IMG/VR virus record: IMGVR_UViG_3300030382_003005 | Coordinates: 1 to 38,946 of that record | Reading direction: 5' to 3' (one strand) | DNA length: 38,946 nt | Origin: a virus | In this document: positions 1-38,946 of the stretch, one piece after another | Layout: each line of letters begins with the position of its first letter | Position numbering within the stretch: position 1 is the first letter of the stretch | Position numbers and translations under genes: made by a program | Notes under the pieces: generated by a model | The model's input: the letters and a program-made list of their open reading frames with translations, nothing else | What the model was told of the DNA's origin: nothing | Databases searched by the model: none

Positions 1-303
1 CAGAATATCAGGGAGGATATGAACAGACCTTTAAAGATTAGTAGCGGAGTACGCTGTGCTAATCATAATTCCAAGGTAAGTTCAACTGGAAGTACTGGAC
101 CGCACGTACCAAGAACTAATGGTACAATGGCAAGCGATATTTTAATCGCAGGAGCAGATGCATTGAGGCTTATAGATATAGCGAGGAAGCATGGGATAAG
201 TGGAGTAGGTATATCGCAGAGAGGCAACCATGCAAAAAGATTCATTCACATAGATACACTCTCTGACGATAAACATCCTAGACCTACTATGTGGTCATAT
301 TAA
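1..303 (+). CDS. Peptidase M15-type endolysin (C-terminal part, 5' end outside window)
   Basis: Product resembles zinc D-Ala-D-Ala carboxypeptidase-like (M15A) phage endolysins that cleave peptidoglycan cross-bridges for lysis. Counting from the ATG at 19, there is an ISSGVRC block (residues 7-13), a putative first zinc-ligand region with H29 and D40 (the usual HxxGxAxD motif appears stretched by about four residues) and the closing FIHIDT motif with H77. The ATG at 19 has GGGAGG in front but with unusually short spacing. The in-frame codons upstream (1-18: Q-N-I-R-E-D) read like the helix that normally precedes the SGxR motif, and about 30 residues of the family N-terminus would otherwise be missing, so I place the true start left of the window. 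It ends in TAA at 301-303, overlapping the stop of the convergent ssb gene. Family call good, start unresolved. Confidence 0.75.
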   Translation, partial: QNIREDMNRPLKISSGVRCANHNSKVSSTGSTGPHVPRTNGTMASDILIAGADALRLIDIARKHGISGVGISQRGNHAKRFIHIDTLSDDKHPRPTMWSY

Positions 304-713
304 CTACCAAAAGGGTTAGCATCAGAAGTAATGTCAGGGTGTTCAAGAGAATCAACATAATTTACTTCTTCATTTATATGCATTGAATTAGCAGACTCAT
401 GCACTTTTGGAATAATAAACTTATCTACTAAGACTCTAAACTTCTTATTCCATTTACCCTCCTGATTCTTCCATGATTGTACCTGGATAGACCCTTTAGC
501 AACAAGGATTTCATCTCCTTGTCCTGCTTTTTTCATAAACTCTGCAGATAGTCCATATACAACACAGTCAACAAAAGTTGATTTTTCATCAAACTTCTTC
601 TTCCTGTCAATCTCCCTGCAACCTATAGCAAAATTACAGTATGCTGTTCCATTCTTAGTTTCACCATGTTCAGGTGCTTGTGCTATATTACCAAATAGTT
701 TTACATCATTCAT
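300..713 (-). CDS. ssb: Single-stranded DNA-binding protein
   Basis: 137-residue SSB. The N-terminal ~100 residues have OB-fold signatures: NDVKLFGNIAQAPE at the start, CNFAIGCRE, the FVDCVVYG strand and the KGSIQVQSW strand. An acidic linker follows, then the tail DANPFGS, a variant of the DDIPF tip that recruits partner proteins. It should coat ssDNA during replication and recombination and act with the exonuclease, annealing protein and RusA encoded upstream on the same strand. The start is set by the AAAGGTAAATATG module shared with several early genes. Last gene of the leftward cluster; its stop interlocks with the stop of the convergent endolysin gene. Confidence 0.9.
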   Translation of the reverse strand: MNDVKLFGNIAQAPEHGETKNGTAYCNFAIGCREIDRKKKFDEKSTFVDCVVYGLSAEFMKKAGQGDEILVAKGSIQVQSWKNQEGKWNKKFRVLVDKFIIPKVHESANSMHINEEVNYVDSLEHPDITSDANPFGS

Positions 714-725
714 ATTTACCTTTAG

Positions 726-1082
726 TTAATAGTTATTTTGTAAGTGTTTGACTAATGTTTCTTTAAAGTCAATATCACCATGTTTTTTTAGTACCTCATC
801 TACAATTTCAACTGGTACATATGGATATACTGTTTCAGTAAATTTTGGAGGTTGATCATCAAAAGTAGACTCTACATACTCTGAGATTAACGGTTCTTCT
901 ACTGAAGGAAATCCAATCTCTACAGATTCATAATGATCAGCATTATGTTCCTTTGGAGTAGAGTAATGGGTTTCACCTGCTTGAACAGACATATTAAAAC
1001 CGTCTGTACAGTAAATTAAAGGACACACCTGCATCTCCATCTGGATTGTAGAATATTCCTTTATATATTGATTAATATTCAT
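726..1082 (-). CDS. Hypothetical acidic phage protein
   Basis: 118 residues, no function recognised. It has a YKEYST-type start, a central segment VEIGFPSVEEPLISEYVE and a closing VYPYVPVEIVDEVLKKHG followed by a short helix. I recall the VEIGFPS and TETVYPYVPVEI phrases from uncharacterised proteins in other phage genomes, so it is probably a conserved small early protein. Two cysteines (Cys19 and Cys25) sit near the N-terminus. The start has the same TTAACTAAAGGTAAATATG leader as ssb, and the sequence around the two starts is nearly identical over about 30 bases. Position between ssb and the RusA gene suggests a replication or recombination accessory role, as inference only. Confidence 0.7.
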   Translation of the reverse strand: MNINQYIKEYSTIQMEMQVCPLIYCTDGFNMSVQAGETHYSTPKEHNADHYESVEIGFPSVEEPLISEYVESTFDDQPPKFTETVYPYVPVEIVDEVLKKHGDIDFKETLVKHLQNNY

Positions 1083-1090
1083 ATTTACCT

Positions 1091-1468
1091 TTAGTTAATT
1101 ATTATTTTACCAGCTCCGTCCGTCCATATCTTACTTGCAGTTACTTTCCAGATGGTTGCATCTTCTTTATGCGTTGCATCAAAAAGTCCTTTGAGATAAT
1201 TATCAATATCAGGCCGTTGCTGCATAGGTTTTCCTGCCATAAGAGCTTTCTTCTTCTTTGACCAGGATTTAGGCATTGGGACAAGAAAAATTATGTTTAA
1301 CTCATCCCAATTAAATGGAGGCTCGTCAATCAATAAAGCAGACTTTTCTTTAAGTTCTTGCTTTATACGATCCCGAAAGGCAAAGAAATCTAAGACACAT
1401 TGCCTTTTAGCCCATCTATCACGTTGTGTCATACGTGGTTTGCTACACGGAGGTACGTTTAGAATCAT
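1091..1468 (-). CDS. rusA: RusA-family Holliday junction resolvase
   Basis: 125 residues, normal for RusA. These Mg-dependent homodimeric endonucleases resolve four-way junctions. Visible signatures are the N-terminal strand ending in PPCSKPRMTQRDRW, the central FLVPMPKSWSKKK, and the catalytic motif RPDIDN (D87, D89) followed by a third acidic position in KEDATIW (around D103) and SKIW. The loop between the second and third acids looks somewhat shorter than in the E. coli protein. The start overlaps the stop of the alpha-CTD-like gene by an ATGA, so the two are translationally coupled. Probable role: resolving or trimming branched recombination intermediates before packaging. Confidence 0.88.
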   Translation of the reverse strand: MILNVPPCSKPRMTQRDRWAKRQCVLDFFAFRDRIKQELKEKSALLIDEPPFNWDELNIIFLVPMPKSWSKKKKALMAGKPMQQRPDIDNYLKGLFDATHKEDATIWKVTASKIWTDGAGKIIIN

Positions 1469-2391
1469 AATTTAAACTGCTTTATTATCCTTGCTTTCCT
1501 GAGTTCACGATCCGCTTTCTCTTTTTCCATATTAAGAGTATGACCTCTCTTTTTAAGTTCATCTATAACTTCACGGAGACATTTCCTACCAAAGCTCTTT
1601 ATTTTAATTAAATCAGTAGGTGAATAAGTAAGCAATTGTGCTACTCTCCTGATCCCATGATTCTTAATAGCATTATATGAACGTACAGATATATCAAGTT
1701 CATCCAAATCCTGATTATCCCAATTCTCCCTAGCTTCCTGATTTTGGATGTACCGCTTAGGTTCAACTGGAGTATTTCTAGGCAAGGTTGCACTTGAACC
1801 TAATACTCGCTTTGCAGCTTTCTTTAAAGTTGATTCAGCATTCTCAACAATCTCTGCCTTGAGAGTATCTTTCTCTTTGCTGGTATCAGACTTGATCCAA
1901 TCTTCAATGAGCTTAAACCTGTCCCACATTTCATCTTGGAGATCACGATAATCTTTTCGTAATTTATGAAGTTCTTTATCAGTTGTGTCGATAGCATTAT
2001 TAACCCTATCCTCTAAAGTCTCTAATTGGATTAATATGTACTTCGCACTTTTATCATCGAGTATCTTAAGTTTATCATTAACCTCTGCTCTCCAGTTCTT
2101 ACTTGTGTCGATAGCTTTATTGAGTCTTCCCTCTATTGCAGGTATTTTATCCAAAACCTCTCGGGGCCATTTCCCTTCTGAGCTAAACGCTTCTGTTGCT
2201 TGAGCTATTGCGCTGATTTTCTTTCCAAGCATATCTTCTGATGCTTCTAATGCCTGGTAATCAACAAAGGCTAACTGCTCTTGAAGTGCAGTAATTACTT
2301 GTGCAACTATATTATCGGCATCTCCATGTCCATTATTATTTTGGATACTGAGGAACATTCGACCGATCTCTTTGATTTCTTCGCTATTCAT
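1465..2391 (-). CDS. Coiled-coil protein with RNA polymerase alpha C-terminal-like domain
   Basis: 308 residues. Residues ~1-195 are highly charged and helical, with features of long coiled coils; a short phrase (NKAIDT at 91-96, NNAIDT at 131-136) recurs after 40 residues. A basic linker leads to residues ~229-288, which closely match the two-HhH fold of the bacterial RNA polymerase alpha-CTD: DELDISVRSYNAIK, then LTYSPTDLIKIKSFGRKC, then DELKKRGHTLNM. Equivalents of the E. coli alpha DNA-contact residues R265, N268, G296, K298 and E302 are present (R237, N240, G268, K270, E274). The domain could bind AT-rich UP-element DNA or touch sigma/activators; the coiled coil would multimerise it. Start uses the AAAAAGGTAGATATG leader; the stop is coupled to rusA. 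Domain call strong, function inferred. Confidence 0.8.
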   Translation of the reverse strand: MNSEEIKEIGRMFLSIQNNNGHGDADNIVAQVITALQEQLAFVDYQALEASEDMLGKKISAIAQATEAFSSEGKWPREVLDKIPAIEGRLNKAIDTSKNWRAEVNDKLKILDDKSAKYILIQLETLEDRVNNAIDTTDKELHKLRKDYRDLQDEMWDRFKLIEDWIKSDTSKEKDTLKAEIVENAESTLKKAAKRVLGSSATLPRNTPVEPKRYIQNQEARENWDNQDLDELDISVRSYNAIKNHGIRRVAQLLTYSPTDLIKIKSFGRKCLREVIDELKKRGHTLNMEKEKADRELRKARIIKQFKL

Positions 2392-2401
2392 ATCTACCTT
2401 T

Positions 2402-2656
2402 TTAGATTAGTTTGAGCTGACTTTCATCTACTGGTTTCCAGCGATAGTCAACTAGATTATAAGTTCCTTTCTTGAATTTACTATTCAACTTCTTAGTCTG
2501 TGAGTTGCCATTCTTTAACTCCTCTACAGATAGGAACATTTTCTTTCCGTCATGTTCTACTTCCAATCCTCCTTCCTTTATTGCCTTGTTTACAATATAA
2601 TCTCTAACTGAGACGAGATGACCCATCCAGAGTTTCTTCACTTTTACTGATACCAT
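2402..2656 (-). CDS. Hypothetical basic protein
   Basis: 84 residues, lysine-rich, no family recognised. It begins VSVKVKKLWMGHLVSVRDYIVNKA and looks like a compact alpha/beta domain: a strand, a helix (RDYIVNKAIKEGG), two strands around EVEHDGKKMFLSVEEL, then a basic tail ending YRWKPVDESQLKLI. The charge suggests nucleic-acid binding, but no catalytic motif is visible. An AAAGAGGATAT ribosome site precedes the ATG at 2656. It is the gene directly upstream of the alpha-CTD-like gene, with a 10-base gap, so the two are probably co-expressed. Confidence 0.65.
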   Translation of the reverse strand: MVSVKVKKLWMGHLVSVRDYIVNKAIKEGGLEVEHDGKKMFLSVEELKNGNSQTKKLNSKFKKGTYNLVDYRWKPVDESQLKLI

Positions 2657-2705
2657 ATATCCTCTTTATGTAAAACATTGTCATACAGAGCGATCTGGAG
2701 ACGCA

Positions 2706-3194
2706 CTAATCCAAATTTTGGGCGTGATCATAGAAATAACAGTAATCTCGACCATGTGCATCTCTAGTTAGCCTAAATCTCATACCATCTTGTACACCTT
2801 CATGTGGTGCTTTAACCAAGTGGTTTGTTTTAGACTCTCCTTGCATTATTGCATTTACTAATTTAGGAACCATTTCCTTTGAAATCTTAGTATAATTTTG
2901 TTTACTCTGTTTCCCATATTGATGTTCCAGGTTAGCAGACTGTCTTTTAAAGAAATTAACCTCTTTTTCTTTGTAAATTTGCATAAATTCTGCTATAGTA
3001 GGCATCTTAAGGGTAACACCTTTGCCATCAGTAATCTGTTCATATGCTTCTCTCAACAGATCAGTATTTGGGATACCTAATTTCTGTTGCCATATTACCA
3101 GTTTACTCTCCTGCATTGGAATATTGAATGCTTCGCAAAGTTGAGCGACTAACATTCTTACTTGTGGATGTATGTTCGGCTCTTGTATTTCCAT
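2706..3194 (-). CDS. Helicase-loader / replisome-organiser-like protein (tentative)
   Basis: 162 residues from the ATG at 3194. An in-frame TTG at 3200 would add two residues, but AAAGGA lies at better spacing for the ATG. The middle resembles phage G39P/DnaI-type loader N-termini: a helical segment (MLVAQLCEAFNIPM, LVIWQQKLG) followed by LKMPTIAEFMQIYKEK, where MPTIAEF is a phrase typical of such proteins. These proteins deliver the host replicative helicase to the phage origin. The start lies inside the previous gene, overlapping it by about 90 bases in another frame, which suggests tight translational coupling between two replication proteins. Family call is weak; hypothetical is the fallback. 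Confidence 0.55.
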   Translation of the reverse strand: MEIQEPNIHPQVRMLVAQLCEAFNIPMQESKLVIWQQKLGIPNTDLLREAYEQITDGKGVTLKMPTIAEFMQIYKEKEVNFFKRQSANLEHQYGKQSKQNYTKISKEMVPKLVNAIMQGESKTNHLVKAPHEGVQDGMRFRLTRDAHGRDYCYFYDHAQNLD

Positions 3195-3624
3195 TTTCAA
3201 ATTCCTTTCTAGCTATAGCCATTTGATGACTTGTATCAAGATACTGTCGATTATTTTTGGTTGGTTGGGCATTATTTATGATGCCGTTGTATTGATTGCC
3301 TTTATTGCCAATACCTTGCCAACCGTTGAGCATAACAGCATTTAGTAGTTCATTAGGATCAACCCCATCACCTTTAGCTCGTGCTAGTGCTTTGATCATT
3401 AATTCTTCTGCATGTGGAGTCATTTTCTTCTTGATCGTGACTCTGTGCTGTTTGAAGTGCTCCCAAACTATAGGATCTATATAGTCTGGTAATCTCTGAT
3501 CCGATGCTAACCGAGTAAAACACTCTTTAACAATTGCAATAGCATCTCCTTCAATAGTTCCTTCCCATTGAAGCATCTTGAACTCTTTAATCATCTGGTT
3601 CATACATTCTTTAACTGTTTTCAT
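3103..3624 (-). CDS. Phage replication-initiation-like protein
   Basis: 173 residues. Residues ~45-105 carry the pattern WEHFKQHRVTIKKKMTP, a long helix, GVDPNELLNAVMLNGWQGI, which I recognise from the C-terminal region of phage replication proteins and DnaT-like helicase partners (the recurrent W..f...R ... lt ... G.dp..il..s...gW.g pattern). The rest is a low-complexity Asn/Thr/Ser-rich tail encoded partly over the next gene. Likely acts with the downstream loader-like protein to recruit the host replisome. No winged-helix N-terminus of the kind found in lambda O-type initiators is obvious. The start overlaps the upstream stop by ATGA. Confidence 0.6.
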   Translation of the reverse strand: MKTVKECMNQMIKEFKMLQWEGTIEGDAIAIVKECFTRLASDQRLPDYIDPIVWEHFKQHRVTIKKKMTPHAEELMIKALARAKGDGVDPNELLNAVMLNGWQGIGNKGNQYNGIINNAQPTKNNRQYLDTSHQMAIARKEFENGNTRAEHTSTSKNVSRSTLRSIQYSNAGE

Positions 3625-3830
3625 GCTGCCTCCTCCATTGCTTCTTTTAAAACATCCTTGAATAGCCGACTGACAGCATTTTTATGTTCCAGAGTCTCTT
3701 TTAACTTAGGCTTATAGGTATTTCGTCTTCTCTTTAAGTCTTGCTCAAAGTAACCCATAATAACCTCATTGCATCGTACTATTCCTTCTACATATGCAGA
3801 TTTTCTAATTGGAGTTACGAAATCACTCAT
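3621..3830 (-). CDS. Small basic helical protein
   Basis: 69 residues, no family recognised. It is helical throughout: VTPIRKSAYVEGIVRCNEVI, a strongly basic stretch LKRRRNTYKPKLKET, then HKNAVSRLFKDVLKEAMEEAA. The charge suggests a DNA- or RNA-binding accessory. It overlaps both neighbours by ATGA (3621-3624 and 3827-3830), between the annealing protein and the replication-initiation-like protein, so translation is probably coupled along the three genes. Confidence 0.65.
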   Translation of the reverse strand: MSDFVTPIRKSAYVEGIVRCNEVIMGYFEQDLKRRRNTYKPKLKETLEHKNAVSRLFKDVLKEAMEEAA

Positions 3831-4561
3831 GCACCCTCCTTTGGAAACTTACCATTGAGATATTTCATGAATATAACAAGCGATTCATAATCCTTGAACT
3901 CCATTGTACTCTTCCAGTTAGCAATAGAAGTCTCACAAAACTCTTTCAGTAAGTCTTTATTACCAAGATTTGCTTCTGCATGTACTGATATTGCACTTTC
4001 AGCAGCATCATCATTGAAATCTGCAAGTACTAAGGCTAGTAATTCTTCTCTATCTGCATCAGGGCAACCTTCAACGAAGATTTTGGCTATTGATGTCCTG
4101 TATTTGACATACAGATTTTCACCAATACTTGCTTGTGGTGCTTCCATCATATTTGTCAGTTCCTTTTTCTTAGTCTGACTTTTCTTAGCTTTCTTTACTT
4201 CCTGCTGCTGGATTGCACCATCAACCTCATTTGCTGAAGCATAGGCATCTTCAATACCAATACCAAAAGCTGCTAATGCTCTTCCAATTGCACTAGTTTC
4301 GCAATTTTCTACATAACTAGTAGCATTAACAAAGGAATTAGGATCATCTTGTCGTTCATGTGCAATTCCACTACCAACAACACGACCAGTTTGGTCTGTG
4401 ATCCATGCTTGTATGATTATTTCACTCTTTTCTTTGTGCCACTCTATTACTTTGGTTTTTATACCAAACATTTCATCTTTGTCACCATAGTTTTCACGAA
4501 GATGCTTCACACGTTCATTTACTTGAACATATGGCTTACCTTTAATCATCGTTTTTTCCAT
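3827..4561 (-). CDS. Single-strand annealing recombinase (ERF/Rad52-like superfamily)
   Basis: 244 residues. The core (about 8-115) starts KPYVQVNERVKHLRENYG and includes a strand-rich segment (IIIQAWITDQTGRVVGSGIA) and the conserved helix SYVENCETSAIGRALAAFG followed by ASANEV. That pattern is typical of phage ssDNA-annealing proteins. A lysine/glutamine-rich linker (~118-135) leads to a helical C-terminal domain that could bind SSB or another partner. It would pair the ssDNA ends made by the YqaJ exonuclease encoded just upstream; such exonuclease-annealing pairs build packaging concatemers. Leader CTGAAAGGTTAAGATG belongs to the recurring early module. The gap in front (4562-4813) holds a palindromic operator candidate. 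Confidence 0.78.
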   Translation of the reverse strand: MEKTMIKGKPYVQVNERVKHLRENYGDKDEMFGIKTKVIEWHKEKSEIIIQAWITDQTGRVVGSGIAHERQDDPNSFVNATSYVENCETSAIGRALAAFGIGIEDAYASANEVDGAIQQQEVKKAKKSQTKKKELTNMMEAPQASIGENLYVKYRTSIAKIFVEGCPDADREELLALVLADFNDDAAESAISVHAEANLGNKDLLKEFCETSIANWKSTMEFKDYESLVIFMKYLNGKFPKEGA

Positions 4562-4813
4562 CTTAACCTTTCAGTTTAATGTTAATTACCAATTAAAACC
4601 TTCACCTAGTGAAGATTATTTGTAAGATTACTCAGAGACAGCGTAAGAATTACCTAACCCTGGATTGGGTGACTCGACAACCGAGCCAAACAGTAAAGTT
4701 ATGTATTCCGTATTGCTTTACCAGTTATGTCATTGAAGGAATTAAACAAGAGAATGAAAACAAAAACTCTTGCCGAGGATTCCCTCTCCTGGCTTAATCT
4801 CTGAGCAACCGAA
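4562..4813. other. Intergenic stretch between exonuclease and annealing-protein genes
   Basis: About 250 bases without a convincing gene. Contains operator candidate 1 (4600-4614), a small hairpin CTCG-ACAAC-CGAG at about 4672-4684, and an inverted repeat GTAAAG...CTTTAC at about 4693-4721. The plus-strand open frame at 4609-4797 starts with GTG inside the operator and has no ribosome site. I looked for a tRNA cloverleaf on both strands and found none. Best read as a promoter/leader for the leftward genes starting with the annealing protein. Confidence 0.5.
4600..4614. promoter_or_regulatory. Palindromic operator candidate 1
   Basis: CTTCACCTAGTGAAG: two 6-base arms (CTTCAC/GTGAAG) around a 3-base centre. 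It lies about 40 bases upstream of the annealing-protein start codon. The same TTCAC-N3-GTGAA pattern recurs at 6124-6136 in front of the small HTH gene, which makes it a likely repressor or activator site. A loose sigma70-like match (TTACGC, 16 bases, TACAAA on the minus strand, about 4654-4627) would put this palindrome near the transcription start, but that promoter match is weak. Confidence 0.55.
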
Positions 4814-5863
4814 TTACTTCTTGAGCTCTCTAAATTGTACAGATTGATTTGTTTCACAAATTTCGTCTACTAATCCACTATATTTATCAGTAAACTTAGG
4901 TTTGTCAAACTTTTGGCACTCTTCCCATTCTTTAGGGAACTTGGTTTTGACATCTTTCTCCTCATAACTTCTTGCTTCTTTCCTAGTACATTTGAGCTTT
5001 GTCCCATCACTTAGCCTTGCACCTTGTGATGTTCCAATACTATTCTGCATTATTATTCTATCTTCAATATCTGCTTCTTTCATTAATTTAGCCTGTATCT
5101 TCCTTTCTCTTGTTCTAATCCAGGCTTCTTCTCCTGCAGTATCCATTGCGATGAAATTATCGTCATGATCCCAATTCTTAATAGTGAAATCATGTGATGT
5201 ACTTGGTACTGGCCCTCCTTTTACATTAGGGTTTCTTCTGGCTTCTTGTACGAAGCTCCAGAATCGGCATACTGCCTGTGTATATGAATCAAGTAGTTCT
5301 TTATCTCTTTTAACTACATAATGTCGCAGAGGCTCGTGTGGCAACTGTACGAACACAAATACTGCATTGACCTCTGGATGTACTACCAAATAATGAATAC
5401 ATTGCATTAAATTCCATACAGGAATCTCGTCTGTACCCTCTTCTCCATAATTCTTTGCAGAATATGTCATAGGGCATTTGATCTCAGCAATTACCTTCTT
5501 ATACCTCTTGCCAAATGCTTCTATCGTATTTCCTACCAGAGTTGCATCAATGTGAGCATACATAAATGGATACTTCTCACTCCAATGTGTACTCTTGTCT
5601 CTACGGAGTTGATATTTTGTTGTCTTATTTATTTTTTCTAGTACTGGACCTTCTAGCCATGATCCCCATTCTACTGAGGGCTTATCACTTATGTCTTTTT
5701 CTTTCTGTCTACCCAATTTGATATTGAATAGCTCATATTGGCTTGTTGCCCAACTACTCATTTGAGGAGTCATAATATTAGCAGCAGCATATGCTTCCGA
5801 TCCGCCAATACCCTGCAGTCTTGCAACTTCATCTCCTGGTTCAAAGTCTTTCTTGACTGTCAT
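4814..5863 (-). CDS. YqaJ-type viral recombinase / exonuclease (PD-(D/E)xK)
   Basis: 349 residues. Matches the YqaJ/lambda-exonuclease family, which resects duplex ends to leave ssDNA for annealing. Visible motifs: GIGGSEAYAAAN (19-29), EWGSWLEGPVLE with E65 and E71, then YAHIDATLVG with the catalytic Asp (D106) and VIAEIKCP with E127 and K129, the D...ExK core. The WNLMQCIHYL segment with Q154 is the usual downstream helix. The C-terminal ~130 residues are charged and partly helical. Leader AAAAAGGGTAATATG belongs to the early intercistronic module. Downstream (leftward) is the annealing protein, the expected partner; upstream is the small HTH gene, 10 bases away. Confidence 0.88.
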   Translation of the reverse strand: MTVKKDFEPGDEVARLQGIGGSEAYAAANIMTPQMSSWATSQYELFNIKLGRQKEKDISDKPSVEWGSWLEGPVLEKINKTTKYQLRRDKSTHWSEKYPFMYAHIDATLVGNTIEAFGKRYKKVIAEIKCPMTYSAKNYGEEGTDEIPVWNLMQCIHYLVVHPEVNAVFVFVQLPHEPLRHYVVKRDKELLDSYTQAVCRFWSFVQEARRNPNVKGGPVPSTSHDFTIKNWDHDDNFIAMDTAGEEAWIRTRERKIQAKLMKEADIEDRIIMQNSIGTSQGARLSDGTKLKCTRKEARSYEEKDVKTKFPKEWEECQKFDKPKFTDKYSGLVDEICETNQSVQFRELKK

Positions 5864-5873
5864 ATTACCCTTT

Positions 5874-6059
5874 TTAGTTTACGATTAACCTTAGTTCTGC
5901 TTTACGTTTTTCAATTGCCAGATGAACAGCAGATATTATTTCGGCATTATGTCTACTCCCTTTAACTACCATACCAACGTAAGGCAGACTAAAGCCTGTT
6001 TGCACAGCAATAGGTTCTAGTTTTATATTAAATTCAGTACAGATGTCTCTTAAATTCAT
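5874..6059 (-). CDS. Small Cro/CI-like helix-turn-helix protein
   Basis: 61 residues. The sequence LRDICTEFNIKLEPIAVQTGFSLPYVGMVVKG followed by SRHNAEIISAVHLAIEKRK reads as a minimal HTH_3-type DNA-binding domain: helix 1, helix 2 (EPIAVQTG), recognition helix (SLPYVGMVVKG) and helix 4. There is no dimerisation or protease domain, so it is more like Cro than CI. The ATG at 6059 has an AGGAGG site. Its promoter region contains the palindrome at 6124-6136, and a second copy sits ahead of the annealing-protein gene, so it is the natural candidate for a protein that binds those sites and autoregulates. HTH call good by pattern; target binding is inference. Confidence 0.7.
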   Translation of the reverse strand: MNLRDICTEFNIKLEPIAVQTGFSLPYVGMVVKGSRHNAEIISAVHLAIEKRKAELRLIVN

Positions 6060-6084
6060 AATCCTCCTTTCTGTTATGTTATCT

Positions 6085-6115
6085 ATACTTTACAAGTTAT
6101 TTGATATAAAGTCAA
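6085..6115 (-). promoter_or_regulatory. Candidate sigma70 promoter for the HTH gene
   Basis: On the minus strand, TTGACT (5/6 match to -35) is followed after 17 bases by TAAAGT (4/6 match to -10), placing a start about 20-30 bases ahead of the AGGAGG site and the ATG at 6059. The palindrome at 6124-6136 lies just upstream of the -35 box, in a position where a bound protein could activate or, by contacting polymerase, modulate initiation. Confidence 0.5.
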
Positions 6116-6123
6116 ACAAAATG

Positions 6124-6136
6124 TTCACCAGGTGAA
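6124..6136. promoter_or_regulatory. Palindromic operator candidate 2
   Basis: TTCACCAGGTGAA, a perfect 13-base dyad around a central A. It lies immediately upstream of the candidate promoter of the small HTH gene (5874-6059) and downstream of the stop of the MGLDMYA-family gene. Shares TTCACC and GTGAA with the palindrome at 4600-4614, giving a consensus TTCACCWRGTGAA. Confidence 0.6.
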
Positions 6137-6141
6137 GGATT

Positions 6142-6564
6142 TTAAAACCAGCAGCTATAATATATATAGTTACCTTTTTTGGTTTCGTCTAATGCCCATT
6201 CACAGAACTTTAGATCCTTATCTTTCTCTTCAATAGCAGTTTGATCTTGCCATTGTTGACCCCAAAAGAACCCACCATCACTTTCAGGTAGTTTGTCAGA
6301 CTTTATTATGTCTTGTAGTTCTTCGAGCTTTTCTACTGGTAAATATAATGGAATACAATTGAAAGCACCTAAAGGATGACTGTCAATGTGTTCCTGATCT
6401 TCTATGATATTTCCAGCTTCTACTTGATCGTAGTAATACTCATGCATAAATTGATGTAGTTTTGTATGTTTACGCCATGAAAACTCTGATTCTGGTAATT
6501 CATCTTCCATACCTAATGGATGATCTTCTGAATCAACACTACATGCATACATATCTAAACCCAT
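6142..6564 (-). CDS. MGLDMYA-family phage protein of unknown function
   Basis: 140 residues. Begins MGLDMYACSV, the hallmark of a widespread phage and bacterial family sometimes mislabelled phosphoglycerate kinase. Other family phrases: WRKHTKLHQFMHEYYYDQ, FNCIPLYLPVEKLEEL and DGGFFWGQQWQD, and a C-terminus ending NYIYYSCWF. The aromatic-rich pattern suggests a compact ligand-binding fold, but no catalytic role is known to me. Leader AAAAAGGTAATTATG fits the early module. Upstream lies the hairpin-rich gap 6565-7035. Confidence 0.7.
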   Translation of the reverse strand: MGLDMYACSVDSEDHPLGMEDELPESEFSWRKHTKLHQFMHEYYYDQVEAGNIIEDQEHIDSHPLGAFNCIPLYLPVEKLEELQDIIKSDKLPESDGGFFWGQQWQDQTAIEEKDKDLKFCEWALDETKKGNYIYYSCWF

Positions 6565-7035
6565 AATTACCTTTTTGTTTGATTGTTAAAGAAAAGGACA
6601 ACGATACACGCTCTGATTCAGCGATGTCTAATCACCTTACTCAAACCTCCTCCTCACCCTGCCTCTCGTTGTCCTAATTAAAGTCTGACCGAATAGTACC
6701 TATCTGGTCAAAAAATCCTATTAGTACTATCCCGATTAATTTGTACGCATAAGCCTTACACGTACAAAAAATGTATTCGCACCCACCCCTAACCCTTTTT
6801 GCTATATATCTAATCTCCCTCAAGTCCCATAAAGCCAAAGTGTTCACCCACTTTTACGAATCCAACTTAAGGATTCAGACCTCACCCTCATTACCTGGTG
6901 TCTAGATTGAACAGCGCAGCAAGTAATTACTGGATATATAGAATGCATGTCATCTATTCAGGGTATTCCCTACCCTATCAGGATGACGGTAAAAGCAACT
7001 TCCATGTTGCCACTTATAGGCACGACTCACTGTGC
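6565..7035. other. Hairpin-rich gene-free region
   Basis: About 470 bases without a supportable gene, in an otherwise tightly packed arm. It contains a series of perfect inverted repeats: 6595-6604/6666-6675 (10 bp, AGGACAACGA), 6693-6699/6724-6730 (7 bp), 6741-6747/6761-6767 (7 bp, TTGTACG), 6837-6842/6849-6854 (6 bp), 6858-6863/6871-6876 (6 bp), 6960-6965/6971-6976 (6 bp), 6995-6999/7006-7010 (5 bp plus T-tract) and 7017-7023/7032-7038 (7 bp). Could be a structured RNA read leftward from the DUF932 gene, or a replication origin. A plus-strand open frame (6898-7173) crosses it but ends inside the DUF932 gene and is not credible. Confidence 0.55.
6991..7010 (-). terminator. Weak intrinsic terminator after the DUF932 gene
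   Basis: On the minus strand GCAAC-ATGGAA-GTTGC is followed by TTTT. A second hairpin (TAGGCAC-8-GTGCCTA, 7017-7038) overlaps the stop codon of the DUF932 gene immediately upstream. Stem is short (5 bp plus a wobble), so termination may be partial. Confidence 0.4.
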
Positions 7036-7881
7036 CTAGTTAAGTACTACCTCCCTTCTCCGACTTCTGACAACTTCTATGTCAATATCTTCTGGAGCTT
7101 CTACTATTGTAGGTGCTGTAAACTCTACAAGCTCATCTATCATAGATGTCAAAGAGATACCTCTGCTAAATAGCTGATGTGGATTAGAGTACTTTTTAAA
7201 TGACTCTGTATATGCATTTGTAAGTGACCATGCATTTCTAGGTTTAAACTCTGGGAAACTAGGTACTCTCCACTCATCAAGTACTCTTTTTATAGAAGAG
7301 GGAGATATTACACCTCGATCCATAGACTTCACAACAAAGTCATGAATAAACGGTGAACTGACATATGTAGCAGTATCTAGATTCTGTACCTGGTTCTCCT
7401 CAGGTAGAGGAAACGCTTCATATGCAGCTATTCTCTCTTCATTGATTGCATCAAACTGTGTTAGTTCAAACAATCCTCTTGTTACCATCCTCTTAAGCCT
7501 GTCACCAATATGCTTAGTGTGCTTAGATGATACCTTAACTTCTCCTGTAAACTGGAGATTTGAACATACCCAAGTATTCAATCCTGCCAGGAATAGTAAC
7601 GCATATGACATATCATGAGAGTTTCTACCTCCCCATACGTTATTCCATTCTTTACCGACAGTTGGGTTTTCTATATCTAATATCCAAAAACAACGCATTG
7701 TTTCATGAGATACACCAATTTCTAGATTCTTCCACGTATAACCACATGCATCTAACTGATCCAATTGCTCACTCAGTACCTCATAATGCGACAGAGGATA
7801 GTGTGTAGCCGTTGGTGGCGGTGTTTCCATCTTATTAAGATCATCCATAGTGACCTTTTCTTTACACATTAATCGTTCCAT
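7036..7881 (-). CDS. DUF932 family phage protein
   Basis: 281 residues. The layout matches DUF932 (phage/plasmid-like protein): a helical N-terminus with SHYEVLSEQLDQLDACGY, a strand-rich part containing the signature WNNVWGGRNSHDMSYALLFLAG, then LNTWVCSNLQFTGE and SSKHTKHIGDRL, followed by a helical C-terminal half. The pattern of a GGRNS loop, a Cys-Ser-Asn strand and the K-H-T motif is what I used. Function of the family is not established; it is common in phage early regions. Leader GAAAGGTAAATATG is one of the early modules. The stop codon lies inside a 7-bp hairpin, and the hairpin-rich gap follows. Confidence 0.75.
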   Translation of the reverse strand: MERLMCKEKVTMDDLNKMETPPPTATHYPLSHYEVLSEQLDQLDACGYTWKNLEIGVSHETMRCFWILDIENPTVGKEWNNVWGGRNSHDMSYALLFLAGLNTWVCSNLQFTGEVKVSSKHTKHIGDRLKRMVTRGLFELTQFDAINEERIAAYEAFPLPEENQVQNLDTATYVSSPFIHDFVVKSMDRGVISPSSIKRVLDEWRVPSFPEFKPRNAWSLTNAYTESFKKYSNPHQLFSRGISLTSMIDELVEFTAPTIVEAPEDIDIEVVRSRRREVVLN

Positions 7882-7898
7882 ATTTACCTTTCATTGGT

Positions 7899-8087
7899 TT
7901 AATATTCAATCATATCTTGAATATCATCGTTAAACTCTGGATCAACCATTTCATAGTGAGCCAGAATTGAGTCTAATATCCCCTCAAATAACTGTTTTTC
8001 AGGGTGTGTCTGAAATAGTCTCTGTTCTTTACAGTATTCTTTTACGCATCTGATAGAACCTTCTATTTCATAATAAACTTGTTCCAT
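7899..8087 (-). CDS. Small acidic hypothetical protein
   Basis: 62 residues, helical and acidic: YYEIEGSIRCVKEYCKEQRLF, then FEGILDSILAHYEMVDPEF and a DDIQDMIEY end. No family recognised. The ATG at 8087 directly follows the stop codon of the zinc-finger-like gene, and GGAGG lies 8 bases upstream, inside the end of that gene, which fits coupled translation. Confidence 0.6.
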   Translation of the reverse strand: MEQVYYEIEGSIRCVKEYCKEQRLFQTHPEKQLFEGILDSILAHYEMVDPEFNDDIQDMIEY

Positions 8088-8285
8088 TTATGCAACCTCC
8101 GTCTTTCTTAAGTGTTCTTCATAATTCCAAGCCCATTCTTCTGAGCATGTACTTGGCAGTTTGCAGAATGCTCTTCCTGCGACAATGTGGGCATAACCAT
8201 GACATAACTCCCCACAATATTCACATTTAGCCACATCTTCACTTTGTGGCCTTTGGTATGTCGAGTATTTGGAATTCCTGGTCAT
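8088..8285 (-). CDS. Small cysteine-rich, zinc-finger-like protein
   Basis: 65 residues from the ATG at 8285. A longer frame begins at 8303, but the AAGGAGG ribosome site lies inside that extension and points to the ATG at 8285. The centre has CEYCGELCHGYAHI, a histidine, then AFC and TCSEEWAW, enough Cys/His to bind one zinc. The C-terminus is a helix rich in Trp and Glu. Could act as a small DNA- or protein-binding adaptor; no family recognised. Overlaps the coiled-coil gene upstream by 47 bases in another frame. Confidence 0.6.
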   Translation of the reverse strand: MTRNSKYSTYQRPQSEDVAKCEYCGELCHGYAHIVAGRAFCKLPSTCSEEWAWNYEEHLRKTEVA

Positions 8286-8661
8286 CCTTGTCCTCCTTTT
8301 CATTATTAGTTTTTTCTATATATTTCATTAAATTAGTTATTACCTTCTGTAAGACTTTCATCTGATCATCTCTTAAGTCTTCACAGGCTTCTAGAGCTTT
8401 TACTTTAGTATTTAAAGTATCCATCTCTAGCGACATAGCAATTACTCTTTCTGCATGTAATGCTTCAGACTTACTTACTTGCTCCACCCATGCTTTAGCA
8501 TTTGTAAGCTCCATTTTGTAATCACTTACTTTCTCTTTAAGAGTATTTATTTCTCCTTGTATATTGAGAAACTTTATATTGACCTGATCATCCATATTCC
8601 CCTTTTCTTCTAAATGTTTATCTACGTTAGCTCCAAAATGTCCTGCTAATCCATAATGCAT
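8239..8661 (-). CDS. Coiled-coil hypothetical protein
   Basis: 140 residues; residues ~30-120 form a heptad-rich coiled coil (IQGEINTLKEKVSDYKMEL, MDTLNTKVKALEA, MKVLQKVITNLMKYIEK) with a charged tail EDKDDQEFQILDIP. No enzyme motif. The ATG at 8661 has AGGAGA at good spacing; an internal ATG at 8595 behind GGGG is possible. Sits between the DnaJ-type zinc protein and the zinc-finger-like protein and probably oligomerises. Confidence 0.6.
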   Translation of the reverse strand: MHYGLAGHFGANVDKHLEEKGNMDDQVNIKFLNIQGEINTLKEKVSDYKMELTNAKAWVEQVSKSEALHAERVIAMSLEMDTLNTKVKALEACEDLRDDQMKVLQKVITNLMKYIEKTNNEKEDKDDQEFQILDIPKATK

Positions 8662-8669
8662 ATTTTCTC

Positions 8670-8966
8670 CTAGAATGGCATTTCACGGTTGACAAGAGAC
8701 TCCATTTCTTCACGAGCCTCCTTTTTAAATTTATTTATCATAACAGCAACATCAAGCGGAATCTTCCCACTTCCATTACAACTGTCACATGGTTCTGGCA
8801 ATGACCTACCTTCTGATTCACTTCCTACATAGATCATCCCTGATCCAGCACAATAGTCACATGGACCAAGTGCTGCGTGTAGCATACTTTCTATTTTGTC
8901 TATTCTGTATGCATTTTCATTTACTCTTTGGAGTAATTCTCCTAGAAATTGCTTATTATCGCTCAT
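8670..8966 (-). CDS. DnaJ-type zinc-ribbon small protein
   Basis: 98 residues with two CxxCxGxG repeats, CDYCAGSG (36-43) and CDSCNGSG (60-67), the zinc-binding unit of the DnaJ cysteine-rich domain. There is no J domain, so it is a stand-alone zinc ribbon that may scaffold a protein complex or bind RNA/DNA. N-terminal helix (LGELLQRVNENAYRIDKIESML) resembles a coiled coil; C-terminus is helical and charged. Its ATG overlaps the TGA of the upstream 59-residue gene (ATGA), with GAGGAG ahead. Confidence 0.7.
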   Translation of the reverse strand: MSDNKQFLGELLQRVNENAYRIDKIESMLHAALGPCDYCAGSGMIYVGSESEGRSLPEPCDSCNGSGKIPLDVAVMINKFKKEAREEMESLVNREMPF

Positions 8967-9142
8967 ATTCTCCTCTTATTTCGGTGTACACCAAGTTCAC
9001 CTAGTATAGCTCTTACTTTAATAGCTCTAGGTATATCGTGATTAGAGTGAAGATACTCGTCATACAAGATTAATGCTTCTTTTATTATCTCAAATGTCTC
9101 TGTATCTCCTTTTGTGATCAGATTTACTACCTTTGCTTTCAT
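8963..9142 (-). CDS. Small hypothetical protein (59 aa)
   Basis: A 59-residue frame read directly from the sequence: it starts MKAKVVNLITKGDTETFEII, continues with a helix KEALILYDEYLHS, and ends VHRNKRRI. The ATG at 9142 follows GGAG at 5 bases, and the TGA overlaps the next gene's ATG as ATGA. The fit into the gap and the coupling to the next gene support a real gene. It is the first gene after the terminator at 9191-9222. No family recognised; helical and mildly basic. Confidence 0.65.
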   Translation of the reverse strand: MKAKVVNLITKGDTETFEIIKEALILYDEYLHSNHDIPRAIKVRAILGELGVHRNKRRI

Positions 9143-9190
9143 AGATCTCCATTCAATTTAGCGGTTTGTAATGTTATCTCCTTGCACATT

Positions 9191-9222
9191 AAAAATACCT
9201 CACGCACCGAAGCACATGAGGC
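9191..9222 (-). terminator. Intrinsic terminator with UUCG tetraloop
   Basis: On the minus strand GCCTCATGTGC, loop TTCG, GTGCGTGAGGT, then ATTTTTAA. The 11-bp stem has four wobble pairs and is capped by a C(UUCG)G tetraloop, which is unusually stable. It lies just past the stop codon of the 9231-9560 gene and separates that unit from the genes beginning at 9142. Confidence 0.8.
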
Positions 9223-9230
9223 ACTTTATA

Positions 9231-9560
9231 CTACTTAGCAGGTAATGTCTTCAGCCTTGCTGTACCTTCCCACTTGGAAACTACAAACGCTTTGAACATT
9301 TCCCACGCTTTACGCATAGGCCATACTAAGAATATCTCAACTGGAGATAGTAATAAATCAAACATCAGAGCTAAAATTCTCTGAATATCCCACTTATTAG
9401 GATTAAGACCTAATTTTACTCTTTTTGCCTTAAGTCCAGCACTTAGTAACATAACACTGATTTTCTTAACAGCATTAGTTTGCATTACTTTACTACTAGC
9501 ACTTACAGCGACTTGCTTGCCACCTATTCTTATTGTTCTTCCTAAATTAAACATATTCAC
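9231..9560 (-). CDS. Small basic protein with hydrophobic segment
   Basis: 109 residues, basic. The N-terminal half carries basic residues spread through short hydrophobic stretches (TIRIGGKQVAV, ISVMLLSAGLKAKRVKLG), and a hydrophobic helix lies at about 61-82 (IQRILALMFDLLLSPVEIFLVW), followed by another aromatic-basic helix. Probably membrane-associated. The pairing with the single-membrane-span protein just upstream (3-base gap) suggests they act together. Holin/antiholin or superinfection exclusion are possible; the early strand argues slightly for exclusion. No family recognised. GAGGTGAAT precedes the ATG. Confidence 0.6.
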   Translation of the reverse strand: MNMFNLGRTIRIGGKQVAVSASSKVMQTNAVKKISVMLLSAGLKAKRVKLGLNPNKWDIQRILALMFDLLLSPVEIFLVWPMRKAWEMFKAFVVSKWEGTARLKTLPAK

Positions 9561-9563
9561 CTC

Positions 9564-9818
9564 TTATTTGAGATTATTTGATTGCCACCAATTCATATAG
9601 TGTCCAGCAAAGTATGCTATTGCTATAGGAATTATTGGTACTACTGTAATAACCACCATGATTACTACAAACATAAAAACCCAATTTGTTGGGCTTGCTT
9701 CGCCTACTTGTTTATTTACATAATTTGATCCTCCAGTAAGTATTACTTTCACATCATCTAATGTATCTATCTCAGTAGGCTCACTTTTCTGAACTTCATG
9801 TTCATATTTTGTTATCAT
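9564..9818 (-). CDS. Small single-pass membrane protein
   Basis: 84 residues from the third ATG (9818), favoured because TGGAG lies 6 bases upstream of it; the frame is open from an ATG at 9830. The N-terminal ~45 residues are soluble and acidic (KYEHEVQKSEPTEIDTLDDV); residues ~46-72 form one long transmembrane helix (WVFMFVVIMVVITVVPIIPI) ending in aromatic residues (HYMNWWQ). No signal peptidase site is evident. Could be a small holin-like or exclusion protein; function not assignable from sequence. Confidence 0.62.
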   Translation of the reverse strand: MITKYEHEVQKSEPTEIDTLDDVKVILTGGSNYVNKQVGEASPTNWVFMFVVIMVVITVVPIIPIAIAYFAGHYMNWWQSNNLK

Positions 9819-9830
9819 ACGCATCTCCAT

Positions 9831-10085
9831 TGTATGTTTATTGAAAATGAGCAGAGTGTATCAGCGACTAACTTTACTCTATCAGGTTGCGACCCTGACC
9901 ATGAACCCTGTCATGTTGTATACAGTTGTTAGTGAAGTATTGTAACTTAGTTCGCATCCGTTACAATTACTGATACTGACGTTTGTACCTCAGTGCACTC
10001 ACTTTTCAATGAATTGAACCTTCTCAAACTGACGTTTCTCTGCTCAAGTTCTAATTAGCGGTTTGTTCTGCTCCCTTAGAGCCCC
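9831..10085. other. Gene-free leader with inverted repeats
   Basis: About 255 bases, probably the untranslated leader and promoter of the two membrane-protein genes. An outer inverted repeat GAGCAGAG/CTCTGCTC (9849-9856 and 10038-10045) brackets it. Inside are an 8-bp stem ATTGTAAC/GTTACAAT (9939-9946/9960-9967), TCAGG/CCTGA (9882-9886/9894-9898), and a small CATGA/TCATG hairpin next to it. ACTGACGTTT occurs twice (about 9975 and 10030). No convincing ORF; a 27-codon frame has no clear ribosome site. Confidence 0.45.
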
Positions 10086-10120
10086 AAAAAATAGAGTACA
10101 CACCGTAAAGTGTGCACCCT
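10086..10120 (-). terminator. Strong intrinsic terminator after the first early gene
   Basis: Minus strand: AGGGTGCACAC, loop TTTACG, GTGTGTACTCT (11 bp, two wobbles), followed by ATTTTTTGGGG. It begins 10 bases after the stop codon of the 10130-10570 gene, so that gene is transcribed largely alone. Confidence 0.85.
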
Positions 10121-10129
10121 ATTGGCTTA

Positions 10130-10570
10130 CTAAGCAGACTTCCTACTTTTAGCACCCTCGGACACATCTCGATCACCAGGAGGTGCGAACATGTTATAGG
10201 CACTATCAGGATCACGCTTAACATGCTGAGTGAAAGTTTCAACAGCGAAATCGCTCGAATCCTCAACCCAGAATGCGGGCGCATTGTTTACACCAACAGC
10301 ATCCAGCCGATCATGTTTCAAGAACCGTGATTGGTTCATACTGAAATCCAACTGCGCCTCATCGGTCGCAGAAGCATCCAGTTCCGCACCGATTGCATCA
10401 TGCAGGGCACGATCTACACGGATGTTACCATGTAGAGTAAACTTGCTCTCATCCTTCTTGTTACGAAGGAGAACAGCGGAACCACAAGTGCTAGACTTCT
10501 GGTTTTTCAAGAGTGCGTCATACTCTTCTTGTGTTAATTGCACCATTTCCACTTGTTGTTTTGCAGACAT
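10130..10570 (-). CDS. First early protein, unknown function
   Basis: 146 residues from the ATG at 10570, which has CGAGGT at 7 bases; a longer frame from 10615 has no site. Starts MSAKQQVEMVQLTQEEYDAL, with a middle part NIRVDRALHDAIGAELDAS and a C-terminal NAPAFWVEDSSDFAVETF followed by a basic end (GAKSRKSA). No family recognised. By eye it is clearly more GC-rich than the rest of the window, with codon choice unlike its neighbours. It is the gene nearest the divergent control region, has its own promoter region and its own strong terminator, so it is probably expressed early and at high level. A host-takeover or abundant DNA-associated role is possible but unproven. Confidence 0.7.
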   Translation of the reverse strand: MSAKQQVEMVQLTQEEYDALLKNQKSSTCGSAVLLRNKKDESKFTLHGNIRVDRALHDAIGAELDASATDEAQLDFSMNQSRFLKHDRLDAVGVNNAPAFWVEDSSDFAVETFTQHVKRDPDSAYNMFAPPGDRDVSEGAKSRKSA

Positions 10571-10619
10571 AATATTACCTCGATTCAGGTTAGCACTTTG
10601 AACGTGCAGTAACACACAC

Positions 10620-10650
10620 AGTATACACAGTGTATCTGCATGTGGTTGAA
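10620..10650 (-). promoter_or_regulatory. Candidate leftward early promoter
   Basis: Minus-strand TATACT (10625-10620) matches the -10 of the late promoter and stands about 40 bases ahead of the CGAGGT site of the first early gene. The -35 is weak (TTCAAC at 19 bases). A good TTGACA also occurs on the minus strand at 10686-10681, but it has no -10 at proper spacing. Confidence 0.35.
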
Positions 10651-10729
10651 GTGAGATCGTGTGACGAGCGCAAGCGAGGCTGTCAAAACCAATCTCAAGC
10701 GAAGTATCAATTGCGATGGTTGCATGTGT

Positions 10730-10766
10730 GTAAACGTGTAAGAAAGAAGTAAACGTGTTAGAAAGA
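10730..10766. repeat. Tandem 18-bp direct repeat
   Basis: GTAAACGTGTAAGAAAGA (10730-10747) is repeated one base later as GTAAACGTGTTAGAAAGA (10749-10766), a 19-base period with one mismatch. Tandem repeats of about two helical turns are typical of regulator-binding sites or origin iterons. Confidence 0.7.
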
Positions 10767-10815
10767 TACCTTTTAACGCACAGATAGCATGCAGTTGAGT
10801 GCGACGATTATTCTT

Positions 10816-10826
10816 TTTGATATACT
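10816..10826 (+). promoter_or_regulatory. Candidate extended -10 promoter
   Basis: TTTGATATACT contains TATACT (10821-10826) preceded by TGA, an extended -10. It would start an RNA at about 10833, just ahead of the nested stem and the small ORF at 10879. No -35 at ideal spacing. Confidence 0.35.
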
Positions 10827-10878
10827 GCTATTATGATAGTTGAGATGCATTTTTAGGTCGACGACTTTGGAGGAGAGC

Positions 10879-11019
10879 ATGCATCGTAAGGTTTTACACC
10901 TTCAACTATTAGAATACACGTATATCAGAATGATCGAGCATGTAAACAAATGTCTTGTAGTTATTCTCAAAATAGGTTATATATACATATCTAAGTATTA
11001 CTTTCTTAATACAGTATAA
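10879..11019 (+). CDS. Candidate small leader ORF (46 aa)
   Basis: Reads MHRKVLHLQLLEYTYIRMIE and then a hydrophobic stretch (CLVVILKIGYIYI) before ending FLNTV. Immediately upstream is GGAGGAG (10869-10875), one of the best Shine-Dalgarno sequences in the window. Its ATG falls inside the right arm (ATGCATC, 10879-10885) of a stem with GATGCAT (10844-10850), nested in ATAGTTGA/TCAACTAT (10836-10843/10902-10909). It could be a small membrane peptide or a leader whose translation is controlled by RNA folding. A 46-codon frame in AT-rich DNA could be chance; the ribosome site is the main support. Confidence 0.35.
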   Translation: MHRKVLHLQLLEYTYIRMIEHVNKCLVVILKIGYIYISKYYFLNTV

Positions 11020-11276
11020 ACTAAGAAAGATATTACTATTGTTATTATTAGTGTCTAATCATGTAGTAGTAGGATAACTATTATATAGTCCTGTCTACCC
11101 TCTATACATGTGTGTCTTCTGTTAGGACAAGGTATAGTTTTAACACACAGTACACACACAGATTGTTTTAACACACAGATTAGTCATGCCACCCCTCCCC
11201 ACAAAAAGACCACCTCGGGCTCCTATAAACATCCCTATCACCTACACGGAGAGAAAATAGGTAAACAAGAATAAAC

Positions 11277-11306
11277 TTGACATTATTTATATATTTTCTG
11301 TATACT
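11277..11306 (+). promoter_or_regulatory. Strong late promoter (sigma70-like)
   Basis: TTGACA (11277-11282), 18 bases, TATACT (11301-11306); start expected near 11313. A-rich DNA lies just upstream of the -35. It is the first promoter ahead of the plus-strand late genes and implies use of host RNA polymerase. Confidence 0.8.
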
Positions 11307-11370
11307 GCGTTCTACTCCAGTATTCCAGGTTATTACCTTTCTCCTGCTGAAAACTGGGGATTACCAAAAG

Positions 11371-11404
11371 AGCCCCTTGTGTATCTTTCTCCGCATGAGG
11401 GGCT
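11371..11404 (+). promoter_or_regulatory. Stable hairpin in late 5' leader
   Basis: AGCCCCTTGTGT (11371-11382) pairs with GCATGAGGGGCT (11393-11404): 12 bp with three wobbles and a 10-base loop. It is not followed by a T-tract, so it is unlikely to be a terminator. It lies about 16 bases upstream of the favoured start of the small terminase gene and could protect the transcript or affect ribosome access. If the alternative GTG start at 11379 were used, the stem would cover it. Confidence 0.5.
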
Positions 11405-11420
11405 AACCATAGAGAGCGAT

Positions 11421-11836
11421 ATGCCAGACAGTGAACTATTTATTGAGAAATATGTAGAAACAGGCGACATACTCTGTTCTCTTCAGGAGGGAGGGTATAA
11501 GCTGAACAAGACTACTGGCTACAACCTCCGCAGAAAATTCCAGGATGAAATACAGAAGAGGGTACAAGAGCGTTTGCGTGGAAGTGGACCAAAGGCTTTG
11601 AGTGTCGTTGAGCAATTGATGATAAGTGCTGATAGCGAAACTGTTCGTTTGGGTGCAGCAAAGGATATGCTTGATCGTGGAGGTTTTAAGGTTTGGGAGG
11701 ATGAGGGGATTGGAAAGACAGTTGAGGAGATGGAACAACAGTTAGTTGCACTAATTGGCAAAGATGGTGCAAAGATGTTAGTGAGTTCAGTCAGGACTCG
11801 TAAATCAATAAGTGGACCAGAATTGGCAGAGGCATA

Positions 11837-11837
<1 letters not shown>
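11421..11837 (+). CDS. terS: Terminase small subunit
   Basis: 138 residues from the ATG at 11421. The frame is open from 11277, but that position is the -35 box of the promoter and cannot be the start; GTG 11379 is the other option. An N-terminal HTH-like part (ILCSLQEGGYKLNKTTGYNL) is followed by QERLRGSGPKALSVVEQLM and DSETVRLGAAKDMLDRGGF, the phrase typical of small terminases that tile along DNA and hand it to the large subunit. Basic/charged C-terminal helix. First gene of the late operon; its TAA overlaps the next ATG (TAATG). The large subunit gene lies five genes downstream. Confidence 0.78.
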
Positions 11838-12655
<818 letters not shown>

Positions 12656-12669
12656 TGTAACGAGGCACA

Positions 12670-13332
12670 ATGGGAAAAACCTTGATAAATCCTAAGAACC
12701 AGAAAACGTATGGTGGTGACGACCAAATTCCAGACGAAAACTACTATAATGGAGTATTCTTTTCAAATCCAGAACTAGCTCAGATGTTCAGAGATAACAA
12801 TTGGAATACCACATTGAAAGTGGGAGATCCTGAACCTGAACCTGAAACTGAAACTCCGAGAGGAGGGGCAAAAAAAGATGGGTCTAAGAAGAAGTGGCAT
12901 TGGATTGATGATGATCGTATTCCTAGCCAAGCAGAGATTGATTTTTATGCAAGTTTCGATGAAGAAGGGAATCCTACAGAAGAAACCACGATAACACAAG
13001 ATCATCTCGATGAAATTGGCATGGGTGGAGGAGATGATGGACAAGGATTTACAGTAGATGATGTTGGTCCTGGCGTAGAAGTAAATGCTGATGAAATACC
13101 AAAAGAAATGCCAGGATTTACTTCTGAGCATAACCCCTACATAGATCCCATGACAGGAGAAAAGAAGTTTCTAACTAGAGAGCAATGGAGTGCATCTATA
13201 GGAGAAGACGAAAAATATGGTAAAGGTAGAGGGTTCACCGCACCTGAAGGTGGAAAAGTAAAATCAGGTACTTTAAGGCGAAATATTAGGAAGATGGCTC
13301 CCTCATTGATCTCTGGTAGTAGAACATCATGA
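12670..13332 (+). CDS. Acidic paralogue B with C-terminal LRR tag
   Basis: 220 residues. Begins MGKTLINPKNQKTYGGDDQI, matching the N-terminal ~52 residues of paralogue A with few changes, and ends SGTLRRNIRKMAPSLI plus a short tail. The middle is unrelated to A: Glu/Pro/Thr-rich, with KKWHWIDDDRIPSQAEIDFY, then ENPYID-like and MTGEKKFLTREQW segments. It looks like a duplicated gene whose centre has been replaced or has diverged. Function unknown; role with terminase or virion inferred from position. Stop overlaps the next ATG (ATGA). Confidence 0.7.
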   Translation: MGKTLINPKNQKTYGGDDQIPDENYYNGVFFSNPELAQMFRDNNWNTTLKVGDPEPEPETETPRGGAKKDGSKKKWHWIDDDRIPSQAEIDFYASFDEEGNPTEETTITQDHLDEIGMGGGDDGQGFTVDDVGPGVEVNADEIPKEMPGFTSEHNPYIDPMTGEKKFLTREQWSASIGEDEKYGKGRGFTAPEGGKVKSGTLRRNIRKMAPSLISGSRTS

Positions 13333-13637
13333 CCGAAGATCAGGTAAAAAGTTACGATTCTGATGGAATGATCTATGTGAGGCCGACTTCAGGCAAATAT
13401 GCTAATGATAGTACAAGCTCCTTCATAACTTGCCTTGCAGAGTTTGAGACTATTCAAGAAGCCGATGATTTTAAAGAAAAGTGGGCAAAGGCATCGAATT
13501 CTAAAGAAGTACGCAAGTTTCTTCTAGATAAACATGAATTAGATCATCCAGAATGGTTTAGGCTCTCTGGTAGATTGAGAGATGAATATATTGATTACTA
13601 TCATGACACGGTAACAAATGAGAACAATATTCAATAA
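13329..13637 (+). CDS. Hypothetical small late protein
   Basis: 102 residues, acidic, alpha/beta by eye: SFITCLAEFETIQEADDFKE, a helix KEVRKFLLDKHEL, then PEWFRLSGRLRDEYIDYYHD. No family recognised. Overlaps the previous gene by ATGA, and its end is overlapped by the small 54-residue frame. Confidence 0.6.
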   Translation: MTEDQVKSYDSDGMIYVRPTSGKYANDSTSSFITCLAEFETIQEADDFKEKWAKASNSKEVRKFLLDKHELDHPEWFRLSGRLRDEYIDYYHDTVTNENNIQ

Positions 13638-13782
13638 AGCAGATAAGAACAGAACTGAGTACGAAGAAAATATGCCGAAGCAAGGGTTTAAATCTGGTGA
13701 AAAGATAAATGAAGAGCTCCTGGACGAACACAATGCCAGGACAAAAGGGAAAACATTACTCACTACAGGGCTAACTCGCTGA
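13618..13782 (+). CDS. Small hypothetical late protein (54 aa)
   Basis: A 54-residue frame read directly: MRTIFNKADKNRTEYEENMP, then a charged middle (KSGEKINEELLDEHNARTK) and TTGLTR end. It fills the gap between two late genes exactly: it overlaps the previous gene by 20 bases and stops (13780-13782) one base before the ATG of the 828-residue protein. The ribosome site is weak, so start and reality are uncertain; an internal ATG at 13672 is an alternative. Confidence 0.5.
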   Translation: MRTIFNKADKNRTEYEENMPKQGFKSGEKINEELLDEHNARTKGKTLLTTGLTR

Positions 13783-13783
13783 T

Positions 13784-16270
13784 ATGGCAAAGAAATATAT
13801 CGAGGTCAAGGGGCCATTTCAAATAAGGAATAAGGAAGCTGCAAGTAGAATTAGCAAAGAAATTTTACGGCTTGCGAAAAAACATCCTTCTGCGAAATTT
13901 ATTCTTCGGGAGAGTCATCGTAAACAGGGATCGGGAAGTGTATATAGTGCTGCATTCCAGACTCTTACTAAAAATGACATGGGGGATAGGATACATGTCG
14001 AGAAAGCAAAGCATGGAAGAGGATATGCACATTTGGGTCCACCATCTAAGGTTCGTGAAGGAAAGATAGCTAAACTTGGTGCATTTAAAGTTGCAGAGTT
14101 CACTTTTTCTGGCAAAGTTCCTTCTGCAGAATACAAGGCATGGAGAGAAGTTGACATAAGTATCAGTAAGGAAAAGACTTGGGACCCTTTAAGAACTAAA
14201 GGTCAGCATTTAGTCTCATTTGGCTACAAGCCTGAGAAAGTAAAGAAGTATGTTGGTGGTACAGCAAGTGCATCTAAAAAAGTTGATGCATACATTGACA
14301 GAGTTTCTGAGTATGGGAGGAAGAAAGGTGCAAAGCAAACCTCTGTAGATATCGCAATTGAGTATATACAGGACAAGAGCGACGAGTTTGCAGAAACCCA
14401 ACGATACCAGAATCCAAGTGCAGAGCCAATACATATGCTCTCTAAAGCAAGACAGACTAGATTAGAGAGACTACGCAAGAATTATGGTACTATACCAGTA
14501 CAAACTGGCAAAGTAAATATTGAAGGTGCTGGTAAAAAGAAGATTGTTCCCCAAGTTCCCATACAGACTGATCCGCACAAAATATATCGTAGTAATATTG
14601 CAACATCAACTAAAGAGAAGTTTAAAGGCGAGGCTAAGAGGGGATTGCCTGGAACTGGTTTTAGGGAAAGTGGAACTTCTACATCTTTTGAACCAGTTGG
14701 TATAGCTAGCGAGATTAATCCTGGGAGAGAGTTTGATGAAGATGCAGTAATGTCACATAAAGATGATGCACCACGTTATCCAACTCATTCCAGTGAGCGA
14801 GTTACCTTCCCTGCAGATCAAAAGCCTTTAAAAAATGTGAAACCAATTAAGTTTCCTGCAATTACAACAGCAGGGAAATTTGATCCCAAGAATCGCAAAT
14901 ACACTCAATTTGGTGAGTCTAAAACACCAAAGCCTGAAACACTTTCCGTAGCACAAAAGAAAGAATACAGAAAGCATGGGCTTAAAGTGCCAACGAATGT
15001 TGTACCCATAATACAACCCTTCAGTCAAATATCATCTGGACTGATACAATGGGATAAATATAAAAGTGAATTAGACTCATCACACAGTATTACTCCTTCA
15101 GACGAATTTAAGAAATCATCCTTTGAATCACCTGATATTGCTTCTGCAGATAAAGGAGGAGGAGGTAATATGCAGACACATACAGACGAGTTCATTGATA
15201 GAAAAGCACAGGGAATGAGGGATGACCTGTCAAATATAGAGAAAAAACCCTGGCTGATTGATAGTGTTAAGGTTGGAGATACTAAAAAAGCAACTAAAAC
15301 CACCACTATAACTGATGTTCTCTATGGTGATGGTACTGAGCATAATCCTGCAACTGGAACACAAGATAAAGCACCATCCTCAACTTCTCCAAGAAGTGTT
15401 AGTGATCCAATTGAGCCGTACAAGGAAAAACTTCCTGATCTACCACCAGGAGTAAGAAAAACCAAAAAACCAGAGAGTCGTGAACGGAAACATCAACGTA
15501 GATTAGAGAACCTGAAAACCGAGACAACTAATATCTCAATACATAAAAATAAAAAAGGAGAAGAATACTTCCGCCTCAATAAGAATCCAGGATATGATAA
15601 AGAAGTACGGACTAAACATACCCTTGAAACTATGTCCATAGAAGAACAGGGACGGAAAGAAGCAGCCAAACGAAAAGAGGGTAGTACAAGAGCGCAGCAA
15701 ATTAAGAAGAATTATGTTGAATTCCGCAATAAAGCTGTTAAAGACTTTAATGTGAAAATAGCAGCAGGAGAGACGACAAGTAAAGTAGACACTTCTGATG
15801 TAACAAGTGCGAATATCACAAAAGGAACACATAGCCCTCAGAGAACATTTTCGTTGGCGAAGAAAGCTCCACCAAAAGGGGTAACTGCAGGAAGTATGAT
15901 CAGGGGTGCATTTAAACTTGGAGGGATATTAAGTGTTGGGATAGCTCCGCTTCTAGCAGTTAAAGAAGTTAAAGCTGCAGGGGCAAAACTAACTCCAGCA
16001 AATATTGGTCAAGAAACTGCTAGGTTCATGCTTGGATCGGATCGAGTATGGAGTGGAGTTGGAGCAAAGAACAAAGGATACTTCCAGAAAGTCGGCCCAA
16101 CAACAAAAGGTGTCGAAGGTGGAAGACGACCTATTAAACCGATTCCAGGTGCAGGAGGCCCAAATACTCCTTATGCAAAACTCAAGAAATCTGTAAGTGG
16201 TGCAATGATAGAATGGAGTAAGGCTTCTAGTAAAGCATCGGAGGCATTAAAATATAGGAGAGTTAAATGA
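13784..16270 (+). CDS. Giant basic low-complexity protein (candidate internal/ejected virion protein)
   Basis: 828 residues, rich in Lys, Ser, Thr and Pro, mostly without hydrophobic core. The N-terminal ~170 residues look folded (IEVKGPFQIRNKEAASRISK, FILRESHRKQGSG, AEFTFSGKVPSAEYKAWREV). A long disordered centre follows, and residues ~700-730 form a hydrophobic segment (MIRGAFKLGGILSVGIAPLL). The C-terminus is basic (SKASEALKYRRVK). No family recognised. Size, charge and one membrane-like helix resemble proteins carried in the head and ejected with DNA, or a large adaptor for the HNH protein encoded immediately downstream (ATGA overlap). Function unproven. Confidence 0.65.
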   Translation: MAKKYIEVKGPFQIRNKEAASRISKEILRLAKKHPSAKFILRESHRKQGSGSVYSAAFQTLTKNDMGDRIHVEKAKHGRGYAHLGPPSKVREGKIAKLGAFKVAEFTFSGKVPSAEYKAWREVDISISKEKTWDPLRTKGQHLVSFGYKPEKVKKYVGGTASASKKVDAYIDRVSEYGRKKGAKQTSVDIAIEYIQDKSDEFAETQRYQNPSAEPIHMLSKARQTRLERLRKNYGTIPVQTGKVNIEGAGKKKIVPQVPIQTDPHKIYRSNIATSTKEKFKGEAKRGLPGTGFRESGTSTSFEPVGIASEINPGREFDEDAVMSHKDDAPRYPTHSSERVTFPADQKPLKNVKPIKFPAITTAGKFDPKNRKYTQFGESKTPKPETLSVAQKKEYRKHGLKVPTNVVPIIQPFSQISSGLIQWDKYKSELDSSHSITPSDEFKKSSFESPDIASADKGGGGNMQTHTDEFIDRKAQGMRDDLSNIEKKPWLIDSVKVGDTKKATKTTTITDVLYGDGTEHNPATGTQDKAPSSTSPRSVSDPIEPYKEKLPDLPPGVRKTKKPESRERKHQRRLENLKTETTNISIHKNKKGEEYFRLNKNPGYDKEVRTKHTLETMSIEEQGRKEAAKRKEGSTRAQQIKKNYVEFRNKAVKDFNVKIAAGETTSKVDTSDVTSANITKGTHSPQRTFSLAKKAPPKGVTAGSMIRGAFKLGGILSVGIAPLLAVKEVKAAGAKLTPANIGQETARFMLGSDRVWSGVGAKNKGYFQKVGPTTKGVEGGRRPIKPIPGAGGPNTPYAKLKKSVSGAMIEWSKASSKASEALKYRRVK

Positions 16271-17118
16271 AAAAGAAAGAGTGGGATAATATCCATATGC
16301 CCAAGATGCTTAGTAAAAGTGGAAAGAAAAAAGGGGCAACTGTTGCAAAAGCACCGAAAGTTAAGAAGGGATCTGGTACTCAAGTTACAGTCGCTTCAAT
16401 GATGAAAGCATTTATACCGCCACCACCAGCAAAGAAACGTGCATTAACAAGGAATGATTATTTAAGTGCGAAAACTCCACAAGGTAAAAGCAAATGGAGC
16501 GTTGCTAGAGATACTATCATTGGCAACGAGGGAACCACAAAAATGCCTGTTACAAAATGGGTTCCTATTCCTAAAGGAGCCGAAGTTGTAGAAGGTAAAC
16601 TAGAGATGCTGAAGGGCAGTAGCAGGGGGGCTGGAGAACGGAAAGTTACTACAATGGAAGATACAGGTATAACACGATGGAAAGATGCATACACAGGAGA
16701 GACAATAACTGATGATAATGAGATACAAATAGATCATACAGTTTCAATAGATAGAGCAAAGCGTAGTGGGGCGTTCAAGAAATTGGGCGATGCACAAAGA
16801 TTTGGCACGTATTTAGAAAACCTTGTAATAACAAAAGAGAAAACGAATAAAGACAAAGGCGCAAAAGACTTAGGAGATCCGAAGTTTGGGGGATATGAAC
16901 CTGCTCATGAGCCAAAGAAATATGCACAAAGATATGGTAATGTTATGAAGGACATGGGATTAGTAATGAAATATAGCGAAGGTCGTGGATATAAAAAGCA
17001 TACAGGAGAAGACCCAAAAGGCCCTGTTCAACATATCCTTGATATGCAAAGAGGAGAACCAATCGCTGATACACAAACACGGCATGATACGTGGATGATG
17101 AGAGCTAGGAAAAAATGA
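16267..17118 (+). CDS. HNH nuclease (DUF1524/GmrSD-like His-Me finger) with basic N-terminal extension
   Basis: 283 residues. The N-terminal ~60 residues are strongly basic with a PPPP stretch. Residues ~135-200 fit the ββα-metal fold: WKDAYTGETI, then EIQIDHTVSI (D156-H157), SGAFKK, and LENLVITKEKTNKDKGAK with the structural Asn (N185) and N194/K197. The DH, NL and NKxKG spacing matches DUF1524-like nucleases more than classical CxxC HNH proteins. Tail is charged (QTRHDTWMMRARKK). HNH nucleases next to the large terminase stimulate packaging in other phages; a virion-carried or exclusion role is also possible. Overlaps both neighbours by ATGA. Confidence 0.72.
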   Translation: MKKKEWDNIHMPKMLSKSGKKKGATVAKAPKVKKGSGTQVTVASMMKAFIPPPPAKKRALTRNDYLSAKTPQGKSKWSVARDTIIGNEGTTKMPVTKWVPIPKGAEVVEGKLEMLKGSSRGAGERKVTTMEDTGITRWKDAYTGETITDDNEIQIDHTVSIDRAKRSGAFKKLGDAQRFGTYLENLVITKEKTNKDKGAKDLGDPKFGGYEPAHEPKKYAQRYGNVMKDMGLVMKYSEGRGYKKHTGEDPKGPVQHILDMQRGEPIADTQTRHDTWMMRARKK

Positions 17119-18569
17119 GCAGTAATGCAGTAAAAGCACTAAAGATTGCAGAAGCAATTATTGAGTCAGAAGAAACTAATAAGCTCAATTGCTATAATCC
17201 ATATGATTATCAGAAAAGATTCCATAATGCAAAAGACATGAAGGGTCGTCTTGCAAGGCAAAGACTCTTGATGGCAGCAAATAAAACTGGAAAGACTTAC
17301 TGTGGGGCAGTAGAGATGGCATTTCACTTAACTGGCCTTTACCCTAAGTGGTGGACAGGAGCAAAGTTTCACCGCCCTGTTACTGCATGGGCTGCTGGAA
17401 ATACAACAGGCAATACAAGAGATATAGTACAAGCAGAGTTATTAGGAGAGCCAGGTGATCCAGAAGATTTCGGAAAAGGAGCAATACCAAAAGACTTAAT
17501 AGTGGGACAACCACAAAGACTTCCTGGTATTCCAAATGCATACCAAAATGTAATAATAAAACATTCTTCTGGTAAAAACTCTAAACTTATGTTTAAATCT
17601 TACGAACAGGGTAAACAGCAATGGATGGGGAAAGCTGTTGATGTGGTATGGTTAGATGAGGAACCACCTCAAGATATATACTCTCAGGCACTTCGTGCAT
17701 CCTTGAAAACAGGAGGGTTAGTGTATATGACCTTTACACCTGAAACTGGAATGACCCCAGTTATTACCCAGTTTATGACAAAGCTAGGTAATTCACAGGC
17801 ATTGTTCTCAGCGACATGGGATGACGCGCCTCATTTAGATGAGGGTATCAAGGAAGAGATTTTGAGGGCATTGCCTCCGCATGAAAGAGAAATGCGGTCA
17901 AAAGGGATACCAATATTTGGTTCAGGTATGGTCTTTCCTAATATAGAGGATCAAATACAATGTGATCCATTTGCAATACCTGAGTATTGGCCTAGAGTTT
18001 GTGGATTAGATTTTGGATGGGATCACCCTACTGCTGCAGTTTGGCTTGCATGGGATCGTGATACGGATACAGTATATGTTTATGACTGCTATAGACAATC
18101 TGCACAAACACCTGTTGTTCATTCTGCTGCAATACGAGAAAGAGGGAAATGGATACCTGTTGTATGGCCTCATGATGGATCGCAACATGATAAAGGATCA
18201 GGACACTCACTTGCAGATATATATCGGAGACAGGGTTTAAATATGATGCACACTCACTTTACTAATCCAAAAGGTGACATTGCAATAGAACCTGGTATCA
18301 TGGATATGCTGCAAAGAATGGAAACTGGTCGTTTTAAAGTTTTTAGTTTCTTAAGAGAATGGTATGAAGAAGTTAGAATGTACCATCGTAAAGATGGCAA
18401 AATAGTAGCGAACAATGATGACTTGATGAGTGCAACACGATATGCTTGTCAGTCTTTAAAGTTTGCAACTACAGGGAAACCTACACATCGTAAAAGGAGA
18501 GCTGTTGGGGCTGGACCTGGTGAATGGAATTACTTTCCTGTTGATAAACCTACAAGAATATTTGCATAA
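17115..18569 (+). CDS. terL: Terminase large subunit
   Basis: 484 residues. ATPase: an adenine/Walker A region MAANKTGKT (53-61, the deviant A..GKT loop) and Walker B VDVVWLDEE (175-183, D181/E182), followed by the coupling motif TFTPETG. Nuclease (RNase H-like): VCGLDFGWDHPTAAVWL with the first catalytic Asp at 298, and later acidic residues including YDCYRQS and the C-terminal NNDDLMSATRYA. It cuts concatemers and drives DNA into the prohead at the portal. Normal family length. Start is ATGA-coupled to the HNH gene; the small subunit lies far upstream, with five ORFs and the nuclease between. Confidence 0.95.
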   Translation: MSSNAVKALKIAEAIIESEETNKLNCYNPYDYQKRFHNAKDMKGRLARQRLLMAANKTGKTYCGAVEMAFHLTGLYPKWWTGAKFHRPVTAWAAGNTTGNTRDIVQAELLGEPGDPEDFGKGAIPKDLIVGQPQRLPGIPNAYQNVIIKHSSGKNSKLMFKSYEQGKQQWMGKAVDVVWLDEEPPQDIYSQALRASLKTGGLVYMTFTPETGMTPVITQFMTKLGNSQALFSATWDDAPHLDEGIKEEILRALPPHEREMRSKGIPIFGSGMVFPNIEDQIQCDPFAIPEYWPRVCGLDFGWDHPTAAVWLAWDRDTDTVYVYDCYRQSAQTPVVHSAAIRERGKWIPVVWPHDGSQHDKGSGHSLADIYRRQGLNMMHTHFTNPKGDIAIEPGIMDMLQRMETGRFKVFSFLREWYEEVRMYHRKDGKIVANNDDLMSATRYACQSLKFATTGKPTHRKRRAVGAGPGEWNYFPVDKPTRIFA

Positions 18570-18578
18570 GGAGATAAT

Positions 18579-19004
18579 ATGAGTCTTTTTAGTGATTGGT
18601 CAACCAAAGCCAAAACATACTATGATGAAAAGGTAAAGCCAGACGGAGGAACACCAAAGTCATTTTTCGATAGTGGGAAAAGATTAGTTACTAAAGCATA
18701 TAATGAAAGATGGACTCCAGGTAAAACACCAGCGTATGCGGAGTCACATGCGACACAACAAATAAGAGGAATACTGAGTGATCAATTGAATCCATTGAGA
18801 AGTGCAGCAGCATCTACAGTAGAAGGAGCAAAACCAGGCCAATCTGCAGAAGATTTACTCTATGGTTCCCGAAGAGGAATACAGGGTAGAAGGAAATCTG
18901 GTAAAAGCAATAGTGAGGACTTGAGAAGGACACCTTATGCAATGAAGAATGATACTTTACTAACACAAGGGCAAAAAGCCAAAAAGTTAAAAGGGAAAGT
19001 ATAG
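18579..19004 (+). CDS. Small tagged protein C (LLYGSRRGIQ...LRR)
   Basis: 141 residues, basic, no family recognised. A helical N-terminus (WSTKAKTYYDEKVKP) and a segment (THATQ-like) QIRGILSDQLNPLRSAAAST are followed by LLYGSRRGIQ (93-102) and EDLRR (113-117). The first phrase recurs identically in the next gene; the LRR part recurs in two acidic proteins upstream. AAGGAGATAAT gives a clear start. Located between large terminase and portal, so probably a head or packaging component carrying a localisation tag. Confidence 0.65.
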   Translation: MSLFSDWSTKAKTYYDEKVKPDGGTPKSFFDSGKRLVTKAYNERWTPGKTPAYAESHATQQIRGILSDQLNPLRSAAASTVEGAKPGQSAEDLLYGSRRGIQGRRKSGKSNSEDLRRTPYAMKNDTLLTQGQKAKKLKGKV

Positions 19005-19012
19005 GAGATAAT

Positions 19013-19687
19013 ATGAAAGTATATACAGAAGTAAACTACATCTGGAAAGATGATAAATTAGTTCAAACTGATTCCAAGTCATTTGACTATGAGGGAGAAG
19101 TTTCCTTATGCCACAATAGAACAAGGCGAGTAGGGAGTAAGTGGACAGGTTACAAAACTATTAATATCCCACATACCCATAAATCAATAAATGATATTAA
19201 ACCTAAAGGTGGGACTACAGCAGAGGCCACAAATGCAGCTAACGAAGCAGTTCATTCTGGAGCTACTGCAATTACTACAGGGATCAAGAAAATAAAAGAA
19301 ACTGTAAGTAAAGGGCCTACTGGTGGAACAGCGAAAGATGTTGCAGATGCTTTATACGGAGGTTCTACTAAAGACCTAGTTGAAAAGGCACAAGAAACTT
19401 ATGTTAATTTAGAAACCTCCTTTAATAAAAATAAGGATGATCTTGCACAAGCATTATTTGCTCCTACTAAGAACAAACTTGAGGAGACTGCAACATCAAT
19501 TATAAACGAGAATATAAATAAGAATAGGCCAACTAGTAATGTGAATGGGCAAGAAGATGAACTGCTTTATGGTTCACGAAGAGGAATACAAATGCAAGAT
19601 GAAGGACAAAGAGCTTCAAGTGGAGGATTACGAAGAGATATACATGTATTAAGAACATTGTCAGGTAAAGCAAAACCAAAAGGATAG
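19013..19687 (+). CDS. Small tagged protein D (LLYGSRRGIQ...LRR)
   Basis: 224 residues. An N-terminal beta-rich domain (TEVNYIWKDDKLVQTDSKSF, YEGEVSLCHN, TGYKTINIPHTH) is followed by Ala/Thr-rich helices (ATNAANEAVHSGATAITTGI, KLEETATSII) and ends with LLYGSRRGIQ (184-193) and SSGGLRRDI (202-210). LYGG at ~114-117 may be a degenerate extra copy. Shares the tag with protein C. No enzyme motif. AGGAGATAAT start, 8 bases after gene C. Likely a virion or head-assembly protein. Confidence 0.65.
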   Translation: MKVYTEVNYIWKDDKLVQTDSKSFDYEGEVSLCHNRTRRVGSKWTGYKTINIPHTHKSINDIKPKGGTTAEATNAANEAVHSGATAITTGIKKIKETVSKGPTGGTAKDVADALYGGSTKDLVEKAQETYVNLETSFNKNKDDLAQALFAPTKNKLEETATSIINENINKNRPTSNVNGQEDELLYGSRRGIQMQDEGQRASSGGLRRDIHVLRTLSGKAKPKG

Positions 19688-19690
19688 AGA

Positions 19691-21340
19691 ATGGCATATA
19701 GTGAAAAAGATCCGATTGCAACATCATTGGACAAACAGTATGAATTCTTAAAAGGTAAGCGTACTACTTGGGAACGAAATTGGCAGGAAATTGCAGAATA
19801 TGTCCTTCCACATCGCTCCGACTTTACTTCTAAAAGGTCAAAAGGTGAAGAACGTCTAGAAATGGCTTTTGAAGGCACTGCTATGCGGTCATTAAAACGC
19901 TTTGCCTCAAATATACATAATGTTTTTACACCAATGGGTGCAGAATGGTTCCGTTTTACTACAGGACACCCATATTTAGATAATCAAAGACATATTGCTC
20001 TATGGCTAGAAGATGCAACACGAATCGTCAAACACCATATCTCCAGACCGTCATCGAACTTCCACTCTGCGATCTATCAGTATTACCTTGAGGCAGGGGC
20101 TTTTGGAACTGGTATTGTATTTGTTGAAGATATTCCTGGTCGTGGGCCTCATTTTAGGAACTTCCCTTTATCGGACTGCGTGTTGGCTGCTGGTGGAGAA
20201 ATGGAGATTGATACCGTCTTCCGAGTCTACAAACAAACGCATAAAGACTTAATAGAGCGTTTTGACCCTGCATTATTACCTGAAGAAGTTTTGCAGAAAG
20301 CAGGTAGTGAGAAAATGCTGGAAGAAGTTGATGTAATACATTATGTTGCTCCAGCATGGCTTATGAAAGAACAGTTACCGCCAGATTGGATGTACCCATT
20401 TGTCTCTATTCACTATCTAAAAGAAAAAAAGAAGGTAATAAAATTAAGTGGTTATGAGACAATGCCATATATATGTGCTAGGTGGGAAAGATCAGATCGT
20501 GAAATATATGGAAGAGGCCCAACATGGGAAATACTTCCTGATATGCGATTAATCAATGAAGTTGAGAAAGTATATCTAAAAGGTGTTCAAAAAGCTATTG
20601 CACCTCCGATGTTTGTTCCAGACTCAGGGCTTCTTGATCCATTAGACACAACTCCTGATGCTATAAATTACTATACTGCAGGAATTGGAGGTAAAGATAC
20701 TATATTCCCTGTTCCAAATGCTGGAAGAATAGAATATGCACAAGATTTGAATGCAAGATTAGTTAATTCAATAAAAGAAGGATATTACTTAGATGTCTTA
20801 GAGCTACCAGGCCCAATTGCACCTGATGGTGATGTAATGCGCTTCAGCGCAACAGAGGTTTCAGTACGGATGCGTAATCGTATGCCAGTACTCGGGCCTC
20901 TATTAGCAAGACAGGAATCAGAGTTGCTTGATCCCTTAATTAAGAGGACTGCATTTATTCTTATGAGATCAGGACAATTAGGTGAGATGCCTGAAGAATT
21001 ACAAGAAGGATTTAGAGTTGAATATCTTAATCCTATATCCATAGCAATGCGTAGTGGTGAGGTTAATTCGATAGTACAGTTATTTGAGATGATTATGCCA
21101 CTTGCACAAATAGACCAGACTATACCAATGTATTTCAATACTCAGCAGATACTTAAGAATACTGCAGAAGTATTACAAGTCTCTCCATCTAACCTGAGAA
21201 CAGAAGAAGAAGTAGCACAGATGGTACAGCAACAACAGAATGAGAAAATGATAGCACAAGAACAAGAACTTGCACGAACAACAGCAGAAGTAGATGAAAG
21301 ACAGGCTAATGCTGAAGCAACAAGGAAGCAAGCAGCATGA
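19691..21340 (+). CDS. Portal / head-tail connector protein
   Basis: 549 residues, T7 gp8/BPP-1-type podovirus connector. Signatures: LDKQYEFLKGKRTTWERNWQEIAEYVLPHR at the N-terminus, FEGTAMRSLKRFASNIHNVF, then MGAEWFRFTTG and the wing/stem strand-helix blocks YGRGPTWEILPDMRLINEV and DVMRFSATEVSVRMRNRMPVLG. A Gln/Glu-rich tail (~510-549, EEVAQMVQQQQNEK) is typical of the family crown/barrel end. It forms the 12-mer ring for DNA entry and tail attachment. Start ATG follows AGGATAGAG; stop is ATGA-coupled to the next gene. Confidence 0.93.
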   Translation: MAYSEKDPIATSLDKQYEFLKGKRTTWERNWQEIAEYVLPHRSDFTSKRSKGEERLEMAFEGTAMRSLKRFASNIHNVFTPMGAEWFRFTTGHPYLDNQRHIALWLEDATRIVKHHISRPSSNFHSAIYQYYLEAGAFGTGIVFVEDIPGRGPHFRNFPLSDCVLAAGGEMEIDTVFRVYKQTHKDLIERFDPALLPEEVLQKAGSEKMLEEVDVIHYVAPAWLMKEQLPPDWMYPFVSIHYLKEKKKVIKLSGYETMPYICARWERSDREIYGRGPTWEILPDMRLINEVEKVYLKGVQKAIAPPMFVPDSGLLDPLDTTPDAINYYTAGIGGKDTIFPVPNAGRIEYAQDLNARLVNSIKEGYYLDVLELPGPIAPDGDVMRFSATEVSVRMRNRMPVLGPLLARQESELLDPLIKRTAFILMRSGQLGEMPEELQEGFRVEYLNPISIAMRSGEVNSIVQLFEMIMPLAQIDQTIPMYFNTQQILKNTAEVLQVSPSNLRTEEEVAQMVQQQQNEKMIAQEQELARTTAEVDERQANAEATRKQAA

Positions 21341-21606
21341 ATTTTCCTTTTCAAGAAAGAAAAAGAGAACAAGATTTATTTCGTGATGTATTTAAAAATG
21401 AACAAGGCAAGGATTTGCTGGCTATTCTTGCAAAATCATTTCATGTTTATAAGACAGCACAAACACCTGATCCTTATATCTCTGCCTTCCAAGAAGGTCA
21501 AAGATCAGTAGTAATGAAGATAATAGAGATCGTTGAAACCGATCTTGAAGCTGTAAAAAGGCGGATGGATCAACAAGAAGCAGAACGTCTTAAAAGGAGA
21601 CAATAA
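21337..21606 (+). CDS. Bbp19-like small virion/assembly protein
   Basis: 89 residues. Pattern DLFRDVFKNEQGKDLLAILAKSF, then AFQEGQRSVVMKIIEIV, ending in a charged helix rich in Arg/Gln. This resembles small Bbp19-like proteins located between portal and scaffold in BPP-1-type phages. Overlaps both neighbours (ATGA, TAATG). Role unknown; position suggests prohead assembly. Confidence 0.6.
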   Translation: MNFPFQERKREQDLFRDVFKNEQGKDLLAILAKSFHVYKTAQTPDPYISAFQEGQRSVVMKIIEIVETDLEAVKRRMDQQEAERLKRRQ

Positions 21607-22409
21607 TGGAAGAAACTGTAGCCCCTGAGGAATCAGGACAAGTTACTGAGCAGGTGAATCCTCTTGCATTTGATGCAGGGAGTTTACCTGAAGGATTGAG
21701 GGCAGAACCTAGCCTTCAAACATTTGACTCAGTAGATAAACTCGCAAAGTCCTACGTTAATGCGGTCAAAAAAATCGGTGGTGATCCAGCTAGACTTGTC
21801 AGTATACCACAAGAGGGTGAATCATGGGATAGCTTCTATAACCAAATGGGAAGACCCGAAACACCAGACGGTTATGAATTTGGTGATGATCCTGATAATG
21901 AATTAGAATTTTATCGGAATGCAACTCACCAACTTGGGCTGACACAAGATCAAGCTCAAAATATGCTAGACCTATATGCATCTGTTCAAGAAGAACAGAA
22001 TGAGGCAAATGATCAAGCAACTGCAGATTTTGCAGTTAATAGTCAGATCGAACTCAAAAGAGAGTGGGGTGCTGATTATGATGGTAGGCTTGATCAGGCT
22101 CAACGTGCATTTGGTCAGTTTGCAACTCCTGAATTTAGTGCATTAATGGATGAAACAGGCCTTGGTAACCATCCAGAATTGGTCAAGGCTTTTGCTAAAA
22201 TTGGTGCAATGTTAGGAGAAGATAAGCTCATAGTAGGAACAGGACTAGGACAATCCAGAATTACTCCTCATGATGCCAAAGATCAAATTCAAAGTCTGTA
22301 CTCAGATCCAGAATTTTCTAAAGCATACAGGGATAATAAGGAACCAGGTCACAAAGCTGCTATGGACAAAATGGATAAGTTGTTTAAATCAGCATATCCA
22401 GGACCATAA
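21606..22409 (+). CDS. Scaffold / capsid assembly protein
   Basis: 267 residues, acidic and largely helical, T7 gp9-like. Features: an acidic N-terminus, DSVDKLAKSYVNAVKKIGG, then the phrase MGRPETPDGYEF common to these scaffolds, an EFYRNATHQLGLTQDQAQNM helix, and a C-terminal basic helix AAMDKMDKLFKSAYPG that would bind the capsid subunit. It drives prohead formation and is then released. Directly upstream of the capsid gene, separated by a terminator-like hairpin. Confidence 0.85.
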   Translation: MEETVAPEESGQVTEQVNPLAFDAGSLPEGLRAEPSLQTFDSVDKLAKSYVNAVKKIGGDPARLVSIPQEGESWDSFYNQMGRPETPDGYEFGDDPDNELEFYRNATHQLGLTQDQAQNMLDLYASVQEEQNEANDQATADFAVNSQIELKREWGADYDGRLDQAQRAFGQFATPEFSALMDETGLGNHPELVKAFAKIGAMLGEDKLIVGTGLGQSRITPHDAKDQIQSLYSDPEFSKAYRDNKEPGHKAAMDKMDKLFKSAYPGP

Positions 22410-22505
22410 GGCCAACACGGAAGATAAAAAGAAGACAATCATAAGACCTTCACTTTTCTCTTCTGCGACCCGATAGGACAATCGCTAGGCTATTGTTTAT
22501 GTTCG

Positions 22506-22535
22506 CATGAGCCATGTGGCTTCATGTATCTTTTT
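22506..22535 (+). terminator. Intrinsic terminator/attenuator ahead of the capsid gene
   Basis: CATGA-GCC, loop ATGT, GGC-T-TCATG followed by TATCTTTTT. Eight base pairs with one bulged T, GC-core, U-rich 3' end. It lies 24 bases before the capsid start, in the one sizeable gap (22410-22558) of the late operon. A second stem ACAAT/ATTGT sits about 30 bases upstream. Could lower read-through into, or process the RNA ahead of, the most highly expressed gene. Confidence 0.6.
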
Positions 22536-22558
22536 AATACTTACTTATTGGAAACAAT

Positions 22559-23581
22559 ATGCCAACATTTAGTGATATAGAAACCAGTTACGTTCAGCGT
22601 TATGCGCAGGATGTACAGCATGCTTTACAGCAAAAGACAACCAGACTGAGAAATGCAGTATCCCAAAAACTTGATTGTTCAGGGATTGCTGAGTTCATTG
22701 ATCGGATCGGGAATGCTTCTGCTGAGAATAAGAATGCTAGGTTCGCTGATTCTCCTGTCCAATCTATTGCTCATCAACGCAGGAGAGTTACAGCACGACC
22801 ATATCATGCAGGATTTTTTGTAGAAGGTTTTGATACTCGTAGAATGAACTATGATGTATTCCAGCCCTATGCAGAAGCAACCAGCATGGCTATGGCTCGT
22901 AAAATGGATGAGATTATAGTCGATGCTGCCTTTGGCTCTGCATATCAGTCAGAAGGTGGAGCAATGGATGGTGCAACTGAAGTAGCATGGTCTTCATCTA
23001 GTACAGATAAAACACTTTCTGGTACTACGATTGGGGATCAGTTTATTGCTGCGGATTTTGCATATCATGCATCTCCAGTAGCTAGGACTAGTGGTACTGC
23101 AACAAATAGTGATTTCCCCTTAACTATTGATAAACTTCTTCGTGCAAGGAGAATTCTTGCTCAGAATGAAGCGGATCAGTATGATGAAGGTGGTAATCCA
23201 CTTTTTACTATTGTGTGTTCACAGGCTCAGATTGAGGCTATGCTCCACTTAGAAGCAGTACAAAGTGTTGATTATAACAACCTTCGTGCATTGGTAGAAG
23301 GCCAAACGAATTATTTTGCAGGGTTTCAATTCATACGTTATGAAAAGATGCCTCTAATGGATAATACGAATGGCATGAGCCACGCAAGTAATGTTGGAGA
23401 AAAGGTGTTAGCCTTTCATCCTCTAGGTCTTGCTTTATGTGTATGGATGGACCCCGTTACTAAGATCGAACCCCGAGCAGATAAGAGCTTTACTCCGTAT
23501 GCATATTTTGAAATGGATATGGGTGCAGTTCGTGTCTGGGAGGAAATGGTTGTTCAAATTGATTGCCTCAAAGTTGCTTAA
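22559..23581 (+). CDS. Major capsid protein
   Basis: 340 residues. HK97-fold type by size and pattern: N-arm (FSDIETSYVQRYAQDVQHAL, RLRNAVSQKL), E-loop region with QRRRVTARPYHAGFFVEGFD, and a helical P-domain (YAEATSMAMARKMDEIIVDAAFG), with KLLRARRILAQNEADQY near the middle and a C-terminal ADKSFTPYAYFEMDMGAVRVWEEMVVQID, which is typical of podovirus capsids of the BPP-1/T7-like set. Located right after scaffold. Start ATG has a weak site (TTGGAAACAAT) but is well placed. Confidence 0.88.
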   Translation: MPTFSDIETSYVQRYAQDVQHALQQKTTRLRNAVSQKLDCSGIAEFIDRIGNASAENKNARFADSPVQSIAHQRRRVTARPYHAGFFVEGFDTRRMNYDVFQPYAEATSMAMARKMDEIIVDAAFGSAYQSEGGAMDGATEVAWSSSSTDKTLSGTTIGDQFIAADFAYHASPVARTSGTATNSDFPLTIDKLLRARRILAQNEADQYDEGGNPLFTIVCSQAQIEAMLHLEAVQSVDYNNLRALVEGQTNYFAGFQFIRYEKMPLMDNTNGMSHASNVGEKVLAFHPLGLALCVWMDPVTKIEPRADKSFTPYAYFEMDMGAVRVWEEMVVQIDCLKVA

Positions 23582-23636
23582 TTGCAGTTGAGTCCTTTTA
23601 GTTGAACGCTTAACTATAATTAAATAAGGAGTAAAT

Positions 23637-24107
23637 ATGGCAAATGTATATGGAACCCAACAGACTAAGGCGAATTCTATACCTATGAAAATGGGCGATG
23701 CTCATTCAATGGGTGGCAGAATGCGTGTTTTGTCTGATTCCTATCTTATTCCTGCTGCTGGATCAGTAACTATTGGTGATGTACTCACCATTGGCGAACT
23801 TCCAAAAGGAGCAAGAATATGGGAAGCGCATATGGGCGTTACAGCAACTACAGGTACGGCAAAATTAGAATTAGGAACGATAGTTACCTCTGCAGGTACT
23901 ACCACTACTGATTCTGATGCACTTCTGCTTCCTGTTGTTCATTCATCCAACTTCAATCGTAGTATTGAAAGCGGACAGACTGCAGCAACAGCTAGTGTAG
24001 TGCCATTGTCTTATCCTGATGGTGCAACTATTATAGTTACAAACTCGATAGCCAAATGGACATCGGGTGAGACTATAACTGTTACGATTAAGTATACAAT
24101 CGACTAA
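23637..24107 (+). CDS. Small beta-rich virion protein (head decoration candidate)
   Basis: 156 residues, beta-rich and Thr/Ser/Gly-rich: VLSDSYLIPAAGSVTIGDVL, PKGARIWEAHMGVTA, AKLELGTIVTSAG and a last strand ETITVTIKYTI. Position after the capsid gene and fold-like composition suggest a decoration or minor head protein; no catalytic motif and no family recognised with confidence. AAGGAG 8 bases upstream. Confidence 0.6.
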   Translation: MANVYGTQQTKANSIPMKMGDAHSMGGRMRVLSDSYLIPAAGSVTIGDVLTIGELPKGARIWEAHMGVTATTGTAKLELGTIVTSAGTTTTDSDALLLPVVHSSNFNRSIESGQTAATASVVPLSYPDGATIIVTNSIAKWTSGETITVTIKYTID

Positions 24108-24114
24108 CCATAAT

Positions 24115-24138
24115 GGGGGTGTAGGCAACTATGCCCCC
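24115..24138 (+). other. GC-rich hairpin with GCAA tetraloop
   Basis: GGGGGTGTAG, loop GCAA, CTATGCCCCC: 10 bp with two wobbles, capped by a GNRA tetraloop. It is the only G-tract/C-tract hairpin in the gap between the small virion protein and tail tube A. The tract after it is TTCACAC, not a T-run, so it looks like an RNA stabiliser or processing site rather than a terminator. Confidence 0.5.
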
Positions 24139-24155
24139 TTCACACAAAGGAATTT

Positions 24156-24788
24156 ATGAATAAAGTTAGTGTAGCAAATCTTGCCTTATCTAACTTAGGG
24201 GAAGCTCCTATTCAAAATCTGAATGATAATAATGCAAGAGCAAGAATATCAAGTGCAAGGATTGATGATGTGATCCGTACAGTCTTAAGAGTGCATGATT
24301 GGAACTCAGCAATGAAAAGAGTTGCATTGACCAAATCCAATGATCCTCTATTTGGATGGAACTCAACATTTCAGTTACCTGCAGATTATATAAAAGTTAT
24401 TGAAGTATGGCCTGTTTCAAAATTTAGAGTACAAGGAGCAGAGATACTTTCAAACGAAGATACATTAAATTTGTTATATATCTATGAACCAGCAGATATA
24501 AACTCTCTTGATGTACTGCTTGCAGAAGCAATAGCACTTAAACTTGCAGTAGAAATGGCAGAGACTCTAACTGGTAAAGATGGATTAAAAGAGAGAATGA
24601 TGCAGAAATACTTAATGGCATTACAAGAAGCCAGGTCTGCAAACTCCAAAGATAAGACACCAGAACACAGGGAAGAATCTACATTCTGGAATGCAAGGAG
24701 AAGGGCATCTGGTCAACCACATAGAACATGGTCAACGCCATCTACAGGCTATGCTGTTCTTAACAATTTTATTCCACCTGCATCGTGA
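24156..24788 (+). CDS. Tail tubular protein A (gp11-like)
   Basis: 210 residues. Family phrases: VSVANLALSNLGEAPIQNL, VIRTVLRVHDWNSAMKRVAL and WNSTFQLPADYIKVIEVWP, and a C-terminal LAEAIALKLAVEMAETLTG helix. In T7-like podoviruses this protein rings the portal and connects the nozzle and fibres. AAGGAATTT ahead of the ATG. Immediately followed by tail tube B. Confidence 0.85.
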   Translation: MNKVSVANLALSNLGEAPIQNLNDNNARARISSARIDDVIRTVLRVHDWNSAMKRVALTKSNDPLFGWNSTFQLPADYIKVIEVWPVSKFRVQGAEILSNEDTLNLLYIYEPADINSLDVLLAEAIALKLAVEMAETLTGKDGLKERMMQKYLMALQEARSANSKDKTPEHREESTFWNARRRASGQPHRTWSTPSTGYAVLNNFIPPAS

Positions 24789-24791
24789 TAA

Positions 24792-27700
24792 ATGATATAC
24801 GAATTTCATCAAGCTCGCTTTACTGAAGGAGTTTTAGCAAAGAGTCTTCAGGGGAGATCAACAGAAGAATTCTATAATTATGGTGTAAAGTCTGCAGAGA
24901 ATATGATTCCTCTTATGGAGGGTCCTATGATTAAAAGACCTGGCACTGTCTATGTTTCTCCTGCTGGCAATACAACCTCAAGGTTATTCCCCTTCTACAA
25001 AGGTGGTGAAGAAGCCTATGTTGTAGAAGTTGGGTATGACACAAGTGCAAGTGCAACTACACTTGCTTGTACAGCATCTTCTGGTTCAACAACTATTACA
25101 ACATCAGGTAATACAAATACCATATATGTAGGTCAGCATGTATATGGCGATGACGTAGATGGTGACACCTCAGGCTTCCCTACTAATAATTTAGAAAACT
25201 CTACACAAGTAGCTTCAATTACTGATGCCACGCATTTTGAAATAACAAATGTAACTACAGGGGCATTAAGTGGAACATTAAGTTTTAGTAACAAACCCTT
25301 CATACGTATATACTCACAGGACAAACTACTTGATGTATATAACACAACTACCCCATATGTTGTAAAGTCTCATAGATGGGTTATTGATCCAACTGCAGGA
25401 AGTAACCTAAAACCAATTGACGAAATTGCACAGTTAAATGTAACTCAAAGTGGTGATGTATTGTTCTTTTCCTGCCCAACAAGAACTCCCTTCATGCTTT
25501 CCAGAACACTAGAACCAACTAATGCACGAAGAGCAGAAGATGATAGTGTCTGGACATTAAGCGAATATATTCCTGAAGATGGTCCTTACCAGAATACAAA
25601 TGCAGATAATGACTTAAGTTTTCTTATAAGTGGATCAACAGTAGAAGAAGAAATTGCTGCATGTACATTTGATGTATCTAATAATTATATCGTTGTTGCA
25701 AATCATGGTCTGCAAACTGGAGAGAAGATTAATCTGTCTGTTGCAGATACTACAAGTGATATAACAGGCAATACACAGATTATAGTTAAAAATGGGACTG
25801 TTGATCCTACAATTACAACAACTGTAACTGCCTCTGATGACAGCCCTGATTTACTGTTTACAACAACAAAGTCTCATGGCTTGCAGGATGACGATATTAT
25901 TCAATTTGGACATGTAAGCGGATCATTGCCTGGGAATATATCAGCATCTACAGACTACTATATTATATCGGCACAATATTATACTTTTAAAGTAGCTGCT
26001 TCAGAAGGTGGAACTGCTATTGCCCATAGTAGTAATGGTTCAAATGTCTTTTTTGGTTCAAATAAAGAAACTAGCTATGGAGAAGGAGATCTCCTTTTAG
26101 GAGAACATCCTAATCCAGCAACAGGGACTCCCTTCTCATCTAATTCAGGTGTTGATAACCACTTTTATGTAGTATATTCATCTTCTACTTCATTACAAAT
26201 ATCAGATGCACCAACAAATAAATCATTTGATATTGGTTATCGTGATCGTGATTCCTCTGTTCCTCCAATTACAGGTGTACAATTCACAGGTAAATGCACT
26301 TTAAAACGAGTCAAACATGAAAGTGGCACAAGTATTACTATAACATCAAGAGTTAATGTTGGTGGCAGTTGGACTAATACAAGTGCTTCAAATGGAGGCC
26401 AGACCTTTAGTGATGCAGATATAGGCAGGATGATGAGGTTAAATCCTCTTGCTGATACTGCAACCAGGCGAGGTGGTATTCGGTGGGGGTGGGGTAAAAT
26501 CACCGCTGTAGCCAATGTATATACCTGTACAGTAAAGTTAGAGACAGACCTATCCACAAACCCTGATACAACAAATGGGACCCCTGAGTGGCGATTAGGA
26601 GCTTTTTCTGGATTTACTAATTACACAACTGGAGTCTTTGATGGTACTGGCTATCCAAAAATTAGCCAAATATACCAGCAGAGATTTGTATTTGCAGCCA
26701 CAAAGTATGAACCATCTACAATATGGCTTTCTAGATCAGGGAACTTTTATAACTATGCACCAACTGAATTAACACTACAGGACACTCCAGTAATTACAGG
26801 AGGCATAGCATCGGAAGTTATTTCTGATTCTAATGGACTTAATTTTACTATTGATTCTGATACTCTTGATGAAATCAAGTGGCTTGTTGATTCCAAGAAA
26901 CTTGCAATTGGAACAACTGCAGGAGTATATTTCCTCTATGGGACAGAAACAAATCTAGCTGTTGTACCAACAAGATTTACAGTAAGTAGAGAAACTTCAT
27001 ACTCTGCATCAGATGTGTTACCTGTTATTGTGTCAAATGTACTTATATATGCACAAAGAGGAGGCAGAGAGATACAGGAACTTGAATTCTCTGGGGCAGA
27101 AGATCAATGGCTACAAAGTCGTATCTCAATGAAAGCATACGATATGATCTCTACAAGTAGTGTCGTTAAACTTGCATGGCAGGAAAGGCCAAATCCTATT
27201 ATATGGATGATAATGGAAAATGGTCAGGTGTTATCACTAAGTTATGATCGTTCAGTAAAATTTAAAGCATGGTCAATACATACCATTGGCGGAAGTTATC
27301 AAGAAGGAATTGCAAAAGTCGTAGATATAGCAATAATACCTAGAACAGATTATGATCAAGTATGGCTTAAAGTTAGAAGAACAATTAATAGTGTTGATGT
27401 TGATACTATTGAAATATTCGACCGATTTCCTTCTGAGAATGTTATAACCAGGAATGAACTTGTATTTCTAGATAGTGCAAAAATACATAAAGCATCGGAA
27501 ATTGTAGAAGGAACACCTACTGTTAATGGCCTTACAGCAATAGATGCAACAACTCTTGTTGTTCAAGGACTGACAACTGCACCTCCAATTGGAACAACAT
27601 TTTATATAGGATCAGATCCAACTTTATATACAACAACAAACAGTCACATTACATCATGGACTCTGGATCAAGGTCTAGTACAAGCAGCAGCAGATGATGC

Positions 27701-28184
27701 AGTTATTGATCTTCGGCTAAAGATTCTTACTGTTGCACATTTAGAAGGCGAATCAGTAGGATTATGCACAAATGGTATGGAGCATGCCAATAAAACTGTA
27801 ACAGGAAGCCCATATACAGCAACTCTTGATCATTCTCTGGCAACTACTGCTGTATCAGGATTATCTTATACTGCACAAATGGAAACATTGAGTCCTCCTA
27901 CTCCTGATAATCAATATAATTTTCTCAAACGATTACTTACGCTGACAGCATTGATACAAGATAGTTTGGGAATAGAAATAGAATTTAATGAAACTACTGA
28001 AGAGCTACTATTCAGGTCAACTCAGCAAAATACTGGAGAACCTATTGATTTCTTTAATGGTTTTAAAAAGTCGTCACTATCAGGAATAGGTTGGGATACA
28101 CATAATGTCATAATCCGTAGTACTAGTCCATTGCCGATGCAGATAAATTCATTGTCTCTTGAAGTAGAAACAGGAGGAGCGTGA
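24792..28184 (+). CDS. Tail tubular protein B / nozzle (gp12-like), enlarged
   Basis: 1130 residues, longer than T7 gp12 (about 790). N-terminus FTEGVLAKSLQGRSTEEFYNYGVKSAENM followed by PMIKRPGTVYV matches podovirus tail-tube B proteins; FVFAATKYEPSTIWLSRSG-like and KKLAIGTTAGVYFLYG beta-propeller blocks follow (~650-730). The extra length is in Thr/Ser/Gly-rich beta-sandwich inserts (e.g. LVCTASSGSTTITTSGN-like region and LQTGEKINLSVAD, LQDDDIIQFG, about 100-440). Forms the distal tail nozzle. The stop overlaps the next start (TGATG). Confidence 0.85.
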   Translation: MIYEFHQARFTEGVLAKSLQGRSTEEFYNYGVKSAENMIPLMEGPMIKRPGTVYVSPAGNTTSRLFPFYKGGEEAYVVEVGYDTSASATTLACTASSGSTTITTSGNTNTIYVGQHVYGDDVDGDTSGFPTNNLENSTQVASITDATHFEITNVTTGALSGTLSFSNKPFIRIYSQDKLLDVYNTTTPYVVKSHRWVIDPTAGSNLKPIDEIAQLNVTQSGDVLFFSCPTRTPFMLSRTLEPTNARRAEDDSVWTLSEYIPEDGPYQNTNADNDLSFLISGSTVEEEIAACTFDVSNNYIVVANHGLQTGEKINLSVADTTSDITGNTQIIVKNGTVDPTITTTVTASDDSPDLLFTTTKSHGLQDDDIIQFGHVSGSLPGNISASTDYYIISAQYYTFKVAASEGGTAIAHSSNGSNVFFGSNKETSYGEGDLLLGEHPNPATGTPFSSNSGVDNHFYVVYSSSTSLQISDAPTNKSFDIGYRDRDSSVPPITGVQFTGKCTLKRVKHESGTSITITSRVNVGGSWTNTSASNGGQTFSDADIGRMMRLNPLADTATRRGGIRWGWGKITAVANVYTCTVKLETDLSTNPDTTNGTPEWRLGAFSGFTNYTTGVFDGTGYPKISQIYQQRFVFAATKYEPSTIWLSRSGNFYNYAPTELTLQDTPVITGGIASEVISDSNGLNFTIDSDTLDEIKWLVDSKKLAIGTTAGVYFLYGTETNLAVVPTRFTVSRETSYSASDVLPVIVSNVLIYAQRGGREIQELEFSGAEDQWLQSRISMKAYDMISTSSVVKLAWQERPNPIIWMIMENGQVLSLSYDRSVKFKAWSIHTIGGSYQEGIAKVVDIAIIPRTDYDQVWLKVRRTINSVDVDTIEIFDRFPSENVITRNELVFLDSAKIHKASEIVEGTPTVNGLTAIDATTLVVQGLTTAPPIGTTFYIGSDPTLYTTTNSHITSWTLDQGLVQAAADDAVIDLRLKILTVAHLEGESVGLCTNGMEHANKTVTGSPYTATLDHSLATTAVSGLSYTAQMETLSPPTPDNQYNFLKRLLTLTALIQDSLGIEIEFNETTEELLFRSTQQNTGEPIDFFNGFKKSSLSGIGWDTHNVIIRSTSPLPMQINSLSLEVETGGA

Positions 28185-28633
28185 TGGATTTATGCAAACC
28201 AGTTAGTTTTAAACCAACACGATATACACAAGCACAGTTCAGGTATGGGATTTCAAAGTTAGAAGACCTGATTAATAATGATGATGATAACTCAGATTTG
28301 GTTGTAAGAGAAAATCCTCTCAAAGAACGATTTTTGGATCACCAATATATAAGAGAAGTGTTTAATCCAGCAGGTCAGTTACTAGTTACAAAGATACATA
28401 AGGTCGAACATCCTTTCTTCCTATTGCAAGGAGAAATGTCTATTATTACAGAGAAAGGGGAAGAGCATATATCTGCACCTTATTATGGAGTGACTGCTGT
28501 AGGTACAAAGCGGATCATATACACACACACAGATTGCGTATTTGTAACAGTTCATGCTACTGAGTTAAAAGATACAGATAAAATTGAGAATGAAGTGATT
28601 GCAAAAGAATACACTGAATTAGAGGAACTATGA
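28184..28633 (+). CDS. Cupin-domain protein
   Basis: 149 residues from the ATG at 28184; a GTG at 28181 is possible but AGGAGG is better spaced for the ATG. Residues ~75-125 fit a cupin barrel: HKVEHPFFLLQGEMSIITEKGEE followed by PYYGVTAVGTKRIIYTH and VFVTVHATELKD, with His residues that could bind metal. Such cupin proteins recur among podovirus tail genes; their role there is not established to me. ATGA overlap with the next gene. Confidence 0.72.
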   Translation: MDLCKPVSFKPTRYTQAQFRYGISKLEDLINNDDDNSDLVVRENPLKERFLDHQYIREVFNPAGQLLVTKIHKVEHPFFLLQGEMSIITEKGEEHISAPYYGVTAVGTKRIIYTHTDCVFVTVHATELKDTDKIENEVIAKEYTELEEL

Positions 28634-29277
28634 CTTATATTGCAGCAGGAGCAGCCATATTACAGTTGGGTGCATCATATATGGGTGCGCAAGCAGCTAA
28701 AGCAGCATCTCAATTAGAAGGAGATGAATATGATTTGTCTGCTATACAAACCCTGCTTACTGCAAGATACAATTTAGGCAATATTATCGAATCAGGAATG
28801 ATTAAACACGATAGTATAATGGAACAAGGAGCAGATAAAGAAGCATTACTTAAAAGAGCAGGGAAGTTGCGATTAGGTAAAACTGTTGCTACTATTGGCG
28901 CAAGTGGTGTTAGAATGGATAGTGGAACAGCAAACCAGCAAATTATAAAAAGTGGCTTAGATAATGCTTCGCAAATACTTGCCAACCAGGAAGAATTAAA
29001 TGCTGCAATATCAGGACTTGAGACTAATGTAGGTAAACAACTTGAAGAAACAAGAGTTAAAGCACTTAATGATTACAATAAACTGAAACGAATGGCTAAA
29101 CTTGCACGAGAAGGTGGTAATACTGGACATTTTGCTACAATGATGACAGGTATAGCTGGAGCAGCAGGAACCTATACTAATTTAGGTGGTAATTTCTCTG
29201 AGTTTCAGACTCAGGAAACAGGCGGAGGCATAGAAACAAGCACACTACCTAAAAATTACAAACCAGGTGGCAAATAA
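28630..29277 (+). CDS. Internal virion protein (gp14-like)
   Basis: 215 residues, mostly Ala-rich helix: AAGAAILQLGASYMGAQAAK, an LRLGKTVATIGASGVRMDSG turn with the usual SG.R.DSGTA pattern, a coiled middle (NAAISGLETNVGKQLEETR) and a Gly-rich end. Small hydrophobic helical proteins at this position (after the tail tube) form part of the ejection channel (T7 gp14-like). Overlaps next start as TAATG. Confidence 0.68.
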   Translation: MTYIAAGAAILQLGASYMGAQAAKAASQLEGDEYDLSAIQTLLTARYNLGNIIESGMIKHDSIMEQGADKEALLKRAGKLRLGKTVATIGASGVRMDSGTANQQIIKSGLDNASQILANQEELNAAISGLETNVGKQLEETRVKALNDYNKLKRMAKLAREGGNTGHFATMMTGIAGAAGTYTNLGGNFSEFQTQETGGGIETSTLPKNYKPGGK

Positions 29278-31859
29278 TGGCAGAAATAATACAACACGAA
29301 ACTCAAGAAGCACAACTATTAAAGTCAAAAAGATCGCCTTTTACTGCTAAAGCACATGCGCCTCAACCATTGAGAGAGGCTGGCTATAATAAGCGGTTAG
29401 AAGCCGATATGTATGGTAAGGTTGGAGGTGCTGTTGATAGAGTAGGAAGAGTGGTCAAGGCATATTCTGATGCAAAAGATGTTACTCTTGCACGTAAGAC
29501 AATGAAATTGATGGATTTTGATCATACTCAAACCATGCTAGATCTATCTACACATTTAAACCAAACTGATCTTGAAAATTTAGATTTAAAGGATACTGTA
29601 GCAAATTGGGAATTCAGACATGATAAAGATAGTGACGGATTTAAAATTGGGAAATCAGATAGTGCTGGTAAGCCTACTCATAGGGTGTTCTCTAAGAAAC
29701 TAGAAGATTACGATATTCCACACAGTCAAAAAGATGCTCTGGAAAAGCACTATAATAGTTTGGAGAAACAGAAAACAGATTATCTTATATCAGCTCTTCC
29801 TGAAATTCTAATTGGTAAAGCAAAATTCCAATTAAATCAAACAACACAGGAAATAAAGAACAAAACTGCAGCGATATTTCAGTTACAAGACAACTATGCA
29901 GTAGAGCTTCCTGAAGGTTATCTTGACTTATATGATGCCGATTCTAAGCGAGACTTAAGTGATGGAGAAGTAGCGGAAATAGAAGCAGCAAGGGATCAGG
30001 CACTCTCTGAGCCAACTAAATATACACTTAATCTTACAAATGATGCTAATTCACAGTTATTGGACTTGTTTGAAGAGTATGATAAGAACTTGCTTGAATT
30101 AATGCATACTGGAGTTCTATCTGCAGAAGAAGCTATTGCACACCAAAGAATCTTCACTCAAGATGTAATGAAACAACAGTTTGATGCAGATGTAAGCAGA
30201 GATGAAGATGGCGCATATCTGAAACTAGCTAATAAAGGGTACTACATAGATCGGAACTTATTGCGTGGGCATAGTTTTACTCAGAAGTTACAACAAAAAA
30301 TGCACATAGACGAAAAGTCTACTAGTCAGTTTGTAACTAATTTTAATTCTAATAAACAGAAAGAAGCTGATAAAGCATTAAAGGTTGCTGAGAAAAATGA
30401 AATAAAAAGTCGTGCAGAGTCTATTACTCGTGAAGTGCAAAAGGAAGACTCATATAATACTATGGACTACGATGAGATAGTACAAACATATAAAGATGCA
30501 GGAGTAGATGAATATATTGCAAAACAACATGCTAACGTATGGGAAGCAAACAAAGCGGCACATTTAGCAGGAGAGACAAATGATGATGTGTCGCTTCAGT
30601 TAAATAATCTTGCTGCAGATATAATGAATGATCATGAAACTTTCAAGTCTCTGTTTTCATATACAACATCAGATGGTCAGGTTCATGCTAAAGAAGGTAA
30701 ACAACTAAAAGATGCACTTATAGAAAAAGGAGAAAGCAGACTTAGACAAAAGAAATTTGATACATTGTCACCTTCAGAACGAGGCCCTGGAGGAGCTGCA
30801 AATGTTAAATTAACTAAAGAGGAAAAAGCTAGGATAGCAAAGACTGCAGGTAAAGTAAAACCAGCTAGTATACAGAAAATGCTTAATACTAAGGAAGCGC
30901 ATACTAAAGAAACCAGGAAACGTGCGCTAATTGGAGCAATAGAACGACAAGCAGGGTCAGCATTAGGCAGAGGAGATATAAAGGAAAGATACTTAGTATG
31001 GGATGCTGATAGAGAAATATATGCACCAGACTATAATAAAATAGAGGCAGTATATAAAAACTCAGGATTTGAATCCAACACAGAGATGGGAATTTATCTT
31101 AATGAAATTGCTAAAACTATAAATGCTGAAGATGAAGCAGAAAGAAAAAGAGTAAGTAACAAGAAGAATGTCAGTAAAGATTTTATGCCTGATCGTATGT
31201 TCAAAAGCGCAATGATGGCAGATAAAGAAGTAATGGAAGAAATGATTATTAATCTTGCATCAGGAGCACAAAATGGGACACTTCTTAAGGCTTTTTCAGA
31301 AGACCCTAGTCAGAGTTACTTCGATGTTCATGCTCGCAGCTACCTTAAAACAGCAGAGGGTCAGAAAGATGCAAATTTTAAAGCAAGATATGAGGCTGGT
31401 GGGGTAAATGGAGTCTTAACAGCAACACAACAACATTATAAGAACCAAGTGACACATGCGTTTGAGCAATTATATGGTATAGAATTAGATTTATTGCCAA
31501 ATGCAAATACTAAAAGAGAAGTATTAGAAGGTTATTATGAAGAATTAACAAAGAATAAAAGTAAAAAGCAGGTAAAGAATGTATATACAGAGAAAGTAGT
31601 AATAAACCAAGTGGAGCGTTTAAAAGCCAGGATTCAACAATTGCAACCTCATGCGATTGGAGGGACACTTACTAGGCAATGTTGGAAAGATGGGAAACAT
31701 GATCTTAATTGTGTGGCAGAATTTGTAAAAGCACATGGGAAATTACCTGATGGATCATCTAATAACAATGCGACAAGTGAGATACTTCTGCAAACACTAG
31801 GTGTTGGGAAAACAACTGACACTGATAAAGGTGTAGAAATGGAAATGGAGCAAAGATGA
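29277..31859 (+). CDS. Large internal virion protein (gp15-like, tentative)
   Basis: 860 residues, helical and charged. N-terminus has FTAKAHAPQPLREAGYNKRL and SDAKDVTLARKTMKLMDF; long helices fill the rest, including ARIAKTAGKVKPASIQKML and RKRALIGAIERQAGS. Two cysteines near the C-terminus (CWKDGKHDLNC). No lytic or nuclease motif seen. Position and size fit the T7 gp15 slot: a core protein ejected ahead of the DNA. Family assignment by position and composition only. Confidence 0.6.
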   Translation: MAEIIQHETQEAQLLKSKRSPFTAKAHAPQPLREAGYNKRLEADMYGKVGGAVDRVGRVVKAYSDAKDVTLARKTMKLMDFDHTQTMLDLSTHLNQTDLENLDLKDTVANWEFRHDKDSDGFKIGKSDSAGKPTHRVFSKKLEDYDIPHSQKDALEKHYNSLEKQKTDYLISALPEILIGKAKFQLNQTTQEIKNKTAAIFQLQDNYAVELPEGYLDLYDADSKRDLSDGEVAEIEAARDQALSEPTKYTLNLTNDANSQLLDLFEEYDKNLLELMHTGVLSAEEAIAHQRIFTQDVMKQQFDADVSRDEDGAYLKLANKGYYIDRNLLRGHSFTQKLQQKMHIDEKSTSQFVTNFNSNKQKEADKALKVAEKNEIKSRAESITREVQKEDSYNTMDYDEIVQTYKDAGVDEYIAKQHANVWEANKAAHLAGETNDDVSLQLNNLAADIMNDHETFKSLFSYTTSDGQVHAKEGKQLKDALIEKGESRLRQKKFDTLSPSERGPGGAANVKLTKEEKARIAKTAGKVKPASIQKMLNTKEAHTKETRKRALIGAIERQAGSALGRGDIKERYLVWDADREIYAPDYNKIEAVYKNSGFESNTEMGIYLNEIAKTINAEDEAERKRVSNKKNVSKDFMPDRMFKSAMMADKEVMEEMIINLASGAQNGTLLKAFSEDPSQSYFDVHARSYLKTAEGQKDANFKARYEAGGVNGVLTATQQHYKNQVTHAFEQLYGIELDLLPNANTKREVLEGYYEELTKNKSKKQVKNVYTEKVVINQVERLKARIQQLQPHAIGGTLTRQCWKDGKHDLNCVAEFVKAHGKLPDGSSNNNATSEILLQTLGVGKTTDTDKGVEMEMEQR

Positions 31860-33793
31860 GCGATATATCAGTAGAAAGTATAGATGCAACACGAGAAATG
31901 CAAAGAGAGATGGCAGTCTCTTTTGGAGATGATCCGAGTTATTCAATGTTCCAGTTCCAAAAGGATTTAGTAGCAAAAAGCCCTAAATACCAATCATTAG
32001 CTGCATTATTCGATATATGGGATATTATGCCTAAATCTAACAAGGCAGATGTAGTAAAGTCTATTAATATGGGGATAGAAAGTTATAAAAAATTAGAAGC
32101 ATCATTTACTGAGGATGACTTTAATGATAGAAAAACATTTATTTTAGATGCTCTAAATAATGCCCTCCCATCAATCTTAGAACACAAAGATCACAAAGCA
32201 AGGCATTGGAAACTAGTATGGGATCATGCAAGTGCTGAGATTTTTAAGGGTTCTAATAATTCTTTCCACAGTTGGAAAACTCAAGTAATGGATTCAATAC
32301 ACACACTATATGGAGAAACTACAGTATTGAGGAATAATACACCCATGAAAGTTGGGTTCCCTAAAGCATTGTTAGAAGCAGCAGATGTAGGTCAGGATCA
32401 ATGGACTGATTCAAACAACTACTTCTTTGCAATGGCACATAGGAAATATAAAGGCTCTTTATCCTTTGTACCAAGACTAGATATAGTTAATGAAATGAGA
32501 GCGCAAAAAAAGTGGGCTGAGTCATTTAGAACTAAAGGAGATGTGCCCAAAGATGATGGAACATATATTGATGAACAAGGGAAAAAAAGACAACGCATAA
32601 ATACACCCTGGAATGCATATGATCCTGAAGATGATAAATGGATGAAAGCACAAGAAAACCAGATTAGTAATTATAATCCACAATGGAAACAAATATACGA
32701 AGATATAGTTACTAATGGTAAAGGGAACATATGGATAGAGAGAATTAATGACTCTAAAGACTTAAACAGGATCAGGCTAGTAATTGTTAAAGGTGATCGC
32801 AACTTCCCTGATGACGTAGAAATAATAGGTGATGTATATGGGATGAATCAGGGGCAGAGTGAAACGGCAGGATTTAGCAGAGATAACGCAATAAAATTCA
32901 TGCAAGCAAGACAAGCATGGCAATGGGGGAATTCAACAGATGATGCGTGGGATGCACAAGATTGGATACACTCAATCGTAAAGAATTTTGAACAATATGT
33001 TAATCGTAAGATTCGTCAGTTTGATGGTTTAGTAGATAGTGCTAATAAGACATTGGGTATGGGTGGAGCAAAACAAAAATCTCCATTATTGGATTTAGAT
33101 TGGATTCCAATAGAAGAAGGAGGAGATTTAAGTAGAGACGAGATTGAAGTTTTATATAATGCATACAGTAAAACTGCATGGGAAAAGAAACATAAAAGAA
33201 AATTTGATCCACAAGAACATGCAACTGGCGGATATAGAGGATTAGATGGTTATAGTGATTTGTCTACAACTTCATTTGGTGGCAGATATGCAACAGAATT
33301 TACATTGCCAGGAAGAGTTGAAGCAGATATGTTTTTAGAACCATTATACAACGAGATAATTGCACATGAGAAGTCTATTGGGAGAAAATTAAAATCAAGA
33401 CATGAAGAAGGATGGGAGGAGGACATAGAAGTACTCTATGATATAGTCCAAGTAGTAAAAAGCAGACTTGACAGGAATCCAGACATCTTTGACACAGGGA
33501 AATCAATATTCAGTTATGTATTAAATGATGATGGTTCCCAAAATTTGTTTTTCCAGCCAAAAGCAGAACCAAGTAATAGACTTGATCCCAAACGATACGA
33601 ACAAACACCTATACCAGATTGGATTGGTAGAGGTATAAAACATTTACAAGGTGAAAAAGGGAAGGCATTATTTGATATTGCCAGAAAACTAAGCCCATAT
33701 GTACCAGATAAAGATAGACCAAAATCAAAAGCAGAAATACTTGACCCTAGTACATGGGACTTACACCCACCAATGCATGGATGGTTAGATTAA
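31856..33793 (+). CDS. Large virion protein, ejection cluster
   Basis: 645 residues, acidic/charged, helical with aromatic patches (FQFQKDLVAKSPKYQSLAAL, YNPQWKQIYEDIVTNGKGN, KFMQARQAWQWGNSTDDAW). No family recognised. ATGA overlap upstream and direct junction (TAA then ATG) downstream place it in the ejection-protein series. It ends DPSTWDLHPPMHGWLD. Confidence 0.55.
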   Translation: MSDISVESIDATREMQREMAVSFGDDPSYSMFQFQKDLVAKSPKYQSLAALFDIWDIMPKSNKADVVKSINMGIESYKKLEASFTEDDFNDRKTFILDALNNALPSILEHKDHKARHWKLVWDHASAEIFKGSNNSFHSWKTQVMDSIHTLYGETTVLRNNTPMKVGFPKALLEAADVGQDQWTDSNNYFFAMAHRKYKGSLSFVPRLDIVNEMRAQKKWAESFRTKGDVPKDDGTYIDEQGKKRQRINTPWNAYDPEDDKWMKAQENQISNYNPQWKQIYEDIVTNGKGNIWIERINDSKDLNRIRLVIVKGDRNFPDDVEIIGDVYGMNQGQSETAGFSRDNAIKFMQARQAWQWGNSTDDAWDAQDWIHSIVKNFEQYVNRKIRQFDGLVDSANKTLGMGGAKQKSPLLDLDWIPIEEGGDLSRDEIEVLYNAYSKTAWEKKHKRKFDPQEHATGGYRGLDGYSDLSTTSFGGRYATEFTLPGRVEADMFLEPLYNEIIAHEKSIGRKLKSRHEEGWEEDIEVLYDIVQVVKSRLDRNPDIFDTGKSIFSYVLNDDGSQNLFFQPKAEPSNRLDPKRYEQTPIPDWIGRGIKHLQGEKGKALFDIARKLSPYVPDKDRPKSKAEILDPSTWDLHPPMHGWLD

Positions 33794-34759
33794 ATGATAT
33801 TTCAAGAATACTCACATGAAGCTCCAAGTGTATATGCTAGGAGTCGTTTAAACGCAGCAGCAACTAGATGGCATAGTGGTTCATTAGATGCTTTTACTTC
33901 TGCAATAGAAGAAACACATGGTCAGTATACAATATTAGGATGGATGGTAGATGAGGCAAGAGAGTCACTATTGGGGCCTCAAACTCAAATTGCTGAAAAA
34001 GAATGGAATAAAGACCATTATTTATGGCGAGAAGATATTAAATGGACACCAGACTTAACAGTAGAAGTTGCTGAAGTGAGAAGGAATAGATCGGATCGGA
34101 TCAGGGATTTATCCTTTAGACGAGCAAATGTTGACTTCTGGAGTCTTCCAAACTTATCTGGTACATTACTTGGTGCTATGGGGTCGCCTGAGAATTTAAT
34201 AGCATGGGGAGGTATGGTTGGTAGAGCAGGAGCATTAATGGGGGCAGGTGCGAAAGTGACTACATTTGGGAAATACATAAAGCCAATACCTCAAGGGGCA
34301 ACAGATGCGTTTGTGGCAGATACTCTATTTCAAACAGTTAAAGCAGGAGTTCAGTTAAACAGAGGAGAAGATATAGATTGGTTACATGCTGGTATTGAAG
34401 TAGCATTAGCAACAGCAACAGGTGGTATTTTAGGGACTGTACCAATGGCTTTACAAATTGCTAATAAAGTACCCGATGTATTTAAGCCAGCTCTTATGAA
34501 AAAGAGTCTGAATGATCTAGCAAATGGCAAACCTGTACAAGCATTTAAAGGTAATCCAAAAAGACATGTTGAAGAAGAATTAAATCCAGAAGCAAAAATA
34601 GAGGAGCTGAATCAACGTATGGAAGATATTAAGGATACAAGTGCAGAATTAACTAAAGACTTTTCCCTTGCAGCAGGGAAAGAATACGTTCAACATTCTA
34701 TTGGAGGATTCAGGAAACTTATTAATAAAGTAGCAAACTGTGTAAGGAATAGCTCATGA
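33794..34759 (+). CDS. Internal virion protein with Gly/Ala-rich membrane-active segments
   Basis: 321 residues. After a charged N-terminus come amphipathic hydrophobic blocks (NLSGTLLGAMGSPENLIAWG, MVGRAGALMGAGAKVTTFG and VALATATGGILGTVPMALQIA, ~125-235), typical of ejection proteins that insert into the host envelope. C-terminus is charged (EELNPEAKIEELNQRMEDIK) and ends CVRNSS. No enzymatic motif. Stop overlaps the next start (ATGA). It and the next gene may be one split large ejection protein. Confidence 0.6.
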   Translation: MIFQEYSHEAPSVYARSRLNAAATRWHSGSLDAFTSAIEETHGQYTILGWMVDEARESLLGPQTQIAEKEWNKDHYLWREDIKWTPDLTVEVAEVRRNRSDRIRDLSFRRANVDFWSLPNLSGTLLGAMGSPENLIAWGGMVGRAGALMGAGAKVTTFGKYIKPIPQGATDAFVADTLFQTVKAGVQLNRGEDIDWLHAGIEVALATATGGILGTVPMALQIANKVPDVFKPALMKKSLNDLANGKPVQAFKGNPKRHVEEELNPEAKIEELNQRMEDIKDTSAELTKDFSLAAGKEYVQHSIGGFRKLINKVANCVRNSS

Positions 34760-37209
34760 TCAATCCATGTAAAGATATATTACGTGACTCAGGCTTTAAT
34801 AGTTTAGAGGCAGATGATGTTCTTGATAAGATCAGGAATTCTAATAAAAGCCTTGATGAACTTACAGAAGATCTTATCTTTAAACAAGAGAAGAAAGATT
34901 TCCATCCTCAGATGCAGGATCGTAGTTTTACAATAGGCAGTTCTTATTTAGATGCAATGGCATCAGTAGCTTCCACATTGAAGAAACCATATAAGACAAT
35001 AATGAAATACTTTGGTTCGGATCAAAATGGAATTGCACAACGATCACAAAGTAGATGGATTAGTTTGTTATCTAGGTACACAGCAGAAACAGGAGTAAGT
35101 ACTAGAGATTTCTTTAAAATGATTAATGGTGGTATCTGGGCAGACTCATATGAAGGGTTCCGTATAGCATTTGTTAGAGAAATGGGACATGATGGCGAAA
35201 ATATGATTGCAGGAGATGTCCTTGCAAATAAACTGGCAAACTCAGTAAAACGTAATTGGAGACTAGATATTGAAGAAGCGAATCTTTATGGTGCAGGGCT
35301 AAAGTTCAAGAAACTATGGATGACAAATCAATATCATAATTCTGAATTATTGATAGAGCATGGAGCAGACAACTGGATAAGAGATATGCTCAAGGCAATA
35401 GATGAGGAAGCAACTATTGAAAATATTAGACATTTCTATCCAGAACTTGCAAAAATATCGGATGACAAATTTGATCTAGAAAAATTCCTTGCCAATACTC
35501 ATCAGGCGATAAAAGAAGGAAGGACTACTGGATCAGGGATACTTGCGGAACAGTTTAAACTACATAGGATTTTTGAGTTTAAATCAGCAGATACACTTTG
35601 GGAATATAATGTAAAATATGGTCACAAGAACCTTGCACATGCAATATTACAAAATCAGGAGATGTTTCAGAAATACCTAACCATTGGCGAAACAATGGGA
35701 TTTGGTAAAGAAACGAGAAAAACGTTAAAGACTCCATTAGCTGATGGCACTACTGAAGTAACAGAAGTTTTTGATCCTATCTTGGAAACAAGAAAAATGT
35801 TTCAAGCATTGAAGGATATGGGGAAGTTATCTGCACATGAACATAGCCAGTTAAGCGCAGTATTTAGAGAAATAACAGGAGATAATTTAATCGTTGGTTC
35901 TCCAATGAGAGCAAGTATGGTACAAAACTTCATTGCATGGCAATCAATGGCAGTATTAGGTAAATCCATGTTTTCTACAGTATCCGATCTAGGTAGTGCT
36001 GCAATAATGCTCCATAATCAGGGAGTTGGACCAGGGCAGGGATATTATGGATTAATTAAACATACATTAAGACAGTTCACTTCTGAACTATCTGAAACAG
36101 AAAAAAAATTAGTGTGGCAAGCATTACATACTGCAACTGATGGAACACTAATGTCTAATGCAAGCAGAATGGCTGTTGGACAAAAAACTGGTGGAATGCT
36201 CGCAAGAGGTGCAAATGAAATGTTTCATATAAGTGGATTAAATGGTGCAACTAATGCAATGCGTAATGGGTATGCATATATGTCATCTAATATATTAGCA
36301 AATAATCTAAAAAAAAATTGGGATGATTTACTACCAATGTACAAGAAAGATTTCTTGGAAAAGCATGATATTACTAAACAAGATTGGGAAGTACTGCAAG
36401 AAATAGGAAGTTTCAATGCAAAATTATGGAAAAAAGATGCGAATAAGCTTGAAAATTATGTTACAATGGATCATATTCTAGAAAGAGGTAAAGAATTAAA
36501 TATAAAAGGAATTACAAAATTAGCACGTAAAATAGATAATTACTTTATTCAAGACTCACGATCTGCAATACCAGAAGCTAAAGTAAGAGATAGAGCTATA
36601 CTACATGGCAACCATGACAGAGGTAGTTGGATGGATGTCACAAGAAGACTTTTAACAGTATTTAGATCATATCAATCACAGTTAGTAAGAAACTTATATC
36701 CACGTATTTATGAGTTAGGTCTTCCATCAGTAGTACATGTTGTACCATTTATGGGATTAGGTTATACTTCAATTGCACTTAAGAATTTAGTTAAAGGTAA
36801 AGAACCACCACCAGTGGACGATCCTGAGTTATGGCTGGAAGCATTAAATCATAGTGGACTAGCACCTATAATCGGTGATTTTATAGTAGGAGAATTTTCA
36901 AGGTATGACCATGACATGAGAGCAGTAACACAGACTGTCGGTGGTATTAGTGCTACTAAATTTAAAGGCTTTGGAGAACTGATGGTAGGACTATGGGATG
37001 GAAGTACAGGAGCAGCAGAAGTATGGAATTCCATTCGTTACAACACTCCATTTGCAAATTTATTTTATACAGAAGCAGCTATAAATTATGGGCTGCATTA
37101 TGCAATGATGGAATCTCTTAAACCTAGATACTTATATGGATTAGAAGCACAAGCTGCAAGTACAGGTAGTGATTTCTTTTATGAACCTAGCAATCTATAT
37201 GGGAGTTAA
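34756..37209 (+). CDS. Large internal virion / ejection protein
   Basis: 817 residues. N-terminus: INPCKDILRDSGFNSLEADD, a helical series, then a hydrophobic central half (FIAWQSMAVLGKSMFSTVSD, IMLHNQGVGPGQGYYGLI, NEMFHISGLNGATNAMRNGY) and MDVTRRLLTVFRSYQSQLVR. This resembles the C-terminal part of giant podovirus internal virion proteins (T7 gp16-like position), which form the periplasm-spanning channel. No lytic transglycosylase motif seen. Ends before the tail fibre. Confidence 0.65.
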   Translation: MINPCKDILRDSGFNSLEADDVLDKIRNSNKSLDELTEDLIFKQEKKDFHPQMQDRSFTIGSSYLDAMASVASTLKKPYKTIMKYFGSDQNGIAQRSQSRWISLLSRYTAETGVSTRDFFKMINGGIWADSYEGFRIAFVREMGHDGENMIAGDVLANKLANSVKRNWRLDIEEANLYGAGLKFKKLWMTNQYHNSELLIEHGADNWIRDMLKAIDEEATIENIRHFYPELAKISDDKFDLEKFLANTHQAIKEGRTTGSGILAEQFKLHRIFEFKSADTLWEYNVKYGHKNLAHAILQNQEMFQKYLTIGETMGFGKETRKTLKTPLADGTTEVTEVFDPILETRKMFQALKDMGKLSAHEHSQLSAVFREITGDNLIVGSPMRASMVQNFIAWQSMAVLGKSMFSTVSDLGSAAIMLHNQGVGPGQGYYGLIKHTLRQFTSELSETEKKLVWQALHTATDGTLMSNASRMAVGQKTGGMLARGANEMFHISGLNGATNAMRNGYAYMSSNILANNLKKNWDDLLPMYKKDFLEKHDITKQDWEVLQEIGSFNAKLWKKDANKLENYVTMDHILERGKELNIKGITKLARKIDNYFIQDSRSAIPEAKVRDRAILHGNHDRGSWMDVTRRLLTVFRSYQSQLVRNLYPRIYELGLPSVVHVVPFMGLGYTSIALKNLVKGKEPPPVDDPELWLEALNHSGLAPIIGDFIVGEFSRYDHDMRAVTQTVGGISATKFKGFGELMVGLWDGSTGAAEVWNSIRYNTPFANLFYTEAAINYGLHYAMMESLKPRYLYGLEAQAASTGSDFFYEPSNLYGS

Positions 37210-37211
37210 GG

Positions 37212-38849
37212 ATGCTTACTTCTACAGATAATACATACGAAGTTACAGGTGCAACAGCCTCTACATCTTATACTTTTAATTATCCAATACATAAAGCAGC
37301 GGATCTTAAGGTTTATGTAGCTGGAGTTAGATATGAAACTGATCATGCTACATATGCACATACTGTAACGGTAGCAACGAACAAACAATCTGCAAGTGTT
37401 GCTTTTACTACTCCTGCCTCAGTTAATGAATTAGCACTAAAATTCGAAAGAATAGTTGAATATAAGCAGGAAACTGATCTCGCCAATAATTCCCTCTTTG
37501 ATGCAGAGTCTTTAGAAACTACTTTAGATAATATAGTGATGCAGACTCAGCAAGCAGGAGTAAGAGCTTCTTCATCACTAGGATTTGATCCAGGTCTTGC
37601 TGAAAGTGAGTATGAAACTACTGTTACTGATGCAGGAACACTAAATAAAACACAAGATGACAGAAAGAACACTTTTCTAATATTTGATGATGATGGAGAT
37701 ATTGATGTAACAACTTTTACAAAAGGAAATGTTGATACACTTGCTGGTTTAAATGATGAAATAGTAACTGTAGCAGGAGAAATAGATCCTACCAATAATA
37801 TTGCAACTGTAGCAGGACAAGATGCAAATATAACAACACTTTCAACAAATATCGGGAATATAGCAATAATCGGAGATGATTTATCAGGTACATTTTCAAG
37901 TATTGAAGATTGTGGTAATATTGGAGATCCTGTAACTGGAGGTTCAGGAACTTCTAATATAACAACTGTTGCAGGAAAGGCTACTGAAATAGGAAGGTTA
38001 GGAACAGAAGCAGCTGTTGCAGATATGGCAATACTTGGTACTGATGCTATAGTAACAGATATGGATTTATTAGGTGCTCCTGGAGTAATAGGTGATATAG
38101 AAACTGTTGCAGATAGTATTGAAGATGTAAATCGTTATGCGGCTGAATATATTATATCTGATTCAGAACCTAGTTCACCCACACCAGAAGCAGGAGATTT
38201 ATGGTATGACGGAACCAATGATGTACTAAAGTTTCATAATGGTAGTGAATTTGTAGCAATAAACGAAGGTGATATTACAGCAGTTACAGCAGGAACAGGA
38301 ATAACTGGAGGAGGAACATCAGGTGGTGTCACTGTAAGTCATACAGCACATACAGGTGATGTAACAGGTGCTACTGAACTTACTATTGGGGATGAAAAAG
38401 TTACTCTTGCTAAACAAGCTAACTTAGCGGCAGATAAAATAATAGGTAGAGCTAATGGTGCTGGTACTGGTGTACCAACAGCGTTAACAGCAACTCAGGT
38501 TCGTACTATAATAAATGTTGAAAGTGGTGCAGATGTAACAGATGCAACAAATGTTGCAGCAGCTGGAGCATTAATGGATAGTGAGTGTACAAACCTTGCT
38601 GCTGTTAAAGCATTTACTGGTGAAGCTGGTGCAACTGCAGATCAAACACAAGGTGATATTAATGGATTAGCAATAACTACAGTAGGAGCATTAGATTCAG
38701 GTTCAATTGCTACTGGATTTGGTACTATAACTACAACAGGTTTGATAACAGCAAATGGTGGTATTGAAACAGATACTAATTCAAAAGTAGTTCAAAAAGG
38801 ATCTTTTTTACAAAATTCATCTCATCAATCTTGGGTATTAGGATATTAG
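37212..38849 (+). CDS. Tail fibre protein (T7 gp17-like N-terminus)
   Basis: 545 residues. Residues ~1-115 match the T7 fibre N-terminal anchoring domain pattern: TYEVTGATASTSYTFNYPIH, KVYVAGVRYE, the VAFTTPASVNELALKFERI strand and the LFDAESLETTLDNIVMQTQQ helix. Then come Asn/Ile/Gly/Thr-rich coiled and beta repeats (NITTVAG, TGGGTSGGVTVSH), and a short distal part ending SHQSWVLGY. It binds the tail tube A/B complex and recognises the host. The distal receptor domain is unlike known proteins. Confidence 0.8.
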   Translation: MLTSTDNTYEVTGATASTSYTFNYPIHKAADLKVYVAGVRYETDHATYAHTVTVATNKQSASVAFTTPASVNELALKFERIVEYKQETDLANNSLFDAESLETTLDNIVMQTQQAGVRASSSLGFDPGLAESEYETTVTDAGTLNKTQDDRKNTFLIFDDDGDIDVTTFTKGNVDTLAGLNDEIVTVAGEIDPTNNIATVAGQDANITTLSTNIGNIAIIGDDLSGTFSSIEDCGNIGDPVTGGSGTSNITTVAGKATEIGRLGTEAAVADMAILGTDAIVTDMDLLGAPGVIGDIETVADSIEDVNRYAAEYIISDSEPSSPTPEAGDLWYDGTNDVLKFHNGSEFVAINEGDITAVTAGTGITGGGTSGGVTVSHTAHTGDVTGATELTIGDEKVTLAKQANLAADKIIGRANGAGTGVPTALTATQVRTIINVESGADVTDATNVAAAGALMDSECTNLAAVKAFTGEAGATADQTQGDINGLAITTVGALDSGSIATGFGTITTTGLITANGGIETDTNSKVVQKGSFLQNSSHQSWVLGY

Positions 38850-38858
38850 GATAATATA

Positions 38859-38946
38859 ATGGCTAAGCAACTACAATTAAGACGGGGAACTACTTCAGAA
38901 CATGCTTCTTTTACTGGAGCAGTAGGAGAAATAACAGTTGATACCG
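38859..38946 (+). CDS. Second fibre/host-recognition protein, partial at right edge
   Basis: The first 29 codons read MAKQLQLRRGTTSEHASF and TGAVGEITVDT. The QLRRGTT...FTGAVGE.TVDT phrase is the N-terminal domain found on many phage fibre and host-specificity proteins. It is translated just after the gp17-like gene (ATG at 38859) and its downstream part is outside the window. Confidence 0.65.
   Translation, partial: MAKQLQLRRGTTSEHASFTGAVGEITVDT

Follow-up and report, generated by a model that had tools for sequence, protein, structure and literature searches.

A phage protein with a detached RNA polymerase alphaCTD, encoded where relatives carry a sigma region 4 protein

We analyzed a 38,946-nucleotide stretch of DNA (the window), an IMG/VR virus record from a marine virus of bacteria, and found that it encodes a 308-aa protein whose C-terminus is a true RNA polymerase alphaCTD. 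Its gene occupies a position, between the conserved 'IHPQV' protein and a RusA-like Holliday junction resolvase, which related phages fill with a sigma region 4 protein. Our preferred reading, to which we give an even chance, is that the product is a phage factor that oligomerizes, uses its alphaCTD on A-rich DNA and with sigma region 4, and redirects the host polymerase. The coordinates of the features discussed are collected in Table 1.

When the 308-aa protein was searched against Pfam, RNA_pol_A_CTD (PF03118) was the sole confident domain (residues 220–280, E=5.5e-18; 64.9 bits against a curated cut-off of 23.8). HHH_5, the generic HhH model, scored 17.9 bits and remained below its cut-off of 27, and the matches among PDB sequences were polymerase alpha subunits throughout to E=3e-4 (best E=3.2e-11). 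There was no Pfam match to alphaNTD, with which alpha dimerizes and binds beta/beta', and a protein lacking this part cannot take the place of alpha in the core enzyme. NCBIfam alpha-subunit models reached 41–66 bits against cut-offs of 228–523, with essentially the CTD being matched. No PHROGs family matched the protein, which is uninformative because E. coli alpha likewise matches none. Weak NCBIfam matches of residues 214–296 to BREX PglW and to a beta' model (PRK14906) were also seen, suggesting from the sequence that alphaCTD-like domains may be reused in other proteins.

The AlphaFold2 model, built from a five-sequence family alignment, had a pLDDT of about 86–91 across residues 231–300. 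The modeled domain superposed on E. coli alphaCTD 250–316 with a Z score of 14.1 and an rmsd of 1.2 Å over 67 residues, and on the DNA-bound chain 1lb2_E with a Z score of 12.9 and 1.2 Å, and we infer from this match that the DNA-contact residues are surface-exposed. The Pfam match, the predicted fold and the contact residues described below together confirmed the alphaCTD assignment made in the preliminary description, which had named an unrelated HhH family as the alternative. The same description had claimed a coiled coil over the first ~195 residues. For residues 1–199 the model shows helices, predicted with low confidence (pLDDT about 40–77), and a 3-4 heptad pattern near residues 123–157, where the helical model is also of low confidence, exceeded that in shuffled sequences (p about 0.015). 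This part is thus predicted to be helical, and a coiled coil is likely, less firmly than had been claimed.

By residue mapping, R265, N268, K271, G296, K298 and E302 of E. coli alpha have identical counterparts in the window protein (R237, N240, K243, G268, K270 and E274, respectively), and the 265 determinant shows two changes, C269 to A and S299 to C. The acidic 261 patch of alphaCTD faces sigma region 4 on host promoters. This patch is kept in the window protein (D, E and D at E. coli D258, D259 and E261), whereas the CRP-facing 287 patch is altered, with S, P, T and D at 285–288 (T285S, E286P, V287T) and R317E. Judged by these residues, the domain looks competent to bind DNA and sigma and not CRP-like activators; the comparison is with E. 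coli alpha.

Table 1. Features of the window and, in the last row, of related contigs
Feature	Position	Strand	Remarks
Single-strand DNA-binding protein	300..713	(-)	Same gene run as the alphaCTD gene
RusA-like Holliday junction resolvase	1091..1468	(-)	Constant downstream neighbor; synteny anchor
Helical-arm/alphaCTD protein gene (308 aa)	1465..2391	(-)	Stop overlaps RusA start via ATGA
Extra C-terminal helix, residues 288–307	1471..1530	(-)	AlphaFold2 model; absent from the preliminary description
AlphaCTD-like domain, residues 223–287	1531..1725	(-)	R237, N240, G268, K270 and E274 present
Linker, residues 200–222, probably flexible, low-confidence	1726..1794	(-)	pLDDT below 50 at residues 196–222
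N-terminal helical part, residues 1–199, probable coiled coil	1795..2391	(-)	W165 and I166 invariant (family motif around WIK)
84 aa protein, between IHPQV anchor and alphaCTD gene	2402..2656	(-)	Relatives in L003 and L162
Conserved 'IHPQV' protein, function not assigned	2706..3200	(-)	Upstream anchor of the slot
Purine/A-rich stretch abutting the -35 element upstream; candidate target DNA	11247..11276	(+)	
Promoter of structural operon, TTGACA-N18-TATACT, near-consensus sigma70	11277..11306	(+)	Kept in relatives
XRE-like HTH + sigma region 4 protein	L162:5568-6236; L163:5007-5690		Pfam/RpoD_Cterm/phrog_351

Members of the protein family were found in only a small number of contigs from uncultured viruses, either in the position just upstream of RusA or beside it. 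With RusA as an anchor, homologues were located in L003/L081 (G001), L064/L088 (G012), L082 (G020), L083 (G021) and L091 (G019), where one gene separates the alphaCTD gene from RusA. L082 and L083 are a near-identical pair, and the distinct members are five: window, L003, L064, L082 and L091. Each opens with MN(S/K/T)(E/D)E, has an invariant central WI with charged residues after it, and carries the CTD; the terminal FKL of the window protein recurs in L003 and L091. The PF03118 cut-off was passed by four of the five (besides the window, L003 with 59.2, L082 with 36.8 and L091 with 26.3), and the L064 homologue (P0003) scored 21.0, just under it. Alignment-based searches returned only members already known, a full-length IMG/VR search with the window protein gave no match, and two scans of genome contigs, using short search patterns that limit sensitivity, found no bacterial or prophage homologue. 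Many tblastn 'phage' matches were set aside, most being taken as host: annotated alpha subunits, or unannotated records named as phages. With cultured pelagiphages, the only gene in common was a distant portal (about 30%), and no alphaCTD gene is annotated in two of their genomes.

All five main contact residues (R265, N268, G296, K298 and E302) are retained in the window and L003. L082, L091 and L064 have only the R265 and G296 equivalents left; the E302 equivalent is K in each of them, and N268 and K298 are also replaced. Since three of the five distinct members have lost these residues, canonical minor-groove binding is not a constant of the family. The most diverged member, P0003, has a predicted alphaCTD fold (Z 11.9, rmsd 1.7 Å, from the five-sequence alignment); as modeled, one branch appears to have dropped most DNA contacts yet retained the fold.

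Pairwise identity in the same phages was 16–36% for the alphaCTD protein, 34–72% for its IHPQV neighbor and 45–86% for RusA (36%, 51% and 61%, respectively, between window and L003). The alphaCTD protein evolves faster than its neighbors, the identities being a rough guide only, as the region is mosaic, with RusA and IHPQV trees that conflict in places. Fast divergence is expected for host-facing factors, and it speaks for an alternative in which the oligomers would cover A-rich DNA of strong host promoters (e.g. rRNA) or titrate either sigma region 4 or those activators that bind alphaCTD, so that host transcription would drop and no phage promoter would be activated. Such a shut-off would draw on the same retained contact residues as the preferred reading. 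We nevertheless consider it unlikely, as the altered 287 patch argues against titration of CRP-like activators and no host target can be named for it.

The plus strand of the window carries a podovirus-like structural operon (portal phrog_332, terminase, capsid and tail tubular protein). The minus-strand genes for SSB, RusA, an O-like replication protein and a YqaJ/RecE-type exonuclease surround the alphaCTD gene, in agreement with the replication/recombination setting described for it earlier; the statement that no phage RNA polymerase is visible also held, none being recognized among the large unannotated ORFs tested. The 84 aa protein has relatives in L003, at the equivalent position, and in L162, on the downstream side of RusA. 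Two further observations concern other genes of the window. The tandem ORFs 11837-12655 and 12670-13332 have a common start MGKTLINPKNQ.TYGGDD and are probable paralogues; the central part of the former is highly acidic and rich in repeats. A phrog_11717 protein of no assigned function (3827-4561) adjoins the YqaJ exonuclease and is retained in relatives; by position, one might guess that it is a candidate single-strand annealing partner.

Between IHPQV and RusA, the alphaCTD protein is replaced in L094/L162 (G022) and L163/L164 (G023, G024) by a sigma-like protein of 222–227 aa. It is unrelated to the window protein in sequence, with a weak match to an XRE-like HTH at the N-terminus (E about 0.1) and sigma70 region 4 (PF04545) at the C-terminus, where L163 scored 34.8 bits against a cut-off of 24.1 and L094/L162 22.8, just under. 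The L162 protein matched RpoD_Cterm with E=9e-13, and the slot sigma protein matched phrog_351 (sigma factor) with E=8e-11. When 25 records, a count that includes short fragments and near-duplicates, were searched with both queries, the alphaCTD protein was found in six, the sigma protein in three and both in none; because some records are near-duplicates, these amount to five and two distinct cases, respectively.

The sigma proteins of L162 and L163 are 68% identical despite 38% identity in IHPQV, and the RusA proteins of the two are 83% identical; the sigma gene therefore probably moved between lineages, perhaps with RusA. L163 and L165 differ in the presence of the sigma gene (in L163 only) despite flanks that are about 98–99% identical, indicating that genes readily enter and leave the slot. 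It is variable in general, as small zinc-ribbon-like or other genes are found there too; small cysteine-containing genes of the former kind lie in or beside it at L084:4711-5004, L165:2183-2395 and L163:4820-5020. On promoters, alphaCTD and sigma region 4 adjoin each other. The strongest functional pointer, which we take as a hint, is that two unrelated proteins in the same slot both have promoter-recognition domains of the host polymerase, suggesting that the slot holds varied tools for steering that enzyme.

The position of the gene also bears on a different explanation, namely that the alphaCTD fold is a plain HhH minor-groove binder that would organize replicating DNA and aid RusA, SSB and the YqaJ exonuclease on it. 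The 4-base ATGA overlap between the alphaCTD stop and the RusA start, which the coordinates of L003 reproduce, makes translational coupling probable; the gene adjoins RusA in most members and has SSB, the O-like replication protein and YqaJ as neighbors, and the fold is retained while the contact residues diverge. We regard this accessory role as improbable, because the top-scoring model is alphaCTD and not generic HhH, because an RpoD-like sigma region 4 protein takes the slot elsewhere, and because neither gene was seen in several related phages that do have RusA, so that the alphaCTD protein is dispensable for recombination.

The sigma70-type promoter of the structural operon was found in the same form in L005, L012 and G001 and as the variant TTGACA-N18-TAGACT in L041, and its distance to the small terminase start is similar across relatives (132–145 nt). 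The purine/A-rich DNA upstream is partly conserved in the window, L005, L012, L041 and G001. Relative to the window background, its A content is unusual in L041 and the window and less so in L012 and G001, and the DNA upstream of the window promoter is no consensus UP element. G022, which has the sigma protein, retains the A-rich DNA and TTGACA and lacks a good -10 (TATACT); no such promoter was found in G019 (divergent alphaCTD) or G015 (neither gene). These results fit a scheme in which phages with a canonical alphaCTD rely on a sigma70 promoter combined with an alphaCTD-type target. They also fit simple phylogeny: the promoter marks the window's own clade as well, so common descent by itself may account for its association with the alphaCTD gene. 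The contigs L005, L012 and L041, which have the promoter, do not span the slot.

According to the preferred reading, a phage transcription factor would originate within the replication/recombination gene run and oligomerize through its N-terminal helices. Upstream of sigma70 promoters, its tethered alphaCTD-like domains would bind A-rich DNA in the minor groove, with the acidic 261 patch facing sigma region 4, and the factor would stand in for the host alphaCTD, add to it or displace it and so redirect host RNA polymerase, whether up or down. The structural-operon promoter (11247-11306) may be one target. The observed basis consists of the domain, its fold, residue conservation, gene position, the slot exchange with sigma region 4 and the conserved promoter. 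Against it stand the variable DNA contacts, the RusA overlap and recombination neighbors, the variable slot and a promoter that possibly reflects phylogeny. The transcription role proposed in the preliminary description thus gains from the sigma region 4 slot protein and the conserved sigma70-type promoter, whereas the DNA contacts on which it drew do not extend to the whole family and the RusA overlap counts against it. Binding to DNA and polymerase is predicted, and the present evidence fits a UP-element competitor, a bridge and a switch alike. A more specific proposal, which we consider less likely, is module swapping, in which a detached, oligomeric alphaCTD would join host RNA polymerase in trans at phage promoters and relatives would use a detached sigma region 4 from the same slot.

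Compared with RNA polymerase alpha, the window protein is alike in the sequence, predicted fold, five main contact residues and acidic 261 patch of the CTD (PF03118); it differs in lacking alphaNTD, in having long helices and a further C-terminal helix fused to the CTD, and in its 287 patch. The slot proteins of G022–G024 (PF04545, phrog_351) have in common with it the genomic position and the theme of promoter recognition. Annotated phage alphaCTD proteins exist in Bacillus phage Goe8 (c00050, 210 aa), Caulobacter phage CcrColossus (gp133, 284 aa), Rhodococcus phage Finch and uncultured Caudovirales (111–204 aa). Like the window protein, these have an alphaCTD-like domain outside a full alpha, those of Finch and the Caudovirales by fold match only. 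The N-terminal part of c00050 is dissimilar to that of the window protein, and in gp133 the domain is N-terminal rather than C-terminal. A literature search, mainly of openly accessible papers, turned up none that describes an alphaCTD protein encoded by a phage. Annotations of free alphaCTDs in phages already exist, and the architecture and the slot exchange appear to be new.

Phage T4 ADP-ribosylates R265 of alpha (Alt/ModA) and appropriates sigma (MotA/AsiA), acting, as the proposed factor would, at the alphaCTD/sigma region 4 end of the host polymerase (PMC2988021). It is very unlikely that the window protein is a soluble decoy absorbing factors, from the host or from rival phages, that target alphaCTD much as the T4 enzymes target R265 (PMC2988021). 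In favor of a decoy, no main contact residue other than the equivalents of R265 and G296 is invariant across the five members. Against it, a conserved Arg there also serves DNA binding or the fold, and no attacking enzyme of that sort is known for the host of this phage. Where T4 modifies or displaces alphaCTD and sigma region 4, the window phage would provide its own copy of the domain.

Phages modify, block or recruit host alphaCTD and sigma region 4. If the preferred reading is true, a phage's own detached alphaCTD on an oligomerizing arm, evolutionarily exchangeable with a sigma region 4 that is likewise detached, would amount to a different route of takeover, and it would provide a direct test of whether an alphaCTD untethered from the polymerase still functions at a promoter.

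Follow-up and report, generated by a model that had tools for sequence, protein, structure and literature searches.

Organization of the locus

The window, i.e., the whole stretch of viral DNA that was analyzed (38,946 nt), contains on its + strand three consecutive genes encoding a giant protein of 828 aa (13784..16270), a putative His-Me finger (HNH) nuclease of 283 aa with a predicted endonuclease-I-like fold (16267..17118), and a conserved neighbour, the large terminase TerL (17115..18569), which was assigned to Terminase_6N/6C (Pfam E 6.3e-27 and 1.5e-20). The first two proteins contain no cysteine and have the same pI of 9.9, with net charges of +66 and +24, respectively. The three genes had been described in the original prediction as joined by ATGA overlaps, and all the ORFs and both overlaps are indeed present, at positions 16267-16270 (giant/HNH) and 17115-17118 (HNH/TerL). 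No gene that could code for an inhibitor is located between HNH and TerL.

The giant protein is composed of a folded N-terminal region, a mostly disordered middle and a C-terminal module that includes a hydrophobic helix (residues 708-726; 15905..15961, +; Kyte-Doolittle 1.73). Its N-terminal alpha/beta domain (residues 1-118; 13784..14137, +) may have a SLOG-like fold, for which the predicted structure gives moderate to weak evidence. In the HNH protein, the folded nuclease core occupies approximately residues 60-250 (16444..17016, +) and includes D156/H157 (16732-16737), N194 (16846-16848) and K197 (16855-16857).

Two paralogous cysteine-free accessory proteins, A1 (272 aa; 11837..12655, +) and A2 (220 aa; 12670..13332, +), and a 54-aa ORF located directly upstream of the giant (13618..13782, +) are encoded on one side of the block. 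On the other side TerL is followed by a variable island with accessory proteins B1 (141 aa, cysteine-free; 18579..19004, +) and B2 (224 aa, one cysteine; 19013..19687, +). The window also encodes a RusA resolvase (PF05866, 2.8e-13), and separate ejection-type genes occupy 28630-37209, the position usual for a T7-like arrangement.

Conservation of gene order and divergence of the proteins

Since a single-sequence search of IMG/VR with the HNH protein found no relative, TerL was used as the query instead, and the relatives described here are IMG/VR contigs from a TerL profile search (best 80 of the matches). Among the matches listed, the HNH gene abuts TerL in all 26 testable loci of close relatives, and the giant precedes HNH in 23 of them; in the remaining three the contig stops short of that position. 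The HNH gene ends between -4 and +9 nt from the mechanically called TerL start in all 25 cases counted. Likewise, searches with HNH proteins, which reach close relatives only, gave exclusively TerL-adjacent loci (10/10 and 2/2). The linkage would fit a packaging accessory that helps TerL to cut or finish genome ends, the giant then being an unrelated structural or assembly protein; the model for such a role is HK97 gp74, also an HNH-class protein whose gene is linked to packaging and which, according to an excerpt of PMC9410871, stimulates cutting by the HK97 TerL. However, in the nearest sister clade, whose TerL proteins are 73-77% identical, HNH was detected in none of the 11 testable loci (among the matches listed). 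Besides, the TerL described here belongs to Terminase_6, and the HNH proteins gave no sequence match to gp74, are hypervariable and lack cysteine in 22 of 22 members, whereas gp74 has four cysteines and one CxxC.

In close relatives the identity to the window is 82-97% for TerL and mostly 25-50% for HNH and the giant. For pairs with TerL 88-93% identical (120 pairs), the median identity is 33.6% for HNH (n=120) and 36.5% for the giant (n=95), compared with 88.8% for portal (n=43) and 82.5% for TerS (n=12). The genes are present as described; relatives retain them, and the divergent pairs listed give dN/dS values under 1 (HNH of L009/L010, 0.32/1.13; the weakest case, L025/L030, 0.10/0.13). No homologue of HNH or the giant matched among 50,697 named phage records, and a TerL search of GTDB genome contigs for the host gave no relative. 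The nearest named TerL, from Pelagibacter phage EXVC032P Baldr, is 55% identical, which is too distant for a host to be assigned.

Exchange of single genes and domains

Comparison of closely related contigs revealed replacements with sharp borders. The pair L009/L010 is 96-100% identical up to the HNH start, where identity drops to 46-80%, and from TerL onwards it is again 96-100%. In L028/L029, by contrast, HNH and TerL are 95-100% identical, whereas the giants, apart from one similar patch of ~120 nt, are largely different. The giants of L026, L027 and L031 are nearly identical outside one slot, which is occupied by a cpYpsA domain in L026 and by other stretches in the other two; L027 shows an additional C-terminal swap. 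It should be mentioned that the contigs are metagenomic, and therefore any single swap junction could be an assembly chimera.

As judged from these alignments, HNH and the giant are allelic cassettes that are exchanged singly while TerL stays fixed. The proposal that the giant is the dedicated partner of HNH is not supported, since each of them was swapped without the other (L009/L010; L028/L029). The exchange of HNH alleles against an unchanged TerL also argues against the packaging accessory, which we regard as rather unlikely; a packaging-only HNH is less likely than virion-carried effectors. The conversion-like edges at the gene and the HNH class would suit a homing or selfish endonuclease whose gene conversion tracts produce the swaps. 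But homing is very unlikely: the site is filled in all 26 testable loci of the clade (among the matches listed), swaps of the same kind affect the giant and the genes that follow TerL, where this nuclease is absent, and the predicted fold is endonuclease-I-like.

Predicted structure of the HNH protein

The 22 aligned HNH proteins show no variation at residues D156, H157, N194, K197, Y223 and G247. When compared with solved structures, the predicted fold was closest to endonuclease I (EndA/Vvn), with which it has a His-Me finger core in common (Z 11.2, rmsd 2.4-2.5, 125-126 aa; rmsd 2.4 over 125 aligned aa of 207 for the core); the next group among the 50 solved folds listed was Cas9 HNH (Z 5.5). 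Endonuclease I was also first in Foldseek alone (E 0.046) and at the top of a sequence-profile search against PDB (E 0.011), in which the D-H and N residues align with E-H and N of endonuclease I. The HNH protein differs from the latter in having D instead of E before His, no cysteine (22/22 members) and a basic N-terminal extension, and in being phage-encoded. The Pfam matches of the 22 HNH members, listed to E 0.1, do not include Endonuclease_1. In the predicted structure, however, the similarity to endonuclease I extends over the greater part of the catalytic domain.

The protein had previously been called a DUF1524-like HNH with a GmrSD-like fold, which is correct only in part. Five of the 22 members match Pfam GmrSD_C at E up to 0.1 (best 5.5e-4), but these matches remain under the cut-off, the window protein scoring 14.7 bits against 23. 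A similar fold is possible: in BFVD the top match among predicted viral structures was a protein from a phage that bears the name GmrSD_C (E 4.3e-7). The 50 solved folds listed include no row named GmrSD.

A PHROG search matched endonuclease VII weakly (E 0.0028), which, with the site beside packaging genes, brings to mind T4 endonuclease VII and hence a nuclease that resolves or debranches replicating DNA ahead of packaging. We consider this role highly improbable: no PHROG match reaches 0.001 in 22 relatives, the window already has its RusA resolvase, and a housekeeping function leaves hypervariability and cysteine avoidance unexplained.

Domains of the giant protein

The description of the giant as disordered applies to most of the chain (433/828 residues with pLDDT <50, mean 54.4) but not to its beginning, since most of residues 1-235 are predicted to be folded. 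The single hydrophobic helix that had been noted is a constant feature: in every one of the 23 giants the most hydrophobic segment (values 1.15-2.06) lies at a distance of 79-135 residues from the C-terminal end. The C-terminal module also occurs in relatives, among them L040 of the sister clade (42% over 108 aa, E 1e-15). The basic character, in turn, holds for the window copy but is not conserved, net charge varying from -1 to +76 across the 23 giants, several of which are cut by contig ends.

No Pfam domain was found by sequence in the window giant, but cpYpsA-SLOG or NADAR domains were revealed in five of 36 giants: cpYpsA in those of L008, L026 and L050 (1.2e-14 to 1.7e-20) and in L015, and NADAR, just over the cut-off, in that of L049 (1e-8). 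The L050 giant combines cpYpsA with a NADAR match below the cut-off (3.9e-4) in one chain. PHROG 335, named phosphatase, was matched by two of 22 giants (best 1.2e-7); these two were not among the ten giants rescanned.

In Foldseek the top rows for the window giant include KDO8P synthase alongside YpsA and ThsA, and none of them reaches E 0.001; the first row was KDO8P synthase (E 0.023, tied with YpsA). A profile search of the N-terminus against PDB gave KDO8P synthase chains only (best E 0.032). After structural realignment KDO8P synthase was absent from the 50 rows listed, and rows 1-13 (Z 5.9-7.2) were LOG, YpsA, Moco-carrier, ShosA, ThsA and DprA. We read these 13 top-Z structures as SLOG-type, so the N-terminus of the window giant appears weakly SLOG-like in its predicted structure. 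Homology to the N-terminus of the sister-clade giant was not supported (hhalign probability 0.2%), so that the SLOG-like label is one of structure alone; a search with the sister-clade N-terminus gave nothing convincing. By eye, the L040 N-terminus looked ASCH-like, but Pfam gave nothing at E 0.1 and this assignment was dropped.

The giant could also be a DNA-condensing or scaffold-like internal assembly protein, its variability reflecting relaxed constraint on a disordered chain. The window copy, very basic (+66), largely disordered and, as scaffolds are, cysteine-free, would suit this role, which is nonetheless very unlikely: charge is not conserved, folded enzyme-type domains occur in some relatives, and the swaps are discrete blocks with high-identity flanks rather than gradual drift.

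Cysteine avoidance

The giants contain two cysteines in 16,410 aa (22 distinct proteins; none in the 9,666 aa of the 13 giants of L036-L055), and the HNH proteins none in 8,826 aa (23 distinct). The other listed proteins of the window have 63 in 9,785 aa. Poisson values computed for these counts disregard the relatedness of the proteins and were set aside. For comparison, a set of 12 T7, N4 and P22 proteins chosen as internal or ejected has five cysteines in 8,350 aa (three in N4 gp54, one each in T7 gp6.7 and gp14). T7 gp15 and gp16, P22 gp7, gp16 and gp20, and N4 vRNAP, all ejected, have none in each of the six and are likened to the proteins described here by cysteine content only. The frequency is 6.06 per 1000 in 18 non-ejected virion or scaffold proteins and 8.8-12.6 per 1000 in 49 chosen other proteins. 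The T7, P22 and N4 controls were picked from general knowledge of their ejected or internal status, the weakest picks being N4 gp51, gp52 and gp54; for T7 gp6.7 a note in the record says that it is injected.

The giant and HNH thus resemble known ejected proteins in being cysteine-free, an analogy that suggests weapons delivered with the phage DNA. However, since scaffolds and some head and tail proteins likewise have no cysteine, its lack might mark a location inside or near the procapsid rather than ejection alone. Disorder may itself lower cysteine content, and T7 gp3.8, an HNH protein of 121 aa, is also without cysteine. A literature search on such a cysteine rule gave nothing relevant, though the rule may still be published.

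A short motif in the accessory proteins

The accessory proteins of the packaging cluster have a short motif, [ST]L[IL][NTS], in common, often near the C-terminus. It is found near both ends of A1 (KTLIN, APSLIN) and A2 and in B1 (DTLLTQG), and the 54-aa ORF ends in KGKTLLTTGLTR. It is absent from the giant and HNH of the window and, within its clade, from eight of eight HNHs and six of seven giants. The pattern was picked post hoc, after viewing the window's clade; in the sister-clade test it was fixed, but part of the sequences had already been read beforehand. In the group with TerL identity of 53-57% the motif was enriched twofold only (21 vs 10.5 expected; 1/500 shuffles), and in the 58-68% group it was not enriched (10 vs 7.0 expected; 85/500 shuffles reach 10). 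None was found in the Baldr packaging cluster, and literature searches with the motif peptide strings gave, judged by title, nothing on phages. The stretch LLYGSRRGIQ is common to B1 and B2, and a DxLYG motif was also noticed.

Discussion

The best explanation of these data, to which we assign a probability of about 0.6, is that the giant and HNH are two genes of a hypervariable virion cargo cassette in the packaging operon, encoding arms-race effectors akin to polyvalent proteins. Both would be translated in succession with TerL, be taken up by the procapsid and, as cysteine-free chains, accompany the DNA when it passes to the next cell. The giant would be a modular effector of the polyvalent type, whose C-terminal hydrophobic-helix module may serve for docking or membrane passage, while its SLOG-like N-terminus and an exchangeable slot (cpYpsA/NADAR in some relatives) could act on NAD/nucleotide defence signals. 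HNH, exchangeable on its own, would be a His-Me finger nuclease cutting host or rival DNA early in infection. The original preference for a virion-carried nuclease over a packaging aid is in this way backed indirectly, by the absence of cysteine, by cassettes exchanged against a fixed TerL and by the sister-clade loci; presence in the virion and nuclease activity are what we infer. There are also points against the cargo reading: a nuclease produced in free form late in infection would have to be kept in check, and hypervariability is compatible with any arms race.

Phage polyvalent proteins are large and multidomain, are encoded near late genes, carry mixed conflict domains and, as predicted, are taken into the virion and injected (Iyer et al., 2017; PMC5512222). 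The giant resembles them in its size (828 aa, and up to 1,245 aa in relatives) and in its position near the terminase-portal genes, parted from TerL by the HNH gene alone. With regard to domains, the L050 giant has cpYpsA and the sub-threshold NADAR match, and the window giant one SLOG-like fold by structure. The differences are an allelic cassette at a fixed site beside TerL, single-domain slot swaps and near-total cysteine avoidance; the words SLOG, NADAR and Pelagibacter do not occur in the main text of PMC5512222 (word search). Phage YpsA-like SLOG and NADAR proteins, predicted to counter NAD-derived defence signals, have been described in contexts among virion genes, with sporadic SLOG-HNH fusions mentioned (PMC9503650). 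Those are typically standalone, whereas here the domains belong to giants encoded directly next to TerL or next to the HNH gene adjoining it.

A broader hypothesis, possible but doubtful, is that this marine podophage family has a general cargo-loading system: cysteine-free, allele-swapped effectors encoded in islands flanking TerL would be recruited to the procapsid via [ST]L[IL][NTS], new effector genes would become injectable by gaining the tag, and absence of cysteine would be a signature of phage-injected proteins generally.

The giant and HNH vary strongly between otherwise similar phages and, much like known injected phage proteins, have no cysteine; they may well be exchangeable weapons that enter the cell along with the phage genome. 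Phage-injected proteins are hard to find by homology because they evolve fast; if the proposal is true, near-total lack of cysteine would provide a simple sequence signature for them. Near-identical phages differing in one effector cassette would be natural experiments linking a cassette to the defence or rival that it beats. Encapsulins have cargo-loading peptides; should the motif prove to be a loading tag, it would represent their phage counterpart and could be used to load chosen proteins into capsids.

Gene order around the large terminase

The window is an IMG/VR virus record of 38,946 bases. It encodes a portal resembling that of T7 (Head-tail_con, 6e-99) as well as a large terminase assigned by Pfam to Terminase_6 (TerL). 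The three consecutive ORFs of the original prediction are present: an 828-aa protein (the giant, 13784-16270, plus strand), a 283-aa HNH protein (16267-17118, plus) and TerL (17115-18569, plus), overlapping by ATGA at 16267-16270 and 17115-17118. SSB, RusA and a YqaJ recombinase domain are encoded on the minus strand at 300-5863; no DNA polymerase was recognised in the part of the window's genes examined.

A TerL search of IMG/VR revealed 31 loci, 28 of them with TerL identity of 82-97%, which together with the window form a close set of 29. Profile detection placed the HNH gene next to TerL in 26 of the 29, the upstream sequence being too short in L017, L023 and L032. By mechanical calls, the distance from HNH end to TerL start was -4 to +9 nt in all 25 loci counted (L012, with its 5' end cut off, was omitted). 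An ORF of 284-1,245 aa, in several loci shortened by the contig end, adjoins the HNH gene (-9 to +40 nt) in 23 of the 26; in L006, L012 and L019 the contig stops before a giant could show. For all 23, the last 170 residues have a match in one or more of the other giants.

A TerL profile search gave at least 80 loci; of the best 80, which were listed, 77 were new. Among these matches, the sister clade L036-L048 (TerL 73-77%) has an upstream ORF in 11 of 13 loci; in all 11 an ORF of 196 to 987 aa adjoins TerL, and in none was an HNH gene detectable. The C-terminal end of the giant is common to sister-clade locus L040 (42% over 108 aa). HNH-only searches, whose reach is limited to close relatives, returned contigs already known via TerL (10/10 and 2/2). 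An HNH relative at L055:502-1071 lies 3.4 kb upstream of TerL, ahead of the giant, and unlike the TerL-adjoining HNH proteins has two cysteines. Proteins of 259 and 264 aa upstream of two sister-clade giants (L037:126-902 and L039:1075-1866) begin, by eye, like twin-arginine signals (SRRSFLKG..., TRRAFIG...), which is unusual in a phage packaging cluster.

Predicted folds of the two proteins

The 283-aa protein gave only weak sequence matches (Pfam HNH_4 and GmrSD_C under the cut-off; PHROG endonuclease VII, 0.0028), and its profile found endonuclease I first among PDB sequences (E 0.011). D156, H157, N194, K197, Y223 and G247 are invariant in 22/22 HNH proteins. Its model (mean pLDDT 76.5, core at about residues 60-250) superimposes on endonuclease I (Z 11.2, rmsd 2.4 over 125 residues), followed by the Cas9 HNH group (Z 5.5); Foldseek, too, put endonuclease I at the top, though with an E of just 0.046. 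The GmrSD-like fold proposed originally is at most partly borne out: among predicted viral structures the top match (4.3e-7) is to a protein of a phage that bears the name GmrSD_C, and an endonuclease I comes third (0.012), but the nearest solved fold is endonuclease I and the Pfam match stays below the cut-off. We class the protein as a predicted His-Me finger nuclease of no named family. A resolvase role is weakened because the phage encodes a RusA of its own.

For the giant, Pfam gave nothing at E 1, and the PHROG matches did not rise above noise (0.37). Its AlphaFold2 model (mean pLDDT 54.4) agrees with the predicted disorder after residue 235, mostly of low confidence, but not throughout, residues 1-235 being partly confident. 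Residues 1-118 matched LOG, YpsA, Moco-carrier, ShosA, ThsA and DprA structures, all of which we take to be SLOG-type folds, in rows 1-13 by Z; these Z values are middling (5.9-7.2). Foldseek alone placed KDO8P synthase equal to YpsA (E 0.023), and sequence comparison gave no support to the SLOG-like label. In a survey of 36 giants (23 close and 13 of L036-L055, among the matches listed), cpYpsA or NADAR domains were found in five: cpYpsA in L008, L026, L050 and L015, and NADAR in L049 (1e-8, slightly over the cut-off) and L050 (3.9e-4, under it). A PHROG named phosphatase was matched by 2/22 giants of alignment A2. A cpYpsA-like stretch at L014:2-250 (minus strand, opposite to the giant, E 6.9e-11), situated where the contig ends and overlapping the giant's start, is possibly an inverted contig-end artefact. 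The top hydrophobic segment lies 79-135 residues before the C-terminus in 23/23 close giants; the basic character ascribed to the giant is not conserved, net charge varying among relatives.

Hypervariability and cassette exchange

Within the 29 close loci, 120 pairs have TerL identity of 88-93%. Median identity in these pairs was 33.6% for HNH (120 pairs) and 36.5% for the giant (95), against 88.8% for the portal (43) and 82.5% for TerS (12). In the divergent pairs printed dN/dS was below 1, and therefore both genes are maintained by selection.

Nucleotide scans of six locus pairs show cassette exchange. Between L009 and L010 the giants are 96-100% identical, HNH drops to 46-80% and TerL returns to 96-100%; L028 and L029 are 95-100% alike in HNH and TerL, while their giants are largely different. 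Each gene is thus swapped without the other, so that the two are neither fixed partners nor bound to one TerL allele. L026, L027 and L031 share a near-same giant apart from one slot (alignment columns about 722-890), occupied by a cpYpsA-SLOG domain in L026 and by other stretches in L027 and L031; the L027 giant also has an exchanged C-terminal module. Any single junction could be explained by a metagenomic-contig chimera. A second hypervariable island at 18579-19687 comprises two genes between TerL and portal, both containing LLYGSRRGIQ.

Cysteine avoidance

Across 22 distinct giants (16,410 aa) two cysteines occur; the 13 giants from L036-L055 (among the matches listed; 9,666 aa) and 23 distinct HNH proteins (8,826 aa) have none. 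TerLs have 9.6 per 1000, and the window's other 33 listed proteins 63 in 9,785 aa. Within the window, values per 1000 were 12.9 for early genes, 5.9 for TerL, portal, capsid and tail, 1.4 for ejection-type genes and 0.5 for seven island genes. As a control, 12 T7, N4 and P22 proteins that we take to be internal or ejected had five cysteines in 8,350 aa, compared with 8.8-12.6 per 1000 in 49 chosen other proteins of these phages and 6.06 in 18 virion or scaffold proteins that are not ejected. Of the ORFs at least 200 aa long, cysteine-free ones numbered 3/16 in T7 (scaffold, gp15, gp16), 5/26 in P22 (scaffold, needle, gp7, gp20, gp16), 4/22 in part of the N4 genome (vRNAP, gp51, major head protein, gp57), 2/18 in Pelagibacter phage Baldr and 8/21 in the window, among them the giant, HNH and the accessory proteins A1 (11837-12655) and A2 (12670-13332). 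The signature therefore marks a capsid-interior and ejection class, although it also picks up some proteins of the scaffold, head and tail. Single proteins prove little, since the packaging HNH protein gp74 of HK97 contains four cysteines whereas T7 gp3.8, another protein with an HNH annotation, is cysteine-free.

A peptide shared by the accessory proteins

The peptide [ST]L[IL][NTS] occurs 6 times in the window's packaging cluster and 4, 6, 6 and 5 times in those of four long relatives, against 0.3-0.6 expected (0/400 shuffles each reached the observed number); elsewhere it does not exceed expectation, save in G001 (3 vs 2.7). With V also permitted at position 3, observed and expected counts were 15 vs 2.1 in HNH, 32 vs 4.3 in giants, 20 vs 1.5 in other upstream and 53 vs 4.2 in other downstream proteins, and zero was observed in TerL, portal and TerS. 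The peptide is present in 9/26 HNH proteins and 11/23 giants. SLIN tops all 4-mers (34/128 accessory proteins vs 0.5 expected). The sister clade is enriched (20 vs 3.4; 0/500 shuffles), the group with TerL identity of 58-68% is not (10 vs 7.0). All of these counts are inflated by relatedness, and the pattern was picked after a first look. The window's own giant and HNH are without the peptide, which thus supports a cluster-wide idea and not these two directly. Tandem paralogues at 11837-12655 and 12670-13332 have similar N-terminal stretches (MGKTLINPKNQ...), differing acidic middles and a common ending, SGxLRRxIRKxAPSLI.

Interpretation

The general idea of virion-carried effectors is already in the literature: polyvalent proteins near late genes are predicted to be packaged (PMC5512222), and phage SLOG and NADAR domains are predicted to counter NAD-derived signals (PMC9503650). 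Among the papers listed by literature searches, none was found on the TerL-adjacent cassette. The features that look new are an allelic cassette adjoining TerL, a slot for exchangeable domains, the controlled cysteine signature and the shared peptide. Taken together, the link to TerL, the exchange as cassettes, the conflict domains carried by some relatives and the avoidance of cysteine lead us to favour the reading that the HNH protein and the giant are effectors, for which we infer carriage in the virion.
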